This document shows positions 1 through 64,000 of a stretch of DNA of 64,000 nucleotides, piece by piece. The notes beneath the pieces are model-generated. The model ran no database searches. It worked only from the letters and a program-made list of their open reading frames with translations, and was not told the origin of the DNA. How positions within the stretch are numbered: the stretch's first letter is position 1; each line of letters opens with the position of its first letter. Origin of the DNA: Lentimicrobium saccharophilum (lineage in GTDB: Bacteria > Bacteroidota > Bacteroidia > Bacteroidales > Lentimicrobiaceae); contig NZ_DF968182.1 of assembly GCF_001192835.1 (NCBI RefSeq), positions 781,748-845,747 of the forward strand. Reading direction: 5' to 3'. The translations under genes and the position numbers were made by a program.

Positions 1-439
1 CCTGCATGGCCTGCTCAATACGCAGCACCGGGGTTGAGGTGATTTCCTCGGCTCCGACACTGGCAATGGCCCCGGTTACCACCTTCTTTTTCTGGGTGCC
101 GTAGCCGATCACTACCAGTTCGCTGAGCTGGGTAACTTCTACATTAAGGATAACATTGATTACAGACCGGTTATTTACCGGGATTTTTTGTGTCTGATAC
201 CCGATAAAGGAAACTTCCAGCGTGGCATCGGGCCCTGACATCATCAGTGAGTAATTACCGTCTATATCTGTGGTAGTTCCTTTGAAAGTACCGGATTCTA
301 TAACGGTTACGCCCGGAATACCTTGTCCCGTCTCCTTATCGGTAACGGTTCCGGTAACGGCATGGTTCTGCGCCTGCAGGATTCCTGCAGTCAACAGCAA
401 AACCAGCAGAAACATTGTTTTATAAAAATTTGTCATCAT
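1..439 (-). CDS. SusC/RagA TonB-linked outer-membrane protein, N-terminal part (runs off left edge)
   Basis: Reading the minus strand from 439 gives an open frame of about 146 codons to the window edge. It starts with a signal peptide (two adjacent ATGs at 439 and 436, then a hydrophobic stretch ending LQAQ). A CarboxypepD_reg-like beta-sandwich follows (VTGTVTDKETGQGIPGVT), then the plug entry VVIGYGTQKKKVVTGAIA, which is characteristic of SusC family proteins. These proteins import oligosaccharides across the outer membrane with a SusD lid. Here the gene lies downstream of a GH16 gene on the same strand, with a gap of about 200 bp (440-641), so it may have its own promoter. The barrel and any SusD partner lie outside the window. 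Substrate is inferred to be a beta-glucan from the neighbours only. Confidence 0.9.
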   Translation of the reverse strand, partial: MMTNFYKTMFLLVLLLTAGILQAQNHAVTGTVTDKETGQGIPGVTVIESGTFKGTTTDIDGNYSLMMSGPDATLEVSFIGYQTQKIPVNNRSVINVILNVEVTQLSELVVIGYGTQKKKVVTGAIASVGAEEITSTPVLRIEQAMQ

Positions 440-641
440 CAGCTTGTTTAGGTTAAAATGAATTACCTGTTTTACCGGATTTATCGCAATCCCCGGCGCC
501 CGACAGGGCGTTCCGGAAGATGGCAATAGGCATTAATAGTTAAATCCAATCAGATACAATTCCTCCGATTACATCACTGAAATCAGTAAACGCATCTCAC
601 TAAAGCCTCAGCAGAGATCAGAGGCAGGCAATAAGGATTTG

Positions 642-1751
642 TCAGGTCTTCTGAAAAACCCGGATGTAGTCAACTTTCAGTTGTTGCGGGAATGTAGTGG
701 TTGCATTCGGATTGCCCGGCCAATTTCCCCCGACAGCAACATTGAAGATAAAGAAATGAGGAAGGTGGAATTCCGACATATGTGCCGGAGTGATGTCAAC
801 TTCATTAAATTTGGTATCGTTGACATACCAATTGATGGAGTTTTCGTCCCATATAATGGTAAATACGTGATACTCATCGGCAAAAATACCGGATGTAAGG
901 GTATATCCCTCCCCGGTCTGGTTATGACCGTTGTTATCCCAGTGAACTGTTCCGTGTACCGTTTTTTCCCTTCCGCTTCCTCCTATCATTTCCATGATAT
1001 CAATTTCGCCGCAGGCAGGCCACCCCACTGACGTTATATTGTTGCCAAGCGTCCAGAGCGCCGGCCAGATGCCCTGACCTTTTGGAAGCAGGGCCCTGAT
1101 ATCCACCCTGCCATAAGTAAAGGTTTTCTTGTTGCGGGTTATCAGCCTTGATGAGGTGTAATTGCTTCCCTGATAAGACTCCTTGCGGGCTTCAATGGTA
1201 AGTACGCCTCCGTCAACACTGGTATTCTCACTTCTGTAATGCTGAAGTTCGTTGTTGCCCCATCCGCCTGCACCGGATTCGTGACTCCAGAACTGGGTAT
1301 TAAGCGTGTTCCCGGCAAATTCATCATTCCAGACCAGTTGATAACCAGGGTATTGCATTGGTGTTAAATAGCCATCTTCAACGGTCACCGGGTCATTGTC
1401 GGTTATCACAGCTACCTTTGTCACAGCAATAAACCTTCCTGAAGCTCCATATGCCCTCACGGTCAATTCATATGTACCTGGTTGAGTAAATACATACTCG
1501 AACTTACCGGTTACATTTGAAGCGGCAGGTTGATCAGCAGGTTCTATGAATAATTGGTATTCGGCAGCATTTTCTGCACTTGCCTCAATAAGTACCAGGC
1601 CTGAATCTGCAATGGGAATGGTAACCTCAACTACCAGATTTGATGGATTATCTGTATCAGTATTGTTTTTCTCATCTTTGCTGCAGGAGCTGAGAAAAGC
1701 CAAAACCAATAAGCACAGAAAATATACATTTAACCCAGTAGCACTTCTCAT
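642..1751 (-). CDS. Glycoside hydrolase family 16 lipoprotein (beta-glucanase, laminarinase-like)
   Basis: A 369-residue protein. The N-terminus is a lipoprotein signal peptide with lipobox FLSSC (Cys23), so the enzyme is probably anchored at the cell surface or in the periplasm. Residues about 38-120 resemble an Ig/PKD-like domain. The catalytic jelly roll follows (about 135-369) and contains the GH16 signature GEIDIMEMIG, in which E249 is the predicted nucleophile, D251 the helper and E254 the acid/base. GH16 enzymes cleave beta-1,3 or mixed beta-1,3/1,4 glucans and some galactans. The general fold and the PUL context favour laminarin-type beta-glucan, but galactan specificity is not excluded. 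It lies 57 bp downstream of the PKD lipoprotein gene, so the two are probably co-transcribed. Confidence 0.9.
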   Translation of the reverse strand: MRSATGLNVYFLCLLVLAFLSSCSKDEKNNTDTDNPSNLVVEVTIPIADSGLVLIEASAENAAEYQLFIEPADQPAASNVTGKFEYVFTQPGTYELTVRAYGASGRFIAVTKVAVITDNDPVTVEDGYLTPMQYPGYQLVWNDEFAGNTLNTQFWSHESGAGGWGNNELQHYRSENTSVDGGVLTIEARKESYQGSNYTSSRLITRNKKTFTYGRVDIRALLPKGQGIWPALWTLGNNITSVGWPACGEIDIMEMIGGSGREKTVHGTVHWDNNGHNQTGEGYTLTSGIFADEYHVFTIIWDENSINWYVNDTKFNEVDITPAHMSEFHLPHFFIFNVAVGGNWPGNPNATTTFPQQLKVDYIRVFQKT

Positions 1752-1808
1752 GGACAGGTTACATTAAAGCTAAGACCGGCCGGAGCCGATCTTAGCCTGA
1801 TTAATTTA

Positions 1809-3317
1809 TTACTGAAATCTGAAATTGCGGATATAGAAAACTCCTTCATCCGTATGACCCCCGCCTCCAAGTGAAATGGCAAAGAAGTCAAGGTCTGTTC
1901 TGCTGCCGGGAGTATATACACCCGTACCCGGGCCGCTGGTGGGCTCATTCAGGTTGAAAGTATATGTAACCCACTCATCCATGACCGTGGCCTCGGCATC
2001 ATATTGGAGATGACCTGTCCACCATTGCTGGGTCTGACTGGCTTCACCAATAATAATTGCAATGGTTTTTGTTAACGTACCCGTATAATTGTTTGAACTG
2101 GGAACATAAACATCAAGAGACACCGTAGTAAAGTTGTCAAACTGGATGTCGTTTTCCATCTGGAACTGAAGTTCCTGATAGGTGCCTTTTCTGTCATACT
2201 GGCCGACGTTTACGCCAACGCCCGCAGGATCAGCAACGCCCATGGTGAAAGCCATGCCCCCATTTGCAGCCAGACCATTGCCCGGATATACTCCGGCGGT
2301 ATCAAGCACTACAAAACTGGTAGCAGTCTCAAAAGTATTCCACATTTCAGTTGGCGTAGCATTGGGAAGGTCTTCGCCGTAGGGCGGCTCTTCACTTACT
2401 ACTTCCGGCTCAAGTGCAGGGTTCGAATAACTTGCATAAGTGGCATCCCAGTATACACCATCATAAGTGAATGAAACGGTCATTAAATCATAGCCTTCTT
2501 TTTGTTCAAGTACAGCTTTGAACGTTTTGGAAGCTTCCGGAACAATTGATTCTCCGGTGGTGCCAAGCTGAGGCAGCCCGATCCAGGCGCCATTTCCGGT
2601 CAGCGTGATTTCGTTGGTTGCCGGATTGTAGGTGAAAGCGTGTGTGCCGCCGAGCCATGCGCTGACATCCACTCCGTCTTTATTGATCATATTGGCAGGA
2701 ATTGCATCAAAACATACTTCGTTATTGGCAGTTCCGCTGAAAACGGCAGTTTCGCCCCAGAAAGATCCTTTATCATCAAACGTAAATGAACCATCACGGG
2801 CGAAAGTAAATTCATGATAATATACGCAAGGACGGGCACCTGTATTTTCAAGCGCAAACCATGAACGTGCATTTGCTGCGTCAGGACCAACGCCCAGGCT
2901 TGACCCCTCCCTGAAGAGCTTCCAGGTTTTGGAAGTTTCACCGGCAAGCAATGCCAGCGCGGAATTGGGATCTTTAATTTCAATAGTCTGGCTGTAATCG
3001 GCAGATGCATTTGCAGCATTCTTTGCAGTCAGTACAATCGTGTATGTTCCGGCTGAAGCATAGGTATGGACCGGATTCGCTTCGGTGGATGTACCGCCAT
3101 CACCAAAATTCCACGCATAGGATGTGGCATTCTGCGAGAAATTGGTAAATGTAACTTTTAGAAAATCAGTCTGATCGATTGCATATTGAAAACTTGCAAT
3201 CGGATTTTCAGGCGTATCCTCATCCTTGTCGTCTTTACACGAGGTCATGGTTGCAAGTGAGAAGATACCTGCAATGAGCAGCAACATGGTGCTCCATCTA
3301 GAAAATTTGTTTTTCAT
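1809..3317 (-). CDS. PKD-domain surface lipoprotein, probable glycan-binding protein of the GH16 PUL
   Basis: A 502-residue lipoprotein with lipobox TMTSC (Cys27). Residues about 38-115 form a PKD domain with the hallmark YAWNFGDGG. The middle part (about 125-290) is rich in aromatic residues and resembles the beta-sandwich found in other PUL surface lipoproteins. The C-terminal 170 residues look like a carbohydrate-binding jelly roll ending in VFYIRNFRFQ, a typical terminal strand of CBM-like modules. No catalytic motif is visible. Position upstream of GH16 and SusC suggests a surface glycan-binding protein that captures beta-glucan. Family and fold are recognised, but the exact ligand is inference. 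Confidence 0.75.
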   Translation of the reverse strand: MKNKFSRWSTMLLLIAGIFSLATMTSCKDDKDEDTPENPIASFQYAIDQTDFLKVTFTNFSQNATSYAWNFGDGGTSTEANPVHTYASAGTYTIVLTAKNAANASADYSQTIEIKDPNSALALLAGETSKTWKLFREGSSLGVGPDAANARSWFALENTGARPCVYYHEFTFARDGSFTFDDKGSFWGETAVFSGTANNEVCFDAIPANMINKDGVDVSAWLGGTHAFTYNPATNEITLTGNGAWIGLPQLGTTGESIVPEASKTFKAVLEQKEGYDLMTVSFTYDGVYWDATYASYSNPALEPEVVSEEPPYGEDLPNATPTEMWNTFETATSFVVLDTAGVYPGNGLAANGGMAFTMGVADPAGVGVNVGQYDRKGTYQELQFQMENDIQFDNFTTVSLDVYVPSSNNYTGTLTKTIAIIIGEASQTQQWWTGHLQYDAEATVMDEWVTYTFNLNEPTSGPGTGVYTPGSRTDLDFFAISLGGGGHTDEGVFYIRNFRFQ

Positions 3318-3790
3318 CGGGTGTGTGTTTGATTTGGTTTAAAACTGATTTGTTGGTTGATAGGTTGAATTTACAGAGTCAAAGGCGATCAGAAATCAGC
3401 ATATTTGTGCTGTTGTTCATTTTATTGCATACTCCGAAACAATGAAACCAGCATGTTATCAGGAGAATTACCTGAATGGCAGCACAAATATAATTTAAGA
3501 GGCTCCCTTTGTCCATTTTATCCCTTCATCAATACCACATCAATTAAACAATACTACTACATCATTGCTACAACATTTAATTTTTAAATATTTGAAAAAC
3601 AAGATATTATAATTGATAACTCCGTATTAAGTAACTCATCAGATTTTACAGATCAATATAGGAATACCTTGACTCCGGGCTGAGTTAAGGAGTATAAAAA
3701 TCTTGCATTTTAATGGTTTTCGAAGAGAGGGCAGAAATCTGCTGATGGTTGGGTAATCAGACTGATATCGTAATGTGATGCCGGCAGATT
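3318..3790. other. Intergenic control region between the PUL regulator and the PKD lipoprotein
   Basis: About 470 bp of AT-rich sequence with no credible gene. On the minus strand, 3492-3485 reads TATATTTG, a match to the Bacteroidota -7 consensus TAnnTTTG and about 165 nt upstream of the lipoprotein start. No clear -33 box accompanies it, so the promoter call is weak. Nothing else is recognised. Confidence 0.4.
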
Positions 3791-6745
3791 TCAGAATGAC
3801 ATGATAAAGTCAGTAAGATTTATATTGTGTTCAATATTAAGTTTCTTTCGGAGACGATATCGGCTGATTTCCAGTCCCCTGACAGATATGTTCATCAGGG
3901 GTGCAATTTCCTTGCTCGAGAGGTTCATTCTGAGGTAAGCGCAAAGCCTGAGCTCTTTGGGGGTAAGTGAAGGGTAAGCATTTTTCAGTCTGGAGATAAA
4001 GTCCTGATGCACTTCATCAAAATAGGTGTTGAAGGCTTCGAGGTGCTGTTCGTTTTTGATTTCCCTGTTAATTTTTCTTATGAGTTGAGAAATCTGATGC
4101 TTTAAGTTATACCCGGGCTGCGGATGCAGGAGGGAGGTGAGGTTTTCTTTAAGATGAGACAGGATTTTGTTTTTATGCAGGAGGTTAAGCGTGGCATTGG
4201 CCAGTTCTTTGGTCTTGTGGTTCATCTCGCTTTGGAGCGCTTCATTCCGGAGGTGTATAATTTCCTTCTCTTTGGTAAGGGCTTGTTCTCTGAATACAAG
4301 CGCCTGGGCTTCGAGATCTTTTTCGCGTTTGAGGATTTCGCTGAGGCGGGCTTTCTCGATGCGTCTTCTCAGGAATATAATATTACCGGCCAGGATAAGC
4401 AGTAATAAAATGGCATAAATCAATTTGGCTGCAAATGACCGGTGAAAGGGCGGCCTGATGGTGAAACTGAATTTTACCGGTTCACTTTCCGCATTAAAGG
4501 CATTGATTGATTTAAGTTCGAAGGTATACTCTCCCTCCTTCAGGTTGGTATATTCTTTGAAACCCTGACTGCTCCATGCTGACCAGTCATTGTCAAACCC
4601 GCTGAGGCGGTAGGAGAAAAGCGTGCCTTCGGGAAATTCAAATGAAGGAGAAGAAAACCTGAAACTTGCTGAATTATACCGGAAAGGGATGGGAGCCTGC
4701 ATGACCTGGCTGCCGTTTTTTTCTTTGTCAACCGGCGGGTCAGTAACGGCAAGTGCGGAATCCTTGCTGAAAAAGCGGATACTCCGGATATAGGCCGGAT
4801 CGCTTCCTCTTTTCCTGAACTCATTAAACCGTGGCGAAAAATGGATCAGACCGTTTTGTGAGCCAATATAGACATTTGCCTGGTTGTGGATAAAAAGATG
4901 TTCAAAAGAAGGGAGCAGCATGCTGTTTATCCTGAAAAAGGGAGCTTGTTCAGCCTGATATTTACCCCGCTCAGTCTCTCTGATCACGCCCATGCGGGTG
5001 TGTGTAAAAAACCAGAAATTGCCGCTGTTGTCCCTGGTTATTTTGTCGATGTATGGAAAACCGCCAAAAATTTCGGTATATTTTGGATTTTTGTAAAAAA
5101 CATCACCCTTGCTGTCGTACCTGTATAATCCGGCGCTGGTGGAAATATTCAGTTCATTTTCAATTTTGTGTATATTATATGGAAGATCCGGTGGCAAGCC
5201 CTTGGATGCTTTGTAAAGGGTCACAGATTCAGCCCTGCTCAGGTCATGGCTCAGGGAAATATGAAAGATGCCCCGGTAACCGTGCGACATCCAGATGGTA
5301 TTATCCTCGTCCTGGAGAATGGTTCTGCTGGATTCTTTAAAGCCTTTCACTTCGTAAGCATAAGACCATGTTCCGGCTTTTTTTGTAAAGACCGCCAGGC
5401 CGTTATAGGTACCCGCGATCAGGGTGTCGCTGGTTTCGCGGTGCCGGATAAAGGTCCAGTATCCGGGGATGTCAGAGATCTTCAGGGCTTTTATACCATT
5501 CACCAGAAAGCAGCCAGTGTTGTGTCCGCAAAGCAATTGCTCATCGAATACCTGAAGGCTCCATACCTGCCCTTCAGTGCCGGAAATCAGCGTAAATTTT
5601 CCGCCGTCCTCATCTGAATTTCTGATGTTCGAGAGTTCGGTGTAAAACAAGCCCTGGTTTGTCCCGGTATAAAGCCGGCCGTCATGAACGATGGAAGTGT
5701 AGGATGCTTCAAGATTATAATTAAAATCGAATATCGACAGCGGGGAATTGATTTCTGCATAATCAATCCCGTTGTCGAGCCCCATCCAAAGGTTGTAGTG
5801 CCTGTCTTCGAACAGGCATAAAATGGTATTGTTCTGCAGGCCTTTTGAACGGTTAATGTGCTGATAGATTCTTCCGTTCCTGTCGGTGATATAGAGGCCA
5901 TTCTGAACGGTTCCGAAGGCATAAAAGCTTTCGGAAAGGGCTATTCCGCTGAAAAGCTCATAAGTCTTCAACTTGAGGTTTACAGGCGAAGCCCAGGCTT
6001 CGAGGGATTTATTTTTCAATATGTACAGGCCTTCGGTGGAGGTTCCCAGCAGCAGTTCATCCGCCCCTCTGTAAAGCAGGCTCCTGACTTCTGTTCGCTG
6101 AAACAACGGGTCGTTGAAAACCGGCTCAAGTCCGCGTGCACTCAGCCGGTACAACCCTTTCTTCCTGTCGATGACATAGGCGCTTCCGTTTACCAGAAAC
6201 GACTGGGTGAAGGACGAGAAAGGTTCAATCACCTTTATCTGATGGTTATTGTAGACAAAGAGAAACCGGAAGGATTGAAACACAATGCCCGAGGAGGTAT
6301 TGTGAATTTTCCATATCTCATCAAACGCCCTGAAGTATTCCGGGATTAAGTGAACAAGGGAATTAAAATGCATTTTTCCGTCGCCCCCGGGTACGAAATA
6401 GCCGATTTCTTCAAAGGCCCCTGCGAAAATGGTATCTTCTTTTGCCAGGATTGACCGGAGAATGGTTCTTTTCGGCAGTGGGTACAATTCCCAATAACTG
6501 CCGTCAAATTCAAGCAGGCCGTCGTTATTCCCGAAATAGAGAAAACCCTTGTCATTCTGGGCGATTGACCAGTTCTGATTGCTGGCTTTGTAAGTGTTTT
6601 TATTATAGTTGTTGATAAAAGGCAGGCCCATATCCTTGATTTGTCCCAACCCTGCAACAGTGAATAAACCATTCAGGATGACCAATAGCCAGAATCTGCC
6701 GTATCGGCTGAAATAATTCCGGTTTGTATACATTTTTGATAACAT
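3791..6745 (-). CDS. Membrane-spanning PUL regulator: sensor propeller, Y_Y_Y domain, LuxR-type HTH
   Basis: A 984-residue protein. A hydrophobic N-terminal signal/anchor (about residues 18-35) is followed by a long region of beta-propeller repeats (WSIAQNDKGFLYFGNNDGLL, then NTILCLFEDRHYNLWMGLDN), as in two-component-regulator propeller sensors. A Y_Y_Y domain comes next (YRLSGFDNDWSAWSS, LKEGEYTFELKSIN). One transmembrane helix (LIYAILLLLILAGNIIFL) and a long charged coiled coil follow. The C-terminus is a LuxR/GerE helix-turn-helix (LTPKELRLCAYLRMNLSSKE). There is no histidine-kinase or receiver domain, so the periplasmic sensor is tied directly to the DNA-binding domain, as in SusR-like regulators. 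It lies upstream of and on the same strand as the GH16 PUL, which it probably activates. Confidence 0.88.
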   Translation of the reverse strand: MLSKMYTNRNYFSRYGRFWLLVILNGLFTVAGLGQIKDMGLPFINNYNKNTYKASNQNWSIAQNDKGFLYFGNNDGLLEFDGSYWELYPLPKRTILRSILAKEDTIFAGAFEEIGYFVPGGDGKMHFNSLVHLIPEYFRAFDEIWKIHNTSSGIVFQSFRFLFVYNNHQIKVIEPFSSFTQSFLVNGSAYVIDRKKGLYRLSARGLEPVFNDPLFQRTEVRSLLYRGADELLLGTSTEGLYILKNKSLEAWASPVNLKLKTYELFSGIALSESFYAFGTVQNGLYITDRNGRIYQHINRSKGLQNNTILCLFEDRHYNLWMGLDNGIDYAEINSPLSIFDFNYNLEASYTSIVHDGRLYTGTNQGLFYTELSNIRNSDEDGGKFTLISGTEGQVWSLQVFDEQLLCGHNTGCFLVNGIKALKISDIPGYWTFIRHRETSDTLIAGTYNGLAVFTKKAGTWSYAYEVKGFKESSRTILQDEDNTIWMSHGYRGIFHISLSHDLSRAESVTLYKASKGLPPDLPYNIHKIENELNISTSAGLYRYDSKGDVFYKNPKYTEIFGGFPYIDKITRDNSGNFWFFTHTRMGVIRETERGKYQAEQAPFFRINSMLLPSFEHLFIHNQANVYIGSQNGLIHFSPRFNEFRKRGSDPAYIRSIRFFSKDSALAVTDPPVDKEKNGSQVMQAPIPFRYNSASFRFSSPSFEFPEGTLFSYRLSGFDNDWSAWSSQGFKEYTNLKEGEYTFELKSINAFNAESEPVKFSFTIRPPFHRSFAAKLIYAILLLLILAGNIIFLRRRIEKARLSEILKREKDLEAQALVFREQALTKEKEIIHLRNEALQSEMNHKTKELANATLNLLHKNKILSHLKENLTSLLHPQPGYNLKHQISQLIRKINREIKNEQHLEAFNTYFDEVHQDFISRLKNAYPSLTPKELRLCAYLRMNLSSKEIAPLMNISVRGLEISRYRLRKKLNIEHNINLTDFIMSF

Positions 6746-6857
6746 ACTGGTACTTGATGCGGGTTACCTGAGGTTTAGCAAAAATAACAATAATTGGTTC
6801 AACCGGGATACAGTTTAATCACTGATGGCCTGTCTGCCTGATAGATTGTTGAAAACT

Positions 6858-6892
6858 TGTCGGTGCCAATTCAATGCCTTTGGGTAAATTTG
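6858..6892 (+). promoter_or_regulatory. Possible promoter for the glycosyltransferase-sigma pair
   Basis: TAAATTTG at 6885-6892 matches the Bacteroidota -7 consensus TAnnTTTG. A TTG at 6858-6860 lies 24 nt upstream, slightly longer than usual for a -33 box. It sits 21 nt before the preferred ATG, which would leave a very short leader. Confidence 0.35.
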
Positions 6893-6913
6893 CCGGTCGA
6901 AATTCTGTATGTT

Positions 6914-8050
6914 ATGTTATGGCTGCAAGGTATTCTGTCTTCTCCCTGGATTGTCCTGATATGGGTACTGTTGGCAGCCTTGCTGGTGCAAATGATTTAT
7001 TACTGGTTTATTTTCAGCCGTCTTGCATTTTACAATGCCTCCAAACGGCCGGTAAGCGATCAGAAACTCCCTGTTTCGGTGGTTATCTGTGCGAAAAATG
7101 AATATCATAATCTGGTTCGTTTTCTCCCCCTGATCCTTGAACAGGAGTATCCCGAATATGAGGTTGTCGTTGTTAATGATGCCTCCGATGATGACACCTT
7201 TTACCTTCTTCGTGAACTCACCGACAAGTACAGCCGGTTGAATGTGGTAAACATCCATCAGAACCTGAATTTTTTTGTCGGGAAAAAGTTCCCCCTTTCG
7301 ATAGGCATTCGTTCTGCCAGGTATGACACCGTGTTGCTGACCGACGCTGATTGCTTCCCTGCAGGGCCTCACTGGATCGAAGGCATGCAGTCGGTCTTTA
7401 CAGCGAAAACCAGCATTGTGCTGGGTTATGGTGCGTATATTTCACAGCCCGGATTGCTCAACAAGCTTATCCGTTTTGATACCCTGCATGTGGCCATGCA
7501 ATACATGTCGCTGGCTCTGGCGGGATTGCCCTATATGGGCGTAGGCCGGAATCTGGCCTATCACCGTGAATTATTCTTTAATTCCGGTGGATTCATGAAA
7601 CATTACAAAATCACCTCGGGCGACGACGATCTGTTTATCAATGAAGTAGCCAACCGTAAAAATACCCGGATACAAACGGCGCCTGAAGCGGTAACCTTTT
7701 CAAAGCCAAAGCAGACTTTCGGAGCCTGGTTCCGTCAGAAGAAGCGCCACCTGACTACCGGAGGATTTTACCGGCCCTCGCACAAATTTGTTTTGGGGCT
7801 TTTCTCTCTTTCACAATTTGTTTTCTTTGGTTCACTCATTGCACTGGCAATTCTGAAGGTGGACTGGATACTTTTGCTGGGCATCTATATTTTACGTCTG
7901 ATTACACAAACGGTAATCATAAAAAAAAGTATGATCCGCCTTGGCGAGAAGAATTTTCTGCTCTTGTTTCCTTTTTTTGAAGTATTTTTGATGATGATCA
8001 ACCTGTTGCTGGGATTTACAGGATTGTTCTCACGAAAAACTCAATGGTAG
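6914..8050 (+). CDS. Family 2 glycosyltransferase, membrane-associated
   Basis: Using ATG 6914 the product has 378 residues. A TTG start at 6857 is possible, but it would add residues upstream of the first membrane helix and precede the likely promoter. An N-terminal membrane helix (about residues 8-30) precedes a GT-A fold with VSVVICAKNEYHNLVRFLP, the nucleotide-binding VVVVNDASDDDT and the metal-binding LLTDADCFP. Later come SGDDDLFINE and a QKKRHLTTGG motif (QxxRW-like position), then C-terminal membrane helices. This is the architecture of processive or lipid-linked GT2 enzymes acting at the cytoplasmic membrane. The acceptor is unknown. The last 7 bp overlap the ECF sigma factor gene, so translation is probably coupled. 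Confidence 0.85.
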   Translation: MLWLQGILSSPWIVLIWVLLAALLVQMIYYWFIFSRLAFYNASKRPVSDQKLPVSVVICAKNEYHNLVRFLPLILEQEYPEYEVVVVNDASDDDTFYLLRELTDKYSRLNVVNIHQNLNFFVGKKFPLSIGIRSARYDTVLLTDADCFPAGPHWIEGMQSVFTAKTSIVLGYGAYISQPGLLNKLIRFDTLHVAMQYMSLALAGLPYMGVGRNLAYHRELFFNSGGFMKHYKITSGDDDLFINEVANRKNTRIQTAPEAVTFSKPKQTFGAWFRQKKRHLTTGGFYRPSHKFVLGLFSLSQFVFFGSLIALAILKVDWILLLGIYILRLITQTVIIKKSMIRLGEKNFLLLFPFFEVFLMMINLLLGFTGLFSRKTQW

Positions 8051-8634
8051 AAAAGCACACCTCAGGAGAGGCCTCCATCAGGGATTATCAACTGGTAGTT
8101 CAGGCAATCAGCGGTGATCAGAAGGCTTATGCCGAACTGATGGCGCTGTATGAAGACCTGGTTTACCATGCCCTTCTCAAGCGGGTTGGTGATCCCATGG
8201 TAGCGGAAGATCTGACCATTGAGACATTTGGTAAAGCTTTCAGGAATCTTCACCGCTTTTCGCCCGATTTTGCCTTCAGTACCTGGCTGTTCCGGATTGC
8301 AATCAATCACTGCATTGATTTTCAGCGGAAACAAAAGAAGGATCCTTGTCAAAGGGATAAAGGTAATATACAGATAAGCCCTCCGGAGGTGGTGGATGAT
8401 ACACCCGATCCGGAAGAAAACTACATCCGGGAACAACGCCTCAACCTGATGCGCGAAACGGTGGAAAAATTAAAACCGCGTTACAGGCGGCTGATTGAAC
8501 TCAGGTATTTTGATGAACTCTCTTACGAGGAGATTGCTGCGGAACAAAATCTGCCCATAGGGACGGTAAAAGCTCAACTTTTCAGGGCTAAAGATCTTCT
8601 TTTTCAGATACTTTCCGGCTCACGGGAGTTATAG
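8044..8634 (+). CDS. ECF-type RNA polymerase sigma-70 factor
   Basis: A 196-residue protein with sigma region 2 (LYEDLVYHALLKRVGD to FSTWLFRIAINHCIDFQRK) and sigma region 4 (PRYRRLIELRYFDELSYEEI, then LPIGTVKAQLFRAKDLLF, a helix-turn-helix). Length and order fit ECF sigma factors. No anti-sigma (FecR-like or zinc-binding) gene follows; the next gene is convergent. Overlap with the glycosyltransferase gene indicates one transcript, and a role in envelope control is only a guess from that. Confidence 0.92.
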   Translation: MVEKHTSGEASIRDYQLVVQAISGDQKAYAELMALYEDLVYHALLKRVGDPMVAEDLTIETFGKAFRNLHRFSPDFAFSTWLFRIAINHCIDFQRKQKKDPCQRDKGNIQISPPEVVDDTPDPEENYIREQRLNLMRETVEKLKPRYRRLIELRYFDELSYEEIAAEQNLPIGTVKAQLFRAKDLLFQILSGSREL

Positions 8635-8683
8635 TGTGGCTTCCTTTAAGGATTCCTCCGTAAAACGCTGCTTTCAGCATTAA

Positions 8684-9610
8684 TCATTTTTTAGCGGCTT
8701 TACTGCGAAGTTTTTCCGTTTTTTTCAGTTCGGCCTTCATCTCTTCGTATCCCAAAGCGATCAGTTCCTTCGCGCGGTGAAAATCGAAGGTATCGGCCAC
8801 ATTCACAGGAATATTCAGGATGATGTCGGGGGTTTGCCGCTCCAGTGCGTTGAGTGTGAGCTTATGCTGCATCAGCTCGAAGGAGTTGTTCACTATGGTA
8901 AAGATGCCGCTTACATGCGAGCGCTCTTTGTGGTTGCCGGTCATGCTGTTCCATTTTTGATTGATCAGCTGTCTGGCCCTTTCGATCACCGAGTCCGATA
9001 CGGAATCATGGTGCTCTTCCGGTATCTTTTCTTCTTTTACGGTCTCGGTTTTATCAATGCGCGGCGCATTTACGTTTATAGCCACAAGCAAGTTGCCTTC
9101 GGGGAGGGCAACATGTTCCATGGGGAGCGGGTTTACCACACCCCCGTCAACCAGCAGGGCGCCGTCTTTCGAAACGGGCATCAGTACGCTGGGAATGGCG
9201 CTGGAAGCGCGGATGGCCATCAACAGGTCCCCTTCCTTAAATACAACTTCCTTATGATTGCTGATGTCGGCAGCAACTGCTGCAAATGGTATGTGCAAAT
9301 CTTCAATACGCTTGTCACCTATAAACTGTTTCATTTCATTGAATACCCTTTCGCCTTTGATAATGCCGGTTTTGCTGACTGCCAGGTCCATCAGCCTGAT
9401 TACATCAAGACGGGTAAGACCGGTCATGAATTTTCGGTAATCGTTAAGGTTGCCGCAGGCAAACATTCCCCCGACCAATGCCCCCATAGAGGTGCCTGCG
9501 ACGGCGGTAATGCGGAATCCGGCTTCCTCAAGCGCTTCGATGGCCCCGATGTGAACGAGTCCGCGGGCTCCGCCGCTCGATAATACCAGTGAAATATTTG
9601 CAGGTTTCAT
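8684..9610 (-). CDS. Patatin-like phospholipase
   Basis: A 308-residue protein with the patatin catalytic layout. The oxyanion hole SSGGARG is at residues 11-17, the nucleophile elbow GTSMG at 39-43 (Ser41), and the catalytic Asp is in VDGGVVNPLP near residue 155. Patatin enzymes use a Ser-Asp dyad to release fatty acids from phospholipids or other acyl esters. There is no signal peptide, so it is probably cytoplasmic or membrane-associated. A lysine-rich tail (KKTEKLRSKAAKK) may help membrane contact. It is the last gene of a four-gene operon, 4 bp after the phosphopantetheinyl transferase. Confidence 0.92.
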   Translation of the reverse strand: MKPANISLVLSSGGARGLVHIGAIEALEEAGFRITAVAGTSMGALVGGMFACGNLNDYRKFMTGLTRLDVIRLMDLAVSKTGIIKGERVFNEMKQFIGDKRIEDLHIPFAAVAADISNHKEVVFKEGDLLMAIRASSAIPSVLMPVSKDGALLVDGGVVNPLPMEHVALPEGNLLVAINVNAPRIDKTETVKEEKIPEEHHDSVSDSVIERARQLINQKWNSMTGNHKERSHVSGIFTIVNNSFELMQHKLTLNALERQTPDIILNIPVNVADTFDFHRAKELIALGYEEMKAELKKTEKLRSKAAKK

Positions 9611-9614
9611 GCTG

Positions 9615-10313
9615 TCAGATTAATTCGTTAATAGTCAGGATTACCGGTTCACTGGCAAAACCCGGACTGCCGGAACAGGCAGAGAGTTTATAGCCTTCGC
9701 GGAAAGGCCAGTTTTTAAGATAATAGCGCCCGGATCCGGAGTCGTCTTCAAGGCTGAACAGTCCCCGGGCATCATTTACTATCGTAAATGTTGACAGACT
9801 GCGTGTCAGCCCGGTTCCTATGGCTTTCAGAAAGCTCTCTTTCAGCGTCCATAAGGTGAAAAATATTTCGGCTTTTTCTTTCCCGTCAGTCGCGGAGGCC
9901 AGCCAGGCTTTTTCCTTTTCTGAGAAAAACCGGTTTGCCACTCCCTCAGGAACCTTACGCATCCTTTCTACATCCACGCCGACTGCCGAGGATGACAGCG
10001 CTGCCACCACCCAGTCGCCGGAATGGGATATATTAAAATGAATTCCCCGGAAACCTGCCGGTTCGGGCTTTCCTTTTTCGCCGGCGGTAAATACCATATC
10101 TTCCGGAAGCTTTCCGAAAACCCTTTTCAGCAAATGACGTGTCAATACCTCACCCAGCAAACTTCGCTGAACATCTCGTACCTGGGCATACCTGGCGAAT
10201 TTAGAGCGGCTGCTTTCGGGCACTTTTGCCAGCAACTGTTGCCGCAGATCCCCGAATTGTTCATCAGGCAGGAGTTCAATGGCATATACTTCAGTAAGGG
10301 TTAGTGCGATCAT
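9615..10313 (-). CDS. 4'-phosphopantetheinyl transferase, Sfp type
   Basis: A 232-residue protein that moves the phosphopantetheine arm of CoA onto a carrier-protein serine. The signature motifs are visible: HFNISHSGDWVVAA, the Mg-binding VGVDVERM, and WTLKESFLKAIGTGL (W-KES-K). Length fits the two-subdomain Sfp class rather than the short AcpS class. It starts 3 bp after the dipeptidase stop and ends 4 bp before patatin. No polyketide, peptide synthase or carrier-protein gene is nearby, so its partner may be the housekeeping acyl carrier protein. Confidence 0.9.
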   Translation of the reverse strand: MIALTLTEVYAIELLPDEQFGDLRQQLLAKVPESSRSKFARYAQVRDVQRSLLGEVLTRHLLKRVFGKLPEDMVFTAGEKGKPEPAGFRGIHFNISHSGDWVVAALSSSAVGVDVERMRKVPEGVANRFFSEKEKAWLASATDGKEKAEIFFTLWTLKESFLKAIGTGLTRSLSTFTIVNDARGLFSLEDDSGSGRYYLKNWPFREGYKLSACSGSPGFASEPVILTINELI

Positions 10314-10316
10314 TCT

Positions 10317-11591
10317 TCAGGTGGTTTTTTCGTTCCCGCGGTCAGCGTTTTTCCGGGCATATTTTTCTGTTTCACGCATTACCCTGAGCAGGTTTTTACT
10401 CCAGATCAGCCGGATCTGCCTGGCCGAGTATCCCCGCTTTACCAGCTCCAGGGTAATATTACCCAGTTGTGAGGCGTCTGCACATCCCTCAACACCGCCT
10501 CCGCCGTCAAAATCGGTGCCAATGCCCACGTGCCGTATGCCCGCCGTTTTCACGATGTGGTCGATGTGGTCTGCCACATCACTTACCGTTGCCAGCTTCT
10601 GCGGATAAATATCATCAATGGCGTACCATTCCTTCCTGGCCTTGTTCATTTCCTCCTCAGTAAGGTCTCTGAATCCGTTGTATTTCAGCCTGAGCGCTGC
10701 TTGTGCCGAATCGCGGCGCGGATTGGGGTCCGGCGTTTTTACATAACTGCTCAGTATGCACATCTGGATCACACCCCCGTTTTCGGCCAGCGCCCTGAGC
10801 ATGGCATCGTCCAGGTTCCGGGGGTTGTTGCACAGCGCCCGTGCACATGAATGCGAGGCGATAACGGGTGTTTTGCTCAGCCGTATGGCATCATAAAACG
10901 CTTTGTCGGAGATGTGCGACACATCCACCATCATGCCGAGGCGGTTCATTTCTGCCACCACGGATTCACCGAATTTGCTGATTCCGTTGTGCTCCGTGCT
11001 GTCGGTCGAAGAATCGCAGATATCGTTGTTGCGGGTGTGACAAAGGGTAATGTAAAGGGCCCCGAGTTTGTAAAATAATTCAACATTTCCCAATTTGTTG
11101 CCAATTGGGTATCCGTTTTCGAGGCCAATATAGATAGCCCGCTTATTTTCTTTTTCAATGCTGCGCGCGTCACCGGCACATCGTGCCATGGATATTTTAT
11201 CGTCATGCAATTTCAGGTTCCTGTCTATGGCTTTGAAGGTCTGAACTGCCTGTTCGAAAGCTTTGGCATTCCCTTTTTCATTTCTGTCACCCTGCCCTGC
11301 AAAAACGGCGAAAAATGCACCGTCCAGTCCTCCCGCTTCCATCCCCGGAATATCCACCCGGTTGCGGGGCCGCTTTCCGCGATGGTCTTCGGCAAAGTTG
11401 TACGAAGTGTCTGTAAACCACATGGGCGTATCGTTGTGAGAGTCGATCGTCAGCGCCCGGGCGTGTATGCGGGCGGCTTTGCGGATATTCTTTTGATTAC
11501 CCGGATTTATGCCTGCAGATAAAAAAGTATTGCAGCAACCCCAAAGGATAATTGTAAAAAAGACAGAGGTTTTATTTTTCATTGCTGACAT
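10317..11591 (-). CDS. Membrane dipeptidase (peptidase M19), exported
   Basis: A 424-residue dizinc dipeptidase. An N-terminal signal peptide (about residues 1-26) predicts export. The metal ligands typical of M19 are all present: TIDSHNDTP (His, Asp), YIGLENGYPIG (Glu), VDVSHISD (His) and VIASHSCARAL (His), with GIGTDFDGG contributing the substrate-side Asp. The family hydrolyses dipeptides, often with a D-residue at the C-terminus. Its start overlaps the methyltransferase gene by 13 bp. Confidence 0.92.
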   Translation of the reverse strand: MSAMKNKTSVFFTIILWGCCNTFLSAGINPGNQKNIRKAARIHARALTIDSHNDTPMWFTDTSYNFAEDHRGKRPRNRVDIPGMEAGGLDGAFFAVFAGQGDRNEKGNAKAFEQAVQTFKAIDRNLKLHDDKISMARCAGDARSIEKENKRAIYIGLENGYPIGNKLGNVELFYKLGALYITLCHTRNNDICDSSTDSTEHNGISKFGESVVAEMNRLGMMVDVSHISDKAFYDAIRLSKTPVIASHSCARALCNNPRNLDDAMLRALAENGGVIQMCILSSYVKTPDPNPRRDSAQAALRLKYNGFRDLTEEEMNKARKEWYAIDDIYPQKLATVSDVADHIDHIVKTAGIRHVGIGTDFDGGGGVEGCADASQLGNITLELVKRGYSARQIRLIWSKNLLRVMRETEKYARKNADRGNEKTT

Positions 11592-12193
11592 ACCGGAAAG
11601 GGTTTTTGTGCAAACAGCCTCACTACATGGGCTTCTCCCCTGTGAAGGGGGCCTTCGTCGAGTATCACTGTTGATTCTGTGAAATCAATAAATCGGAGTT
11701 GGTTAAAATCGCGCTCAATAATTTTAGAATTATACAGAAGCAGGGGCGTTTTCGGCCCTCCCGAGGTATTCTTCAGTTGCTCATCGGTAAATGCCTCAAG
11801 AATAAGGAATCCGCCCGGTTTGAGGAATCCGGTAAGATGGCGGTGGACCTGTTCACGTACTTCCGGGGGTAAATGCACGAAGATCAGTGCAATTGCATCA
11901 AACGTCATGCCGATGTCATTAAATTCATGCAGGTTGCTGATAAGGTAATCTATCCGAACCCCTTCGCGATCTGCCAGCTTCAGGGCTTTCTTTCTGCCTT
12001 CGGTACTTTGGTCAAGCGCAAGAACCTTCCAGCCGTTTTTCGCTGCAAATACAGCATTACGGCCTTCACCTTCGGCCGGCAGGAGCAGGGAGCCGGGTGT
12101 CAGCTGCAACAATTTATCCCTGAACCATAAATTGGGATTTGTACCATATATATAGTCAGTGGCCGAATACCGTTCGTCCCAGTGTTCTTTCAT
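11579..12193 (-). CDS. Class I SAM-dependent methyltransferase (TehB-like)
   Basis: A 204-residue Rossmann methyltransferase. Motif I is LLLPAEGEGRNAVFAAKNG, followed by an acidic residue that binds the ribose (VLALDQSTEGR) and IALIFVHLPPE as motif IV. The GxGRNA pattern is typical of the TehB/tellurite or thiopurine-type small-molecule methyltransferases. Substrate is unknown. It is the first gene of the operon and has a promoter-like element about 65 nt upstream. Confidence 0.85.
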   Translation of the reverse strand: MKEHWDERYSATDYIYGTNPNLWFRDKLLQLTPGSLLLPAEGEGRNAVFAAKNGWKVLALDQSTEGRKKALKLADREGVRIDYLISNLHEFNDIGMTFDAIALIFVHLPPEVREQVHRHLTGFLKPGGFLILEAFTDEQLKNTSGGPKTPLLLYNSKIIERDFNQLRFIDFTESTVILDEGPLHRGEAHVVRLFAQKPFPVCQQ

Positions 12194-12503
12194 TGTTTAT
12201 CAGTATTTCTCTATCCGGGCCGGATAAAAACGCGGGTACCCCTGTTTTAATTTCACAAAGATAGAATGGTTTTCTGAGTTTCAGGTTAATCATTTTGCTG
12301 CCTGCGAGCGGATGACACTTTACATGGTAAGTTCGTAATTTGATTCGCTGGAATTGATTTCTGACGTTTGCTTGAAAAAGTTGCCGTCAATTTCAGAGAA
12401 GACCGGAATGGCCGACAGCCAGCACATCATTTCAATAATGCCTTAAAATCCATTATTCTGCCCAACAGTAAAAAATGTATATTTACTGCTGAAACCGGAT
12501 ATT
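12194..12503. other. Divergent intergenic region (methyltransferase operon / XylR regulator)
   Basis: No gene is seen in this 310-bp gap. It holds a minus-strand promoter-like element at 12256-12263. A perfect 7-bp inverted repeat, CAGTAAA at 12466-12472 and TTTACTG at 12482-12488 (9-bp spacer), lies 15 bp before the regulator start and could be an autoregulatory operator. That role is inference. Confidence 0.45.
12256..12263 (-). promoter_or_regulatory. -7 box for the methyltransferase-dipeptidase-PPTase-patatin operon
   Basis: The minus strand reads TATCTTTG, matching TAnnTTTG, about 63 nt upstream of the methyltransferase ATG. No clear -33 box is visible at the expected distance. Confidence 0.5.
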
Positions 12504-13667
12504 ATGCACAAGATAATTCTGCTCTTTGATATTGGCGAAGAGTATGGTCAGAAGTTGTTGAAAGGGATTGCCCGTTATTCAAAGGAAAACGGGCCCTGGA
12601 TTTTTTGCCGGATGCCGCTGTTTTATCGTGAGACCTTAGGGATGAAGGGAATTGTAAAATTTGCCAGGGAATGGGAGGCCGATGGAATTATTGGTCAGTT
12701 ATATAATAATGATGACATCAAACAGATTCTGAATGCCGGCATCCATGTAATTGCCCAGGATTTTAAAGAGCGGTTTTCCAATATCCCGAACATAACCGGC
12801 GGATACTTTGAGGCCGGTGAAATGGGAGCCAGGTATTTTCTTAAAAAGGGGTTTAAAAATTTCGCCTTCTACGGGTTTAAAAATATTGTCTGGTCGCGTG
12901 AGCGGAGCGATGGGTTTGAGCATTATCTCAGGTCTCAGGGGTATAAAGTCCATTATTTTGATCAGGATATGGCTCCGACACGCGAATTGTGGTTTTACAA
13001 ACCTTCGGTCCTTAGCCAGTGGTTGCAGTCACTACCCAAGCCCATTGCCATCATGACATGCGATGATGAACGGGGACAGCATATTACCGAAGCCTGTAAA
13101 CAGGTGGGTATCCAGATTCCTGAAGAAATGGCTATTCTGGGCGTGGATAATGACGAGATGACCTGTAACCTCTCGGATCCGCCTCTGTCGAGCATAGCAC
13201 TCAATACCGAGAAAGGAGGATATGAGGCTGCAAAACTCATGGATGAAATGATTACCGGTAAAATCGGCGTGCAGTATGATATTTATGTAATGCCGACACA
13301 AATTGTAGAACGTCAGTCAACTGACATTGCATCAACCAGCGACCGTTATATTGCCAAAGCCCTGAAATTTATTCATCAGAATATCGAAAAACGGATTACC
13401 GTAAAGGATGTGCTCAGGCAGGTGCCATTGTCGAGAAGGGCACTGGAAATGCGTTTTCAGGAAACCACCGGCACCGGAGTATATAAGTACATTTATAATC
13501 TTCAGATTGAGAAGTTTGCCCAGAAGTTGCTGGACTCTGATAAAACCATATTTGAAATCGCCATTGAATCGGGCTTTGAAAGCAGCAAGAATATTTCGAG
13601 GCAATTTAAACAAATAAAAGGTTGTACGCCTGCTGAGTACCGTCGCAGACATCTTTCAAAAAGGTAG
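12504..13667 (+). CDS. XylR-family transcriptional regulator (LacI-like sensor + AraC HTH)
   Basis: A 387-residue regulator. Residues about 1-275 form a periplasmic-binding-protein/LacI-like sensor (IPEEMAILGVDNDEMTCNLS followed by PPLSSIALNTEKGGYEAAKL). Residues about 285-385 form a double AraC helix-turn-helix ending FKQIKGCTPAEYRRRH. This is the XylR arrangement, used to sense a sugar in the cytoplasm and activate catabolic genes. It lies just upstream of and co-directional with the mannose-type PUL, so it is the probable PUL activator. Two inverted repeats upstream of susC are candidate binding sites. The inducer is unknown; a mannose-derived sugar is likely from context. Confidence 0.88.
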   Translation: MHKIILLFDIGEEYGQKLLKGIARYSKENGPWIFCRMPLFYRETLGMKGIVKFAREWEADGIIGQLYNNDDIKQILNAGIHVIAQDFKERFSNIPNITGGYFEAGEMGARYFLKKGFKNFAFYGFKNIVWSRERSDGFEHYLRSQGYKVHYFDQDMAPTRELWFYKPSVLSQWLQSLPKPIAIMTCDDERGQHITEACKQVGIQIPEEMAILGVDNDEMTCNLSDPPLSSIALNTEKGGYEAAKLMDEMITGKIGVQYDIYVMPTQIVERQSTDIASTSDRYIAKALKFIHQNIEKRITVKDVLRQVPLSRRALEMRFQETTGTGVYKYIYNLQIEKFAQKLLDSDKTIFEIAIESGFESSKNISRQFKQIKGCTPAEYRRRHLSKR

Positions 13668-13803
13668 AAATCGTCAGCATTGTAATAAGCTAAAGATATT
13701 CAGTGGTTTCCGGCCGGCATTTCAGAAGTTCCGGAAATGTTCATCTGTTGTTTGTGATTTTAATGTTAAGCAGGGTCCGTTCCGGACTTGCTGGAGTCAT
13801 CGT

Positions 13804-13819
13804 CAGATATAGATATCTG
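13804..13819. repeat. Inverted repeat upstream of the PUL promoter (candidate operator 1)
   Basis: CAGATAT (13804-13810) and its exact complement ATATCTG (13813-13819) are separated by 2 bp. It lies immediately beside a second, longer inverted repeat and about 64 bp upstream of the -7 box, a plausible activator site. Confidence 0.45.
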
Positions 13820-13821
13820 TG

Positions 13822-13856
13822 TATTTGCGTAAATTGAGGATTATAATACGCAAATA
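13822..13856. repeat. 10-bp perfect inverted repeat upstream of the PUL promoter (candidate operator 2)
   Basis: TATTTGCGTA (13822-13831) and TACGCAAATA (13847-13856) are perfect complements separated by 15 bp. The repeat ends 26 bp before the -7 box at 13883, where an activator of AraC/XylR type would touch RNA polymerase. The adjacent XylR-type gene is the natural candidate to bind it. Confidence 0.5.
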
Positions 13857-13882
13857 ATTACACAAACCCTTCCTTTCGGTCA

Positions 13883-13890
13883 TATCTTTG
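13883..13890 (+). promoter_or_regulatory. -7 box of the mannose-type PUL
   Basis: TATCTTTG matches TAnnTTTG exactly. No good -33 box is present, as expected for an activator-dependent promoter. It would give a leader of roughly 335 nt before susC. Confidence 0.5.
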
Positions 13891-13948
13891 GCGGTGTAAT
13901 GGTGAACATTTTGCTGCATACCCCTGGCAAAAGCAAGGATGAAATAAG

Positions 13949-14062
13949 ATGAAAATCATCAGTTTAAAGTCTTACATCAATGTGCTGTTACTAACCGGGG
14001 CAACTACTTACACTCAGCAGGTCTGCTCAGAAAGTCCGGAATCAGAATTAACATCCGGTTAA
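13949..14062 (+). CDS. Possible 37-residue secreted peptide or leader ORF
   Basis: ATG 13949 opens a 37-codon frame with a signal-peptide-like start (MKIISLKSYINVLLLTGATT) and a short polar, acidic end with one cysteine. It sits in the long leader between the PUL -7 box and susC. It is too short for codon statistics and matches nothing I know, so it may be a chance ORF or a translated leader. Confidence 0.25.
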   Translation: MKIISLKSYINVLLLTGATTYTQQVCSESPESELTSG

Positions 14063-14231
14063 TTTACAATTTCAATACAATAATTTTCTTTGCAAGCAGG
14101 ATTTTAACAAATATCAGATGCTTTCAGAAAACGAAAATCAAGTCCAACCAAAAGGTAAGTGGAGCCTGCATTGCGATCGCAATGTGAAATTGCACAACAC
14201 ACAATTATTCACCAATCAATAACAAATCACT

Positions 14232-15230
14232 ATGAGAATTCCTCTTTACACAATTCTGTTGCTTGCATTGATATCAGTGCAGGCGAATGCACAGGGGCTG
14301 GTAAGCGGTGTTGTTAAATCGGCTAGTGATGGCAGTACAATACCCGGTGCTACCGTAGTAGTAAAAGGTACTACAACGGGGACAGTTACTGACCTTTCCG
14401 GTGCTTACTCAGTGAATGTTCCCGGGGGCAGCAATACCCTGGTATTTTCATTTGTGGGAATGAAAACCCTTGAAGTAGCCATTGATGGCAGAACTAAAAT
14501 TGACGTATCGCTTGAGACAGATGTGATCGGCATCGACGAGGTTGTGGTTATCGGTTATGCAAGTACCCGGAAACAGGACCTTTCGGTTGCTGCTTCTACC
14601 ATTAAAATCGGCGACAACAATAAAGGCCGCCCTGCTTCATTGGGCAACCTTATCCAGGGGCAGATGTCGGGGGTTAAAGTAACCCAGAGCGGAGACCCTA
14701 CAGCCGAAGCTGCCATCAGTATCAGGGGTAAAGGAAACAAGAGCGGCGATGCCGTTCTGATTGTTGTTGACGGTGTGCCCAATGCTCCATATAATCCCGC
14801 GGATATTGAGACAATTACTGTGCTCAAGGATGCTGCTTCATCAGCTATTTACGGTGCTCATGCCGGGTCGGGCGGAGTCATCATTATTACAACCAAACAA
14901 GCGAAGGAAGGTAAACTTTCTGTTGAAGCCAATGTTTGGCAGGGAGTTCAGCAGGCATGGCGTTTGCCCGAGGTGCTGACTTCCGAGCAATTCAATATGG
15001 TGTGGAAGGATGCTTCAGAAGCTGCCGGCAAGACTGTTCCTGCAACCTACGATCCCATTCAGTTTCCTTATGGTAATGTTACCCGAACCGACTGGGTGGA
15101 TGCAATCTTCAGGATCGGACGTATGGAACATTATGATCTCACCCTCAGGGGAGGATCCAAAGACCTGAAGGCCTTGGCTTCAATCAGCTATGATAATGTT
15201 GAAGGAACCTTAATCCGTAACTTTTCTTAG
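14232..15230 (+). pseudogene. SusC/RagA TonB-dependent transporter, 5' fragment (interrupted by IS)
   Basis: The fragment encodes a signal peptide (cleavage after QANAQ), a CarboxypepD_reg domain (about residues 24-100), the SusC plug entry DEVVVIGYASTRKQDLSVAA and the SusC signature IYGAHAGSGGVIIITTKQA. After codon 327 the frame enters an IS element, and it stops at 15228-15230 inside the IS end. Removing 15215-16781 and one target-repeat copy (net join of 15214 to 16788) restores an uninterrupted frame of 1029 residues, a normal SusC length. The truncated product would have a plug but no complete barrel, so it should not work as a transporter. Confidence 0.93.
15209..15214. repeat. 6-bp target-site duplication, left copy
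   Basis: CTTAAT here is repeated at 16782-16787 directly outside the other IS end. Deleting the IS and one copy restores the susC frame exactly. Confidence 0.9.
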
Positions 15231-16676
15231 TTACGTAATATGCACACCAATTTTTCCGATCAGGTCAGCGGTTTTCCGTGTGATCTCGGCATTATGCCAC
15301 GATTCGTTGATTTTTACTTTGCGCACTTCGGTTAGTATTTTCAGAAAGTCAGCCGGGGAATACACTTTGTTGAGATTGTTCTTGATGAGCAGGTGGAATA
15401 ACTTGTAGTACCAGTGCAAACTGATGTAGTTGATAAACATCCAGCCTTCAAGGGCTTGCTCGTCCTGCATATAACTTCTATCTGCTTCGACAACATTTTT
15501 CAATGTATCTATCATCAGTTCGATTTGGTCGCGGCTCTTATAGTCTTCATAAATTTCTTTAGGGGTTTTCTCCAGGTTGTTCAGTAAGGAGATGGTACCA
15601 AAAGTGTGTTGTTTTTGATGGAATTTCTCAATGGTAAATTTTTTAGGGCATGTTTCTATGCGGTCAAGAAAATCACGTTCTTCTCTCGTTTTCAACTCCG
15701 GATCCAAATAAACAACTGTATTGAATTGCCCTGATTGAATGGTGTAATGCCAGATAAACCTGTCTTCGAATTTGAAATAGTTGTCAAAAATCTGTTTATC
15801 TGTCTGCTTGATCTTTGAATAATCAATCCGCAAACTATCACGTTTGAGGGGGATTATAAATTTTAGCCCTTCGCCATACAACTGATTAACGTTGTTCTCG
15901 GAATAAAACCCTTTATCAGCAATTATCACGGCATCTTTTACCCCACTCTCCTTCAGGCAGAGTTTGAAGGACTTCACATCTTTTATGTTTCCTGGTGTGA
16001 TCCGGTAATATATTGGCAACTGCTGTCCAACTGAGAAGACAAACATCAGGTTGATAAGTTTGTCGTAAGTCCCTTTTTTGCTCTTTCCATTCTTATTTAT
16101 GCCAATCTTTTCCGAGCACGAATTAATGTCGGTGCCATCAAACAGAATACAGTCGTTGGCTTTGCTAAATTCTCTGAAAAACGCCACAATATCGCTTCGG
16201 CTATTGCCAAGTTCACGCAAAACCCATCCAAGTTCTTTGGCTGACAGAGTTGTATCTGTATATAGCTCGGATAAAAAGCTGTGTTGAAAATGAAATGCCA
16301 TGTTTTTTAATGGCGCCTGGTGAAGTATCCGGCCATAGGCAAGAGCCATGATCGTTTGCCAATGTAAGGGGAAGTGTTTTTGCAGAAGTTTTGGATATTG
16401 CTCCAATATCTCTGTAATAAAATGAGTAACTCCATATTCCTTAACCGAGAGGTGAGAAATCATGGGTTCTTTTGTTCGAAGCCGGTCTTTATCGGACATA
16501 ACAAAACCGTCTTCCTCAGTAATCTTTCCCAGGAGTTTTCCAGTAATCTTTTGGGGTCTCTTTTTCTCCGGGTTCCATTTACTGCTAACCTCATAGAGGT
16601 AGTAATGACCGTTGAGCAGTCTAAGCTCAGTTCCTTTACGTTTGTGGCGGGTTGCCCACTCTGGATGTAAAACCAT
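15231..16676 (-). CDS. IS1634/IS4-type DDE transposase
   Basis: A 481-residue transposase, apparently intact. The catalytic triad can be placed at D180 (CILFDGTDINS), D254 (AVIIADKGFYSENN) and E386 in YKSRDQIE, the Y-(2)-R-(3)-E signature of IS4-superfamily transposases. Its stop codon lies 16 bp inside the left end, so almost no spare sequence is present. It is transcribed against susC, from a promoter-like sequence near the right end. Confidence 0.9.
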   Translation of the reverse strand: MVLHPEWATRHKRKGTELRLLNGHYYLYEVSSKWNPEKKRPQKITGKLLGKITEEDGFVMSDKDRLRTKEPMISHLSVKEYGVTHFITEILEQYPKLLQKHFPLHWQTIMALAYGRILHQAPLKNMAFHFQHSFLSELYTDTTLSAKELGWVLRELGNSRSDIVAFFREFSKANDCILFDGTDINSCSEKIGINKNGKSKKGTYDKLINLMFVFSVGQQLPIYYRITPGNIKDVKSFKLCLKESGVKDAVIIADKGFYSENNVNQLYGEGLKFIIPLKRDSLRIDYSKIKQTDKQIFDNYFKFEDRFIWHYTIQSGQFNTVVYLDPELKTREERDFLDRIETCPKKFTIEKFHQKQHTFGTISLLNNLEKTPKEIYEDYKSRDQIELMIDTLKNVVEADRSYMQDEQALEGWMFINYISLHWYYKLFHLLIKNNLNKVYSPADFLKILTEVRKVKINESWHNAEITRKTADLIGKIGVHIT

Positions 16677-16699
16677 AATGTAACGTATTTACGTAATAT

Positions 16700-16730
16700 C
16701 AAAGTAACACTAAAAAACCTGAAATGTCAA
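16700..16730 (-). promoter_or_regulatory. Probable transposase promoter
   Basis: On the minus strand TTGACA (16730-16725) lies 18 nt before TACTTTG (16706-16700), which sits about 24 nt upstream of the transposase ATG. The spacing fits either a sigma-70-like or a Bacteroidota promoter. Confidence 0.45.
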
Positions 16731-16781
16731 GCAAATCAGGCCTTTTGTTAATAAATATTACGTATTGTTGAAAAGTTACGG

Positions 16782-16787
16782 CTTAAT
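16782..16787. repeat. 6-bp target-site duplication, right copy
   Basis: CTTAAT, identical to 15209-15214, directly abuts the right end of the IS. Confidence 0.9.
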
Positions 16788-18894
16788 CAATACATACAAC
16801 AAGAAACTTACTACCCGTATGGGGGTTGAGATGGCCGTCAATAAATGGACCACACTCCGCCAGAACCTTGTTTATGATTATTCAAACGGAAAAAGCGGTA
16901 TCGGGGACGGACACACCGGGACTATTTTCGGAGCAATGGCATATCCGAGATTCTCCACCGTTTACGAATATGATGCCGATGGAAATAAACTTTATGGTGG
17001 TACTGTTCCCCGCTGGGCGCTTGCCGAAGGATACAGTGTGGAGGCCGACCTCCGCAATCCGGTGGCTATGCTTGAAAAAGTAAGACAAAACAATCCTGCC
17101 AACAGGATTTTCTCCAACACTTCACTCGAGATCAAACCCATTGACGGACTCAGCCTGAAGTCGGATTTCTCCATTGAACTGAACAGCCTTCGCAATGAAT
17201 CGTTCCAGCAGCGTTTCCTTGAGCCTGGCCGGACCATTGACCAGAACTACCGCACCATTTCCAATTCACTTTACCGGGGATGGAACTGGGACAATATTCT
17301 TTCGTATTCCAAAATCGTGAATGAAAAACATTATTTCTCCGCACTGGCCGGGTTTACCATGAATCAGAAGAATTACAGATACAACAGCAACCAGGTGAGG
17401 GGATTTGCATTCGAAGACGAATATCAGGCAATTTTCCTGAATGGTACCGACTGGACAGTTAAACCGATCGAAGAAATCTGGGATGAGGCTTACGTTTCAG
17501 TCCTCGGACGTGCTTCCTATTCATACGATGACCGCTATTTTATTACCGGTAGTCTCCGCAGGGATGCTTCATCAAAACTCAGTCCGGATAATAACTCAGA
17601 TATTTTCCCGGCAGTTTCGGCATCCTGGAAGTTGTCGTCAGAATCATTTATGAAACAGGTGACGGCTGTTAGTTTCGCCAAACTTCGTATCAGCTGGGGT
17701 CAGGTAGGTAATATCAACTCAGTAAGAAGATTCATATATGCCCCGCCTTATCAGGTAACCAGCTGGCCTTTATTCCTTGGCCCTGACGGTGAAAATCAGG
17801 GGTATGGTATTTTCCAGCCTACTATCCCGAATCCTGACCTGAAATGGGAACGTACCGAGCAAACCAATATTGGTATTGATGTTGGTTTCCTGCAAAACAG
17901 GCTGATGCTTACTGCTGATTATTTCTTCAAGCACACCAAAGATCTTATAGAAGAAATGCCTATCTCTTCTGTTGCCGGTGTTGCCTCCCCGCCTGAATTC
18001 AATATCGGAGAAGTTGAAAACCGCGGATGGGAATTTACGCTTAACTACAATGAAAAAGTAGGGGATGTAAATCTTAACTTCAACGGAAACATCGGATTTG
18101 TTAAAAACGAAGTGATCAGCATTGGTGAAACCGAATTTATCGCCCACACCAATGATGTTAACTCCATGAAACCATTGCAGTCGACAGCAGGTCAGCCATG
18201 GCATTCCTATTACCTGATTGATGCAGTTGGAATTTTCAGGAGTCAGGATGAGATTAATGCCTACACCTGGACCGATCCCGAAACCAACACGACATCACTT
18301 ATTCAACCCAATGCCAAACCCGGTGACCTCAAATTCCTTGATGCCAACAATGATGGCAAGATCAATGATGAAGACCGCATATACATGGGTGCTTACGACA
18401 TGCCCGATTTCATCTACGGTTTTAACGTCGGTGCCAACTGGAGAAACTTCAGCCTTAATATGTTCTTCCAGGGAGTTAAGGGCGTAATGGTATTCAATGG
18501 TGTTAAAGCCATGACATACTCAGGCCTGAAAGGCTGGAACATGAGCACAGATATTCTGGATTCATACAATTACGATCCAAATTCAGAGATTCCCCGCTTG
18601 TCAGTAGTTGAAGATCCCAATGGCAACTATTCAAAGGTTTCTGACTTCTTCCTTGAAAAAGCCGATTACCTGAGGCTTAAAAATCTGAATTTCTCTTATA
18701 CCCTGCCAAAGAGTCTGGTAACCAAAGCCGGCCTTGCTTCTACCTCGAACATCAGGTTGTATTTCAACGGAGAGAATCTGGTTACTTTCACCAACTACTC
18801 TGCATTTGACCCCGAAGTCGGCAACCTTGGAGTTGACGGCGGCAGATTCCCTGTCTCGAGGATGTACAGTTTTGGCATCAATGTTTCATTCTAA
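16788..18894 (+). pseudogene. SusC/RagA TonB-dependent transporter, 3' fragment (barrel)
   Basis: This frame continues the 5' fragment after the IS, starting within INTYNKKLTTRMGVEMAVNK, and runs 702 codons to the stop. It holds the rest of the outer-membrane barrel with the alternating aromatic strands expected of SusC and ends in YSFGINVSF, a terminal barrel strand with C-terminal Phe. Its first in-frame start candidates are a TTG at 16765 inside the IS and an internal ATG at 16819, neither preceded by a signal peptide, so no exported product is expected. No other frameshift or stop is present, which supports a recent loss of function. Confidence 0.92.
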
Positions 18895-18907
18895 ATAACT
18901 GAAAATC

Positions 18908-20479
18908 ATGAAAAAGAACATAATAATTATATCAACACTTCTGATTGCACTGATGTTCTCATCATGCGAGAAGTTTCTGGAATATGAGCCTTACGGCCAG
19001 CCCAATCAGCTGTCGAACATGACAGACGAGCAGGCAATGCAGGCTGTTTATTCACTCTTCTACTGGCAGTATCGTGAGGGAACCATGGGTCGTGGTTTCA
19101 TGTGGTACGAAAACTGCAGCGATAACCTGATTACCGGTCGTACACAGGCTGAGGCCCAGAATATTAAAAATTTCCTTGATAATGGATCAGCATCCCGCGA
19201 TGTACGCGACAACTGGCCCCAGATGTACCAAACCATCAATTATGCAAACCAGTTGATCCGTTCGGCTCCGACGGCCACCAAATTATCCGAAAAAGTTCGC
19301 AACAGTGTGCTTGGACATGCCTATTTTATGCGCGCATTTGCTTACCTGTGGCTGGCTCCCTGGTACGGCGACAATGGTCCCAACGGTGGTATCCCTATCG
19401 TGACTGAGAATACAGGTATTGATGAGATTGACGTTCCCAGGCCGCCCTCAGTATTGGATAATTACGATATGATCATTGAAGATCTGGATAAAGCGGCTGA
19501 ATTATTGCCCTATTTTGATGAAATTCCATCGAATGACTGGGGCCTGATGCACAAAACCGCTGCCTGGTCATTAATGGCCCGCGCTGCCCTTTATGCCGCC
19601 CAATACGACAATTCCTATTATCAGAAAGTAATTGAATATACCGACCGTGTTATCAATACAGGTAAGCATTCGCTCGTTACTAACTATGCCGATGTGTTTA
19701 CCATTGAACAGAACTGGAGCCCTGAGTATATCATGAGTGTTACCAGCACTGAAATCGACGGTTCAAAACTTCCGGGGGTGCTCTTCCAGAATGGCGGTTT
19801 CGGAATTTACAATACCTGGGGATATTTCCAGCCGACGCTGGAACTTTACAATGCATTTGAAGAAGGCGACACCCGTCGAGCAGCAACCATACTTGCCCCG
19901 GGTGAAACCGTTCAGTTTGTCGGAAACGAAATAGTATGGGCAGTAAATCCTGCGTCTGTTTCAAGCCCGTCAGCACTTACTTTCCGTAAGTATCTGGCCC
20001 CTTTCGCTCCGGCTGACGCCGTTGGAACTACGGTCAATCCAAACAGCGACAACGGAACCACTGATCTTAATATTCCGCTTGTAAGGTATTCCGATGTACT
20101 GCTTATGAAAGCAGAGGCCCTTATCTGGACAGGCCAGAATGGCGATGGTCCGCTCAATGAGGTAAGAGTTCGTGCCGGACTTACGCCCAAAACCAATGCA
20201 ACCAAGGCTGACCTGAAAAACGAACGCAGGTGCGAATTTGCATTGGAGTTCGGGGTCTTCCGTCATCTTGACCTGGTTCGCTGGGGAGATGCTCAGGCAG
20301 TTTATGCTCAGCCATTACACGGTTATAAAGTTAACCTCGGCGGGAACGGTATTGAATCACTCGAAGTTATTGAAGTATGGCCGGCCCGTAATTTCAATCC
20401 TTCCATTCACCACGTATTTCCGATTCCTGCCCGCGAAATTGCAAAGAGCACGAATCTTAAACAAAACCTTGGTTATTAA
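18908..20479 (+). CDS. SusD/RagB-family nutrient-binding outer-membrane lipoprotein
   Basis: A 523-residue lipoprotein with lipobox MFSSC (Cys20). It shows SusD features: an N-terminal SusD-like TPR region (LSNMTDEQAMQAVYSLFYWQ, GHAYFMRAFAYLWLAPWYGD), the RYSDVLLMKAEALIWTGQNG helix pair, NERRCEFALEFGVFRHLDLV, and a C-terminal FPIPAREIAKSTNLKQNLGY. SusD proteins form a lid on SusC and bind the glycan at the surface. It starts 13 bp after susC. Because the IS transposase points the other way, polarity of the insertion on susD and the following genes is likely unless the IS supplies an outward promoter. Confidence 0.95.
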   Translation: MKKNIIIISTLLIALMFSSCEKFLEYEPYGQPNQLSNMTDEQAMQAVYSLFYWQYREGTMGRGFMWYENCSDNLITGRTQAEAQNIKNFLDNGSASRDVRDNWPQMYQTINYANQLIRSAPTATKLSEKVRNSVLGHAYFMRAFAYLWLAPWYGDNGPNGGIPIVTENTGIDEIDVPRPPSVLDNYDMIIEDLDKAAELLPYFDEIPSNDWGLMHKTAAWSLMARAALYAAQYDNSYYQKVIEYTDRVINTGKHSLVTNYADVFTIEQNWSPEYIMSVTSTEIDGSKLPGVLFQNGGFGIYNTWGYFQPTLELYNAFEEGDTRRAATILAPGETVQFVGNEIVWAVNPASVSSPSALTFRKYLAPFAPADAVGTTVNPNSDNGTTDLNIPLVRYSDVLLMKAEALIWTGQNGDGPLNEVRVRAGLTPKTNATKADLKNERRCEFALEFGVFRHLDLVRWGDAQAVYAQPLHGYKVNLGGNGIESLEVIEVWPARNFNPSIHHVFPIPAREIAKSTNLKQNLGY

Positions 20480-20493
20480 TATGAGGAGGGAAA

Positions 20494-20533
20494 AGAGAGG
20501 GGTTAATACCTGATGGTTTTAATACCCCTCTCT
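20494..20533 (+). terminator. Stem-loop between susD and the LamG lipoprotein gene
   Basis: AGAGAGGGGT (20494-20503) pairs perfectly with ACCCCTCTCT (20524-20533). There is no T-tract directly after the stem, so it is more likely an mRNA stability or partial-attenuation element than a strong terminator. Confidence 0.5.
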
Positions 20534-20567
20534 TACCAGACTTTTTTAACATTAAAAACGCTGAACA

Positions 20568-21626
20568 ATGAGAAAAATATTCACCTTTTTATTCATTGCC
20601 ATTACCATAGCCTTTTTGGGTTGTACCGATGAGGAAAATAAGGTAGATGGCCGCCTTCTCGGACTTGATATTAAATTCAAGCATACCAGCCCCAGAACCG
20701 GTGAGGTTTTAACCAACGTTTACGAAGATGCTTACCGCGATGGTGACATGGTTCAGATCAGCATTGAATCAAGCTACGAAATTGAAAGGATTGAAGTGGT
20801 AAACGGAACAACCAAAACCGCCCTGACAACCATTGATGTTAACGGCACAACTGCTTCATTCAGTTATCCCGCTGCAGATCTCGAAATACCGTTCGGACAG
20901 CGGGCAGCACTTAAGTTTCATTTCTATTTTAATGATGCCGGGAAAGACGGATTTGATTACCCTTCAATGAAGTCCATCACCTTCAATGCCAACAGCGATA
21001 TCCCTTCCATCGTAAATTTCAAAAAATCTGATGGAAGTGTTGTGGAGCTGAAAACTACAGATTACAACATTGTTGGTTTTGCCGAAGATGAAGTTCATGG
21101 TGTTTATGCAACAACCATTCCTGATGAGATCTCTTATCTGGAAGTCGAGAACTCTTCATTACTCAATTTTGGTGCCAGCCGCAACTTCTCCATCAGTTTC
21201 TGGATTCAGTCAGACCATGATGAAAGTGATCCTGCAATTATGGGAACCCAGGACTGGAACAGTTCAAACAATAAAGGTTGGGTAATTGCATGGCTCAATG
21301 GCCGCATCAGGGCGGTTGCCTGCGATGGCGATGGAAATAAAACCGACCTGCGCACGGCAGAGGAACAATCAATTTTAGGGGCTGACTGGCATTTTGTTAC
21401 CGTTGTTTTCAATCGCACCGCGAATGCCGAGATATGGATTGACGGACAACTGGCTGTTTCTACCGTTATGGTTAACGGCAACATTGACACAGGGCTCCCT
21501 GTGAAAATCAACCAGGACGGAACCGGGACTTACAGCCCGAGGCTGGGTGCAAAATACAGCGATATTTTCTTTTACGACTATGCACTCACAGAAGCACAGA
21601 TACAGGCAATTTTTAACGCCAAATAA
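20568..21626 (+). CDS. Surface lipoprotein with a C-terminal LamG/concanavalin A-like domain
   Basis: A 352-residue lipoprotein (lipobox FLGC, Cys19). The N-terminal half (about 25-160) looks like one or two Ig-like beta domains. The C-terminal half (about 185-350) is a LamG-like jelly roll with FSISFWIQSDHDESDPAIMG, the WHFVTVVFNRT strand and the terminal DIFFYDYALTEAQIQAIFN. Following susCD this is the position of a surface glycan-binding protein. No catalytic residues are evident. Binding to a mannose-containing glycan is inferred from context. Confidence 0.78.
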   Translation: MRKIFTFLFIAITIAFLGCTDEENKVDGRLLGLDIKFKHTSPRTGEVLTNVYEDAYRDGDMVQISIESSYEIERIEVVNGTTKTALTTIDVNGTTASFSYPAADLEIPFGQRAALKFHFYFNDAGKDGFDYPSMKSITFNANSDIPSIVNFKKSDGSVVELKTTDYNIVGFAEDEVHGVYATTIPDEISYLEVENSSLLNFGASRNFSISFWIQSDHDESDPAIMGTQDWNSSNNKGWVIAWLNGRIRAVACDGDGNKTDLRTAEEQSILGADWHFVTVVFNRTANAEIWIDGQLAVSTVMVNGNIDTGLPVKINQDGTGTYSPRLGAKYSDIFFYDYALTEAQIQAIFNAK

Positions 21627-21951
21627 ATGATCTCCTGCTGCAGGATTGAAGTAACGATTCGTTCTGATGCACAATTAATCAACCCATTGATGAATAATAC
21701 TGCTTTTGAAGGCATATATTGAATAAACACGTTTTGGTTGGTTGCGTGTGGTGGCTTGTACACAGTTTTTGCGGGATGTAGTGCCTTTTTCCTGTAGAAA
21801 TGGCGAAAGCGGATAAGGTTGGATGATTGTTGATTCTGACCTTATCCGGTACAAGCATATGGTTCAGCGTACTTTTCCTGATGAATCCGATAATGACCAA
21901 CATTCCGGTTTTAGCATACGAATTTATTAAAACCTTATTAAACCCGCCTTT
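21627..21951. other. Intergenic region before the enzyme part of the PUL
   Basis: No gene, strong hairpin or consensus TAnnTTTG promoter was seen on the coding strand. A separate promoter is likely simply because the gap is 325 bp inside an otherwise tight gene series. Confidence 0.3.
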
Positions 21952-22743
21952 ATGAAAATCAGGAACATATTTATCCTGTTATTACCCGGCATAATCATGA
22001 TGCAGGGAAGTCATTGGCTGCATGCTCAATCGCTTACCCTGCGCGGACATTCGCACAACGATTATGAGCGGGAAAGGCCGTTTTTCTCTGCGTGGGAGAA
22101 CCGGTTGGGTTCGATTGAGGCAGATATCTGGGCGGTGGATTCAGTTTTATATGTTGCGCACGACCGGGAGGAAGTAACTCCCGGGATTACCCTTTGGTCA
22201 TTGTATCTGAATCCGGTCATTGAATTGTATACTGCAAACCACGGAAAAGCATGGAGTGAAGATAACGGTTCATTCCAGTTGCTGATCGACCTTAAAAGCC
22301 CGGTTGTACCAACGCTGGATCTGCTGGTTGAAGTGTTGCTGCCGTATCCTCAGGTTTTTGACAGAGACATAAATCCCGGTGCGGTGGAAATCGTAATCAG
22401 CGGTTCGAGGCCAGCTCCTGATGATTTTAAAAAATATCCGGAGTTCATAAGGTTTGACGGAAATATCGGGGAAACTTACAGCCTGCAACAACTCGAAAGA
22501 ATTTCACTGCTTAGCGCGTCTTTCAGTGATTTCAGCAACTGGAACGGAGAGGGTGCCCTGCCGTTGGCCGACCGCCGGAAACTTCAGCGCATAGTTGATG
22601 AAACACATCAACTGGGTAAGAAAGTCAGATTCTGGGGCGCACCGGATACTGAAAACGCCTGGGCGCAATTTATGGATTTGGGCATCGATTTTATTAATAC
22701 CGATAAACCGGCACAATTTGCTGCTTTTTGTTTCAAAAAATGA
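21952..22743 (+). CDS. GDPD/PI-PLC-like phosphodiesterase, exported
   Basis: A 263-residue protein with a signal peptide (about residues 1-26). It has the pattern of glycerophosphodiester phosphodiesterase/PI-PLC-like TIM barrels: LRGHSHNDYERERPF (catalytic His region), GSIEADIW (Glu/Asp metal ligands), LYVAHDREE (second His) and LLIDLKSP. Family members hydrolyse phosphodiesters to an alcohol and a phosphomonoester. It opens the enzyme part of the PUL, so a phosphodiester on the incoming glycan, such as sugar-phosphate-sugar or a phosphoinositol or phosphoglycerol group, is a reasonable substrate. That is inference. Confidence 0.78.
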   Translation: MKIRNIFILLLPGIIMMQGSHWLHAQSLTLRGHSHNDYERERPFFSAWENRLGSIEADIWAVDSVLYVAHDREEVTPGITLWSLYLNPVIELYTANHGKAWSEDNGSFQLLIDLKSPVVPTLDLLVEVLLPYPQVFDRDINPGAVEIVISGSRPAPDDFKKYPEFIRFDGNIGETYSLQQLERISLLSASFSDFSNWNGEGALPLADRRKLQRIVDETHQLGKKVRFWGAPDTENAWAQFMDLGIDFINTDKPAQFAAFCFKK

Positions 22744-22788
22744 CAGATACGGTGAAAACCCGTATTTTCATAAGCAAAAACAAATTTT

Positions 22789-24447
22789 GTGATCATGACC
22801 TCAAGAAGGAATTTTTTAAGGAACGCTGCCTTGCTGGCAGCCTCGGCGGGGGCTCCCTCCATTGCCATGAAGGCAGCCGGTTTATCAGCCGGGAGCAGTT
22901 CAGATGCGCAAGCACCTGCCGACAGCAATGCCCGGTTCAAGAATACCTATGTTAAGAACGTATTTGTAACCGAAAACGAATTCCGCAATGCGCGTCCATC
23001 CATAACTCCATCTCCCGGGTTCGATATGGCGCGCGAAATTCTGCCCGTGCCTTTCTGGGAAGGGAATCCTGCAGCTGCTGAAATGTATTGGAAAGCATGG
23101 GAAATCGCATTCCGGAATATTAAAGATCCAGCACCGGCGTCCGGTTTTATCAGTTCGTACCTCGACACAGCTTACAACGGCAACATTTTCATGTGGGACT
23201 CGGCCTTTATTACCATGTTCGCACGATATGGAAGCCGGGCATACCCGTTTCAGAAAACTCTGGATAATTTCTATGCCAAACAGCACCCGGATGGATTCAT
23301 TTGCAGGGAAATATGGGGCGATTCGGGTGAAGATTGTTTCCATCGTTACGATCCTACAAGCACAGGACCCAACATTATTCCCTGGAGCGAAATTGAGTAT
23401 TATCATCATTTTGGCGACCTCGACAGAATTCATAAAATATTTCCGGTTTTAGTTGCCTATTACCAATGGTTACGCCTGAACCGGACGTGGCAGGATGGCT
23501 CGTACTGGTCGAGTGGATGGGGCACTGGTATGGATAACCAGCCCAGGGTGCATAAAAACTACAGCCCTATTTTCTCTCACGGGCATATGACCTGGCTCGA
23601 TACCTGCCTGCAGCAGCTGTTTATCGGGAAAATTCTGGTTGACTTTGGTTTTTATACAGAGCGCTGGCAAGAGATTGAAGACATTGAGGACGAAACCAAG
23701 TTCCTGAAAAAATTCATCAAAGAAAAATTGTGGGATCCCAAAACATCCTTTTTCTATGATAAATATGCCGATGGCAGCCGTGGCAACTTCATGGGTATAG
23801 GTGCTTTCTGGGCGTTGTGGACGGATATTCTGGAGAAGCAGGAACTGGATTCTTTTGTAAAGCATCTGGTTAACAAAGATACCTTCAGCCGGCCTCATCC
23901 TGTGGCATCCATGCCGGCAAATCATGAAAAATATCAGTCCGATGGCAGGTACTGGCAAGGCGGGGTTTGGGCGCCCACCAATTATATGATCATCAGCGGA
24001 CTCCGGTCCAAAGGATATCATGATGTTGCTTTTGACATCGCCGGCAGGCACTACAAACAGGTGGCTGAGGTTTTCCGCAAAACCGGTACATTCTGGGAAT
24101 ATTATTCTCCCGAAACTCCGGACCAGGGATTCTTAGCCCGCCCCGATTTTGTGGGCTGGACAGGCCTGGTACCTGTTTCTGTGCTTTTTGAAGGCATTTT
24201 TGGTATCAAAGTAGCGGTAACCAGCAAAACATTGAACTGGGATGTGCATCTGACCGACGCCCATGGAATTGACAGATATCCTTTTGGAAAAGATAACCTG
24301 CTCAATCTGAAGTGCAACGCCAGAAAAAATGCAGGCCATAAACCGCTCATTGAAATTCAGTCGGATACAGAGCTTACCTTGAACTATTCGTGGAAGGGAG
24401 GCAAAGATTCCATGAAAATTGTTCCCGGTACCAATCAAAACTTTTAA
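22789..24447 (+). CDS. MGH1-like glycoside hydrolase (GH63/GH37-type (alpha/alpha)6 barrel), Tat-type signal
   Basis: A 552-residue protein. The start MTSRRNFLRNAALLAASAGA is a Tat-like signal peptide. The body has motifs of the trehalase/GH63-like barrel: NGNIFMWDSAFITMFARYG, LDNFYAKQHPDGFICREIWG, YWSSGWGTGMDN, YWQGGVWAPTNYMIISGL and FWEYYSPETPDQG. These match the MGH1-like hydrolase group, whose characterised relatives act on alpha-linked glucose or mannose derivatives. Paired with GH125 and GH92 it probably removes an alpha-mannosyl or glucosyl unit. Exact CAZy family and bond are uncertain. Confidence 0.78.
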   Translation: MIMTSRRNFLRNAALLAASAGAPSIAMKAAGLSAGSSSDAQAPADSNARFKNTYVKNVFVTENEFRNARPSITPSPGFDMAREILPVPFWEGNPAAAEMYWKAWEIAFRNIKDPAPASGFISSYLDTAYNGNIFMWDSAFITMFARYGSRAYPFQKTLDNFYAKQHPDGFICREIWGDSGEDCFHRYDPTSTGPNIIPWSEIEYYHHFGDLDRIHKIFPVLVAYYQWLRLNRTWQDGSYWSSGWGTGMDNQPRVHKNYSPIFSHGHMTWLDTCLQQLFIGKILVDFGFYTERWQEIEDIEDETKFLKKFIKEKLWDPKTSFFYDKYADGSRGNFMGIGAFWALWTDILEKQELDSFVKHLVNKDTFSRPHPVASMPANHEKYQSDGRYWQGGVWAPTNYMIISGLRSKGYHDVAFDIAGRHYKQVAEVFRKTGTFWEYYSPETPDQGFLARPDFVGWTGLVPVSVLFEGIFGIKVAVTSKTLNWDVHLTDAHGIDRYPFGKDNLLNLKCNARKNAGHKPLIEIQSDTELTLNYSWKGGKDSMKIVPGTNQNF

Positions 24448-24450
24448 GCC

Positions 24451-25878
24451 ATGAAAAGAAGGGATTTTGTGCTTACATCGGCTTTGGGCCTGAGTTACAT
24501 CGGATTGGCGGGTACCCCTCTGAATGTATTTGCAAATCAGGGTTTTGTCGGAATGAGGCCCGCAAGGGAAAAACGCACATACATCAGTAAGGCAGTTGAA
24601 GAAGAGCTTGCTTTGATAAAGAAAGAAATTGCTGACCCGGAGATTGCCTGGTTGTTTGAAAACTGCTACCCGAACACCCTGGATACAACAGTAAGGTTTT
24701 CATTAAAAGGGGAAGAGCCCGACACTTTTATCATCACCGGTGATATTAATGCCATGTGGCTGCGCGATTCAACCGCCCAGGTATGGCCTTACCTGCATCT
24801 GGTGAACAAAGATGAAGCGCTTAAGGAATTATTCAAAGGGCTGATCAACCGCCAGGCCGGTTGCATCATTCTTGATCCTTATGCCAATGCCTTTAATCAT
24901 GGTGCTGAAGGAAGTTATTGGGAAACTGACCTCACCGAGATGAAAAAGGAATTGCACGAACGCAAATGGGAGATTGATTCACTTTGTTACCCGGTGAGGT
25001 TATCCTATCATTACTGGAAAGAAACCGGTGATGCCTCGCCTTTTGGTGAAAAATGGCAGAAAGCGGCAAAACTGATCGTGCAAACCTTTAAAGAGCAGCA
25101 GCGCAAAGATGGCAAAGGTCCTTACAGTTTTATGCGGGTGACCGAACGCGCAACCGATACTGTGCCCGGTCAGGGTTATGGGAATCCGGTGAAGCCGAAC
25201 GGGTTGATATGTTCAACCTTCAGGCCATCGGACGATGCCACCATTTTTCTTTTTCTGATTCCTTCCAACTATTTTGCCCTGGTTTCGCTCAGGCAGTTGG
25301 CCGAGATATCAGTAAATATCCATGGAAATGCTCCGTTTGCTGCTGAATGCAATGCCCTGGCCGATGAAGTGGAAGCGGCACTTAAAGAGTTTGCCATAGT
25401 CAGGCATCATAAACTCGGTGAATTTATTCCTTTTGAGGTGGATGGTTTCGGGAATTATCACCTGATGGACGATGCCAATGTTCCCAGTCTGCTTTCGCTG
25501 CCATACCTCGGTGCACTGAAGAATGATGATCCCCTTTATCAGCAGACCCGCAAGCTTTTACTCAGCGAACATAATCCCTGGTTCAGCAGGGGGAAATATG
25601 CCGAAGGCATTGGCGGCCCGCATGTTGGTGAACATATGATCTGGCCCATGAGTATCATTATGCGGGCCATGACTTCCACTGACAAACAGGAAATCAGGCA
25701 GTGCCTGGGCTGGCTGAAACGCACCCATGCCGATACCGGATTTATGCATGAATCATTTCACAAAGATGACCCGAAGAATTTCACCAGGTCATGGTTTGCA
25801 TGGGCAAATACCTTGTTTGGTGAACTGATTGTCAAAGTACACCAAAATCATCCTGAAATTCTAAAAGAGATTCTGTAA
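24451..25878 (+). CDS. GH125 exo-alpha-1,6-mannosidase, exported
   Basis: A 475-residue protein whose start MKRRDFVLTSALGLSYIGLA resembles a Tat signal. It carries the GH125 (formerly DUF1237) motifs FENCYPNTLDTTV, GDINAMWLRDSTAQVWPYL, LICSTFRPSDDATIFLFLIP and GGPHVGEHMIWPMSIIMRAM. GH125 enzymes are metal-independent, inverting exo-alpha-1,6-mannosidases acting on N-glycans and mannans. It starts 3 bp after the MGH1-like gene and ends 12 bp before GH92, so the three enzymes are certainly co-transcribed. Confidence 0.93.
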   Translation: MKRRDFVLTSALGLSYIGLAGTPLNVFANQGFVGMRPAREKRTYISKAVEEELALIKKEIADPEIAWLFENCYPNTLDTTVRFSLKGEEPDTFIITGDINAMWLRDSTAQVWPYLHLVNKDEALKELFKGLINRQAGCIILDPYANAFNHGAEGSYWETDLTEMKKELHERKWEIDSLCYPVRLSYHYWKETGDASPFGEKWQKAAKLIVQTFKEQQRKDGKGPYSFMRVTERATDTVPGQGYGNPVKPNGLICSTFRPSDDATIFLFLIPSNYFALVSLRQLAEISVNIHGNAPFAAECNALADEVEAALKEFAIVRHHKLGEFIPFEVDGFGNYHLMDDANVPSLLSLPYLGALKNDDPLYQQTRKLLLSEHNPWFSRGKYAEGIGGPHVGEHMIWPMSIIMRAMTSTDKQEIRQCLGWLKRTHADTGFMHESFHKDDPKNFTRSWFAWANTLFGELIVKVHQNHPEILKEIL

Positions 25879-25890
25879 AAACCTGCTGAC

Positions 25891-28821
25891 ATGAAAAAAA
25901 TTCTTGTTTTACTCACATTAACAGTAATTCTTTTTACTTCCTGCTCCAGAAGCAGGCAAAAACCTGCCGATTACGTCAATCCGTTTATAGGAACCGGCTT
26001 TCATGGACATACCTATCCCGGAGCAACCACTCCATTCGGTGCAGTGCAGTTGAGCCCCGATACCAGGCGCGGAAACTGGGATGCCTGTTCAGGATATCAC
26101 TACAGCGACAGCAGCATGTACGGGTTTTCACATACCCATCTGAGTGGAACGGGATGTATTGACCTGGGCGACATACTGTTTCATCCTACCATAAAGGATG
26201 TGGCCCTGAAACCGGAAGGCTATATTTACGATATGCTTCCGTTTTCACACGATAATGAGAAAGCATCTCCCGGATTTTACGAAGTAAGTTTCCCTGAAAC
26301 CGGTATCAAAGCTTCTTTAACTGCTACGCCAAGGGTTGGAATTCATCAGTATACTTTCCCTGAGTCGGCCGGATCAAAGATTATTATTGATCTGGCACAC
26401 AGCCTTGACAATGAAAGAATAGACCATCTGGATCTTAAGGTGGTGAGTGATACTGAGATTGCCGGGGCCAGGCTCACCAGCGGATGGACCCCCAATCAGC
26501 ACATATACTTTGTTGCCAGGTTTTCAAAGCCATTTGGCAATGTAAGGTTGGTTTCGTCGGGTATTGAGATTCAGGACTCCATCAACATCAGCGGTAAAAA
26601 TATTCAGGCCATCATTGGCTTCGAAACCGGAAAAGGCGAAAAAATTGACGTGAATGTCGGCACATCGCTGGTAAGTATTGACAATGCAAGGCTGAATCTT
26701 GAAGCCGAAGCCCCTGATTTCGGCTTTGAAAAATACAGAAAAAAAGCTGAATCCCTTTGGGATGAAGCATTGTCATCAATTCAGGTAGATGGCAGATCCG
26801 AATCTGACAAGGAGATCTTTTACACAGCCATGTATCACACCATGGTGGTGCCCAATCTTGTGAGCGATGTCAACGGAGATTTTCGCACGCACGATATGCA
26901 GATAAAGCGACTGCCGGAAGGCCGGAATATGTACTCAACGCTTTCGCTGTGGGATACTTACCGGACCTGGCATCCGCTGATGACATTGGTTAACAGCAAT
27001 TTGACAACCGATATCGTCCATTCCATGCTTGAAATGTACGAAACCACCGGAGAATTACCGATCTGGCCTTTGGCTTCCGGCGAAACAGGAACCATGATTG
27101 GTTATCACTCGGTTTCTGCAATCTGGGATGCCTGGCAAAAGGGAATCAGGGATTTCGACGGAGAAAAGGCGCTGAATGCGATGGTTGTTTCTTCACAAAA
27201 GCCCAGAAAGGGAGGAAGCCACTACCTTACGCAGGGATGGATTCCTGCAAATATGGAAAAGGAATCGGTTTCATGTCTGCTTGAGTATGCCTATGATGAT
27301 TGGTGTATTGCAATGATGGCCAAAGAGTTGGGTAAGGAGGACATACATAAGGAATATACCCGCCGGGCATATAATTATCTGAATGCTTTCGATGGAAATA
27401 CTGGCTTTTTCAGAGGGAAGCGCTCCGATGGAAACTGGGTTACTCCTTTCAGTCCAGTGGTGGTGAGCCGCGATTATACCGAAGCCACAGCCTGGCAATA
27501 CCGTTTTTATGTACCGCATGATGTTCATGGATTTACCCAGCTATTGGGCGGATATGAGCAGTTTAATGCTGCCCTCGACCAGTTATTCAGCGAGAACACA
27601 AAGTTTATTGCCGAAATACCTGATATTACCGGACTTATCGGGCAATATGCACATGGCAATGAACCGAGCCATCATGTGGCTTTTCTCTATAATTATTCCG
27701 GCGAGCCATGGAAAACCCAGGAAAGGGTGAGATACATCCTTAAAGAATTGTATCAGGCCGCCCCTGAAGGTATTCCGGGTAATGAAGATTGTGGACAGAT
27801 GTCGGCCTGGTACATTATGAGCAGTCTTGGGATTTATCCGGTTTGCCCCGGAAGCGGTGAGTATGCCCTATCTTCACCCCTGTTTGAGAAGGCCAGTATG
27901 AAACTTCATAATGGCAAGACATTGGAAATCAAGGCGAATGATCCTCAAAAGAACGCTTATATCAGCAAGGTTACCTTTAACGGCACTGAAATTACTGCCA
28001 ATTTTATCACTCATGAAATGCTGATGCAGGGCGGAGTGCTGGAATTTACCCTTACCGGCAAACCTGTTAAAACACGTGGAGTAACCGATGCTGATGCGCC
28101 TTATTCGCTTACGGCAAATAATATGGTTTCAACAGTTTATTGCCCCAACGATCTGCACTTGTTTATTGATGAAACCATGCTCGAACTGGGCTGTATCACC
28201 CCCGGTTCGGAGATCAGATTTACGCTGGATGGCTCGGAGCCCATGCAAAATTCAACGTTGTATGCCAATCCTGTTAAACTGACTCAATCTGCGCAGGTGA
28301 GGGCGAGGGCTTTCAGGGAAGGCTATGCTCCCGGCCCTGAGTTTAATGTAAAAGCTACCAAAGCGCTGATGCGCCTGCCCGAAAAGAAATCGGCCACTGA
28401 AAACGGGGTGCGTTTCAAATACTTTGAAGGAAAGTTTAAACGTACAGATGACATGCTGGGAGCCACCGCTCTGAAAAGTGGAATCCTTCCCGAACCATCT
28501 ATTGACGGAGCTGAGGTTGAAGATTCCTTTGGCTTTGAATTTACAGGATACCTTTTTATTCCTGCTGATGGAATTTACGATTTCTATACCGAATCAGACG
28601 ATGGCAGTGTGCTGATGATTGGATCCGAAGTGGTGGTGGATAACGACGGATCACACGGAGCCATCCGGGCAACCGGAAAGATTGCCCTCAGCAAAGGTTA
28701 TCACAGCTTCATACTGCGGTATTTTGAAGATTACGAAGGCAACTCCCTGGAATGGGGCTGGAAAAAGCCCGGCAGTTATGCGATGGAGTTAATTGCCGCA
28801 AAAGACCTGTTTCTGAATTAG
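25891..28821 (+). CDS. GH92 alpha-mannosidase with chitobiase C-terminal-like and PA14 domains
   Basis: A 976-residue lipoprotein (lipobox FTSCS, Cys18). The GH92 body spans about residues 28-730: YVNPFIGTGFHGHTYPGAT at the N-terminus, LWDTYRTWHPLMTLV, the calcium/catalytic segment GNEPSHHVAFLYNYSG and CGQMSAWYIMSSLGIYPVCP. GH92 enzymes are Ca-dependent exo-alpha-mannosidases, most often alpha-1,2. Two accessory modules follow: a CHB_HEX_C-like segment (about 755-820, FTLDGSEPMQNSTLYANPV) and a PA14 domain (about 835-970, with VVDNDGSHG). The same two modules recur in the PHP protein, and PA14 in the second metallophosphoesterase, so all probably target the same glycan. Confidence 0.95.
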   Translation: MKKILVLLTLTVILFTSCSRSRQKPADYVNPFIGTGFHGHTYPGATTPFGAVQLSPDTRRGNWDACSGYHYSDSSMYGFSHTHLSGTGCIDLGDILFHPTIKDVALKPEGYIYDMLPFSHDNEKASPGFYEVSFPETGIKASLTATPRVGIHQYTFPESAGSKIIIDLAHSLDNERIDHLDLKVVSDTEIAGARLTSGWTPNQHIYFVARFSKPFGNVRLVSSGIEIQDSINISGKNIQAIIGFETGKGEKIDVNVGTSLVSIDNARLNLEAEAPDFGFEKYRKKAESLWDEALSSIQVDGRSESDKEIFYTAMYHTMVVPNLVSDVNGDFRTHDMQIKRLPEGRNMYSTLSLWDTYRTWHPLMTLVNSNLTTDIVHSMLEMYETTGELPIWPLASGETGTMIGYHSVSAIWDAWQKGIRDFDGEKALNAMVVSSQKPRKGGSHYLTQGWIPANMEKESVSCLLEYAYDDWCIAMMAKELGKEDIHKEYTRRAYNYLNAFDGNTGFFRGKRSDGNWVTPFSPVVVSRDYTEATAWQYRFYVPHDVHGFTQLLGGYEQFNAALDQLFSENTKFIAEIPDITGLIGQYAHGNEPSHHVAFLYNYSGEPWKTQERVRYILKELYQAAPEGIPGNEDCGQMSAWYIMSSLGIYPVCPGSGEYALSSPLFEKASMKLHNGKTLEIKANDPQKNAYISKVTFNGTEITANFITHEMLMQGGVLEFTLTGKPVKTRGVTDADAPYSLTANNMVSTVYCPNDLHLFIDETMLELGCITPGSEIRFTLDGSEPMQNSTLYANPVKLTQSAQVRARAFREGYAPGPEFNVKATKALMRLPEKKSATENGVRFKYFEGKFKRTDDMLGATALKSGILPEPSIDGAEVEDSFGFEFTGYLFIPADGIYDFYTESDDGSVLMIGSEVVVDNDGSHGAIRATGKIALSKGYHSFILRYFEDYEGNSLEWGWKKPGSYAMELIAAKDLFLN

Positions 28822-28837
28822 TTAAAATTGTTTCTCA

Positions 28838-29689
28838 ATGAAGAAGATACTCTTTCTGGTAATATTAGCGCTGCCACTTGTTTACAGTTGTAAAAACAAT
28901 GAGCTGGTCAGGATCAATGTGCTGAGTTTCAACATCAGATACGATAACCCGGACGATTCGCTCAATAACTGGAAATACCGCAGGGATTTTGCTTCAGAAA
29001 TGATTCGTTTTTACGGGGCTGATATTATCGGTGCCCAGGAAGTGCTTAAAAATCAATTAGATGACCTGGATAACGCATTGCCCGGGTTTTCTTACATCGG
29101 TGTTGGTCGCCTGGATGGCAAGGAAGATGGAGAATTTGCACCCATCTTTTATAATTCCGGCAGGTTTTCGGTGCTTGAAAGTGGTCATTTCTGGCTCAGT
29201 GAAACACCTGAAATTCCCGGATCAAAAGGTTGGGATGCTGCCTGCGAGCGCATTGTAACCTGGGCGGTTTTCAAAGATAAACCGAGCGGTAAATCCTTTG
29301 CTTTCTACAATACACACTTTGATCATGTGGGAGAAACCGCTCAGCAGGAGAGTGCCATCATGCTGCTGGCTCATATCCGGGAAAATGTCAAGGGAATTCC
29401 GGTAGTTCTTACCGGAGATTTTAATGTAATCCCCGGTTCTGAAGCCGTGAACACCCTGCTTTCGGGTGATCTGCTGGTTGAAGCCGGTAATATTTCCGGA
29501 ATCAACTATGGCCCGTCATGGACATTTCATGACTTCGGCCGTGTTCCTTTAAAGGATCGTGTAAAAATTGATTATATGTTTGTCAGTCAACCCATAAAGG
29601 TCGAATCTTATGCATCAATTTCAGAACAGAAAGACTCGGTCTACCTGTCTGACCATAATCCTGTCTTTGCAAAACTGGTTCTTCAATAA
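28838..29689 (+). CDS. Endonuclease/exonuclease/phosphatase (EEP) family lipoprotein
   Basis: A 283-residue lipoprotein (lipobox VYSC, Cys18). The EEP active-site series is complete: VLSFNIRYDNPDDS (Asn), DIIGAQEVL (Glu), FYNTHFDHVG (His), LTGDFNVIPG (Asp, Asn) and YLSDHNPVFA (Asp, His). The exported form, rather than the DNA-repair form, and its place in a mannosidase operon point to a sugar-phosphate or inositol-phosphate phosphatase or a phosphodiesterase. It lies 16 bp after GH92. Confidence 0.88.
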   Translation: MKKILFLVILALPLVYSCKNNELVRINVLSFNIRYDNPDDSLNNWKYRRDFASEMIRFYGADIIGAQEVLKNQLDDLDNALPGFSYIGVGRLDGKEDGEFAPIFYNSGRFSVLESGHFWLSETPEIPGSKGWDAACERIVTWAVFKDKPSGKSFAFYNTHFDHVGETAQQESAIMLLAHIRENVKGIPVVLTGDFNVIPGSEAVNTLLSGDLLVEAGNISGINYGPSWTFHDFGRVPLKDRVKIDYMFVSQPIKVESYASISEQKDSVYLSDHNPVFAKLVLQ

Positions 29690-29775
29690 ATAATTTTCGG
29701 AAAACCAGATTGTCAAATTAATAACAAACTGTTTGGTCTCCTTAAGTTCAACAACAAGATAAAATTGATCTCACA

Positions 29776-30936
29776 ATGAAGAAAAAATATTTTCTGTTTG
29801 TCTTTGCCCTGGCTATTGCCTGGTTATTTATAAGTCCTGCTGTTTTTGCACAATACGAAAAAACGGAAGAAAGCGGCGATAAACTGGCTTATGTTAAGCA
29901 GCAACCTTACGAAACGGTAAAGGTAACTACTCCTGCGGGAAAAGTTGTTAAGAATGTGATACTTATGATTGGCGATGGTATGGGTTTGACTCAGGTTTCA
30001 ACTGCCTGGGTTGCCAATCACGGAAATTTGAACATAGATAACTTCCCTGTTATCGGGCTTAAAAGGACTTATGCTGCCAATAAGCTGATCACCGATTCAG
30101 GAGCAGCCGGCACGGCCCTGGCAACCGGAAAAAAAACCAATTACCATTCGGTGGGGGTGGATACTGCGGGCAATTCCATTCCTTCGCTCACCGATCTGGC
30201 ATCGGAAAAGGGATTGTCAACCGCTGTGGTTGTTACCTGCAATCTTTCAGATGCTACGCCTTCGGCCTTCTGCGCAAGCAACAAAGACCGGGATAACGAG
30301 GAGGAAATTGCCGCCGATTATCTCAACTGCAATGTAGACTATATTTTTGGCGGAGGACGCAATCAGTTTTATAAAAGGAAAGACGGTCGTAACCTTTTTA
30401 AGGAAATGGAGGCCAAAGGTTATCAGGTGTGTTTCACCTGGGAAGAGACCGCCAAAATAGAAACAGGGAAGGTTTTCTCTGTGCTTGATGATGGTCAGTT
30501 GCCATTGTATCCCGAAAGGGGAGAGGTTTTTAAAGATGCCACCCTGCATGCGCTGAGTCTGCTTTCCGGAAGCGAAAAAGGATTTTTTGCCATGTTCGAA
30601 GGGTCGCGTATTGATGATTGCGGACACTGGCATGATATTCCCGCCCTCATCAATGAGATGGCTGATTTTGATCAGACCATAGGCAGAGTGCTGCAATGGG
30701 CCGAAAAGGATGGAGAAACGCTGGTGATTGTGCTGGCCGACCACGAAACCGGAGGACTTACCCTGCTGGGAGGTGACATCAGCAAAGGTGAAGTAAAAGG
30801 GCATTATTCTACCGGAAGTCACTCGGGCATTCATGTGCCGGTGTATGCCTGGGGACCCGGAGCGGAGGAGTTTGCCGGAATCTATGAAAACACCGACATC
30901 TTCAACAAAATCGCAGGACTCCTCAAATTAAAATAG
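29776..30936 (+). CDS. Alkaline phosphatase, exported
   Basis: A 386-residue alkaline phosphatase superfamily protein with an N-terminal signal peptide (about residues 1-26). Metal and catalytic motifs are present: VILMIGDGMGLTQVS (metal Asp), ITDSGAAGTALATGKKT (nucleophile region), MFEGSRIDDCGHWHD, VLADHETGGLTLLGG and TGSHSGIHVPVYAWG. It would remove phosphate monoesters in the periplasm, acting after the phosphodiesterases of the operon. It starts 86 bp after the EEP gene and ends 1 bp before the PHP gene. Confidence 0.93.
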   Translation: MKKKYFLFVFALAIAWLFISPAVFAQYEKTEESGDKLAYVKQQPYETVKVTTPAGKVVKNVILMIGDGMGLTQVSTAWVANHGNLNIDNFPVIGLKRTYAANKLITDSGAAGTALATGKKTNYHSVGVDTAGNSIPSLTDLASEKGLSTAVVVTCNLSDATPSAFCASNKDRDNEEEIAADYLNCNVDYIFGGGRNQFYKRKDGRNLFKEMEAKGYQVCFTWEETAKIETGKVFSVLDDGQLPLYPERGEVFKDATLHALSLLSGSEKGFFAMFEGSRIDDCGHWHDIPALINEMADFDQTIGRVLQWAEKDGETLVIVLADHETGGLTLLGGDISKGEVKGHYSTGSHSGIHVPVYAWGPGAEEFAGIYENTDIFNKIAGLLKLK

Positions 30937-30937
30937 C

Positions 30938-32737
30938 ATGAGAAAAACCTTTATATTACTATTTGCTTTTTTTACTGCCGTTGCTTTACAAGCTCAGGAG
31001 CGCGACATTCAGTTTGAATGGATTGAAGGCTTTCAGAAGGTAGATTCCCGACGTGAGATAAAGATTCCGGACATACCAGGTTATAAAACGCTGAAAGGTG
31101 ATTTTCACTCCCACACCATTTTCTCAGATGGGATTGTTATGCCTTCGGAGCGCATTCATGAGGCCTGGCGGGAAGGACTCGATGTGATTGCCATCACCGA
31201 CCACACCACCAGGCAGCCATCCTATCTTACCTCCGATTACAATACTTCCTTTAAAATGGCAGAATCAGTTGCCAAAAGGCGGGGTATCACCCTTATTCCT
31301 GGTATTGAATACACTAAAAGTGAGCCGGTAGGGCACTTGAATATTTTGTTTTTAAAAGATGCCAACTACTACGCCCGCCCTGATATTACCCCGGATGAAG
31401 CGCTGGATTATGCCGGAAAGGAAGGTGCTTTTGTTATTTACAACCACCCCGGATGGCCAGATAAGGACAGCAGACTTGATGCGTTTCAAATCAGGCATCT
31501 CGAAAAAAAGAACATCAGGGCCATGGAAGCCATCAACGGAAATGAGTTTTATCCTGTTGTGCTTGACTATTGCGCTCAATATCAGATTTCACCTTTCAGT
31601 AACACAGATATTCATTCCCCCATTTATGCTTCCTTTCCGGTTGACCAGACCATACGAAACCTGACCCTTGTTTTCGCAAAGGAAAACTCAGAAGAAGCAA
31701 TAAAGGAAGCGATGTTTGCCGGCAGAACCCTGGGATTGGCCAATAATATGCTGGTTGGTAACGGATTGTACATCAGTCAGTTGATCAAGGAGTCGCTTCG
31801 TGTAACCAATTTGATTCTGGATGACTACAACTTCTCGTGCAATGTTACCAATCTAAGTGACATCACCTGGGTACTTTACGGGCCAGGCCACAGACGGTAT
31901 GTCTTTCCCGCGGGAAGAACTGTTCAGCTAAGCGACTTATTGTCGGATGCCGAACTGGTTTACAAGGTTAAAAATACATGGGTGGCTTCTGATCGTCACC
32001 TGGAAATACCGCTTATGTATATTCTGGCAGAAAAAGAAGAAGTTCACATGCCTGTAGTCGGGCAAAATCTTACCCTTATCGATAAGGATCAGGCCATTTT
32101 TGCTGAATGCCTCACCCAGGGAGCCGAAATCAGGTACACAACCGATGGCAGTGTGCCGGATCAGAATGCTCAGCGCTGGCAACAACCACTTCGACTGAAT
32201 CAGTCCGCAACCCTCACCCTGAGGGCATTTAAGGAGGGAATGAAACCCAGCAGGTTATTCCGCAGGCAGGTAATTATCAATCAGTTGCATGAACCATCAG
32301 GAATCAAAGCCAAGGAAAGGGGACTGAATTATCAGTATTATGAAGGTGAAATTCTTTCAGTGGTTGAGATACCGGTCAAAGGGAAAAAAATATCTGAAGG
32401 AATATCAGAATCTTTAGATATTAAACTTGCCAAAGCTGATGACCACTTTGGAATAATTTTTACCGGTTATCTGTACGCCCCTGTTTCCGGGCTGTACACC
32501 TTTGCGCTGGAAAGTGACGACGGGGCAACCTTCAGCATTTCAAATGTTGAATTACTTGACAATGATGGTTCACACAGCCTCAAGCGCGTGGAAGGAAAGA
32601 TTCAGTTGAAAAAAGGATTTCACCCGATCACAGTCCGGTATTTCGACGACTACGAGGAACAGGAAATCAGGCTTTTGTGGTCATTTCCGGGAAAACCCGA
32701 AACGGAAATTTCGCCAGAGTATTATTTTGCAAGATAA
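30938..32737 (+). CDS. PHP-domain phosphoesterase with chitobiase C-terminal-like and PA14 domains, exported
   Basis: A 599-residue protein with a signal peptide (cleaved near LQAQ). The PHP domain covers about residues 45-330 with the metal set DFHSHTIFSDG, VIAITDHTTR, LIPGIEYTKS, VIYNHPGWPDKDS and NTDIHSP. PHP domains hydrolyse phosphoesters with a trinuclear metal site. A CHB_HEX_C-like segment (about 375-430, RYTTDGSVPDQNAQRW) and a PA14 domain (about 450-595, LDNDGSHS) follow, in the same order as in GH92. An exported PHP enzyme with sugar-binding modules is unusual and supports a phosphorylated glycan substrate. Confidence 0.88.
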   Translation: MRKTFILLFAFFTAVALQAQERDIQFEWIEGFQKVDSRREIKIPDIPGYKTLKGDFHSHTIFSDGIVMPSERIHEAWREGLDVIAITDHTTRQPSYLTSDYNTSFKMAESVAKRRGITLIPGIEYTKSEPVGHLNILFLKDANYYARPDITPDEALDYAGKEGAFVIYNHPGWPDKDSRLDAFQIRHLEKKNIRAMEAINGNEFYPVVLDYCAQYQISPFSNTDIHSPIYASFPVDQTIRNLTLVFAKENSEEAIKEAMFAGRTLGLANNMLVGNGLYISQLIKESLRVTNLILDDYNFSCNVTNLSDITWVLYGPGHRRYVFPAGRTVQLSDLLSDAELVYKVKNTWVASDRHLEIPLMYILAEKEEVHMPVVGQNLTLIDKDQAIFAECLTQGAEIRYTTDGSVPDQNAQRWQQPLRLNQSATLTLRAFKEGMKPSRLFRRQVIINQLHEPSGIKAKERGLNYQYYEGEILSVVEIPVKGKKISEGISESLDIKLAKADDHFGIIFTGYLYAPVSGLYTFALESDDGATFSISNVELLDNDGSHSLKRVEGKIQLKKGFHPITVRYFDDYEEQEIRLLWSFPGKPETEISPEYYFAR

Positions 32738-32746
32738 GCAGCATCA

Positions 32747-34489
32747 ATGCACCTGAAATATATCTTTTTCATTCAATTACTGATTTTTTCCATAAACGGA
32801 AACAGTCAGTTTATTCATCAAAGGCAGGTTTCAGGGGCAAATCCATGGACGTCAGCGCCTGAGATTTCAGGAGATAATTACAGGTTTATTGTTGCCGGAG
32901 ATATTACCGGAGGAGAAGAACCCGGAGTTCTGGCAGAAGCGGTGCATAGAATTAATGAACTTTCTCCCGATTTTGTTATTACGGTTGGTGATCTGATTGA
33001 CGGTTACACTACCGACAGCCTGCGGGCCGAGAGACAGTGGGATGATTTTCTGAAAGTGATCGGAAATCTTGAAATGCCCTTCTTTTTTACAGCCGGAAAT
33101 CATGACATCACCAATCCAATGCTTGAGGATATCTGGAATCGCAGGTTTGGAAGCCTTTGGTATAGTTTTAAGGTTGGCAGTTCTTTATTTTTTGTAATCA
33201 ATCCTGCAGGAATAGCCAACAAAGGTTTTGATGCCGGACAGCTTGAATATTTTAAGAGCAGGCTTGAAAATCATAATGCAGGTGCTCCGGTGTTTATTTT
33301 TATGCATTATCCGGCAAAGGAAATGGCTGACAATGATCATTTCGTCGAGTTCAGCCGTTTGCTGATGAATTACAATGCTTACTGGTTTTGCGGACATGAG
33401 CACCGGTATGTTTATGAAAAATTCAATGGACAGCCACATATTATGCTCGCCGGACTTGCCACCGGAGGACCGGGAATACGCGGGCACAAACTGGGAGAGT
33501 ATCATAATCTTATGCAAATCTCAGTGCGGGGCAGTGAAGTGCGCATAGCAAACCTCGATCTCGCAGGACTATTGCCCGTGGATGCGGTGAACCCGTCAAC
33601 AATAAAACAGGTTGATGTGTTGCGCCGCGGCAGTTGGGCTGAAGCTGAAGTTGTGTATTCAACGGACAGAATGGTTTCATCTGTTTTCACAAGAATGTTG
33701 CTGAAGAATGAAGGTGAATTCCCTTTACATGTCAGCGGCTCATTTATGTCAGAAAAAAATATCTCAATTAATCCGGTCCGGATTGATACGTTGATTCAGC
33801 CAGGTGAAACTTCACTCATTCCGGTGGAATTTTCAGCCCCGGAGAAGTTTGATTTAGCCGGCTTAAACGGAATTACATTCAATTCAACCGCTGAGTTTTA
33901 TCAGCCGGGAGCAGCTTTAATGACTACGCATGAATTGATTGTTTTATCTGATTATCTCAGAATTTGCCATTATTCCGTTGATCCTCAGGTAAGTTTCACG
34001 GATACTGAAGTGCCTTTTGAAATTGAAGAAGACTGGGACTGGAAAGGGAATCATGATGCCTCATTCTCGCTTGAAACAACGCACGATGAAAAGCACATTC
34101 ATATCAGCGTTAAAATAACCGATGACCGGTGGGTGTTGTCTGACCATAGGGCGCATGATAAACTGTTGGTTTATTTTTCTCCGGAAACCACATCGAAACC
34201 ACAGCAGGCTTTTCAGTTTCAGTTCAATGCGGGCGAAGGCAGTGCCAGGGTTGTTTCCGCATCCGGAAGAAAAATCAAATTCAGGTCATCTGCTGAAATG
34301 CATGGTGAGGAAATGTATGTAAATCTGTCTGTTCCTGCCGGCCAGGTTAAAACGGGTTATTTCAGGCTGAACCTGATATACACCGATGTGGATGACCCGT
34401 CTGGTATTGATCATACAAAGTTGAACTGGCGTCCCTGGGAAACCTCCGGCAGGTGGAACAAGGGAGCCGGAATTTTTCTGGTAAAATAA
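32747..34489 (+). CDS. Calcineurin-like metallophosphoesterase with C-terminal CBM9-like domain, exported
   Basis: A 580-residue protein with a signal peptide (about residues 1-24). The metallophosphoesterase domain (about 45-270) shows VAGDITGGEEPG (modified first motif, with no GDxH His), VGDLIDG, TAGNHDIT, FMHYPAKE and WFCGHEHRYV. The C-terminal region (about 420-580) has an acidic start and DKLLVYF followed by beta strands, resembling a CBM9-like sugar-binding domain. The missing first-motif histidine may change the metal centre. It begins 9 bp after the PHP gene. Confidence 0.82.
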   Translation: MHLKYIFFIQLLIFSINGNSQFIHQRQVSGANPWTSAPEISGDNYRFIVAGDITGGEEPGVLAEAVHRINELSPDFVITVGDLIDGYTTDSLRAERQWDDFLKVIGNLEMPFFFTAGNHDITNPMLEDIWNRRFGSLWYSFKVGSSLFFVINPAGIANKGFDAGQLEYFKSRLENHNAGAPVFIFMHYPAKEMADNDHFVEFSRLLMNYNAYWFCGHEHRYVYEKFNGQPHIMLAGLATGGPGIRGHKLGEYHNLMQISVRGSEVRIANLDLAGLLPVDAVNPSTIKQVDVLRRGSWAEAEVVYSTDRMVSSVFTRMLLKNEGEFPLHVSGSFMSEKNISINPVRIDTLIQPGETSLIPVEFSAPEKFDLAGLNGITFNSTAEFYQPGAALMTTHELIVLSDYLRICHYSVDPQVSFTDTEVPFEIEEDWDWKGNHDASFSLETTHDEKHIHISVKITDDRWVLSDHRAHDKLLVYFSPETTSKPQQAFQFQFNAGEGSARVVSASGRKIKFRSSAEMHGEEMYVNLSVPAGQVKTGYFRLNLIYTDVDDPSGIDHTKLNWRPWETSGRWNKGAGIFLVK

Positions 34490-34506
34490 CTTTATTCAAA
34501 GATACT

Positions 34507-36006
34507 ATGAGTATACCCTCTTTTATTCATTTCAGGACCAGGTGGCCAATGTCGCTGCTTTTGTTGCTGTGGTGCGGTTTTTCTGCTGCCCAGAATTCAG
34601 CAGTTCTAAGATTCCGTCATGGTGAACCATTTAAAATCGTTCAGTTTACTGATGTACATTGGGACAATACTCAACCCAATTGTGCTGAAACAGCATCGGT
34701 AATTAAGCATGTACTTGCCGCTGAAAAACCCGATCTTATAATCTTGACCGGAGACATCGTAACCTATTCTCCGGCTGCAAAGGGATGGGATGCCATTGCG
34801 GCTATAATGTCGGAGTCGGGTATTCCATGGGCTGTGACACTGGGCAATCACGACGATGAACCCGGGTTGTCCCGGTCAGAGATTTTTGATTTACTCGAAC
34901 CCAAAAAGGGTTTTATCGCTCAAAAAGGGCCCGAAGAAATTTCCGGCACCGGCAACTATATACTGGAAATAAAAGCTTCAGATTCCGATAAAACCTCGGC
35001 GCTGATCTATTGCATTGATTCACATAGTTATCCTGAGGATAAAAAGTTGGGTAGTTACGACTGGGTCAAGTTTGATCAGATTGAGTGGTACAGAAAACAA
35101 AGCCGGAAGTTTACCGAAGTCAACGGTGGTAATCCATTGCCTGCACTGGCTTATTTTCATATTCCAACTCCTGAGTACAAAGAGGTATATGACTCAAAAT
35201 CAAGCCTTGGAGAAAAAAACGAGGGAGTTGCTTCCCCATTGTTAAACTCGGGTTTGATTACTTCCATGATTGAGATGGGTGATGTAATGGGCACTTTTAC
35301 CGGTCACGACCATGAAAACAATTACATAGCCTTGTATCACAGTCTGGCGTTGGCGTACGGACAGGTTACCGGAGTAAATGCTTATGGCAAGTTTGAACGC
35401 GGGGCCCGGGTGGTTGAAATTAGCGAAGGAGCTCACAGTTTTAATACCTGGATCAGGACAAATTCCGGAGTTAGCTTTCCCTATAATTTTCCTTTCGGAG
35501 GTACTTACGATGAATCAGCCTACGATTTTCTGAAAGCTGAGCAACTTTCAGACATGAAACCTGGCATCTCATTCAGTTATTTTGAGGGGGAATTCAAATC
35601 CACTGATGATTTTACAGGTTCTGAGCCCGTTAAAAATGGCCTTGTCAGGGAAATAACGCTGGAACCCCGGCAAGCAGAGGATCATTTCGGTTTTGAATTC
35701 AACGCCTGGATTGAAATTCCGGAAAAAGGGCTCTATCGCTTCTCTACTTATTCCGACGATGGATCCAGACTTTATATAGGAGGGAAATTGGTGGTTGATA
35801 ATGACGGTTCGCACAGTGCAAGGCGAAAAGAAGGGGCTGTTGCACTGGAAAAAGGCCTGCATCAGTTCAAACTTTTATACTTTGATGACTATATGGGCCA
35901 AACCCTTGAAGCCGGGATTTCGGGACTTACGTTCAGAGAAAAACCGGTCACCGGGGCTATGCTTTTCATCCCGGAAACTAAAAGCAAGCCGGACCACAAA
36001 AAATAA
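34507..36006 (+). CDS. Calcineurin-like metallophosphoesterase with C-terminal PA14 domain, exported
   Basis: ATG 34507 gives 499 residues with a signal peptide (about 13-32); an upstream in-frame ATG at 34453 would overlap the previous gene by 37 bp and hide that signal. Active-site motifs are QFTDVHWDN (complete DxH), LTGDIVTYS, TLGNHDDE, AYFHIPTPEY and FTGHDHENN, as in fungal and bacterial Dcr2-like or purple-acid-type phosphatases. A PA14 domain (about residues 355-490) carries VVDNDGSHS, nearly the same as in GH92. It closes the phosphatase series of the PUL. Confidence 0.9.
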   Translation: MSIPSFIHFRTRWPMSLLLLLWCGFSAAQNSAVLRFRHGEPFKIVQFTDVHWDNTQPNCAETASVIKHVLAAEKPDLIILTGDIVTYSPAAKGWDAIAAIMSESGIPWAVTLGNHDDEPGLSRSEIFDLLEPKKGFIAQKGPEEISGTGNYILEIKASDSDKTSALIYCIDSHSYPEDKKLGSYDWVKFDQIEWYRKQSRKFTEVNGGNPLPALAYFHIPTPEYKEVYDSKSSLGEKNEGVASPLLNSGLITSMIEMGDVMGTFTGHDHENNYIALYHSLALAYGQVTGVNAYGKFERGARVVEISEGAHSFNTWIRTNSGVSFPYNFPFGGTYDESAYDFLKAEQLSDMKPGISFSYFEGEFKSTDDFTGSEPVKNGLVREITLEPRQAEDHFGFEFNAWIEIPEKGLYRFSTYSDDGSRLYIGGKLVVDNDGSHSARRKEGAVALEKGLHQFKLLYFDDYMGQTLEAGISGLTFREKPVTGAMLFIPETKSKPDHKK

Positions 36007-36146
36007 ACCTTCTCTTGTGTCTCTCCGGTTAGGGATTGCCCGGTTTTTAATCCGGAGAAATACTCTAAATAACAGTTAATCAATGCAATGCTTGTTTGTT
36101 TGCTGTACCTTGTAAGCAAAGGAGATTGCCCGAAATATGTTCTTTT

Positions 36147-36998
36147 ATGACAAAAAGCAAAATGCTGGGTTTCGATATCGGCGGAACCAATCTAAGGGCC
36201 GGAGTAATTGAAAACGGAAGCGTTCTGAGCATTTACCGCGAACCCATTGGCGATCAGTTTGACGAACAGGGGACCATAAATCAGGTTATTAAACTGATAT
36301 CTATGGCCATGTCGCCGGGAATAATTTCAATAGGTGTTGGAGTGCCCTCTGTGGTGGATGTCAAAACAGGGATAGTTTATGATACTGTCAACATCCCGTC
36401 CTGGAAGGAAGTGCCACTGAAAGACATTCTGGAAAAACAATTCGGAATTCCCGTTCTGATCAACAACGATGCAAATTGTTTTGTACTCGGTGAAAAATAC
36501 TTTGGTTCGGGTAAAAACGTGAGTAATCTTACCGGACTTATTCTGGGAACAGGGGTAGGGGCCGGCCTTATCATGAATAACAAACTCGTTCCTGGCCATA
36601 ATTGCGGAGCCGGCGAATTTGGGATGGTTTCCTACCTGGAGCACGATTATGAGTATTATTGCGGAGGAGGGAATTTCGAACTACTCTATGGTAACAGTGC
36701 TGTTGAAATATCCAGACTGGCCGGAGCGGGCAATCCGGAAGCATTGAGAATCTGGAACACTTACGGAAAGCACCTGGCCGAATTGATTAAACTTGTGCTT
36801 TACACGGCCGATCCCCAATCCATTGTTCTGGGAGGTTCACTTTCGCAGGCATATCCGTTCTTTAAGGAGAGTATGCTGCAATCACTGCAAACATTTGCCT
36901 TCAGAAATACACTGAAAAACCTGAGTATTCATGTTTCGGAGCTTGAATATGCCGGCGTGCTCGGGGCGGCCTGCCTGTACAACGATTCCGGGATATGA
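36147..36998 (+). CDS. ROK-family sugar kinase
   Basis: With ATG 36147 the product is 283 residues, starting MTKSKMLGFDIGGTNLRAGV, the phosphate-binding motif of ROK kinases. LINNDANCFVLGEKYFG carries the catalytic Asp and LILGTGVGAGLIMNN the second nucleotide motif. The usual zinc motif CxCGxxGC is reduced to a YYCGGGNFE-like segment, so the structural zinc site is probably lost. ROK kinases phosphorylate glucose, GlcNAc, mannose or fructose in the cytoplasm. Following the mannose PUL it probably phosphorylates the released sugar (mannose or an amino sugar). Confidence 0.87.
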   Translation: MTKSKMLGFDIGGTNLRAGVIENGSVLSIYREPIGDQFDEQGTINQVIKLISMAMSPGIISIGVGVPSVVDVKTGIVYDTVNIPSWKEVPLKDILEKQFGIPVLINNDANCFVLGEKYFGSGKNVSNLTGLILGTGVGAGLIMNNKLVPGHNCGAGEFGMVSYLEHDYEYYCGGGNFELLYGNSAVEISRLAGAGNPEALRIWNTYGKHLAELIKLVLYTADPQSIVLGGSLSQAYPFFKESMLQSLQTFAFRNTLKNLSIHVSELEYAGVLGAACLYNDSGI

Positions 36999-37022
36999 AC
37001 GGCAACTATAATTAAAACAGCA

Positions 37023-38048
37023 ATGAAAACCACTGAGGAAAGATACCAGCGTTTCAGCTTATGCCGTGAGATGTCTGAAACCATCGGCATTGTCAGAAAT
37101 TTTGATCCGGGCAGATTAATTCCACTGGCTGAAGAATTATCCTCGAAGGATAAACTGATGCTGGCCGGGGAGGGGAGCAGCCGGATTTTTCCGGCCATGA
37201 ATGCCATCAGCAACCTGCTGAAAAATTCTGCAAATAAAACAATCATCACCGAAGGCTGTCTTCAGGCAATGGAATATAATCTTGGTGATTTTGCTGTTTT
37301 GGGGTTGAGCAACTCGGGCCGTACCCGTGAACTGCTCAATCTGTTCGGGAAACTGCGTCATGAAAAACATGATGCACTTTATTCCGTCACTGCTTATGCG
37401 GACTCGCCGGTAACAGGAATTTCCAGGGCATGCGTTCTGAATTGCGGACCCGAGAAGGCTGTTGCTGCAACAAAAAGCGTGGTGGAACAGGCCCTGACAC
37501 TGCAGGTTTTAACAAGTTTCTATGCCGGTGATTTTTCTGCATTGAACGATGATTTTAAAGAAACCACCCGGAGACTCGCAAATGCACTGGAATACACATT
37601 GACTGCTGATATTGAAACAGATATAATAAAGGTTTATGCCGGGGCTTCAAAGGTCTATTTTGCAGGGCGAAACAATGGAGTAGCCGAAGAACTGGCTTTA
37701 AAGGCGAACGAGATTACCCGTAAAAAGTCAATGTATCTCGGGGGGACCTTTCTTTTACATGGGATTGAAGAAGTAATGGATGCCGGTGAAATAGTGATCC
37801 TGGTTGACCCCTGGCAAAGTGAAGAAGAGAAAATCAGGAAGGTGATCAGTCATGGCGCGGGCCTGCAGGTATTTGCCATCAGCAGCCGGCAGACTTCTTT
37901 CCCCACCATCCTGGTGCCGGATTTGAAGAAATTTCAAGGTTATATTCAGCTTCTTGCCGGTTGGAATCTGCTGGTGGAAGCGGGATTATCCATGGGGATT
38001 AACATTGACAAAGGCCTTCGGGCCAGAAAGATTGGCAACGAAGGGTGA
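37023..38048 (+). CDS. Double-SIS-domain phosphosugar isomerase/deaminase (GlmS-isomerase/AgaS-like)
   Basis: A 341-residue protein with two SIS folds. The first has LMLAGEGSSRIFPAMNA and LGLSNSGRTRELL (phosphosugar-binding serines); the second has VYFAGRNNGVAEELALKANE and GTFLLHGIEEVMD, in the position of the GlmS ALKLKEI...HGP motifs. There is no glutaminase domain. Related proteins interconvert ketose and aldose phosphates or deaminate amino-sugar phosphates. It lies 24 bp after the ROK kinase gene, so kinase and isomerase likely feed the PUL sugar into fructose-6-phosphate. Confidence 0.85.
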   Translation: MKTTEERYQRFSLCREMSETIGIVRNFDPGRLIPLAEELSSKDKLMLAGEGSSRIFPAMNAISNLLKNSANKTIITEGCLQAMEYNLGDFAVLGLSNSGRTRELLNLFGKLRHEKHDALYSVTAYADSPVTGISRACVLNCGPEKAVAATKSVVEQALTLQVLTSFYAGDFSALNDDFKETTRRLANALEYTLTADIETDIIKVYAGASKVYFAGRNNGVAEELALKANEITRKKSMYLGGTFLLHGIEEVMDAGEIVILVDPWQSEEEKIRKVISHGAGLQVFAISSRQTSFPTILVPDLKKFQGYIQLLAGWNLLVEAGLSMGINIDKGLRARKIGNEG

Positions 38049-38110
38049 TTTTGCATTCCAGGCCGGGTGGGGAGAGAAAATATTTAATTTTACCACCCAA
38101 ACCTCCTGCA

Positions 38111-39562
38111 ATGAAACCATTACTCGAAAAAGCCTTTGATCCTGAAGATTTTCGCCGTGAAGGCCATAAGCTCGTTGATCTGCTCACCTCTTATCTCGAA
38201 AGCTGCCGGCAAAAAGCTCAGATGCCGGTATTACCACCTTCTGATCCGGAAACGATGGCAGGATTCTGGAAGAATGACCTGCTGAATCCCGGGTTTGAAC
38301 TTCAGTCCTTTTACTCAACCCTCATTGCGCAATCCAATCATATTCACCATCCCCGTTACATGGGGCATCAGGTGGTGCCTCCGGCGCCGCTTTCAGCATT
38401 GACTGAGCTGCTGGAAGCCTTGCTGAATAACGGAATGGCGATTTACGAGATGGGTCCGGCTGCCACGGCCATCGAGCGGGTTGTACTGCAATGGCTGGCA
38501 CAGCGCCTGGGAATGCCTGACGCCGCTGATGGGGTGCTAACCTCCGGAGGTTCGGCTGGAAACCTTACAGCCCTGCTCGCTGCCCGTCAGGCTGTGTGCG
38601 GGCATAACATCTGGGAAGAAGGTAATCAAGATCATGCACCGCTGGCAATTATGGTATCTGACGAAGCCCATTACAGTATGGCACGGGCTGCCCGCATCAT
38701 GGGTTGGGGTGAAAAGGGTGTAGTGAAGGTGCCGGTAAATGACAGAATGCAGCTTGATGCCGGCAAACTGAAAGAAGCATTACATGATGCCAAAGCCCGC
38801 GGACTCCAGGTGATTGCATTGGTTGGAAACGCTTGTTCAACATCAACGGGTTCATACGATCCTCTCAATGAGATGGCTGATTTTGCGCAGGAAAACAATC
38901 TCTGGTTTCATGTGGATGGCGCGCATGGCGGGGCTGCAGCCCTTACAAATAAATACAGCCATCTCACCAAAGGAATTGAAAAGGCAGATTCGGTGGTGAT
39001 CGATTTCCATAAAATGATGCTGGCGCCGGCCCTGACTACTGCAGTGCTTTTTAAAAACGGAGCGCATTCCTACGAAACATTTGCACAGAAGGCCGCTTAC
39101 CTCCTGGCTTCAGGGGCTCAGAAGCCCTGGTACGACAGTGCCGGGCGTACCCTGGAATGCACAAAAAAGATGCTGGGAGTTAAAGTTTATGCAATGATCA
39201 AACTATACGGAGATCAACTCTTCAGCGATTATGTTGAAAGCGCTTATGATCTCGGGCAGGAGTTTTTTAACCTGCTCAGCCTGCAAAGCGATTTTGAACC
39301 TGCCCTTAAACCCGACGGGAATATTGTGTGCTTCAGGTTTAAGCCTGAGGGTTTTAACGGCAACCTCTGTGTGCTGAATGCCGAAATCAGAAAGAAAATT
39401 CTGAATGATGCAGGATTTTATGTTGTGCAGACACAAATACTGGGGCAGGTTTATCTCAGGGTAACCCTGATGAACCCTTTCACTGAAATCAATGATCTGA
39501 ATGATTTATTGCTGTTAATCAGAGAATTGGGTAACGGGATTTTAGAAACTGCTAATGCTTGA
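38111..39562 (+). CDS. PLP-dependent group II decarboxylase family protein
   Basis: ATG 38111 gives 483 residues. It has the group II fold: an N-terminal swap region, GGSAGNLTALLAARQ (phosphate binding), WFHVDGAHGGAAAL (Asp of the pyridine) and VIDFHKMMLAP, where the Lys forms the Schiff base. The family decarboxylates amino acids (glutamate, tyrosine, DOPA, aspartate, histidine) and includes some aldehyde synthases. The substrate cannot be assigned from sequence by eye. A second family member begins at its stop codon, so they probably arose by duplication. Confidence 0.82.
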   Translation: MKPLLEKAFDPEDFRREGHKLVDLLTSYLESCRQKAQMPVLPPSDPETMAGFWKNDLLNPGFELQSFYSTLIAQSNHIHHPRYMGHQVVPPAPLSALTELLEALLNNGMAIYEMGPAATAIERVVLQWLAQRLGMPDAADGVLTSGGSAGNLTALLAARQAVCGHNIWEEGNQDHAPLAIMVSDEAHYSMARAARIMGWGEKGVVKVPVNDRMQLDAGKLKEALHDAKARGLQVIALVGNACSTSTGSYDPLNEMADFAQENNLWFHVDGAHGGAAALTNKYSHLTKGIEKADSVVIDFHKMMLAPALTTAVLFKNGAHSYETFAQKAAYLLASGAQKPWYDSAGRTLECTKKMLGVKVYAMIKLYGDQLFSDYVESAYDLGQEFFNLLSLQSDFEPALKPDGNIVCFRFKPEGFNGNLCVLNAEIRKKILNDAGFYVVQTQILGQVYLRVTLMNPFTEINDLNDLLLLIRELGNGILETANA

Positions 39563-39566
39563 AGTT

Positions 39567-40997
39567 ATGGACAGCAAAGAATTCCGGAAACAGGCGCATG
39601 TCCTTGCCGACAGAATGGCTGATTATTTTGAAGAGATTTCGGATTATCCCGTCAAATCTCAGGTGAAACCGGGCGAAATACTTTCAGCTTTGCCTTTATC
39701 AGCGCCGGTAAATGGGGAATCTTTCGAAACGATTATGTCTGATTTCGAAAGAATTATCATGCCGGGAATTACTCACTGGCAAAGCCCGTCTTTCTTTGCT
39801 TTCTTCCCGGCAAATTCAAGTTATCCATCGGTATTGGCCGAAATGCTCACTGCCGCTTTGGGCCAGCAGGGAATGATTTGGGAGACATCGCCTGCAGCTA
39901 CCGAACTTGAACAGCGTGTTATGGAGTGGCTGCGCGAACTTTGCGGTCTCCCGGCTTCCTGGACAGGTGTAATCCAGGATACGGCTTCGGCATCAACGCT
40001 CACGGCGCTGCTGAGCGCGCGCGAAAAAACTACCGGATTCAGAACAAACCTTGAAGGCTTCACTGGCATGGGAAAGCTCAGGGTGTATTGTTCTTCCGAA
40101 ACACATTCATCCATTGAAAAAGCCGTAAAGATTGCCGGTTTCGGAAAAAACAATCTGGTAAAGGTAGCGGTGGATGAAAATTTTGCCTTGATTTCCGCTC
40201 AGCTTGAGATGGCTATCAAAGAAGATCTGAAGAAAGGATATACGCCGTGTGCTGCGGTTGCCAGCATCGGCACCACAGGTTCTACGGCTGTGGATCCGGT
40301 AGATGAAATCGGTAAAATTTGTGAACGCTACAAAATCTGGCTGCATGTGGATGCCGCCTTTGGCGGAACCGCTTTCCTGCTCCCTGAAATGAGGCATTTT
40401 GCTGCAGGACTGGAATATGCCGACAGCTACGTTTTTAATCCGCACAAATGGATGTTTACCAACTTTGATGCTTCGGCCTATTTTGTGCGTGATCCTGAAT
40501 TGCTGATCCGGACTTTTGAAATACTGCCCGAATATCTCAAAACCCGTACACGCGGACTGGTAAACGACTACCGCGATTGGGGCGTTGCCCTTGGAAGAAG
40601 GTTCAGGGCACTCAAACTCTGGTTCGTTATCCGGAGCTTTGGTGCAGAAGGACTCAGGGAAAAGATCAGACTTCATAACTCCCTGGCCGGCTGGCTGAAA
40701 GACAGAGTCAGCGAACATCCCGATTTTGAACTTATGGCCCCTGTAGACTTCAGCCTGGTTTGTTTCAGGTATAAACCCAAAGTGCTATCCGCCGGAGAAG
40801 ATCTTGATCGTATAAATGCTTCCCTGCTATCAGAACTTAACGGGAGCGGAAAACTTTACCTCTCCCACACCCGGCTCAATGGCAGATTTGTCTTAAGGAT
40901 GGTCACTGCCCAGACAACCATCACCAGAGACCATGTGCTGCGGGCCTGGGACCTGATACAACAAACAGCGTTGAAGTTGTCCTTAAAAATTGAGTGA
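39567..40997 (+). CDS. PLP-dependent aromatic-L-amino-acid-type decarboxylase
   Basis: Using ATG 39567 (MDSKEFRKQAHVLADRMADY, the usual start of the family) the protein has 476 residues; an ATG 4 codons upstream overlaps the previous gene by 8 bp. Motifs: THWQSPSFFAFFPANSS, QDTASASTLTALLSARE (substrate and phosphate site), LHVDAAFGGTAFL and the PLP-lysine FNPHKWMF. The HKW version is typical of aromatic amino acid and tyrosine decarboxylases. It is more canonical than its neighbour. Confidence 0.88.
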   Translation: MDSKEFRKQAHVLADRMADYFEEISDYPVKSQVKPGEILSALPLSAPVNGESFETIMSDFERIIMPGITHWQSPSFFAFFPANSSYPSVLAEMLTAALGQQGMIWETSPAATELEQRVMEWLRELCGLPASWTGVIQDTASASTLTALLSAREKTTGFRTNLEGFTGMGKLRVYCSSETHSSIEKAVKIAGFGKNNLVKVAVDENFALISAQLEMAIKEDLKKGYTPCAAVASIGTTGSTAVDPVDEIGKICERYKIWLHVDAAFGGTAFLLPEMRHFAAGLEYADSYVFNPHKWMFTNFDASAYFVRDPELLIRTFEILPEYLKTRTRGLVNDYRDWGVALGRRFRALKLWFVIRSFGAEGLREKIRLHNSLAGWLKDRVSEHPDFELMAPVDFSLVCFRYKPKVLSAGEDLDRINASLLSELNGSGKLYLSHTRLNGRFVLRMVTAQTTITRDHVLRAWDLIQQTALKLSLKIE

Positions 40998-41126
40998 TCT
41001 GAGCTATTCTTCATATTGGTGCTGATATTTCTCATTCTTTAACCGGTATTCTTTCACCATACCGGATGGTATGCCAATATCTGCAACCAGCGTGTTTGTT
41101 ACTCCCGGCCGGTTGTTCACAATTTC

Positions 41127-41156
41127 TTGCCACACCAGATTCCTTTATTACCTTTG
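41127..41156 (+). promoter_or_regulatory. Promoter of urocanate hydratase gene
   Basis: TTG at 41127-41129 and TACCTTTG at 41149-41156 are 19 nt apart, an excellent Bacteroidota promoter, 32 nt upstream of the start codon. Confidence 0.7.
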
Positions 41157-41188
41157 CGGCATTAAAAGCTACCAAATAAATTATTATC

Positions 41189-43195
41189 ATGCAACTTGCT
41201 GATTTCCGGAAATCTGTAATGGAAGGAATTCCTTCGGAACTTCCTTTACCTCAACCTTTCGACGACGCCGTGAGCCATGCTCCTGTGCGCAAGGATATAC
41301 TTACAGCCAATGAGAAAAAACTGGCACTGCGCAATGCACTCCGTTATTTCGATCCTGTGCATCACCCGGTGCTGGCTCCCGAGTTTGCCGATGAACTGAA
41401 GAAGTACGGCCGGATTTATATGTACCGGTTCAGGCCGTCATACCCCATGTACGCGCGGCCCATTGAAGAATATCCGGCGAAATCAAAACAGGCGGCAGGC
41501 ATTATGCTGATGATACAGAATAACCTGGATCCAGCCGTTGCCCAGCATCCGCATGAACTCATCACCTATGGAGGCAACGGGGCTGTGTTTCAAAACTGGG
41601 CGCAGTACCTGCTTACCATGAAGTACCTTTCAGAAATGACGGATGAGCAGACACTGGTAATGTATTCGGGCCACCCCATGGGGCTTTACCCGTCGCACAA
41701 GGATGCCCCAAGGGTGGTGGTTACTAATGGAATGGTTATCCCCAACTACTCCAAACCCGACGACTGGGAGCGTTTCAACGCGCTGGGCGTTTCGCAGTAC
41801 GGGCAGATGACGGCCGGCAGCTACATGTACATTGGCCCCCAGGGCATCGTACACGGAACTACCATTACCGTGCTCAACGCAGGGCGTAAAATCGCCGGTG
41901 CGGGTCATGGGCTGGGAGGAACGCTCTTTGTAACTTCGGGACTTGGCGGGATGAGCGGCGCTCAACCCAAAGCAGGGAACATTGCCGGTGTGGTGACCAT
42001 CTGCGCCGAGATAAATCCCCATGCCGCGCACAAACGGCATAGCCAGGGCTGGGTGGATGAGATTTCCGACGATGCGGATACCGCCATTGACCTGGCAATG
42101 AAATACCGGAAGGAGAAAAAAGCCCGTTCCATAGCCTACCTGGGCAATATCGTAGACCTCTGGGAACGGCTTGCAGAACGCAATATCCCTGTTGATCTGG
42201 GCTCCGATCAGACCTCGCTGCATAACCCCTGGGCCGGAGGTTATTACCCCGTGGGACTTTCCTATGAAGACTCCAACGAAATGATGGCGCATCAGCTGGA
42301 GGAGTTCAAAAAGCGGGTGCAGGAAACCCTCAGGCGTCACGTTGCTGCAGTTAACAAGCTCTGCAGCCGCGGAATGTACTTCTTCGACTACGGCAATGCC
42401 TTCCTGCTTGAGTCGGGCAGGGCGGGTGCCGATATCTTCAAAGCCGATGGCAGTTTTAAATATCCTTCCTACGTACAGGATATTATGGGGCCCATGTGCT
42501 TCGACTATGGGTTCGGGCCCTTCCGCTGGGTGTGTACATCGGGCAGCGCAGCCGATCTGGATACCACCGACCGCATTGCCATGGAGGTACTGGAAGAAAT
42601 TGCCGCCACTGCTCCTGCTGAAATCAGTCAGCAGATGAAAGACAATATACAATGGATCCGGGGAGCCAAGGAAAACCGTCTGGTAGTCGGCTCGCAGGCA
42701 AGAATCCTTTATGCCGACTGCGAAGGACGGACTAAAATAGCCGCTGAATTCAACAAAGCCATTGCCGACGGGCGGATCTCCGCACCGGTAGTGCTGGGCC
42801 GCGACCATCACGATGTATCGGGTACCGACTCACCCTTCAGGGAGACCTCCAACATTTATGACGGCAGCAGCTTCACCGCCGATATGGCCATCCATAATGT
42901 GATCGGCGATTCCTTCAGGGGTGCAACCTGGGTTTCCATTCATAACGGTGGCGGTGTAGGCTGGGGTGAAGTCATCAACGGAGGTTTCGGTATGCTCCTC
43001 GATGGCAGCGCCGACAGCGACCGCCGTCTGCGCGCAATGCTTTACTGGGACGTGAACAACGGCATCAGCCGCCGCTCCTGGGCAAGAAACGAAGGCGCCG
43101 TTTTCGCCATTAAGCGGGCCATGGAGGCGGAACCCCTGTTGAAAGTGACCCTGCCCAATATGGCGGATGACAAAATTATTGATGCACTCTTTTAG
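41189..43195 (+). CDS. hutU: Urocanate hydratase
   Basis: A 668-residue protein of the longer Bacteroidota urocanase type. It turns urocanate into 4-imidazolone-5-propionate using a tightly bound NAD. Recognisable blocks are ITYGGNGAVFQNWAQYLLTM, VMYSGHPMGLYPSHKDAP, TAGSYMYIGPQGIVHGTT, GLGGMSGAQPKAGNIAG (NAD-binding region) and the C-terminal WVSIHNGGGVGWGEVINGG. It has its own promoter and terminator, and no other histidine-utilisation gene is next to it. An unbroken opposite-strand frame over this gene is a codon-bias shadow. Confidence 0.96.
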   Translation: MQLADFRKSVMEGIPSELPLPQPFDDAVSHAPVRKDILTANEKKLALRNALRYFDPVHHPVLAPEFADELKKYGRIYMYRFRPSYPMYARPIEEYPAKSKQAAGIMLMIQNNLDPAVAQHPHELITYGGNGAVFQNWAQYLLTMKYLSEMTDEQTLVMYSGHPMGLYPSHKDAPRVVVTNGMVIPNYSKPDDWERFNALGVSQYGQMTAGSYMYIGPQGIVHGTTITVLNAGRKIAGAGHGLGGTLFVTSGLGGMSGAQPKAGNIAGVVTICAEINPHAAHKRHSQGWVDEISDDADTAIDLAMKYRKEKKARSIAYLGNIVDLWERLAERNIPVDLGSDQTSLHNPWAGGYYPVGLSYEDSNEMMAHQLEEFKKRVQETLRRHVAAVNKLCSRGMYFFDYGNAFLLESGRAGADIFKADGSFKYPSYVQDIMGPMCFDYGFGPFRWVCTSGSAADLDTTDRIAMEVLEEIAATAPAEISQQMKDNIQWIRGAKENRLVVGSQARILYADCEGRTKIAAEFNKAIADGRISAPVVLGRDHHDVSGTDSPFRETSNIYDGSSFTADMAIHNVIGDSFRGATWVSIHNGGGVGWGEVINGGFGMLLDGSADSDRRLRAMLYWDVNNGISRRSWARNEGAVFAIKRAMEAEPLLKVTLPNMADDKIIDALF

Positions 43196-43214
43196 TTTTT
43201 TTTGAATTGTATTT

Positions 43215-43255
43215 CTGCCCGGTTGAATCATGCGAAGCAACCGGGCAGTTTTGTT
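43215..43255 (+). terminator. Rho-independent terminator of hutU
   Basis: CTGCCCGGTT (43215-43224) pairs perfectly with AACCGGGCAG (43239-43248) and is followed by TTTTGTT. Confidence 0.88.
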
Positions 43256-43322
43256 ATTTCCGAATCAGGAGGCCCTTCGTCTGTTATCAATAGATTATAA
43301 AGTCATTCCGAAGTACACATAA

Positions 43323-43352
43323 AAAAACCTGCGTTGAAGGCCGCAGGTTTTT
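43323..43352 (-). terminator. Bidirectional terminator downstream of the Omp28-like gene
   Basis: CCTGCG (43328-43333) pairs with CGCAGG (43342-43347), flanked by A-tract and T-tract, so it can work in both directions. It lies about 22 bp past the minus-strand gene. Confidence 0.75.
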
Positions 43353-43374
43353 ATATTTTTTCAGAACCGGGTTC

Positions 43375-45048
43375 TTATCTGCTGACGCTCAGCTTGCGAC
43401 TGCTGATCCCGTTTCCGTTATCCAGTTGTATCATGTAGATACCGGCCGGCCAGTTTGAAGTATTGATATCAATCTTCTGTATCAGATCGGCTGGTGCATT
43501 CATTTCATTGATATACACCCGTTGTCCGAGCTGGTTGATGATACTGATCTTTACGGTCTGGTTTCTTTCAGGAGTAAATCCGATGAATACCTGTTCTCCG
43601 GCGGGGTTGGGATAAACCTCAAATTCGGTCAGAACCGGCAGGTGGCTGACACCCACACTCACCACATTAAACTGGGCGGTAAGCATTGAACCGAAATCAG
43701 TGCCCTGGGCGATGGTTTGCGAACCGGATGAGAGCCTGACAAAGCCTGCGCCATTGGTACAGCAGATTCCGTTACCGCCGGCATCGTAAACGAAGAAATC
43801 ATAGCAACCGTCAGCCTCAAGCTGCACATCGGTATTGATGACCGTTCCTGACTCGGTATAAGGCCCTCCGCTGGCAACCACCTCTCCGGCCATATTTTTG
43901 ATTTCCCAGGTGGTTTCATGAGGATTGTTATCGGTTCTTACCTTCACGAGCAGGTCGCGGGTTGTCTGAAGGGCTGTTGCAAAATCATGTACAAGGGTAT
44001 CGTTGCGGGTGTATCCGTCGCTTCCTCCATTAACACTGGCTGCCCATACTTTCAACTGATTGTTTTCCTGAAGCTGGTAGTTCAGCGCGGGAAGTTCAAT
44101 TTCAACCGACTGCAGCGGATCCAGATTACCTGTCCAGTTGTAAACAAAAGTCTCCTCATCATTCACCTGGTAATTAAGTTCTACGGCAGTTACAGCATTG
44201 TTGCCGTTATTGCGGAATCTTAACAGAGGATTGAGGGTTTCATTGCAATAGCGGTCTGTCATATTGGGCAGCGAAAGCACTTCCACATCATTGGCATACA
44301 AACCGACATAATTGCCCGGGGTAAGGTTGCACGACTGATAAATTTCTTTTGACAGCGTATTCTGCACATATCCGACAAGGCTCAGCTCATTGATATTGTA
44401 TACGTTTGCTAAAACCCAGTATGACTCAATAATCAGGTAGTCGCCGGCAGCCATCGGGGTAGGAAGGGATTGCCCGGATTTGGAAGGAAGCAGTTTCTTC
44501 ATCACATTATAGAAGTCCTTTTCGCCGTTGCTTCCCGGAGCTGAGTTAAAATGAATATGTTTTTCAATCACGGCTGCCGTTGCAGCAATTTGTCCGGTAA
44601 TTTCCGCTGTAGCCTCTACCACCAGGGTAACAAACAAGGTGTCCTGACCGGACGAAAGCCGCTGAAAAGCCATAAGATTGCAGGGTGAAGGTACCGCATA
44701 CCGCTGGTTTACGGAGTTGATATTCCATCCGTTAGGATGGCCATTGTAAAAATTGCCATCGAGTACTGAGTTCGGGACGCTGCTCACATTGTAATAAGAG
44801 GTTCTGCCTGCATTATCAACGGTATTGTGGTTATACATGGGGTCGAATCCCGGCCAGCTGGTATGGTAATTAATGGAGGTAATCTTATCCGGGTTGTTCA
44901 CCAGCAAAGTATGGATGGAGGGGTTGTAGGTGGCACAGGGCCCGCAGCTTGCCTGTGTAAAGTGCTCAAGCAGCACCAGCCGCTGAGATTGTGCATAAAG
45001 ACCGGAGGAAAGCAACAGCACGGCTGCAATCAGGGTTAATCTTTTCAT
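43375..45048 (-). CDS. Omp28-like secreted protein with thioredoxin-like CGPC motif and T9SS sorting domain
   Basis: ATG 45048 gives 557 residues with a signal peptide (MKRLTLIAAVLLLSSGLYAQ); an upstream ATG at 45075 would bury it. Residues about 20-250 resemble the Omp28 family, with VLLEHFTQASCGPCATYNPS, a thioredoxin-type CxxC in a fold that is otherwise not a standard thioredoxin. The end (about 475-557) is a type A T9SS C-terminal domain (EFEVYPNPAGEQVFIGF, GIYMIQLDNGNGISSRKLSV). The protein is probably secreted across the outer membrane and anchored to the cell surface. Confidence 0.88.
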   Translation of the reverse strand: MKRLTLIAAVLLLSSGLYAQSQRLVLLEHFTQASCGPCATYNPSIHTLLVNNPDKITSINYHTSWPGFDPMYNHNTVDNAGRTSYYNVSSVPNSVLDGNFYNGHPNGWNINSVNQRYAVPSPCNLMAFQRLSSGQDTLFVTLVVEATAEITGQIAATAAVIEKHIHFNSAPGSNGEKDFYNVMKKLLPSKSGQSLPTPMAAGDYLIIESYWVLANVYNINELSLVGYVQNTLSKEIYQSCNLTPGNYVGLYANDVEVLSLPNMTDRYCNETLNPLLRFRNNGNNAVTAVELNYQVNDEETFVYNWTGNLDPLQSVEIELPALNYQLQENNQLKVWAASVNGGSDGYTRNDTLVHDFATALQTTRDLLVKVRTDNNPHETTWEIKNMAGEVVASGGPYTESGTVINTDVQLEADGCYDFFVYDAGGNGICCTNGAGFVRLSSGSQTIAQGTDFGSMLTAQFNVVSVGVSHLPVLTEFEVYPNPAGEQVFIGFTPERNQTVKISIINQLGQRVYINEMNAPADLIQKIDINTSNWPAGIYMIQLDNGNGISSRKLSVSR

Positions 45049-45141
45049 AAGCTGTGTTTGTTTGTCGTTATGCAAATATCTGCATTTTTAAATAGCAAAA
45101 CCGGAGGTTGAAAAGTTTTTAATATTTTTTTTGAAGATTGA

Positions 45142-45173
45142 TTGCAATTATGAAGCTGAAAGTATTAGTTTTG
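45142..45173 (+). promoter_or_regulatory. Promoter of the small T9SS cargo gene
   Basis: TTG at 45142-45144 and TAGTTTTG at 45166-45173 are 21 nt apart and match the Bacteroidota consensus. Transcription would start about 95 nt upstream of ATG 45275, which argues against the longer reading frame from 45131. Confidence 0.6.
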
Positions 45174-45274
45174 CAATGCTAATTGGGGGTTCTTTGTTAG
45201 CGTTATTTTTTTTGAATCAGCCAATGTTTTGCATGGTTTTTGCATTAAATTTCTTGTTTCTCAAAAACAATCCT

Positions 45275-46009
45275 ATGAAAAAAATATTACTCTCACTGAT
45301 TATCGGCACTTTTATTCTGTCGGTTGGTAATGCCCAGTCATTAGTCATTAAGGATAAAACCGGAGTGGATGTATCCGGGCAGACCATTGATCATTACTGT
45401 ACTCCGGGTGTTGGATTTGTTTCTCTTGGCCTGGATGTTTACAATGTTTCTGAAACTGCGAAAAATGTCAAAGTGAGGAAAAATGATATGGCCCTGGTAG
45501 AAGGTTCTTTCTCCAACATCTGCTGGTTGTCCTGCTATCCTGATTTTATATTGGAAACACCGGATCCTTTGCTTATCGAGCCTGGCTCTTTTGTAACCAA
45601 CTTTACTGGTGACCTTACCTATGGCAGTATTCAGGGGACTTCAACCGTGAAATTTACCTTCTTCGATATGGATAACGATTCAGATTCGAGTTTTGTAGTT
45701 ATTAACTTCATCATCGGTACTTTGGGGATTAATAATAACGTCTCGCTCAAAGCTGCAACCGTTTCAAATGCTTATCCCAACCCGGCTGTGTCAGTGGCTG
45801 CCATTGAATACAAATTGCCCGCCGGAGTAAGAAATGCAAGCATTAAAGTCAATAACCTGCTTGGCAACATCATTCAGGAAATAGCACTCAGCAATGCAGA
45901 AGGCAAAGTAACCTTAGATGTTGCAAACCTCAGCAATGGCGTATATTTTTACTCACTGATCATAGATAATTCTGCCGTTTCCACACGAAAATTCATTGTG
46001 AAGCGTTAG
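45275..46009 (+). CDS. Small secreted protein with T9SS type A sorting domain
   Basis: ATG 45275 gives 244 residues with a signal peptide (MKKILLSLIIGTFILSVGNA). The centre (about 25-150) is a beta-rich domain of unknown function with two cysteine-containing strands (CWLSCYPDF). The C-terminus (about 165-244) is a T9SS sorting domain: VSNAYPNPAVSVAAIEYKL, VYFYSLIIDNSAVSTRKFIV. It is transcribed divergently from the Omp28-like gene. Function beyond surface display is unknown. Confidence 0.83.
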   Translation: MKKILLSLIIGTFILSVGNAQSLVIKDKTGVDVSGQTIDHYCTPGVGFVSLGLDVYNVSETAKNVKVRKNDMALVEGSFSNICWLSCYPDFILETPDPLLIEPGSFVTNFTGDLTYGSIQGTSTVKFTFFDMDNDSDSSFVVINFIIGTLGINNNVSLKAATVSNAYPNPAVSVAAIEYKLPAGVRNASIKVNNLLGNIIQEIALSNAEGKVTLDVANLSNGVYFYSLIIDNSAVSTRKFIVKR

Positions 46010-46061
46010 ATACTCAATACTTGGATTACTTGGATTACTTGTTTAGCTTAATGTGAAGAGA

Positions 46062-46090
46062 TTCCCCGGTGATGCCGGGGATTTTCTTTT
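46062..46090 (+). terminator. Rho-independent terminator
   Basis: CCCCGG (46064-46069) pairs with CCGGGG (46075-46080), extended by flanking A/T pairs, then a T-rich run. It ends the T9SS cargo transcript. Confidence 0.8.
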
Positions 46091-46646
46091 TTGTACCGGG
46101 CCATTTCTTCCAGAGAAAGAATTTTCTTAACTCCGGATTTTAGTAAAGCCGGTAAAAGTTCAGTGCCTGATTCTCTTTGTCTGCCTGCATCCCCACTGAG
46201 GCCTTTCCCTTTATAAGTGGCCGGGATCCCTCACATTTTAAGTGAATACCAATAAATCCCCACTCTTCTTTAAAGTCTTATTATTCCGGCAATTATCCCA
46301 TATATGTACAGGTAATCCTGTCATTGACCTGTCTGCTTGTGTCATTGGCCTGAATTACTGTTATCTTCAGACTATAAAATTTATAAACAAAACCTTAAAT
46401 TTTTTCAATACAATTCCTTTAAAGGGAAAGAAAGGAAGCATTTTTCCTTAAATTTGAAGCAGGCATTTTTCTTTAAGGATGGCGATATGGTTTGACTTTC
46501 CTGAATAATGATTTTGCCTTTGGTGGTTCCATTACAGTGACGGAAGAATCCGGAAGGATCAGGTAAAATCCCGGATATCACTGACGGTTCCGGCCTGGTG
46601 GACGATCCGGGATTAGAATTAGTAAAGTATAAGTTATTCATTCTGC
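46091..46646. other. Gene-free region before the DoxX-Gfo/Idh operon
   Basis: About 550 bp with no credible gene. Short frames here (for example 46242-46451) lack recognisable features. No consensus promoter for the downstream operon was found on the coding strand. Confidence 0.4.
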
Positions 46647-47126
46647 ATGAAATACTCCAAAACCGGTCTGGTTGCACTTGTCGTACTCCGGCTTGCCACA
46701 GGATGGCACTTTTTTTATGAAGGGATGGTAAAAGTTCTGAATCCCGACTGGACTTCAAAGGCCTACCTGCTCGACTCCGGCGGGTTCCTGAAAAGCATGT
46801 TTGAATGGATGGCGTTGAATGACAGCGTATTGCCCGTAGTTGATTTTCTGAATGCCTGGGGCCTTACCCTGATCGGGCTTTCCCTGCTACTGGGTATTTT
46901 CTGCCGGGCCGGAGCTTTAGCCGGGATGCTGTTGCTGCTTTTCTATTACTTGTCGCATCCGGCATTCCCGGGCATCGAATACCTGTTCCCGACCGACGGT
47001 AGCTATTTTATCATCAATAAAACACTTGTAGAACTCTTTGCCCTGTTTGTGATTTTTGCCTTTCCCACTGCGCATATTATCGGAGTGGAAAGGTTTTGGG
47101 CTGCGAAAAACAGAAGACCTGAATGA
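46647..47126 (+). CDS. DoxX-family integral membrane protein
   Basis: A 159-residue protein with four predicted membrane helices. The DoxX pattern includes LRLATGWHFFYEGMVKVLNP near the start, a central AGALAGMLLLLFYYLSHP helix and a C-terminal LFALFVIFAFPTAHIIG. In Bacteroidota such proteins are often found with exported Gfo/Idh/MocA oxidoreductases, as here, and may pass electrons to the membrane; that role is inference. It overlaps the next gene by 4 bp. Confidence 0.82.
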   Translation: MKYSKTGLVALVVLRLATGWHFFYEGMVKVLNPDWTSKAYLLDSGGFLKSMFEWMALNDSVLPVVDFLNAWGLTLIGLSLLLGIFCRAGALAGMLLLLFYYLSHPAFPGIEYLFPTDGSYFIINKTLVELFALFVIFAFPTAHIIGVERFWAAKNRRPE

Positions 47127-48688
47127 AAAAGGATGAGCAAAATGATAAAAAAGGGATCAGCCGGCGCGATATGCTGGCCGGTCTGGCTTCCCTTCCGGTG
47201 CTTGGCGCTTTGGGCTATGGACTTTTTCTTCATGCAAGCGAGCGGAATAAGTATAAGTCAGGCCTGCTGAAAGGCATAAAACCGGTTTTGCCATCCGGAA
47301 TTCCTCCATTGGTTGATGGTCCGGTTTTGCGCCTGGGTGTTGTCGGCACGGGCGGCAGGGGAATGTATATCATGAAAGCACTGGGATTTGTCCTTCCTGA
47401 GCGGATCGACGAATGGAAATCCCGGGCAGCCACCGACAAATACTGGAGGGATTACCTGGATGAATTTATGGCCCAGGAGCAGCTCAATGTGAGGGTTACC
47501 GGGGTTTGCGATGTATTCGGAAAGCATGCCGCGGAGGGAATGGCCGCCGGTTCCAACCTTTACCGGAACGGGCAGTCGGGTGAAATGGCGGATGTGCCCC
47601 GCCGTTACCTTACTTATCAGGAATTATGCGCCTCGCCTGATGTGGACGCGGTGATTGTCGCCACCCCCGACCATCTTCATGTACCCGTTGCCCTCGAAGC
47701 AGCCCGCAACGGAAAGCATGTGTACTGTGAAAAGCCTTTGTCATGGACGGTTGAGGAGACTTTTGAGGCAAGAAAGGTAGTTAAGGATACCGGCATCGTA
47801 TTTCAACTGGGGCATCAGGGCAGGCAGACCGAAAGTTACCAGGTGGCGAAATCCCTGATTGAACAGGATGTTATCGGCAAGATATCGCTGATTGAAGTCT
47901 GCACAAACCGCAACGACCCCAACGGCGCATGGGTTTATGATATTGATCCCGAAGCCAATGAAAATAGCATTGACTGGAAACAGTTTATCGGTCCGGCCCC
48001 GTGGCACGATTTCAGTCTGGAACGCTTTTTCCGCTGGCGCTGCTGGTGGGATTACAGCACAGGCCTGAGCGGGGATCTCTTCACCCATGAATACGATGCC
48101 CTCAACCAGATACTTGGCCTGGGCATCCCGCATTCAGCCATGGCTTCTGGGGGTATATATTTTTATAAAGACGGCCGCACTGTGCCCGATGTACTCAATA
48201 TGGCCTTCGAATACCCTGAGCGGGACCTTACCCTGCTCTACAGCGCCACCCTGAGCAGTGAAAAAAACCGGGGCAAGAGCATCATGGCCCACGATGCCTG
48301 GATGGAGCTGGATGAAACCCTCACCGTTTACCTTGACAGAAGTTCCACCCGCTACAAAGACCAGATTGAAAAGGGATTGCTGGAACCAAATAAACCCATA
48401 TTCTCTTATGTTCCCGGGCAGGATAAAATTGATGCCATCACAACACCTACCGAGAAATATTTTGCCGGCAGGGGGCTGCTCTACACTTACCGTGACGGAA
48501 AGGCGGTAGATACCACGCACCTGCATCTTCGCGAATGGCTGAACTGCATCCGGCTGAACAACGGAACACAGCCCAGTTGCGATATTGATCAGGCCTTTGA
48601 AGAAGCGATTACTGCCCATATGGGAACCATTTCTTACCATGAGAAAAGGCGCACATTCTGGGATGCAGTCAATGAACGCATTATATGA
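47123..48688 (+). CDS. Gfo/Idh/MocA-family oxidoreductase, exported (1)
   Basis: A 521-residue protein with a Tat-like signal (ISRRDMLAGLASLPVLGALG). The Rossmann motif is LRLGVVGTGGRGMYIMKALG, followed by DAVIVATPDHLHVPVALEAA and the catalytic-lysine block YCEKPLSW. The C-terminal domain contains WWDYSTGLSGDLFTHEYDAL. It is a periplasmic NAD-type sugar dehydrogenase candidate. With DUF1080 and the isomerase-like lipoprotein it fits oxidation of a sugar at C3, though the substrate is unknown. Confidence 0.88.
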   Translation: MKKDEQNDKKGISRRDMLAGLASLPVLGALGYGLFLHASERNKYKSGLLKGIKPVLPSGIPPLVDGPVLRLGVVGTGGRGMYIMKALGFVLPERIDEWKSRAATDKYWRDYLDEFMAQEQLNVRVTGVCDVFGKHAAEGMAAGSNLYRNGQSGEMADVPRRYLTYQELCASPDVDAVIVATPDHLHVPVALEAARNGKHVYCEKPLSWTVEETFEARKVVKDTGIVFQLGHQGRQTESYQVAKSLIEQDVIGKISLIEVCTNRNDPNGAWVYDIDPEANENSIDWKQFIGPAPWHDFSLERFFRWRCWWDYSTGLSGDLFTHEYDALNQILGLGIPHSAMASGGIYFYKDGRTVPDVLNMAFEYPERDLTLLYSATLSSEKNRGKSIMAHDAWMELDETLTVYLDRSSTRYKDQIEKGLLEPNKPIFSYVPGQDKIDAITTPTEKYFAGRGLLYTYRDGKAVDTTHLHLREWLNCIRLNNGTQPSCDIDQAFEEAITAHMGTISYHEKRRTFWDAVNERII

Positions 48689-48704
48689 TTAATAGCAAAA
48701 GCAG

Positions 48705-49772
48705 ATGAATCTGACAACCGCACAGTCCGGGCACATTATTCCGACGGGAATCGCTGGTTTCGGTTTTTCCGGGAAGGTGTTTCATGCGCCTTTCGTCCAT
48801 GCGCATCCGGGCTATCGTTTGTCTGCATTTGTTACTACCGGAAATGAAGCGGCTCAATTGTATCCGTCTGCAAAGATTTACCGGAGTTTTAAAGAGGTCC
48901 TCGCGGTTGAGGACCTTGAGATGATTGTCCTGTGTACCCCGCACCCGCTGCATGTTTCCCAGGCCATTGAGGTTATGAGGGCAGGCAAGCATGTGGTGAT
49001 CGAAAAACCAGTGGCCATGAACAGCCGTGATGCCGGGAAACTGATCAGTGCCGTTTCGGAAACGGGCAGGCAGTGGTTTCCTTATCATAACCGGCGCTGG
49101 GATGGGGATTTCCTTACCGTCCGTCAATTGATTTTATCCGGCGTCCTCGGGCAGATCGTTGAGTTCCGATCGCACTTCGACCGGTATAATCCGGTAGTCG
49201 GAAGGGCCGGATGGCGGTACCTCGATGATGACGGGGGCGGAACCCTTTTTGATCTCGGGCCTCACCTGATCGATCAGGCGGTTGCCCTTTTCGGGAAGCC
49301 GGATTCGGTATGGTGTAAATTATACCGCCAGCGGAAGGAGAGCAAAGCATCCGACGGCTTTGACCTGAAACTTTTTTACCCTGAAACCACGGTTTCACTG
49401 GGTGCCGGAGTGTTTATGTCGGAACCGGGCCCGCGGTTTGTGGTGCATGGCACTAAGGGTTCATTTATCAAATATGGCACGGATCCGCAGGAAGCCCGGT
49501 TGAAAAACGGCCGGAAAGCCGGTGCCCCGGCAACCGGCAGGGAGTTGAAAAAGCATTACGGTACGCTCACCACAGTCAGCGACGGGGTGATAAAACGTCA
49601 GCGGATCCCGACATTAGAAGGGAATTATCTGAGTTTTTATGATAATGTTTATAATGTTCTCACATCAGGACAGGCGCCTGAGGTAAGCCGGGAAGACGCC
49701 CTGCTTAACCTGCAGGTCACCGAAACTGCCATCCGGAGTGATGCTGAGGGCAGGGTCATTGCCATGGTCTAA
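48705..49772 (+). CDS. Gfo/Idh/MocA-family oxidoreductase, cytoplasmic (2)
   Basis: A 355-residue protein with no signal peptide. It has a Rossmann motif IAGFGFSGKVFHAPFV, LCTPHPLHVSQAIEVMRAGK and EKPVAMNSRD (catalytic Lys), then HNRRWDGDFLTVRQLI and GGTLFDLGPHLIDQAV (catalytic His/Asp region), typical of inositol/glucose-fructose-oxidoreductase relatives such as YdgJ/IolW-type scyllo-inositol dehydrogenases. Being cytoplasmic, it could finish the pathway started outside by the two exported paralogues, for example by reducing a 3-keto sugar. Confidence 0.87.
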   Translation: MNLTTAQSGHIIPTGIAGFGFSGKVFHAPFVHAHPGYRLSAFVTTGNEAAQLYPSAKIYRSFKEVLAVEDLEMIVLCTPHPLHVSQAIEVMRAGKHVVIEKPVAMNSRDAGKLISAVSETGRQWFPYHNRRWDGDFLTVRQLILSGVLGQIVEFRSHFDRYNPVVGRAGWRYLDDDGGGTLFDLGPHLIDQAVALFGKPDSVWCKLYRQRKESKASDGFDLKLFYPETTVSLGAGVFMSEPGPRFVVHGTKGSFIKYGTDPQEARLKNGRKAGAPATGRELKKHYGTLTTVSDGVIKRQRIPTLEGNYLSFYDNVYNVLTSGQAPEVSREDALLNLQVTETAIRSDAEGRVIAMV

Positions 49773-49788
49773 CTTTAATTGGAAAAAT

Positions 49789-50640
49789 ATGTCTGGTCGC
49801 CGCGATTTTTTAAAGTCACTCACACTGGTCTCAGGCTCGGTTGCCCTGGGTTTATCTTCCGCTTGCAAGAACACTTTGAAGCAGAAAAAACTTCTTGCAG
49901 GGATTCAGTTATGGACATTGAGGAATGAGATGGGAAATGACCCGGAAGGAACGCTGAAAAAACTGGCCGTGATGGGATACGACACGTTGGAAGCCTATGG
50001 CTTTGATGGACAGTTTTATGGACGGGATGCAAAGGAATTCAGCCGTTTTTGTGCTGAACTGGGCCTGGAACTGATCAGCAGCCATACCGGGATAACGGAT
50101 GAAAATGCCACAGCATATGCGCGGGCTGCCGCCGAAGCCGGCCTTGAATACCTGATCCTGCCATCGATGATGGGCAGGCCGGAAAAGAGTGCGGATGATT
50201 TTAAGCGGGTCGCCGGAGAAATGAACCGTATCGGAGCAGCCTGTAAACAAGCCGGGATAAAATTTGGCTATCATAACCATGATTTTGAATTCCGCGAACT
50301 TGACGGAAAACTGCCTTATCATATTTTGCTGGAGGAGACCGATCCGTCTCTGGTGTCGTTTCAGCCCGATTTGTACTGGATGGTAAAGGCCGGGCAGGAT
50401 CCGCAGGAGTATTTCGCTGCCTTTCCCGGGCGCTTCACCACCTGGCATCTCAAGGATATGGGGAATGATGGGGATAGTTGTATCATAGGAAACGGGTCGG
50501 TTGATTTCAAAGGATACCTGATGGATCGTGATCAGGCCGGGCTTGAGTATATTTTTGTTGAACAGGAGCAGTATGCCGAAGGCCCGCCGCTTTATTGTGC
50601 AGAACAGAGTTTGTTATATATCCGGAAGAATTTGCTGTAA
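49789..50640 (+). CDS. Sugar phosphate isomerase/epimerase-like TIM-barrel lipoprotein
   Basis: ATG 49789 gives 283 residues; the ATG at 49738 lies inside the preceding gene. The start MSGRRDFLKSLTLVSGSVAL is Tat-like and leads to a lipobox SSAC (Cys26). The barrel has LAGIQLWTLRNEMGNDPEGT, LISSHTGI, FGYHNHDFEFRE, VSFQPDLYWMVKAGQDP and TWHLKDMG, the metal-binding series of AP-endonuclease-2/xylose-isomerase-like barrels. Exported members of this group occur with 3-keto-glycoside enzymes. Its reaction is probably isomerisation or lyase chemistry on a keto sugar. Confidence 0.86.
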   Translation: MSGRRDFLKSLTLVSGSVALGLSSACKNTLKQKKLLAGIQLWTLRNEMGNDPEGTLKKLAVMGYDTLEAYGFDGQFYGRDAKEFSRFCAELGLELISSHTGITDENATAYARAAAEAGLEYLILPSMMGRPEKSADDFKRVAGEMNRIGAACKQAGIKFGYHNHDFEFRELDGKLPYHILLEETDPSLVSFQPDLYWMVKAGQDPQEYFAAFPGRFTTWHLKDMGNDGDSCIIGNGSVDFKGYLMDRDQAGLEYIFVEQEQYAEGPPLYCAEQSLLYIRKNLL

Positions 50641-50657
50641 CCTTAAAAGTCAGGAAG

Positions 50658-52142
50658 ATGGAAGAAAAATCCAACACAAACAACGGAATGGACCGTCGTG
50701 AGTTTATACGCAACACCGCGTTGACGGCTGCCGGTTTTATGATCATGCCCAGTCATGTGATTTCGGGCCTGGGCCACATCGCGCCAAGCGATAAGCTGAA
50801 CATCGTGGGCATAGGTGTGGGCGGCCGCGGCGGTGGAGTTATCCGCGCGGTAAGCAGTCAGAATATCATTGCCCTGTGCGATGTTGACTGGAAGTATTCA
50901 AAGAAGATTTTTGAAGAGTTTCCGGATGCGAAAAAGTACTACGACTGGCGCAAAATGTTTGATGAGCTTGGTAAATCCATTGATGCCGTGGTGGTTGGCA
51001 CCCCTGACCATACCCATGCCATCATCAGCATTAATGCCATGAAGATGGGCAAGCATGTTTACTGTGAGAAACCTTTGACGCATTCGGTATGGGAATCAAG
51101 ACAGATGGCGGAGATTGCCCGGGAATACAAAGTGGCAACCCAGATGGGAAACCAGGGTAATTCAGGAGAAGGCATCCGGCAGGTGTGCGAGTGGGTCTGG
51201 GACGGAGCCATCGGCGAAGTGCGCGAAGCCCACGCCTGGACCAATCGCCCGATCTGGCCGCAGGGGCTTGAACGTCCGAAAGAGGTAATGCAGGTGCCCG
51301 ATACCCTCAATTGGGATCTTTTCCTGGGCCCGGCAAAGGAACGCCCTTACCACTCGATTTATACACCCTGGAATTGGCGAGGCTGGTGGGATTTCGGAAC
51401 CGGAGCGCTCGGCGATATGGCCTGCCACATCATGGACCCGATCTTTATGTCGCTCAATCTGAAATATCCCGTGAAGGTGCAGGGAACATCCTCGCAGTTT
51501 AACACCGAATCGCCTCCTTTGGCTGAAGTGGTAAAATATGTTTTCCCGGCAAGGGAGAAGTTCCACAGGCTGAAAATGCCGGAAGTCAGTGTAACCTGGT
51601 GGGATGGCGGGTTGCTGCCTCCCCGTCCCGAGGAGTTGCCCGACGGTGAAATTATGGGCAGGGATTCAAACGGAGGTTGTTTGCTTATCGGAAGCAAAGG
51701 GAAAATCATGACCGGTTGTTATGGCAAGGATCCTTTCCTGCTGCCGCTCGATTATGATAAGGACTATAAACGTCCGGCCCCTTCCATGCGCAGGGTAACT
51801 ACAAGTCATGAGATGGATTGGGTGAGGGCATGCAAGGAAAGTCCGGCCAGCAGGGTGGAAGCCAGCTCGCATTTCGGCTACTCCGGGCCTATGAACGAAA
51901 TGGTGGTGATGGGCGTTGTGGCTGTCAGGTTGCAGGACCTGAAGCGTGAACTGCTTTGGGACGGTGAGAATATGCGTTTCACCAATATCAGCGACAGCGA
52001 TGAGATCAGGGTAGTGAAGAGCGATAAATTTGAAGTGATCGACGGGCATCCGCACTTTGATACCCAACACGAAACCATGAATGCAAAAGCCGCGGCAGAG
52101 GAATATATCCGGCATACTTACCGGCAGGGCTGGACGATGTAA
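50658..52142 (+). CDS. Gfo/Idh/MocA-family oxidoreductase, exported (3)
   Basis: ATG 50658, preceded by an AGGAAG ribosome-binding-like sequence, gives 494 residues; the longer frame from 50595 overlaps the previous gene. A Tat signal is present (MDRREFIRNTALTAAGFMIM). The Rossmann motif is LNIVGIGVGGRGGGVIRAV, then VVGTPDHTHAIISINAMKMG, YCEKPLTHSVWESRQMAE, TQMGNQGN and WWDFGTGALGDMACHIMD. It belongs to the same exported group as oxidoreductase 1 but is a separate subfamily. Confidence 0.9.
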   Translation: MEEKSNTNNGMDRREFIRNTALTAAGFMIMPSHVISGLGHIAPSDKLNIVGIGVGGRGGGVIRAVSSQNIIALCDVDWKYSKKIFEEFPDAKKYYDWRKMFDELGKSIDAVVVGTPDHTHAIISINAMKMGKHVYCEKPLTHSVWESRQMAEIAREYKVATQMGNQGNSGEGIRQVCEWVWDGAIGEVREAHAWTNRPIWPQGLERPKEVMQVPDTLNWDLFLGPAKERPYHSIYTPWNWRGWWDFGTGALGDMACHIMDPIFMSLNLKYPVKVQGTSSQFNTESPPLAEVVKYVFPAREKFHRLKMPEVSVTWWDGGLLPPRPEELPDGEIMGRDSNGGCLLIGSKGKIMTGCYGKDPFLLPLDYDKDYKRPAPSMRRVTTSHEMDWVRACKESPASRVEASSHFGYSGPMNEMVVMGVVAVRLQDLKRELLWDGENMRFTNISDSDEIRVVKSDKFEVIDGHPHFDTQHETMNAKAAAEEYIRHTYRQGWTM

Positions 52143-52253
52143 CGGAAGACAGTCCCCGGTGTATGCGCTGCCACCTGCCGGAATAGCACCTTATACCTGG
52201 CAGTGTGTTTCAAAAGATAACTCAATCGTTGATTAACCTTAAAACCAAATCAG

Positions 52254-53012
52254 ATGAAAAAAGTAATGTTGATGTTTGTCGTGATGTTTTCATTGTATGC
52301 GTGCAACCAGCCGGGGACAAAGCCCGGAGAGGAAAAGGCAGAAGCTCCGCTGGTGAATGCGCTTACCGAAGCCGAAATTGCCGATGGATGGATGCTCCTC
52401 TTTGATGGAAAAACTCCGGGCAAATGGCGTGGATATGGCAAGGATTATTTTCCCCAGGGGTGGGTGATCGAAGACAGCACCCTGCGTTGTATCGGTTCCG
52501 GAAGGGGTGAAGCCGGATCGCTCGAAGGGGGTGACATTATCTACGACGAGAAGTTTCAGAATTTCGAAATGACCCTTGAATGGAAAATATCCCCGGGAGG
52601 TAACAGCGGAATTTTCTACCTTGCCCAGGAACTGCCCGACCTCACTATCTGGCAGACAGCCCCCGAGATGCAGGTACTCGACAATACTACGCATCCTGAC
52701 GGCCGCGACGGTCTCCACAGCGCCGGTGCACTCTACGATATGATCGGAGTATCCCAGGATAAAGTGAAACCGGTTGGTGAATGGAACCAGGTGAAATTAC
52801 TGGTTTTTAAAGGCCTGGTTGAGCATTGGCTGAACGGTGAAAAAGTGGTGGAATACCATTTGTGGACGCCCGAATGGAATGAAATGGTGGCCAAAAGCAA
52901 ATTCCCCCAGTATAATCCCGATTGGGCCAAGATCGCGCAGGAAGGATTTATCGGCCTGCAGGATCACGGCGATGACGTCTGGTACAGGAATATCAAAATC
53001 AGAAAACTATAG
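52254..53012 (+). CDS. DUF1080 lipoprotein, probable 3-keto-disaccharide hydrolase
   Basis: A 252-residue lipoprotein (lipobox LYAC, Cys17). The single DUF1080 domain (about residues 40-250) is a concanavalin-like jelly roll: GWMLLFDGKTPGKWRGYGKD, NFEMTLEWKISPGGNSGIFY, PEMQVLDNTTHPDGRDGLHS, WNQVKLLVFKGLVEHWLNGE and GFIGLQDHGDDVWYRNIKI. The family is annotated as 3-keto-disaccharide hydrolase, which cleaves glycosides after C3 oxidation. That fits the three oxidoreductases in the same operon. Confidence 0.88.
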   Translation: MKKVMLMFVVMFSLYACNQPGTKPGEEKAEAPLVNALTEAEIADGWMLLFDGKTPGKWRGYGKDYFPQGWVIEDSTLRCIGSGRGEAGSLEGGDIIYDEKFQNFEMTLEWKISPGGNSGIFYLAQELPDLTIWQTAPEMQVLDNTTHPDGRDGLHSAGALYDMIGVSQDKVKPVGEWNQVKLLVFKGLVEHWLNGEKVVEYHLWTPEWNEMVAKSKFPQYNPDWAKIAQEGFIGLQDHGDDVWYRNIKIRKL

Positions 53013-53033
53013 GGACAAAACAGACTTAACGAT

Positions 53034-53061
53034 AAGAGGCCGGAATCACTTCCGGCCTCTT
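53034..53061. terminator. Bidirectional hairpin between the DUF1080 gene and metK
   Basis: AAGAGGCCGGAA (53034-53045) and TTCCGGCCTCTT (53050-53061) form a perfect 12-bp stem with a TCAC loop between convergent genes. T-tracts are poor, so efficiency is uncertain. Confidence 0.75.
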
Positions 53062-53093
53062 GTCGTTTCAACTTGTATCTGCAAGGATTTGTA

Positions 53094-54419
53094 TTATATT
53101 CCGAAAGCAGCCCTGATCTTTTCAACGTAATCGGTTTCTTCCCAGGCGAAAAGCTTAACCTTTTTAAAGTGCTTGACGATTCCGTCTTCGGTTCTGTCAT
53201 AGGTTTCGCCGTTATTGTAGTATACCTCAACTTCTTCAAAACGCGGGTCGCGGCCGAAGTGGCCATAGCTGGCCGTCGGGGTATAAATGGGATTGCGCAG
53301 GCCGAAACGGTTGATGATGCTGTATGGCCTGAGGTCGAAAAGTTTACTGATTTTTTCGGCAATTACACCGTCAGTGACAGGATTGCCGCTGGCGTCGGCT
53401 ATTTTACTGGTACCATAAGTGTTGACATAAACGCCAACCGGTTCGGCAATGCCGATGGCATAGGCCAGCTGCACCAGTACTTCATCAGCAACCCCGGCAG
53501 CGACCAGGTTTTTGGCAATGTGACGTGCGGCATAGGCTGCCGAACGGTCAACCTTCGAAGGGTCTTTGCCGGAAAATGCACCGCCGCCGTGAGCGCCTTT
53601 GCCGCCATAAGTATCCACAATAATCTTACGTCCGGTCAGTCCCGTGTCGCCGTGTGGGCCGCCAATCACAAACTTGCCTGTCGGGTTGACATGTAATTTG
53701 AAATTGCCGTCAAACAGTTTCTGAATGTTGTCAGGGAGTGTGGCAATAACGCGTGGTAACAGGATATTCCGGATATCATTTTCGATGGCGAGGCGCATTT
53801 TTTCATCCCCTTCCTTTTCGGGCAGGCTTTTGTCGGCAAAGTCGTCATGCTGGGTTGAAATCACAATGGTATCAATACGCACCGGATGGTTGTTGTCGTC
53901 ATACTCAATGGTGACCTGCGATTTGGCATCCGGCCGCAGGTAGGTCATTTCCTTTCCTTCTTTCCGTATAGCCGAAAGCTCCTGAAGCAGGATATGTGCC
54001 AGCTCAATGGGCATGGGCATGAGGTTCCTCATGTCACGGGTGGCATATCCGAACATCATTCCCTGGTCTCCGGCTCCCTGGTTTTCGGGGTCGCTTCGGA
54101 CTACGCCGCGGTTGATGTCTGCCGACTGTTCGTGAAGAGTGGAGATAATTCCACATGACTCTCCTTCAAAACGGTATTCATTTTTGGTGTAACCAATTTC
54201 TTTAATGGTTTTCCGGACTACCTTGTGAAGGTCGACATAGCCATCGGTAAGCACTTCACCGCTGCACACGGTAAGCCCTGTAGTCACCAGCGTTTCGCAG
54301 GCGACTTTCGAATTGGGATCAAAACGGAGGAATTCGTCGAGCAATGCATCAGATATCTGATCGGCAACCTTGTCGGGATGCCCTTCCGAAACGGATTCGG
54401 ATGTAAATAAATAAGACAT
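53094..54419 (-). CDS. metK: S-adenosylmethionine synthase
   Basis: A 441-residue enzyme making SAM from methionine and ATP. It begins [20 protein letters not shown], with the metal/ATP motif GHPDK, the conserved loop [13 protein letters not shown] and the phosphate-binding [20 protein letters not shown]. Length fits the Bacteroidota form. Transcription begins from a promoter about 130 nt upstream, and the leader contains a SAM-II-like riboswitch, so feedback by its product is expected. Confidence 0.97.
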
Positions 54420-54477
54420 TACAGTTAATTTTATAGCGTAAATAGTTAAATGGAATCAGTTGATCAATGGCGGGAAC

Positions 54478-54525
54478 TGCTTTAGCATTTTTTTTAATGG
54501 TTGCAATCAATCAAATCTCTCCATT
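54478..54525 (-). promoter_or_regulatory. SAM-II-type riboswitch in the metK leader
   Basis: On the minus strand an AATGG/CCATT stem (54525-54521 and 54500-54496) encloses a loop with GATTTGATTGATTGCAA, followed by an A-rich stretch and ATGCTAAAGC. This order (short P1, GAUUU..UUGCAA loop, A-rich J, GCUAAA) matches the compact SAM-II pseudoknot known from alphaproteobacteria and Bacteroidota; the loop UUU can pair with the downstream A-rich stretch. It starts just after the metK -7 box. Recognised by eye, not by covariance model. Confidence 0.72.
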
Positions 54526-54543
54526 CCGGGGTAACCGGCGCTG

Positions 54544-54551
54544 CAAAGGTA
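54544..54551 (-). promoter_or_regulatory. -7 box of metK
   Basis: The minus strand reads TACCTTTG, an exact TAnnTTTG match, placed so that the transcript would begin right before the riboswitch. No clear -33 box at standard spacing. Confidence 0.6.
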
Positions 54552-54692
54552 GAAATTTTTATGAAATGATTGAGGATGATCAAAAAAGGAGGGATGATTT
54601 AATGATTTTTGGAAGAACATGCTTGAGTCTTGTCCATGACTGAACATCATTATTAACAATTCACATAATATTAGGATAAAAAAATCCTGAAG

Positions 54693-55604
<912 letters not shown>

Positions 55605-55634
55605 TCAGATAATTTTATTTTTGGACTCACGCAG

Positions 55635-55642
55635 CAAAGGTA
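55635..55642 (-). promoter_or_regulatory. -7 box of gldA
   Basis: The minus strand reads TACCTTTG, an exact consensus match, 31 nt before the gldA start. A -33 box is not clear. Confidence 0.55.
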
Positions 55643-55760
55643 TGAAACATAAGGCTATAAGCCGATGGTTTGAAAAATACAGGGCAAGTAAAATAATAAG
55701 CATTAGCTGAAAATGATTGTCAGTGTATTACATTTGACGCCTGAAAAATGAACACCTGAT

Positions 55761-55794
55761 TTTTTGAGCCTGGTGCTCAGGTTTATTACCTTTG
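55761..55794 (+). promoter_or_regulatory. Promoter of the nucleotide-sugar dehydrogenase gene
   Basis: A TTTTTG block (55761-55766) and TACCTTTG (55787-55794) are 20 nt apart, a very good Bacteroidota promoter, about 50 nt upstream of the start. Confidence 0.7.
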
Positions 55795-55844
55795 TTTGTT
55801 AATTTCGCAAATATTCATCATCGTTTATTCGTAAATAACTTACT

Positions 55845-57494
55845 ATGGCAACTGAAATTCGCTATTCGGTAAATCCCTCTGGTGAAAAATTCCCGATACC
55901 TCAGAAGAAAGATTATGAACTTGAAAAACAAAGGATAGGCAGGCTTGTGGAAACTGCCCGCAGTGAGGGCAAGGAGATTGTGGTTGTGATGGGTGTTGGC
56001 TTTGTCGGCGCGGTTATGGCTGCCATTGTTGCCGATACGGTAGATGCAGCGGGCAAGCCTTCGAAATTTGTTATCGGTTGCCAGCGGCCAAGCCAGCGCA
56101 GTTACTGGAAGATTCCCATGCTCAACCGGGGCGAATCACCGGTGAAGGCCGAAGATCCTGAAGTTGACCGCATCATCAGCCGTTGTGTGAATGACAGGAA
56201 AACCCTCACGGCATCTTTCAACAGCGATGTGCTGGAGTTCGCCGATGTGGTTGTGGTGGATGTGCAGTGTGACTTCTCGAAGCAGGATCTGGGTTATATG
56301 AAATCGGGCGAAGCCGATATGGCTGCACTCGAGGCAACCCTCAAGACCATTGGCGAAAAAATTCAGCCACATTGTCTTACCCTGATAGAGACCACGGTGG
56401 CGCCCGGAACCACTGAATTTGTTGCCTGGCCGATCCTGAAAAAGGCATTTGCCAAACGCGGTATTGAATCTGTACCCCTGCTGGCCCACAGCTTTGAAAG
56501 GGTAATGCCCGGCAGGGAATATGTATCGAGTATCCGCGATTTCTGGCGGGTGTGTTCGGGTTGTGAATCGGAAGCCCGGAAACGGGTGGAGAAGTTCCTG
56601 CACGAAGTGCTGAATACAAAAGATTTTCCCCTTACAGTTATGGACCGGCCTATTGAATCGGAAACCACCAAGATTGTGGAAAATTCATACAGGGCAACCA
56701 TTCTTGCCTATCTGAATGAATGGAGCCTGTTTGCCGAGCGGAACGGGGTGGATCTGATCAAGGTGATCAATGCCATAAAGATGCGGCCAACGCACAGCAA
56801 CATCATTTTCCCGGGTCCCGGAGTCGGGGGGTATTGTCTGCCAAAGGACGGAGGCCTTGGTTACTGGGCATACCGGCATATACTCGGATTTGAGGACGGT
56901 GACGAAGTTTTTAAAATCACCCCAACTGCCATCGACATCAACGATACCCGCTCGCTGCATGTGGCTGAGCTTACCCGGGATGCCCTGCGCAATATGGCCC
57001 GTTACATTGCCGGTGCGGAAGTGGTACTTTGCGGAGCGAGCTACCGACAGGATGTCGGGGATACACGCTACAGCGGAAGTGAAATGGTGGTGCGCAAACT
57101 CACTGAAATGGGGGCGGAGGTGCGCATCCATGATCCTTATGTCGAGCATTGGTACGAACTGGAGTCGCAGGATACCTATCCTGCCCCCGGACTTTCGTGG
57201 AGCCGTTTCTTCCGCAATCAGGAGCACCTGAAAGAGGCCAGGGTAGAAAAAGACCTTCCGGCTGCCCTTAAGGGCGCCGAAGCCATGATTCTGGCAGTGC
57301 CGCATAAAGAATACCTGAATCTGAATCCTGATGACATCGTGAAGTGGGCTGGTCAGCCGCTTGCCATCATCGATTGTTTCGGAATTCTGACCGACGATGT
57401 GATAAGGCGTTACTTTGAGTTGGGTTGCGAGGTTAAGGCACTTGGCCGCGGACACATACAGCGGATCAAGAATGAGGTGAGGAACACGCTCTGA
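55845..57494 (+). CDS. UDP-glucose/UDP-ManNAc-type nucleotide-sugar 6-dehydrogenase
   Basis: A 549-residue protein, longer than the usual 430. It has an N-terminal NAD domain (VVMGVGFVGAVMAAIVADTV), the ETTVAPGTTE motif that holds the catalytic Glu, KIVENSYRATILAYLNEWS, the catalytic cysteine in GPGVGGYCLPKDGG, and a C-terminal UDP-binding domain (GASYRQDVGDTRYSGSEMVV, IHDPYVEHW). The family oxidises a UDP-sugar at C6 to a uronic acid for surface polysaccharides. The extra length is in the N-terminal half around residues 60-150. The gene has its own promoter and no glycan-assembly genes beside it. Confidence 0.88.
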   Translation: MATEIRYSVNPSGEKFPIPQKKDYELEKQRIGRLVETARSEGKEIVVVMGVGFVGAVMAAIVADTVDAAGKPSKFVIGCQRPSQRSYWKIPMLNRGESPVKAEDPEVDRIISRCVNDRKTLTASFNSDVLEFADVVVVDVQCDFSKQDLGYMKSGEADMAALEATLKTIGEKIQPHCLTLIETTVAPGTTEFVAWPILKKAFAKRGIESVPLLAHSFERVMPGREYVSSIRDFWRVCSGCESEARKRVEKFLHEVLNTKDFPLTVMDRPIESETTKIVENSYRATILAYLNEWSLFAERNGVDLIKVINAIKMRPTHSNIIFPGPGVGGYCLPKDGGLGYWAYRHILGFEDGDEVFKITPTAIDINDTRSLHVAELTRDALRNMARYIAGAEVVLCGASYRQDVGDTRYSGSEMVVRKLTEMGAEVRIHDPYVEHWYELESQDTYPAPGLSWSRFFRNQEHLKEARVEKDLPAALKGAEAMILAVPHKEYLNLNPDDIVKWAGQPLAIIDCFGILTDDVIRRYFELGCEVKALGRGHIQRIKNEVRNTL

Positions 57495-57527
57495 TCATTC
57501 ACTGGTCTTCACAATCCTTCAAAAGAT

Positions 57528-57712
57528 GCAGGTGCAAGTCTGTGACTTGTACCTCTTTTTCCAGGTGTCTGTTTGGGATTCCTATTGCGTCGAAATAACG
57601 GCTAATCTTCCACCCTTTCCCTCTATAAAAGCGGCCTGTCATTTCAAATCCCGCCAAGCGGGATGAGAAATCTGATAAAATTAAAACAGATCTTCAATTT
57701 TATCAGAATAAT
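57528..57712 (+). repeat. Interspersed repeat, copy 1 (type A, 185 bp)
   Basis: This 185-bp unit is almost identical to copy 4 (58745-58929), with about four mismatches by eye. It contains several short inverted repeats: AAGTC/GACTT near the start, CCCGC..GCGGG in the middle and TGATAAAATT..AATTTTATCA near the end. Copy 2 follows directly. Confidence 0.85.
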
Positions 57713-57800
57713 GCAGGCATAAGTCTGTGACTTGTGCCTTGTTTTCCGATTGCCTGTTTGAGATTCCTCCTTCGTCGGAATGACGTTTTAACTGTTGATT

Positions 57801-57855
57801 AAAGGGGGGTGGCAGTGGGTGGCGGTTTTTCCGCCACCCACTGCCACCCCCCTTT
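57801..57855 (+). repeat. Perfect 25-bp hairpin inside repeat copy 2
   Basis: Positions 57801-57825 are exactly complementary to 57831-57855, with a five-T loop. The stem is G/C rich and would form a very stable cruciform or RNA hairpin. Copy 3 keeps a shorter, partly different version of the same hairpin at about 58601-58650. Confidence 0.9.
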
Positions 57856-57902
57856 CCCTCTATAAAAGCCACCCACTGCCACCCCCCTTTCCCTCTATAA
57901 AA
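57833..57902 (+). repeat. 35-bp tandem duplication, two copies
   Basis: 57833-57867 and 57868-57902 are identical by eye, each ending CCCTCTATAAAA. The duplication copies the right arm of the hairpin plus its flank, so two right arms compete for one left arm. Confidence 0.88.
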
Positions 57903-58198
57903 GCGTCCTGTCATTTCGAATCCCGCTCATGCGGGATGAGAAATCTCCGGATAGTTAAACTACTTCATCATAAACATTAACTGTTGTCCGGCTATATTAT
58001 GAGATTCTTCTTCTGCATGATTGGGACAGTGAAGTGAAGAAATGTCCAAAGAGCCAGTCCCGACACTTTTTCGGGCGGGTTCATAGAAGGTAATCACATC
58101 ACCCCGTAAAAAGTCTACCGAATAATTTTGACAATTATTCTTAACTTGCACTTATTTAATCCGTTTGTAACATTTTAGCCATTAAACAAATTGTAGTT

Positions 58199-58582
58199 AT
58201 GAAGAAAGGTGGATATGTATATATAATGACAAATACAAACTGTTCAACACTATACATTGGTGTAACAAATGATTTATGTCGCAGAATAGGTGAGCATAAG
58301 AATCATTTAATCAAGAACTCTTTCACCGATAAATACAATCTTGAGCATTGCATCTATTTTGAGGAATTTGCATCTATAATTGATGCGATTAAAAGGGAGA
58401 AAGAAATAAAAAAGTGGAATCGTCAAAAGAAAGAAAATCTAATCAACAGTCAAAACCCCGATTGGAAAGTACTTGTTACAGAACATGGATTTAAAAGGGA
58501 GAATGTATCATTTGGCAGGCAAATGGATGATATAGTTCAGGAGTTGCAGGCAAAGGGTGAGATTCCCCCTTCATCGGAATGA
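58199..58582 (+). CDS. GIY-YIG nuclease-domain protein
   Basis: A 127-residue protein. The GIY-YIG core (about residues 4-90) has GYVYIMTNTN and LYIGVTNDLCRRIGEHKNH, with the tyrosines, glycine and arginine of the family, and a later Glu-rich helix (AIKREKEIKKWNRQKKENLI) ending INSQNPDWK. This is the small UPF0213/URI-type nuclease. The last about 35 residues are a variable tail; GEIPPSSE and the stop are encoded by repeat copy 3. The gene is flanked symmetrically by related repeats and is AT-rich compared with its neighbours. It may act on the repeats, but that is inference. Confidence 0.85.
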   Translation: MKKGGYVYIMTNTNCSTLYIGVTNDLCRRIGEHKNHLIKNSFTDKYNLEHCIYFEEFASIIDAIKREKEIKKWNRQKKENLINSQNPDWKVLVTEHGFKRENVSFGRQMDDIVQELQAKGEIPPSSE

Positions 58583-58744
58583 CGTTTTAACTGTTGATTA
58601 AAAGAGAGGCAGTGGGTGGCGGTTTTTCACCCGCCCACTGCCACCTCTTCCCTCAATAAAAGTGGCCTGTCATTTCGAATCCCGCACATGCGGGATGAGA
58701 AATCCGATAAAATTAGAACCGATCTTCAGTTTTACCCGAATAAT
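58559..58744 (+). repeat. Interspersed repeat, copy 3 (type B, lacks the first about 47 bp)
   Basis: It begins at GAGATTCC, inside the nuclease coding sequence, and matches copy 2 with about two mismatches over the first 44 bp. A GGCAGTGGG..CCCACTGCC hairpin and CCCGCACATGCGGG follow. It runs directly into copy 4. Confidence 0.8.
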
Positions 58745-58929
58745 GCAGGTGCAAGTCTGTGACTTGTACCTCTTTTTCCAGGCGTCTGTTTGGGATTCCT
58801 ATTGCGTCGGAATAACGGCTAATCTTCCACCCTTTTCCTCTATAAAAGCGGCCTGTCATTTCAAATCCCGCCAAGCGGGATGAGAAATCTGATAAAATTA
58901 AAACCGATCTTCAATTTTATCAGAATAAT
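58745..58929 (+). repeat. Interspersed repeat, copy 4 (type A, 185 bp)
   Basis: Near-identical to copy 1. A partial fifth unit (about 58930-58955, GGCGCAAGTCTGTGGATTGTGC) follows and then ends before the ribosomal-protein promoter. Confidence 0.85.
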
Positions 58930-59013
58930 GAAGGCGCAAGTCTGTGGATTGTGCATCACTTTTTCCCATCAAAAAATGCGCACCGGTTTTATCAACAATT
59001 AATTGTTTACAAA

Positions 59014-59045
59014 TTTGTTAAATAGAAAAAATACTTCTACCTTTG
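59014..59045 (+). promoter_or_regulatory. Promoter of the rplM-rpsI(-rpsB-tsf) operon
   Basis: TTTG at 59014-59017 and TACCTTTG at 59038-59045 are 20 nt apart: a textbook Bacteroidota promoter. Transcription would start near 59051, giving a leader of about 160 nt. Confidence 0.8.
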
Positions 59046-59208
59046 CACCCCTTTTTAAGGGATAAGTGTGTCCGTGAATGGCCGTAACCTGAAGCGTGAG
59101 CAGCTTATTCACTTTAAAGGCAGGGTCGTAAATTGCTGTATCTCATGCCCGTGATCAGTAATGCTGACGGCTGGTTTTATTGTTTTTCATCAATAATTCA
59201 TTTAACAA
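59046..59208 (+). promoter_or_regulatory. rplM leader, possible L13-type autoregulatory RNA
   Basis: The leader is unusually long for a ribosomal-protein gene and can form several short helices (for example around GCTGACGGC). Structured L13 leaders have been proposed for Bacteroidota. I did not match it to a consensus, so this is a candidate only. Confidence 0.35.
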
Positions 59209-59664
59209 ATGGACACATTAAGTTATAAAACTTTGTCGGCCACACCCGATAACATTCAGAAGAACTGGGTGCTGGTTGATGCAGAAGGCGAGACACTGGG
59301 CCGCCTTGCAAGCAAAGTTGCCAACCTGATCAGGGGTAAATACAAAACTAATTTCACTCCCAATCTTGACTGTGGCGACTATGTAATTGTCATCAATGCC
59401 GAGAAAATCAAGCTCACGGGCAAAAAACTCACTGATAAGGTTTATGTTCGTCATACCGGTTACCCCGGCGGGCAGCGTTTTGCCACCCCGCAGGAACTCA
59501 TGCAGAAATTCCCTGAGCGGATTATCGAGCATGCAGTAAGGGGAATGCTGCCGAGCAACAAGCTTGGCGATGCCCTTTACCGTAACCTTAAGGTGTATGT
59601 CGGGCCTGAGCATCCGCACCAGGCGCAGCAGCCACAATTGATTAACCTTAATTCAATCAAATAA
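59209..59664 (+). CDS. rplM: 50S ribosomal protein L13
   Basis: A 151-residue protein with the L13 blocks [40 protein letters not shown] and [21 protein letters not shown]13 is an early assembly protein of the large subunit. rpsI starts 2 bp after its stop, the usual rplM-rpsI pair. Confidence 0.98.
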
Positions 59665-59666
59665 CA

Positions 59667-60053
59667 ATGGAAGTGATCAACGCCCTTGGCAGACGTAAAA
59701 CTGCCGTAGCCCGTATCTATATGAAAGACGGGAATGGATCCATTACAGTCAATGGAAGGGATTACAAGGAATATTTCCCCACAGGTACATTGCAGTATGT
59801 AGTTACCCAGTCGCTTGAAATTTCTGATGCACTTGGCAAATATGATATCAAAGCCAATCTTGATGGTGGTGGAATTACCGGTCAGGCAGAGGCCCTTCGC
59901 CTTGCCATTTCAAAAGCGCTGTGTGAACTGAATCCTGAAAACCGTCCTCCCCTCAAAGCTAAAGGATTGATGAGAAGGGATCCGCGAATGGTTGAAAGGA
60001 AAAAGCCCGGCCAGAAGAAGGCCCGCAAAAAATTCCAGTTCAGCAAGCGTTAA
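59667..60053 (+). CDS. rpsI: 30S ribosomal protein S9
   Basis: A 128-residue protein: [20 protein letters not shown] at the start, [19 protein letters not shown] in the centre, and the conserved basic end [17 protein letters not shown] that reaches the ribosomal P site. A 118-bp gap to rpsB follows. Confidence 0.98.
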
Positions 60054-60171
60054 TCCTGAATGGTGTTTAGTATCTAAATTGCCGGGACCTCTGATTTATT
60101 CAGCAGTCGCCTGAAACAGCGCTACCCGGTGATTGATTTTCACAGAATGTAAACAATTAACAAAAATTTAA

Positions 60172-61080
60172 ATGGCAAGAACAACTTTTGACGAATTACT
60201 GGATGCCGGTTCACATTTCGGACATCTCAAACGTAAATGGAATCCCAATATGGCTCCCTATATTTTTATGGAGCGTAACGGCATTCATATTATTGACCTT
60301 TACAAAACCATAGCCAAGATTGATGAAGCTGCCGCAGCGATGAAGCAGATCACCAAATCAGGTAAAAAAGTCCTTTTTGTTGCTACAAAGAAACAGGCAA
60401 AGGAAATCGTTGCCGACCATGTGAAATCGGTTGCAATGCCTTATGTTACTGAGCGCTGGCCTGGTGGAATGCTGACCAATTTCGCAACCATCCGTAAGGC
60501 GGTTCGGAAAATGTCATCCATCGACAAGCTGATGAGCAGTCCCAGTTTCGAGAATATCTCCAAACGTGAGCGCCTGCAGATTGCCCGCGAGCGTGCCAAA
60601 CTGGAGAAGAACCTTGGTTCCATTGCCGATCTCAGCCGCCTTCCGGCCGCATTGTTTGTTGTTGATATCGTAAAGGAACACATTGCTGTGGCAGAAGCCC
60701 GCAAGCTCAATATTCCCACTTTCGCCATCGTGGACACTAATTCTGATCCCAACCTGGTTGATTTCCCGATTCCCGCCAACGACGATGCTTCCAAATCAAT
60801 TTCCCTTATCGTTGGAAAAATGGTTCAGGCAATCGAAGAAGGACTTATGGAAAGAAAGATTGATCGTGATAAACGTGCTGAGGAAGACCGGGAAGAGGGC
60901 GCATCAGGAAGGCTTGACCGCGATTTTGACCTTGACGAGGATGAAGATGAGGATGCCGTTGGCGGCACTGAGCGTCTGCGCGCTAAAGCAACCCCTGCTG
61001 ACGAAGCCGGTGGAGACAGCCGCTCACGTAAGCCTGGCACCCGTAAACCGTTGGGTAAAAAACCCGGCCCCCGCAAATAA
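60172..61080 (+). CDS. rpsB: 30S ribosomal protein S2 with long charged C-terminal extension
   Basis: A 302-residue protein. The S2 core (residues 1 to about 228) has LLDAGSHFGHLKRKWNPNMA, VLFVATKKQAKEIVADHV, ERWPGGMLTNFATIRKAV and IPTFAIVDTNSDPNLVDFPI. About 70 extra residues follow: an acidic run (DFDLDEDEDEDA) and then a basic, proline-rich tail (RKPGTRKPLGKKPGPRK). Extensions of S2 occur in several Bacteroidota. Confidence 0.97.
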   Translation: MARTTFDELLDAGSHFGHLKRKWNPNMAPYIFMERNGIHIIDLYKTIAKIDEAAAAMKQITKSGKKVLFVATKKQAKEIVADHVKSVAMPYVTERWPGGMLTNFATIRKAVRKMSSIDKLMSSPSFENISKRERLQIARERAKLEKNLGSIADLSRLPAALFVVDIVKEHIAVAEARKLNIPTFAIVDTNSDPNLVDFPIPANDDASKSISLIVGKMVQAIEEGLMERKIDRDKRAEEDREEGASGRLDRDFDLDEDEDEDAVGGTERLRAKATPADEAGGDSRSRKPGTRKPLGKKPGPRK

Positions 61081-61110
61081 TTCATTAACTTTACTTAATT
61101 GTCTGAATTT

Positions 61111-61947
61111 ATGGTAAATATAACTGCTGCTGACGTCAATAAACTTCGCCAGATGACCGGTGCCGGTATGATGGATTGCAAAAAGGCGCTTCAGGAAAAT
61201 GATGGTGATTTTGAAAAAGCCATCGACTATCTGCGTAAGAAAGGTCAGAAACTGGCCACCAAGCGCGCTGATAAAGATGCCAACGAAGGTATTGTGCTTG
61301 CTCGTACCAATGAGTCCAAGGATTATGCCGCCGTATTTATGCTCAATTGTGAAACCGATTTCGTGGCAAAAAATCAGGAATTTGTCGATTTTTCAAATCT
61401 TCTGATGTCAAAGGCCATTGAGCATCTGCCGTCGACCATTGAAGAATTTAAAGCGTTGGACGTTAATGGCCGCAATGTTGAGGAGAATATTACTGAAATG
61501 GTAGGTAAAACGGGTGAAAAAATGGAGCTGGCTCATTTTGAGGTGATCCGTGCGCCCCGCGTATTTGCTTACAATCATCCGGGTAACCGTCTTGCAACCA
61601 TTCTCGGGCTGAACAAAACCGGAGCAGAAGGCATTGACCAGGCCGGACATGAAGTGGCAATGCAGATTGCTGCCATGGCTCCCGTGGCTGTTGACAAGGA
61701 TGATGTACCGGCTGAAACCATTGCCCGCGAAATTGAAATCGGCAAAGAACAGGCCCGTCAGGAAGGAAAACCCGAAGAAATGGTTGAGAAAATCGCCATT
61801 GGCAAACTCAACAAATTCTACAAGGAAAGCACCCTGCTGAATCAGGAATTTGTCAGGGATAACAAACTTTCAGTAGGCGAGTATCTCCGTAAACTGGATA
61901 AGGACCTTACCGTTACAGGATTTAAGCGCTTTATGCTTGGTGCATAA
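61111..61947 (+). CDS. tsf: Elongation factor Ts
   Basis: ATG 61111 gives 278 residues (MVNITAADVNKLRQMTGAGM); a TTG 12 bp upstream is not needed. The N-terminal UBA-like domain has CKKALQENDGDFEKAIDYL, and the core NCETDFVAKNQEF is the conserved EF-Tu contact. It recycles EF-Tu-GDP. It follows rpsB by 30 bp, the usual rpsB-tsf order, and is closed by a strong terminator. Confidence 0.98.
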   Translation: MVNITAADVNKLRQMTGAGMMDCKKALQENDGDFEKAIDYLRKKGQKLATKRADKDANEGIVLARTNESKDYAAVFMLNCETDFVAKNQEFVDFSNLLMSKAIEHLPSTIEEFKALDVNGRNVEENITEMVGKTGEKMELAHFEVIRAPRVFAYNHPGNRLATILGLNKTGAEGIDQAGHEVAMQIAAMAPVAVDKDDVPAETIAREIEIGKEQARQEGKPEEMVEKIAIGKLNKFYKESTLLNQEFVRDNKLSVGEYLRKLDKDLTVTGFKRFMLGA

Positions 61948-61969
61948 TTTTTACTGAAATTAACTGAGA

Positions 61970-61997
61970 GGCTATCCGGTGAGGATAGCCTTTTTTG
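61970..61997 (+). terminator. Rho-independent terminator of tsf
   Basis: GGCTATCC (61970-61977) pairs with GGATAGCC (61983-61990), followed by six Ts. Confidence 0.9.
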
Positions 61998-62123
61998 TAT
62001 TTCCACAGATGGCAATTTGGGTTATGATAAGCAATGTTCCGGTTCTGAAATACTTAATTTTGCTGAATATCTTGTCTACCAGGATAATCCTGACCGCCGG
62101 GAACCTCAGGCCCGGAAATATAA

Positions 62124-62152
62124 CAAAAAAAGGCCGCCCTCCGGACAGCCTT
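62124..62152 (-). terminator. Terminator of the ftsZ-GatB/YqeY unit
   Basis: On the minus strand AAGGCTGTCC and GGGCGGCCTT form a stem with two G-U pairs, followed by a run of Ts. It lies 25 bp past the GatB/YqeY stop. Confidence 0.7.
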
Positions 62153-62176
62153 CTGCGAGCAATGAATAGAAATATT

Positions 62177-62626
62177 TCAGGGGTTTAATAGTTCCTTTAC
62201 AATGCCTGCAATCATTTTATTGTCAGCCTTTCCGGCCAGTTGCTGTGAGGCTGCGGCCATCACCTTACCCATATCCCTGATACCGGTCGCGCCGGAATCC
62301 AGGATAATAGCCTTTATCAGCGGGATAATATCTTCCCTTTCGAGTTGCTTTGGCAGGTAGGATGCAATAATATCAGCCTGAAACAATTCTGTTTCCGCCA
62401 GATCGTTGCGTTGCTGACCGGAATAGATCTCTGCGGTTTCACGGCGCTGTTTTACCAGTTTCTGAAGAAGCTTCACTTCAACTTCTTCAGTGATTTCGCC
62501 GCCACCTTCGCTGGTCATCGCCAGCAGCAGGGCCGACTTTACCGCCCGCAACGCCTCAAGCTTTTCCTTTTCCCGCGCCAGCATGGCTTTTTTGATGTCT
62601 TCGTTTATTTTGTCTGTCAGGCTCAT
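62177..62626 (-). CDS. GatB/YqeY-domain protein
   Basis: A 149-residue protein equal to the tRNA-binding YqeY domain found at the end of GatB. Typical blocks are MLAREKEKLEALRAVKSALL, EIYSGQQRNDLAETE and ATGIRDMGKVMAAASQQLAG. Stand-alone YqeY proteins have no proven role. It lies 15 bp after ftsZ, a common arrangement in Bacteroidota. Confidence 0.93.
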   Translation of the reverse strand: MSLTDKINEDIKKAMLAREKEKLEALRAVKSALLLAMTSEGGGEITEEVEVKLLQKLVKQRRETAEIYSGQQRNDLAETELFQADIIASYLPKQLEREDIIPLIKAIILDSGATGIRDMGKVMAAASQQLAGKADNKMIAGIVKELLNP

Positions 62627-62641
62627 GGCTGATGAAAATCA

Positions 62642-64000
62642 TTAATCTACATTATCGTGCAGGAAAGCGTTGTTTTGCCGCATTTCCACCGGATTGTTCT
62701 CTGTTTTGAAAAGGGTGTAACGCGATACTTCCGAAGTCCCGGATGACGGAGTGTCCCGTAACTCAACATTCCTGCGTAGGTAGGCTGGTTGGTTTTCCAT
62801 TTCGGCCAGTCCGTCGGGCGAAGCAATTTTAATGCTGATTTCTTTCAGCCTGGCATATCTGGCATTGGCAATCTCTTCCTGTTTTTCAAGATTGTCCGCA
62901 TCTTCAGCATCATCTGGATTTTCAGGCCTGAATGACCGCAGGAAATCGAATCCGGGTTCTTTTTCACGGGTTGTTCTTACCGGAGCAGCGATAAAACCAT
63001 CAGCCTGTTTATCATTGTTTTGTGATGGGTTAACCTTACTCCTTGACGGGTTAAGGTCAAATGTGAAGGTACGCTGCGGTTCCGCCGGTATTTTGGCTTC
63101 TGCCGGTGGTTCGGGGGCCGGGGTGGGGGCCGGTGATGGTGCGGTTTTGTCCGTTTCTACGCTCCTGTTGACCAGGGTGATCTCTTCAATCTGTGCAGGC
63201 GCCGGCTTTGCCGGTTCTGCCGATTTCGGACCAGCCTGAGCCGGCTCCTGGTTCAACGGATAAACAATGACTTCGGGTTTTCCGGATTCTCCGGTATTCT
63301 TGTTTTTGGAATCGAAACCAGTGGCAATGAGGGTAATGCTGATCTTACTGCCCAATGTTTCATCGGTACCGTTACCCCAGATGATGTCAGCGCCGGATCC
63401 GGCCTCATGCTGAATATAATCGGTGATTTCCATTACCTCATCAAGGGTGATTTCTTCAGTCCCTGACGAGATATAAAGCAGGATATTGCTGGCGCCGCGG
63501 ATATTTGCATCGTCGAGCAGGGGAGAGGTCATGGCCATCTGAACGGCTTCCAGCGCTCTGTTTTCTCCTTCGGCCAGTCCGGATCCCATGATGGCTTTGC
63601 CGCTGTCCTTCATTACCGTTTTTACATCCTCAAAGTCAACATTGATGTAACCGGTAACCGTGATGATTTCAGCTATTCCTTTTGCAGCCACGGTAAGGAT
63701 GTTGTCGGCTTTGCTGAAAGCTTCCGAGAGTTTGAGGTCTCCTTCCAGTTCGCGCAGTTTGTCATTGCAGATGATCAGCAAGGTATCTACGGACTTACGC
63801 AGTTCATCGATACCTGCACGGGCCTGCTGAGCGCGCTTTCTGCCCTCAAATGAAAAGGGGAGGGTTACAATACCGACGGTGAGGATGCCAAGCTCTTTTG
63901 CCAGGGCTGCAATCACGGGAGCGGCTCCTGTGCCGGTACCTCCACCCATACCGGCGGTGATAAACACCATTTTGGTATTACTCTCCAGTATCTTGCGAAT
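62642..64000 (-). CDS. ftsZ: Cell division protein FtsZ, partial (N-terminus beyond right edge)
   Basis: The frame is open to the window edge; the visible part starts [20 protein letters not shown]. The tubulin signature GGGTGTG is present, followed by the T7-loop region [20 protein letters not shown] and the C-terminal GTPase-fold domain ([12 protein letters not shown]). A long proline-rich linker (about 200 residues, rich in PAPAP-type segments) follows and ends in a conserved-looking tail ([16 protein letters not shown]). Roughly the first 100 residues lie outside the window. Confidence 0.96.

Follow-up and report, generated by a model that had tools for sequence, protein, structure and literature searches.

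At positions 21952-36006 of the window (the whole 64,000-nucleotide stretch of Lentimicrobium saccharophilum DNA analysed here), nine open reading frames follow one another on the + strand, separated by short gaps or overlapping slightly, and all nine were confirmed at the coordinates given in Table 1. The sequence-only reading had described a co-directional series made of a GDPD/PI-PLC-like enzyme, an MGH1-like hydrolase, GH125, GH92, an EEP phosphatase, an alkaline phosphatase (AP), a PHP phosphoesterase and two calcineurin-like phosphoesterases (MPE1 and MPE2), with which both the coordinates and the Pfam matches agree; its count of six phosphoester-hydrolase-type proteins (GDPD, EEP, AP, PHP, MPE1 and MPE2) has Pfam support for each. 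The MPE2 frame opens with a GTG at 34453, and the ATG at 34507 stands ahead of a signal-peptide-like stretch. Export signals were read by eye from the translations rather than by a predictor; N-termini were lipoprotein-like in GH92 and EEP, carried twin-arginine motifs in the MGH1-like protein and GH125, and resembled Sec signal peptides in GDPD, AP, PHP, MPE1 and MPE2. Because a regulator, SusC, SusD and a LamG-domain lipoprotein lie upstream, the locus is a polysaccharide utilization locus (PUL), in which SusC and SusD are adjacent, though SusC is split here, and the glycan-active enzymes, exported as judged by eye, are co-directional and accompanied by a regulator. Two genes further downstream, for a ROK sugar kinase and a SIS-domain protein, are possible members, and the gene order including the SIS-domain gene is kept in two other genomes (G005 and G013). 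Promoter and terminator scans gave site numbers not above those of shuffled sequences.

Table 1. Features of the locus, with positions in the window
Feature	Position	Strand	Supporting match
LacI-type sensor + AraC HTH regulator	12504..13667	+	Pfam Peripla_BP_3 7.1e-37; HTH_18 2.1e-18
SusC N-terminal fragment (signal peptide, CarbopepD_reg_2, Plug), stops at IS boundary	14232..15230	+	
Insertion sequence inside susC (DDE transposase 15231-16676)	15215..16781	-	
SusC C-terminal fragment (TonB-dependent barrel)	16765..18894	+	TIGR04056 9.8e-153, model positions 318-981
SusD-like lipoprotein	18908..20479	+	SusD_RagB 2.6e-26
LamG-domain lipoprotein (SusE position)	20568..21626	+	Laminin_G_3 1.7e-13
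GDPD/PI-PLC-like phosphodiesterase	21952..22743	+	Pfam GDPD_2 8.7e-10
MGH1/GH63-like glycoside hydrolase with twin-arginine N-terminus (the system's marker gene)	22789..24447	+	Pfam MGH1-like_GH 7.7e-32
GH125 family (exo-alpha-1,6-mannosidases)	24451..25878	+	Pfam 4.2e-171
GH92 alpha-mannosidase + Fn3_assoc/CHB_HEX + PA14	25891..28821	+	Pfam 8e-176; nearest solved structure 6f8z 7.6e-179
EEP-family phosphatase	28838..29689	+	Pfam Exo_endo_phos 7.4e-16
Alkaline phosphatase (AP), PUL-type subfamily	29776..30936	+	Pfam Alk_phosphatase 1.5e-70
PHP (CehA/McbA-type) phosphoesterase + CHB_HEX + PA14, accessory	30938..32737	+	Pfam PHP 1.7e-06; NCBIfam CehA/McbA 1.4e-22
Calcineurin-like phosphoesterase MPE1, accessory	32747..34489	+	Pfam Metallophos 2.8e-12
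Calcineurin-like phosphoesterase MPE2 + PA14	34507..36006	+	Pfam Metallophos 2e-13
ROK sugar kinase, possible downstream member	36096..36998	+	1.5e-46
SIS-domain sugar-phosphate isomerase/deaminase-like, possible downstream member	37023..38048	+	GlmS-isomerase and NagB-II, both weak and well under the cut-offs

The insertion sequence that disrupts susC, which the earlier reading had not mentioned, has imperfect terminal repeats and a 6-bp target duplication (CTTAAT), and three full copies of it, ~100% identical and including the one in susC, are found across the assembly. The SusC of G005 is encoded in one uninterrupted 1032-aa frame.

GH125 enzymes act on alpha-1,6-linked mannose and those of GH92 mostly on alpha-1,2 linkages. 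The GDPD protein has a TIM-barrel phosphodiesterase fold with the catalytic His and acidic metal ligands, and in structure comparison PI-PLC and GDPD structures tied in Z; sequence searches against solved structures returned no match for GDPD at E<=0.1, nor for MPE1 at E<=0.01. Eight residues of metal or active-site type are invariant in MPE2 (23/23 sequences; numbering from base 34504). AP matches 2w5v by profile (3e-97) and its D67, S108, D322, H323 and H349 are present in 28/28 sequences. The EEP phosphatase matches 3g6s, a putative EEP protein (4.4e-78), more closely than 4c1r, named mannosyl-6-phosphatase (1.7e-53). The fold of the MGH1-like protein is of GH63 type and includes the catalytic Asp and Glu, and its GMDN motif (D249) aligns with the GLDD of GH63 in a model whose confidence is low around residues 171-194 and 241-247; D249 is presumably the catalytic acid, like its GH63 counterpart. 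The protein reached no equivalog cut-off, that of MGH1 mannosylglycerate hydrolase included, and it differs from the GH63/mannosylglycerate hydrolase group (YgjK, 4wva, MhGgH) in its weak similarity (4.2e-08), divergent N-terminal half and twin-arginine N-terminus.

Eighty loci with an MGH1-like protein were collected and compared, at a main threshold of E<=1e-8, with 59 GH92 loci lacking MGH1, picked from the highest ranks of a GH92 list ordered by score (60 with L164, the single control locus that does have MGH1 and which bears AP, EEP, MPE2, GH125 and ROK). Among the 80, GH92 was found in 57, AP in 55, GDPD in 43, MPE2 in 40, EEP in 32 and GH125 in 31, counts that rest on profiles derived from the MGH1 loci themselves and that, many carriers being related, do not represent independent events. 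The 59 controls had no AP, GDPD or MPE2, EEP in four and GH125 in one, and relaxing the threshold to E<=1e-3 left AP and GDPD at 0 and EEP at 4 and brought MPE2 to 1. Since the set is frequent in MGH1 loci and nearly absent from the GH92 controls, the association is not one of chance, and chance clustering can be ruled out. Where GH92 or GH125 accompanied MGH1 (60 loci), 58 had at least one phosphoesterase family and 52 at least two. Much of the enzyme set thus recurs across distantly related Bacteroidota. The expectation that the phosphatase genes would accompany GH92/GH125 in relatives was borne out for GDPD, AP, EEP and MPE2, far outside the genus, yet failed for PHP (5/80) and MPE1 (4/80), which rules out a core of all six phosphoesterases; these two are accessory, local additions. 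ROK is not supported as a specific member (29/80 against 13/59 controls, Fisher p 0.09). Matches to the regulator lay near MGH1 in 27/80 loci by phmmer, the weakest seven scoring 26-30 bits only. Phosphoesterase-free MGH1 loci amounted to 13/80 in the stretch examined; eight of these are among the 52 loci that reach 18 kb or more, six of the eight being from Flavihumibacter. The GDPD subfamily itself was away from MGH1 at 15/23 places.

GDPD and AP form one protein in 13/80 MGH1 loci, MPE and GDPD are fused in L066 and L101, and in L199 GDPD, AP and MPE2 follow one another within a single 1128-aa frame. Moreover, a PA14 module is common to GH92, PHP and MPE2 of our locus, and among the MGH1 loci 46 have it on GH92 and 36 on MPE2, compared with 3/69 control GH92 proteins. 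Both the fusions and the shared module support cleavage of a diester, then of a monoester, on the substrate of the mannosidases; the earlier suggestion that this substrate probably carries phosphodiesters and phosphomonoesters is strengthened by the fusions.

Reportedly, Bacteroides thetaiotaomicron has PULs for yeast alpha-mannan, the work being that of Cuskin and colleagues in 2015. Our locus shares SusC/D, GH92 and GH125 with these, together with an EEP phosphatase that is a 4c1r homologue, and it adds the GDPD/PI-PLC-like enzyme, AP, the PA14-bearing calcineurin-like enzyme, PHP and the MGH1/GH63-like protein. What it lacks, in comparison, are GH76 and GH38: as had been noted for the locus, neither is there, and in the whole L. 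saccharophilum assembly GH76 is absent (0) and the one GH38 lies ~540 kb away. The absence of GH76 from the assembly argues against long yeast mannan, which is disfavoured as substrate, and it strengthens the earlier suggestion that short oligosaccharides would be used. Another comparison is offered by 576 SusC/D loci with phosphodiesterases and no known CAZymes, for which nucleic acids were a suggested target (Lapebie et al. 2019, PMC6499787); SusC/D and a calcineurin-like phosphodiesterase (PF00149) are shared with them, but unlike those CAZyme-less loci ours bears GH92, GH125 and the MGH1-like enzyme.

Building on the established gene content, its conservation relative to the GH92 control, the fusions, the shared PA14 module and the conserved residues, we propose, at a probability of roughly 0.6, that the locus represents a conserved class of Bacteroidota PULs for a short alpha-manno-oligosaccharide with phosphodiester-linked groups. 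We know of no described substrate for this class. Counting against the proposal are the MGH1 loci with no phosphoesterase, the GDPD subfamily members found away from MGH1, the near-exclusion of GH20 and GDPD described below, and the broken susC of the L. saccharophilum locus. As for the substrate, the linkages and the order of steps, which we infer, the phospho-glycan would be imported via SusC/D, its phosphodiesters would be opened by the GDPD/PI-PLC-like enzyme, by the calcineurin-like enzyme with PA14, or by both, and the exposed phosphomonoesters would be removed by AP and the EEP phosphatase; GH92 and GH125 may then trim alpha-linked mannose, leaving an alpha-linked core residue to be cut by the MGH1/GH63-like protein as a putative alpha-glycosidase.

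Which glycan this might be is a more tentative matter. The GPI glycan consists of Man-a1,2-Man-a1,6-Man-a1,4-GlcN-a1,6-inositol-phosphate with ethanolamine-phosphate branches and, in mammals, a beta-GalNAc on Man1. Judged by family, the locus has candidate enzymes for alpha-1,2-Man, alpha-1,6-Man, one more alpha-linked core residue and a phosphodiester. Among GPI glycan, phosphomannan and phosphatidylinositol mannosides (PIM), the GPI type is favoured as the best-fitting known glycan, at a confidence that stays low. Perhaps the locus harvests GPI-anchor cores, the PI-PLC-like/GDPD enzyme and PA14-bearing MPEs stripping inositol and ethanolamine phosphodiesters, AP and EEP removing phosphates, and GH92, GH125, the MGH1-like protein and, in some gut species, GH20 dismantling the glycan; the MGH1-like protein might be an unrecognised Man-alpha-1,4-GlcN or GlcN-alpha-1,6-inositol glycosidase. 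PI-PLC and PGAP5 are eukaryotic GPI-processing phosphodiesterases that share broad superfamilies with GDPD and MPE2; unlike them, the locus enzymes are bacterial and, by eye, exported, and MPE2 has PA14. GH20 was found in 14/80 MGH1 loci, 13 of them from Bacteroides, Mediterranea or Alistipes and one from Gelidibacter, and also in 8/60 control loci; it is nearly exclusive with GDPD (12/14 GH20 loci are without it) and was not found in the stretch examined of 15 other Parabacteroides, Bacteroides, Phocaeicola or Bacteroidaceae loci. A gene of ~780 aa in some gut loci, first read as a GH92-like unknown, is GH20 by Pfam. The presence of GH20 in some gut-type versions fits a GPI-type glycan, but its rarity beside GDPD weighs against this. 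Clear families for ethanolamine or inositol catabolism were absent from the neighbour Pfam matches listed (including 25 of 52 families). A literature search, with subscription papers mostly outside its coverage, found no paper joining GPI anchors with polysaccharide utilization loci, and among the titles and abstract openings listed none was evidently on the subject.

A fungal-type phosphomannan or phosphorylated N-glycan is a possible, if doubtful, substrate, in a modified form of the yeast-mannan systems of B. thetaiotaomicron where Man-P-Man side-chain diesters would be cut, EEP and AP would act on mannose-6-phosphate and GH92 and GH125 on the rest. The homology of EEP to 4c1r points this way, as does the joint action of phosphatases, GH92, GH38, GH76 and GH125 on yeast mannan described in PMC10154615, and GH20 (beta-HexNAc) with GH130, weakly matched in 2/50 neighbours, would fit N-glycans (GH97 was matched in 1/50 among the families listed). 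However, EEP is nearer to 3g6s, GH76 and a nearby GH38 are missing as described above, the 25 families listed, of 52 matched by the 50 unlabelled neighbours, include neither, and a PI-PLC/GDPD-type enzyme is not part of the mannan pathway in what we could consult of PMC10154615. An inositol-phosphate glycolipid other than GPI, namely actinobacterial PIM or fungal glycosyl inositol phosphorylceramides, seems unlikely, since structure matches of GDPD within 1 Z include ordinary GDPDs, the GH20 of some gut versions misfits PIM, and the neighbour families listed hold no clear lipid-handling gene, general alpha/beta-hydrolase families matching 2/50.

Mainly phosphate scavenging, by exported phosphoesterases gathered next to a mannosidase PUL to which they have little functional relation, is very improbable. 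Two loci (L182 and L192) do combine GDPD and AP with SusC/D and have no recognised mannosidase, and AP is a classic phosphate-starvation enzyme. Yet AP, GDPD and MPE2 occurred in 0/59 controls at E<=1e-8, GH92, PHP and MPE2 share PA14, and SusD was matched in 51/80 MGH1 loci against 3/60 controls. In addition, the PUL-type AP forms a separate top-scoring band: used as an independent bait in 393 genomes, it gave 12 places at >=460 bits, the next scoring 438, and 9/12 lay <=15 kb from an MGH1 match, another AP of the L. saccharophilum assembly (C2:866539, away from the locus) scoring lower at 399.5 bits.

If our proposal of a PUL class for a short, phosphate-bearing alpha-manno-oligosaccharide is true, a phosphate-linked manno-glycan would be served by a widespread class of Bacteroidota PULs, whose genetic signature would be an MGH1-like protein, AP, GDPD and a PA14-bearing MPE with GH92, and glycosidase activity would be predicted for the GH63-like group. 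If the GPI glycan is the substrate, gut and environmental bacteria would possess a dedicated route for a glycan that is among the most universal in eukaryotes.

All nine enzymes that the sequence-only reading had placed in this polysaccharide utilization locus (PUL) were recovered in the window at the positions given there, each supported by Pfam and all on the plus strand: a GDPD/PI-PLC-like phosphodiesterase (GDPD), an MGH1/GH63-like hydrolase (MGH1), GH125, GH92, an EEP-family phosphatase (EEP), an alkaline phosphatase (AP), a CehA/McbA-type phosphoesterase (PHP) and two calcineurin-like phosphoesterases (MPE1 and MPE2). The series is preceded by a LacI/AraC-type regulator, a susC gene, SusD and a LamG lipoprotein, and followed by a ROK kinase, a SIS-domain protein, two PLP decarboxylases and urocanase. 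From SusD to urocanase, the window (source assembly 4.5 Mb, 2 contigs) is colinear with two genomes of the same genus, G005 and G013, and the closest titled relatives of its MGH1 marker gene are Lentimicrobium sp. (91 and 99% identical). Calcineurin-like enzymes usually carry DxH as their first motif; in MPE1 this motif is GDIT, so its metal site may differ.

Features of the locus and of the interrupted susC gene (window positions)
Feature	Position	Remark
SusC, N-terminal part	14232-15230	left flank of inserted element
Insertion sequence splitting susC	15215-16781	DDE transposase
SusC, C-terminal part	16765-18894	right flank of inserted element
MPE1	32747-34489	first motif GDIT
ROK, SIS, two tandem PLP decarboxylases, urocanase	36096-43195	after PUL; order identical in G005 and G013

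The association of phosphoesterases with mannosidases is real, lies above chance and is conserved more widely than could be known from the window. Searching 84,980 species, each represented by a single genome, with the MGH1-like protein gave 213 confirmed stretches, of which the best 80 (52 of them at least 18 kb long) were scored with profiles made from these loci themselves (E<=1e-8). GH92 was present in 57, AP in 55, GDPD in 43, MPE2 in 40, EEP in 32, GH125 in 31 and ROK in 29, PHP in only 5 and MPE1 in 4; the expected co-occurrence elsewhere thus holds for AP, GDPD, MPE2 and EEP and fails for PHP and MPE1. As a control we took 60 GH92 loci of the same order (55 of 20 kb, five of 11-19 kb), namely the other three of the window's genome and 57 taken in sequence from the top portion of a list ranked by score, provided that the match started more than 10,000 bases into its contig, skipping overlapping or already included places and one further place (G043). 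A single control locus, L164, carried MGH1, and it also held AP, EEP, MPE2, GH125 and ROK. Among the other 59, neither AP, GDPD nor MPE2 was found at E<=1e-8, with EEP in 4, GH125 in 1 and ROK in 13; at E<=1e-3, AP and GDPD were still absent, MPE2 appeared once and EEP stayed at 4. By comparison, the 44 MGH1 loci of at least 18 kb with GH92 held AP in 38, GDPD and MPE2 in 28 each, and EEP and GH125 in 23 each, all four phosphoesterases being absent from two (L043 and L049). Fisher p values for MGH1 versus control loci, which ignore relatedness and are descriptive only, were 1.7e-19 for AP, 5.6e-14 for GDPD, 1.0e-12 for MPE2, 4.9e-6 for EEP and 3.2e-8 for GH125; for ROK (0.09) enrichment was not clear.

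Counted per locus, none of the six phosphoesterase families was present in 13 of the 80, one in 12, two in 19, three in 19, four in 13 and five in 4; eight of the 13 without any reach 18 kb or more, and six of these eight bear the title Flavihumibacter. GH92 together with several phosphoesterases occurs under titles such as Lentimicrobium, Sunxiuqinia, Parabacteroides, Bacteroides and Dysgonomonas, and in a Chitinophagaceae MAG (L058) and Gelidibacter (L110).

Starting from AP gave the same picture. AP matches (E<=1e-60) occurred in 167 of 393 genomes of the order, with a top band of 12 places at 462-611 bits (next score 438), nine of them within 15 kb of an MGH1 match; the others lie in G353, an MGH1 genome, on another contig, and in G138 and G028. 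By eye, none of the lower-scoring places listed lay within that distance. GDPD was a less exclusive bait: it matched at 23 places, spread over 21 genomes, and only 8 of these places, one of them a partial match, adjoin MGH1. Away from MGH1, L182 (G272) and L192 (G345) are SusC/SusD-GDPD-AP loci in which the profiles recognised no mannosidase; their SusD proteins score 518 and 539 bits against that of the window, closer than most of the 51 SusD-bearing MGH1 loci. Further along, L182 encodes a NUDIX/winged-helix protein, an SSF-family transporter and a GH94 protein, and L189 (G192, 1175-10000) holds GH92, two GDPD-type proteins and a sulfatase, with no MGH1 within the fetched stretch. GH125 was matched in 14 of 60 relatives' genomes, the window's own included, and only two of the 13 others, G005 and G013, surround it with the phosphoesterase series, so GH125 alone does not indicate the system; several of these 13 stretches are short contigs (5-13 kb), and one, L020, has an EEP match close to its edge.

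Domain architecture also links these activities. GDPD and AP domains share a single ORF in 13 of the 80 MGH1 loci, and such a pairing of diesterase with monoesterase suggests that the two act on one phosphate in succession. MPE-GDPD fusions were found in L101 and in Parabacteroides L066 (Metallophos 35-262, GDPD 331-558), a GDPD domain terminates ORFs of 584-688 aa in Parabacteroides L065, L067, L069, L070 and L071, and L199 has a stop-to-stop frame of 1128 aa with GDPD (38-267), AP (318-656) and MPE2 (664-963) and no X. A 1281-aa stop-to-stop frame in L038 (14997-18839), SusD first and AP last, could be due either to fusion or to misassembly. Pairwise alignments of the C-terminal regions of the window's GH92, PHP and MPE2 span 116-201 residues, a PA14 module included, at 37-48% identity. 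This module occurs in GH92 of 46 MGH1 loci and in MPE2 of 36, against 3 of 69 GH92 proteins of the control set (L164 included); being common to both enzymes, it makes mannosidase and phosphoesterase appear to share one target.

What that target could be is narrowed by the absence of GH76 from the whole assembly, which disfavours long yeast-type mannan and strengthens the earlier preference for a short oligosaccharide. According to the review PMC10154615, yeast mannan breakdown involves GH76, GH92, GH38, phosphatases and GH125, a set from which the present assembly differs in lacking GH76. One GH92 and one GH125 would fit a short Man-a1,2-Man-a1,6-X, with the MGH1-like enzyme perhaps acting on one additional alpha-linked residue, and we hold with moderate confidence that the substrate class is a short alpha-manno-glycan bearing a phosphodiester.

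GPI glycans combine Man-a1,2-Man-a1,6 bonds and a further alpha-linked residue with inositol and ethanolamine phosphodiesters. A GPI-type glycan is a testable guess, to which we give roughly one chance in four, its odds being lowered by the distribution of GH20. Some gut-type loci (14 of the 80, by profiles and Pfam) add GH20, which in itself would fit a GPI-type glycan. But GH20 comes without GDPD in 12 of these 14, is missing from the fetched stretches of 15 other loci titled Parabacteroides, Bacteroides, Phocaeicola or Bacteroidaceae, and lies near 8 of the 60 control GH92 loci (two at just 40-41 bits), all of which counts against GPI. So does the lack of any clear ethanolamine- or inositol-catabolic family among the neighbour Pfam matches listed, which comprise the 25 commonest of 52 families from 50 of the 85 unlabelled operon genes encoding 180 aa or more, and matches from further neighbours. 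Those listed include GH130 in 2 of the 50 (weak), GH97 in 1 and alpha/beta-hydrolase families in 2. A DUF3863/DUF3864 protein was seen in 5 of the 50; the one in L054 (4437-5879), ahead of a GH92, matches the solved structure 3lm3 at 1.1e-217. The 3' ROK and SIS genes could handle amino sugars; SIS matched glucosamine-6-phosphate deaminase weakly, far under the cut-off.

The locus is a PUL, a known kind of system, and we know of no described substrate for this enzyme set. Lapebie et al. (PMC6499787) describe 576 SusC/D loci that have phosphodiesterases and no known CAZymes, with nucleic acids as a suggested target; from these it differs by carrying mannosidases. Our literature search, mostly without subscription journals, found no paper on a GPI-directed PUL, which is weak evidence of novelty.

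Finally, the element splitting susC has imperfect terminal repeats (20/25 matching) and a 6-bp target duplication. The insertion looks recent, as the assembly holds three full copies, this one included, that are ~100% identical. In G005 susC is a single frame of 1032 aa, and in G013 it forms two overlapping frames, which may be an assembly error. Import via this SusC has probably been lost in the window's genome specifically.
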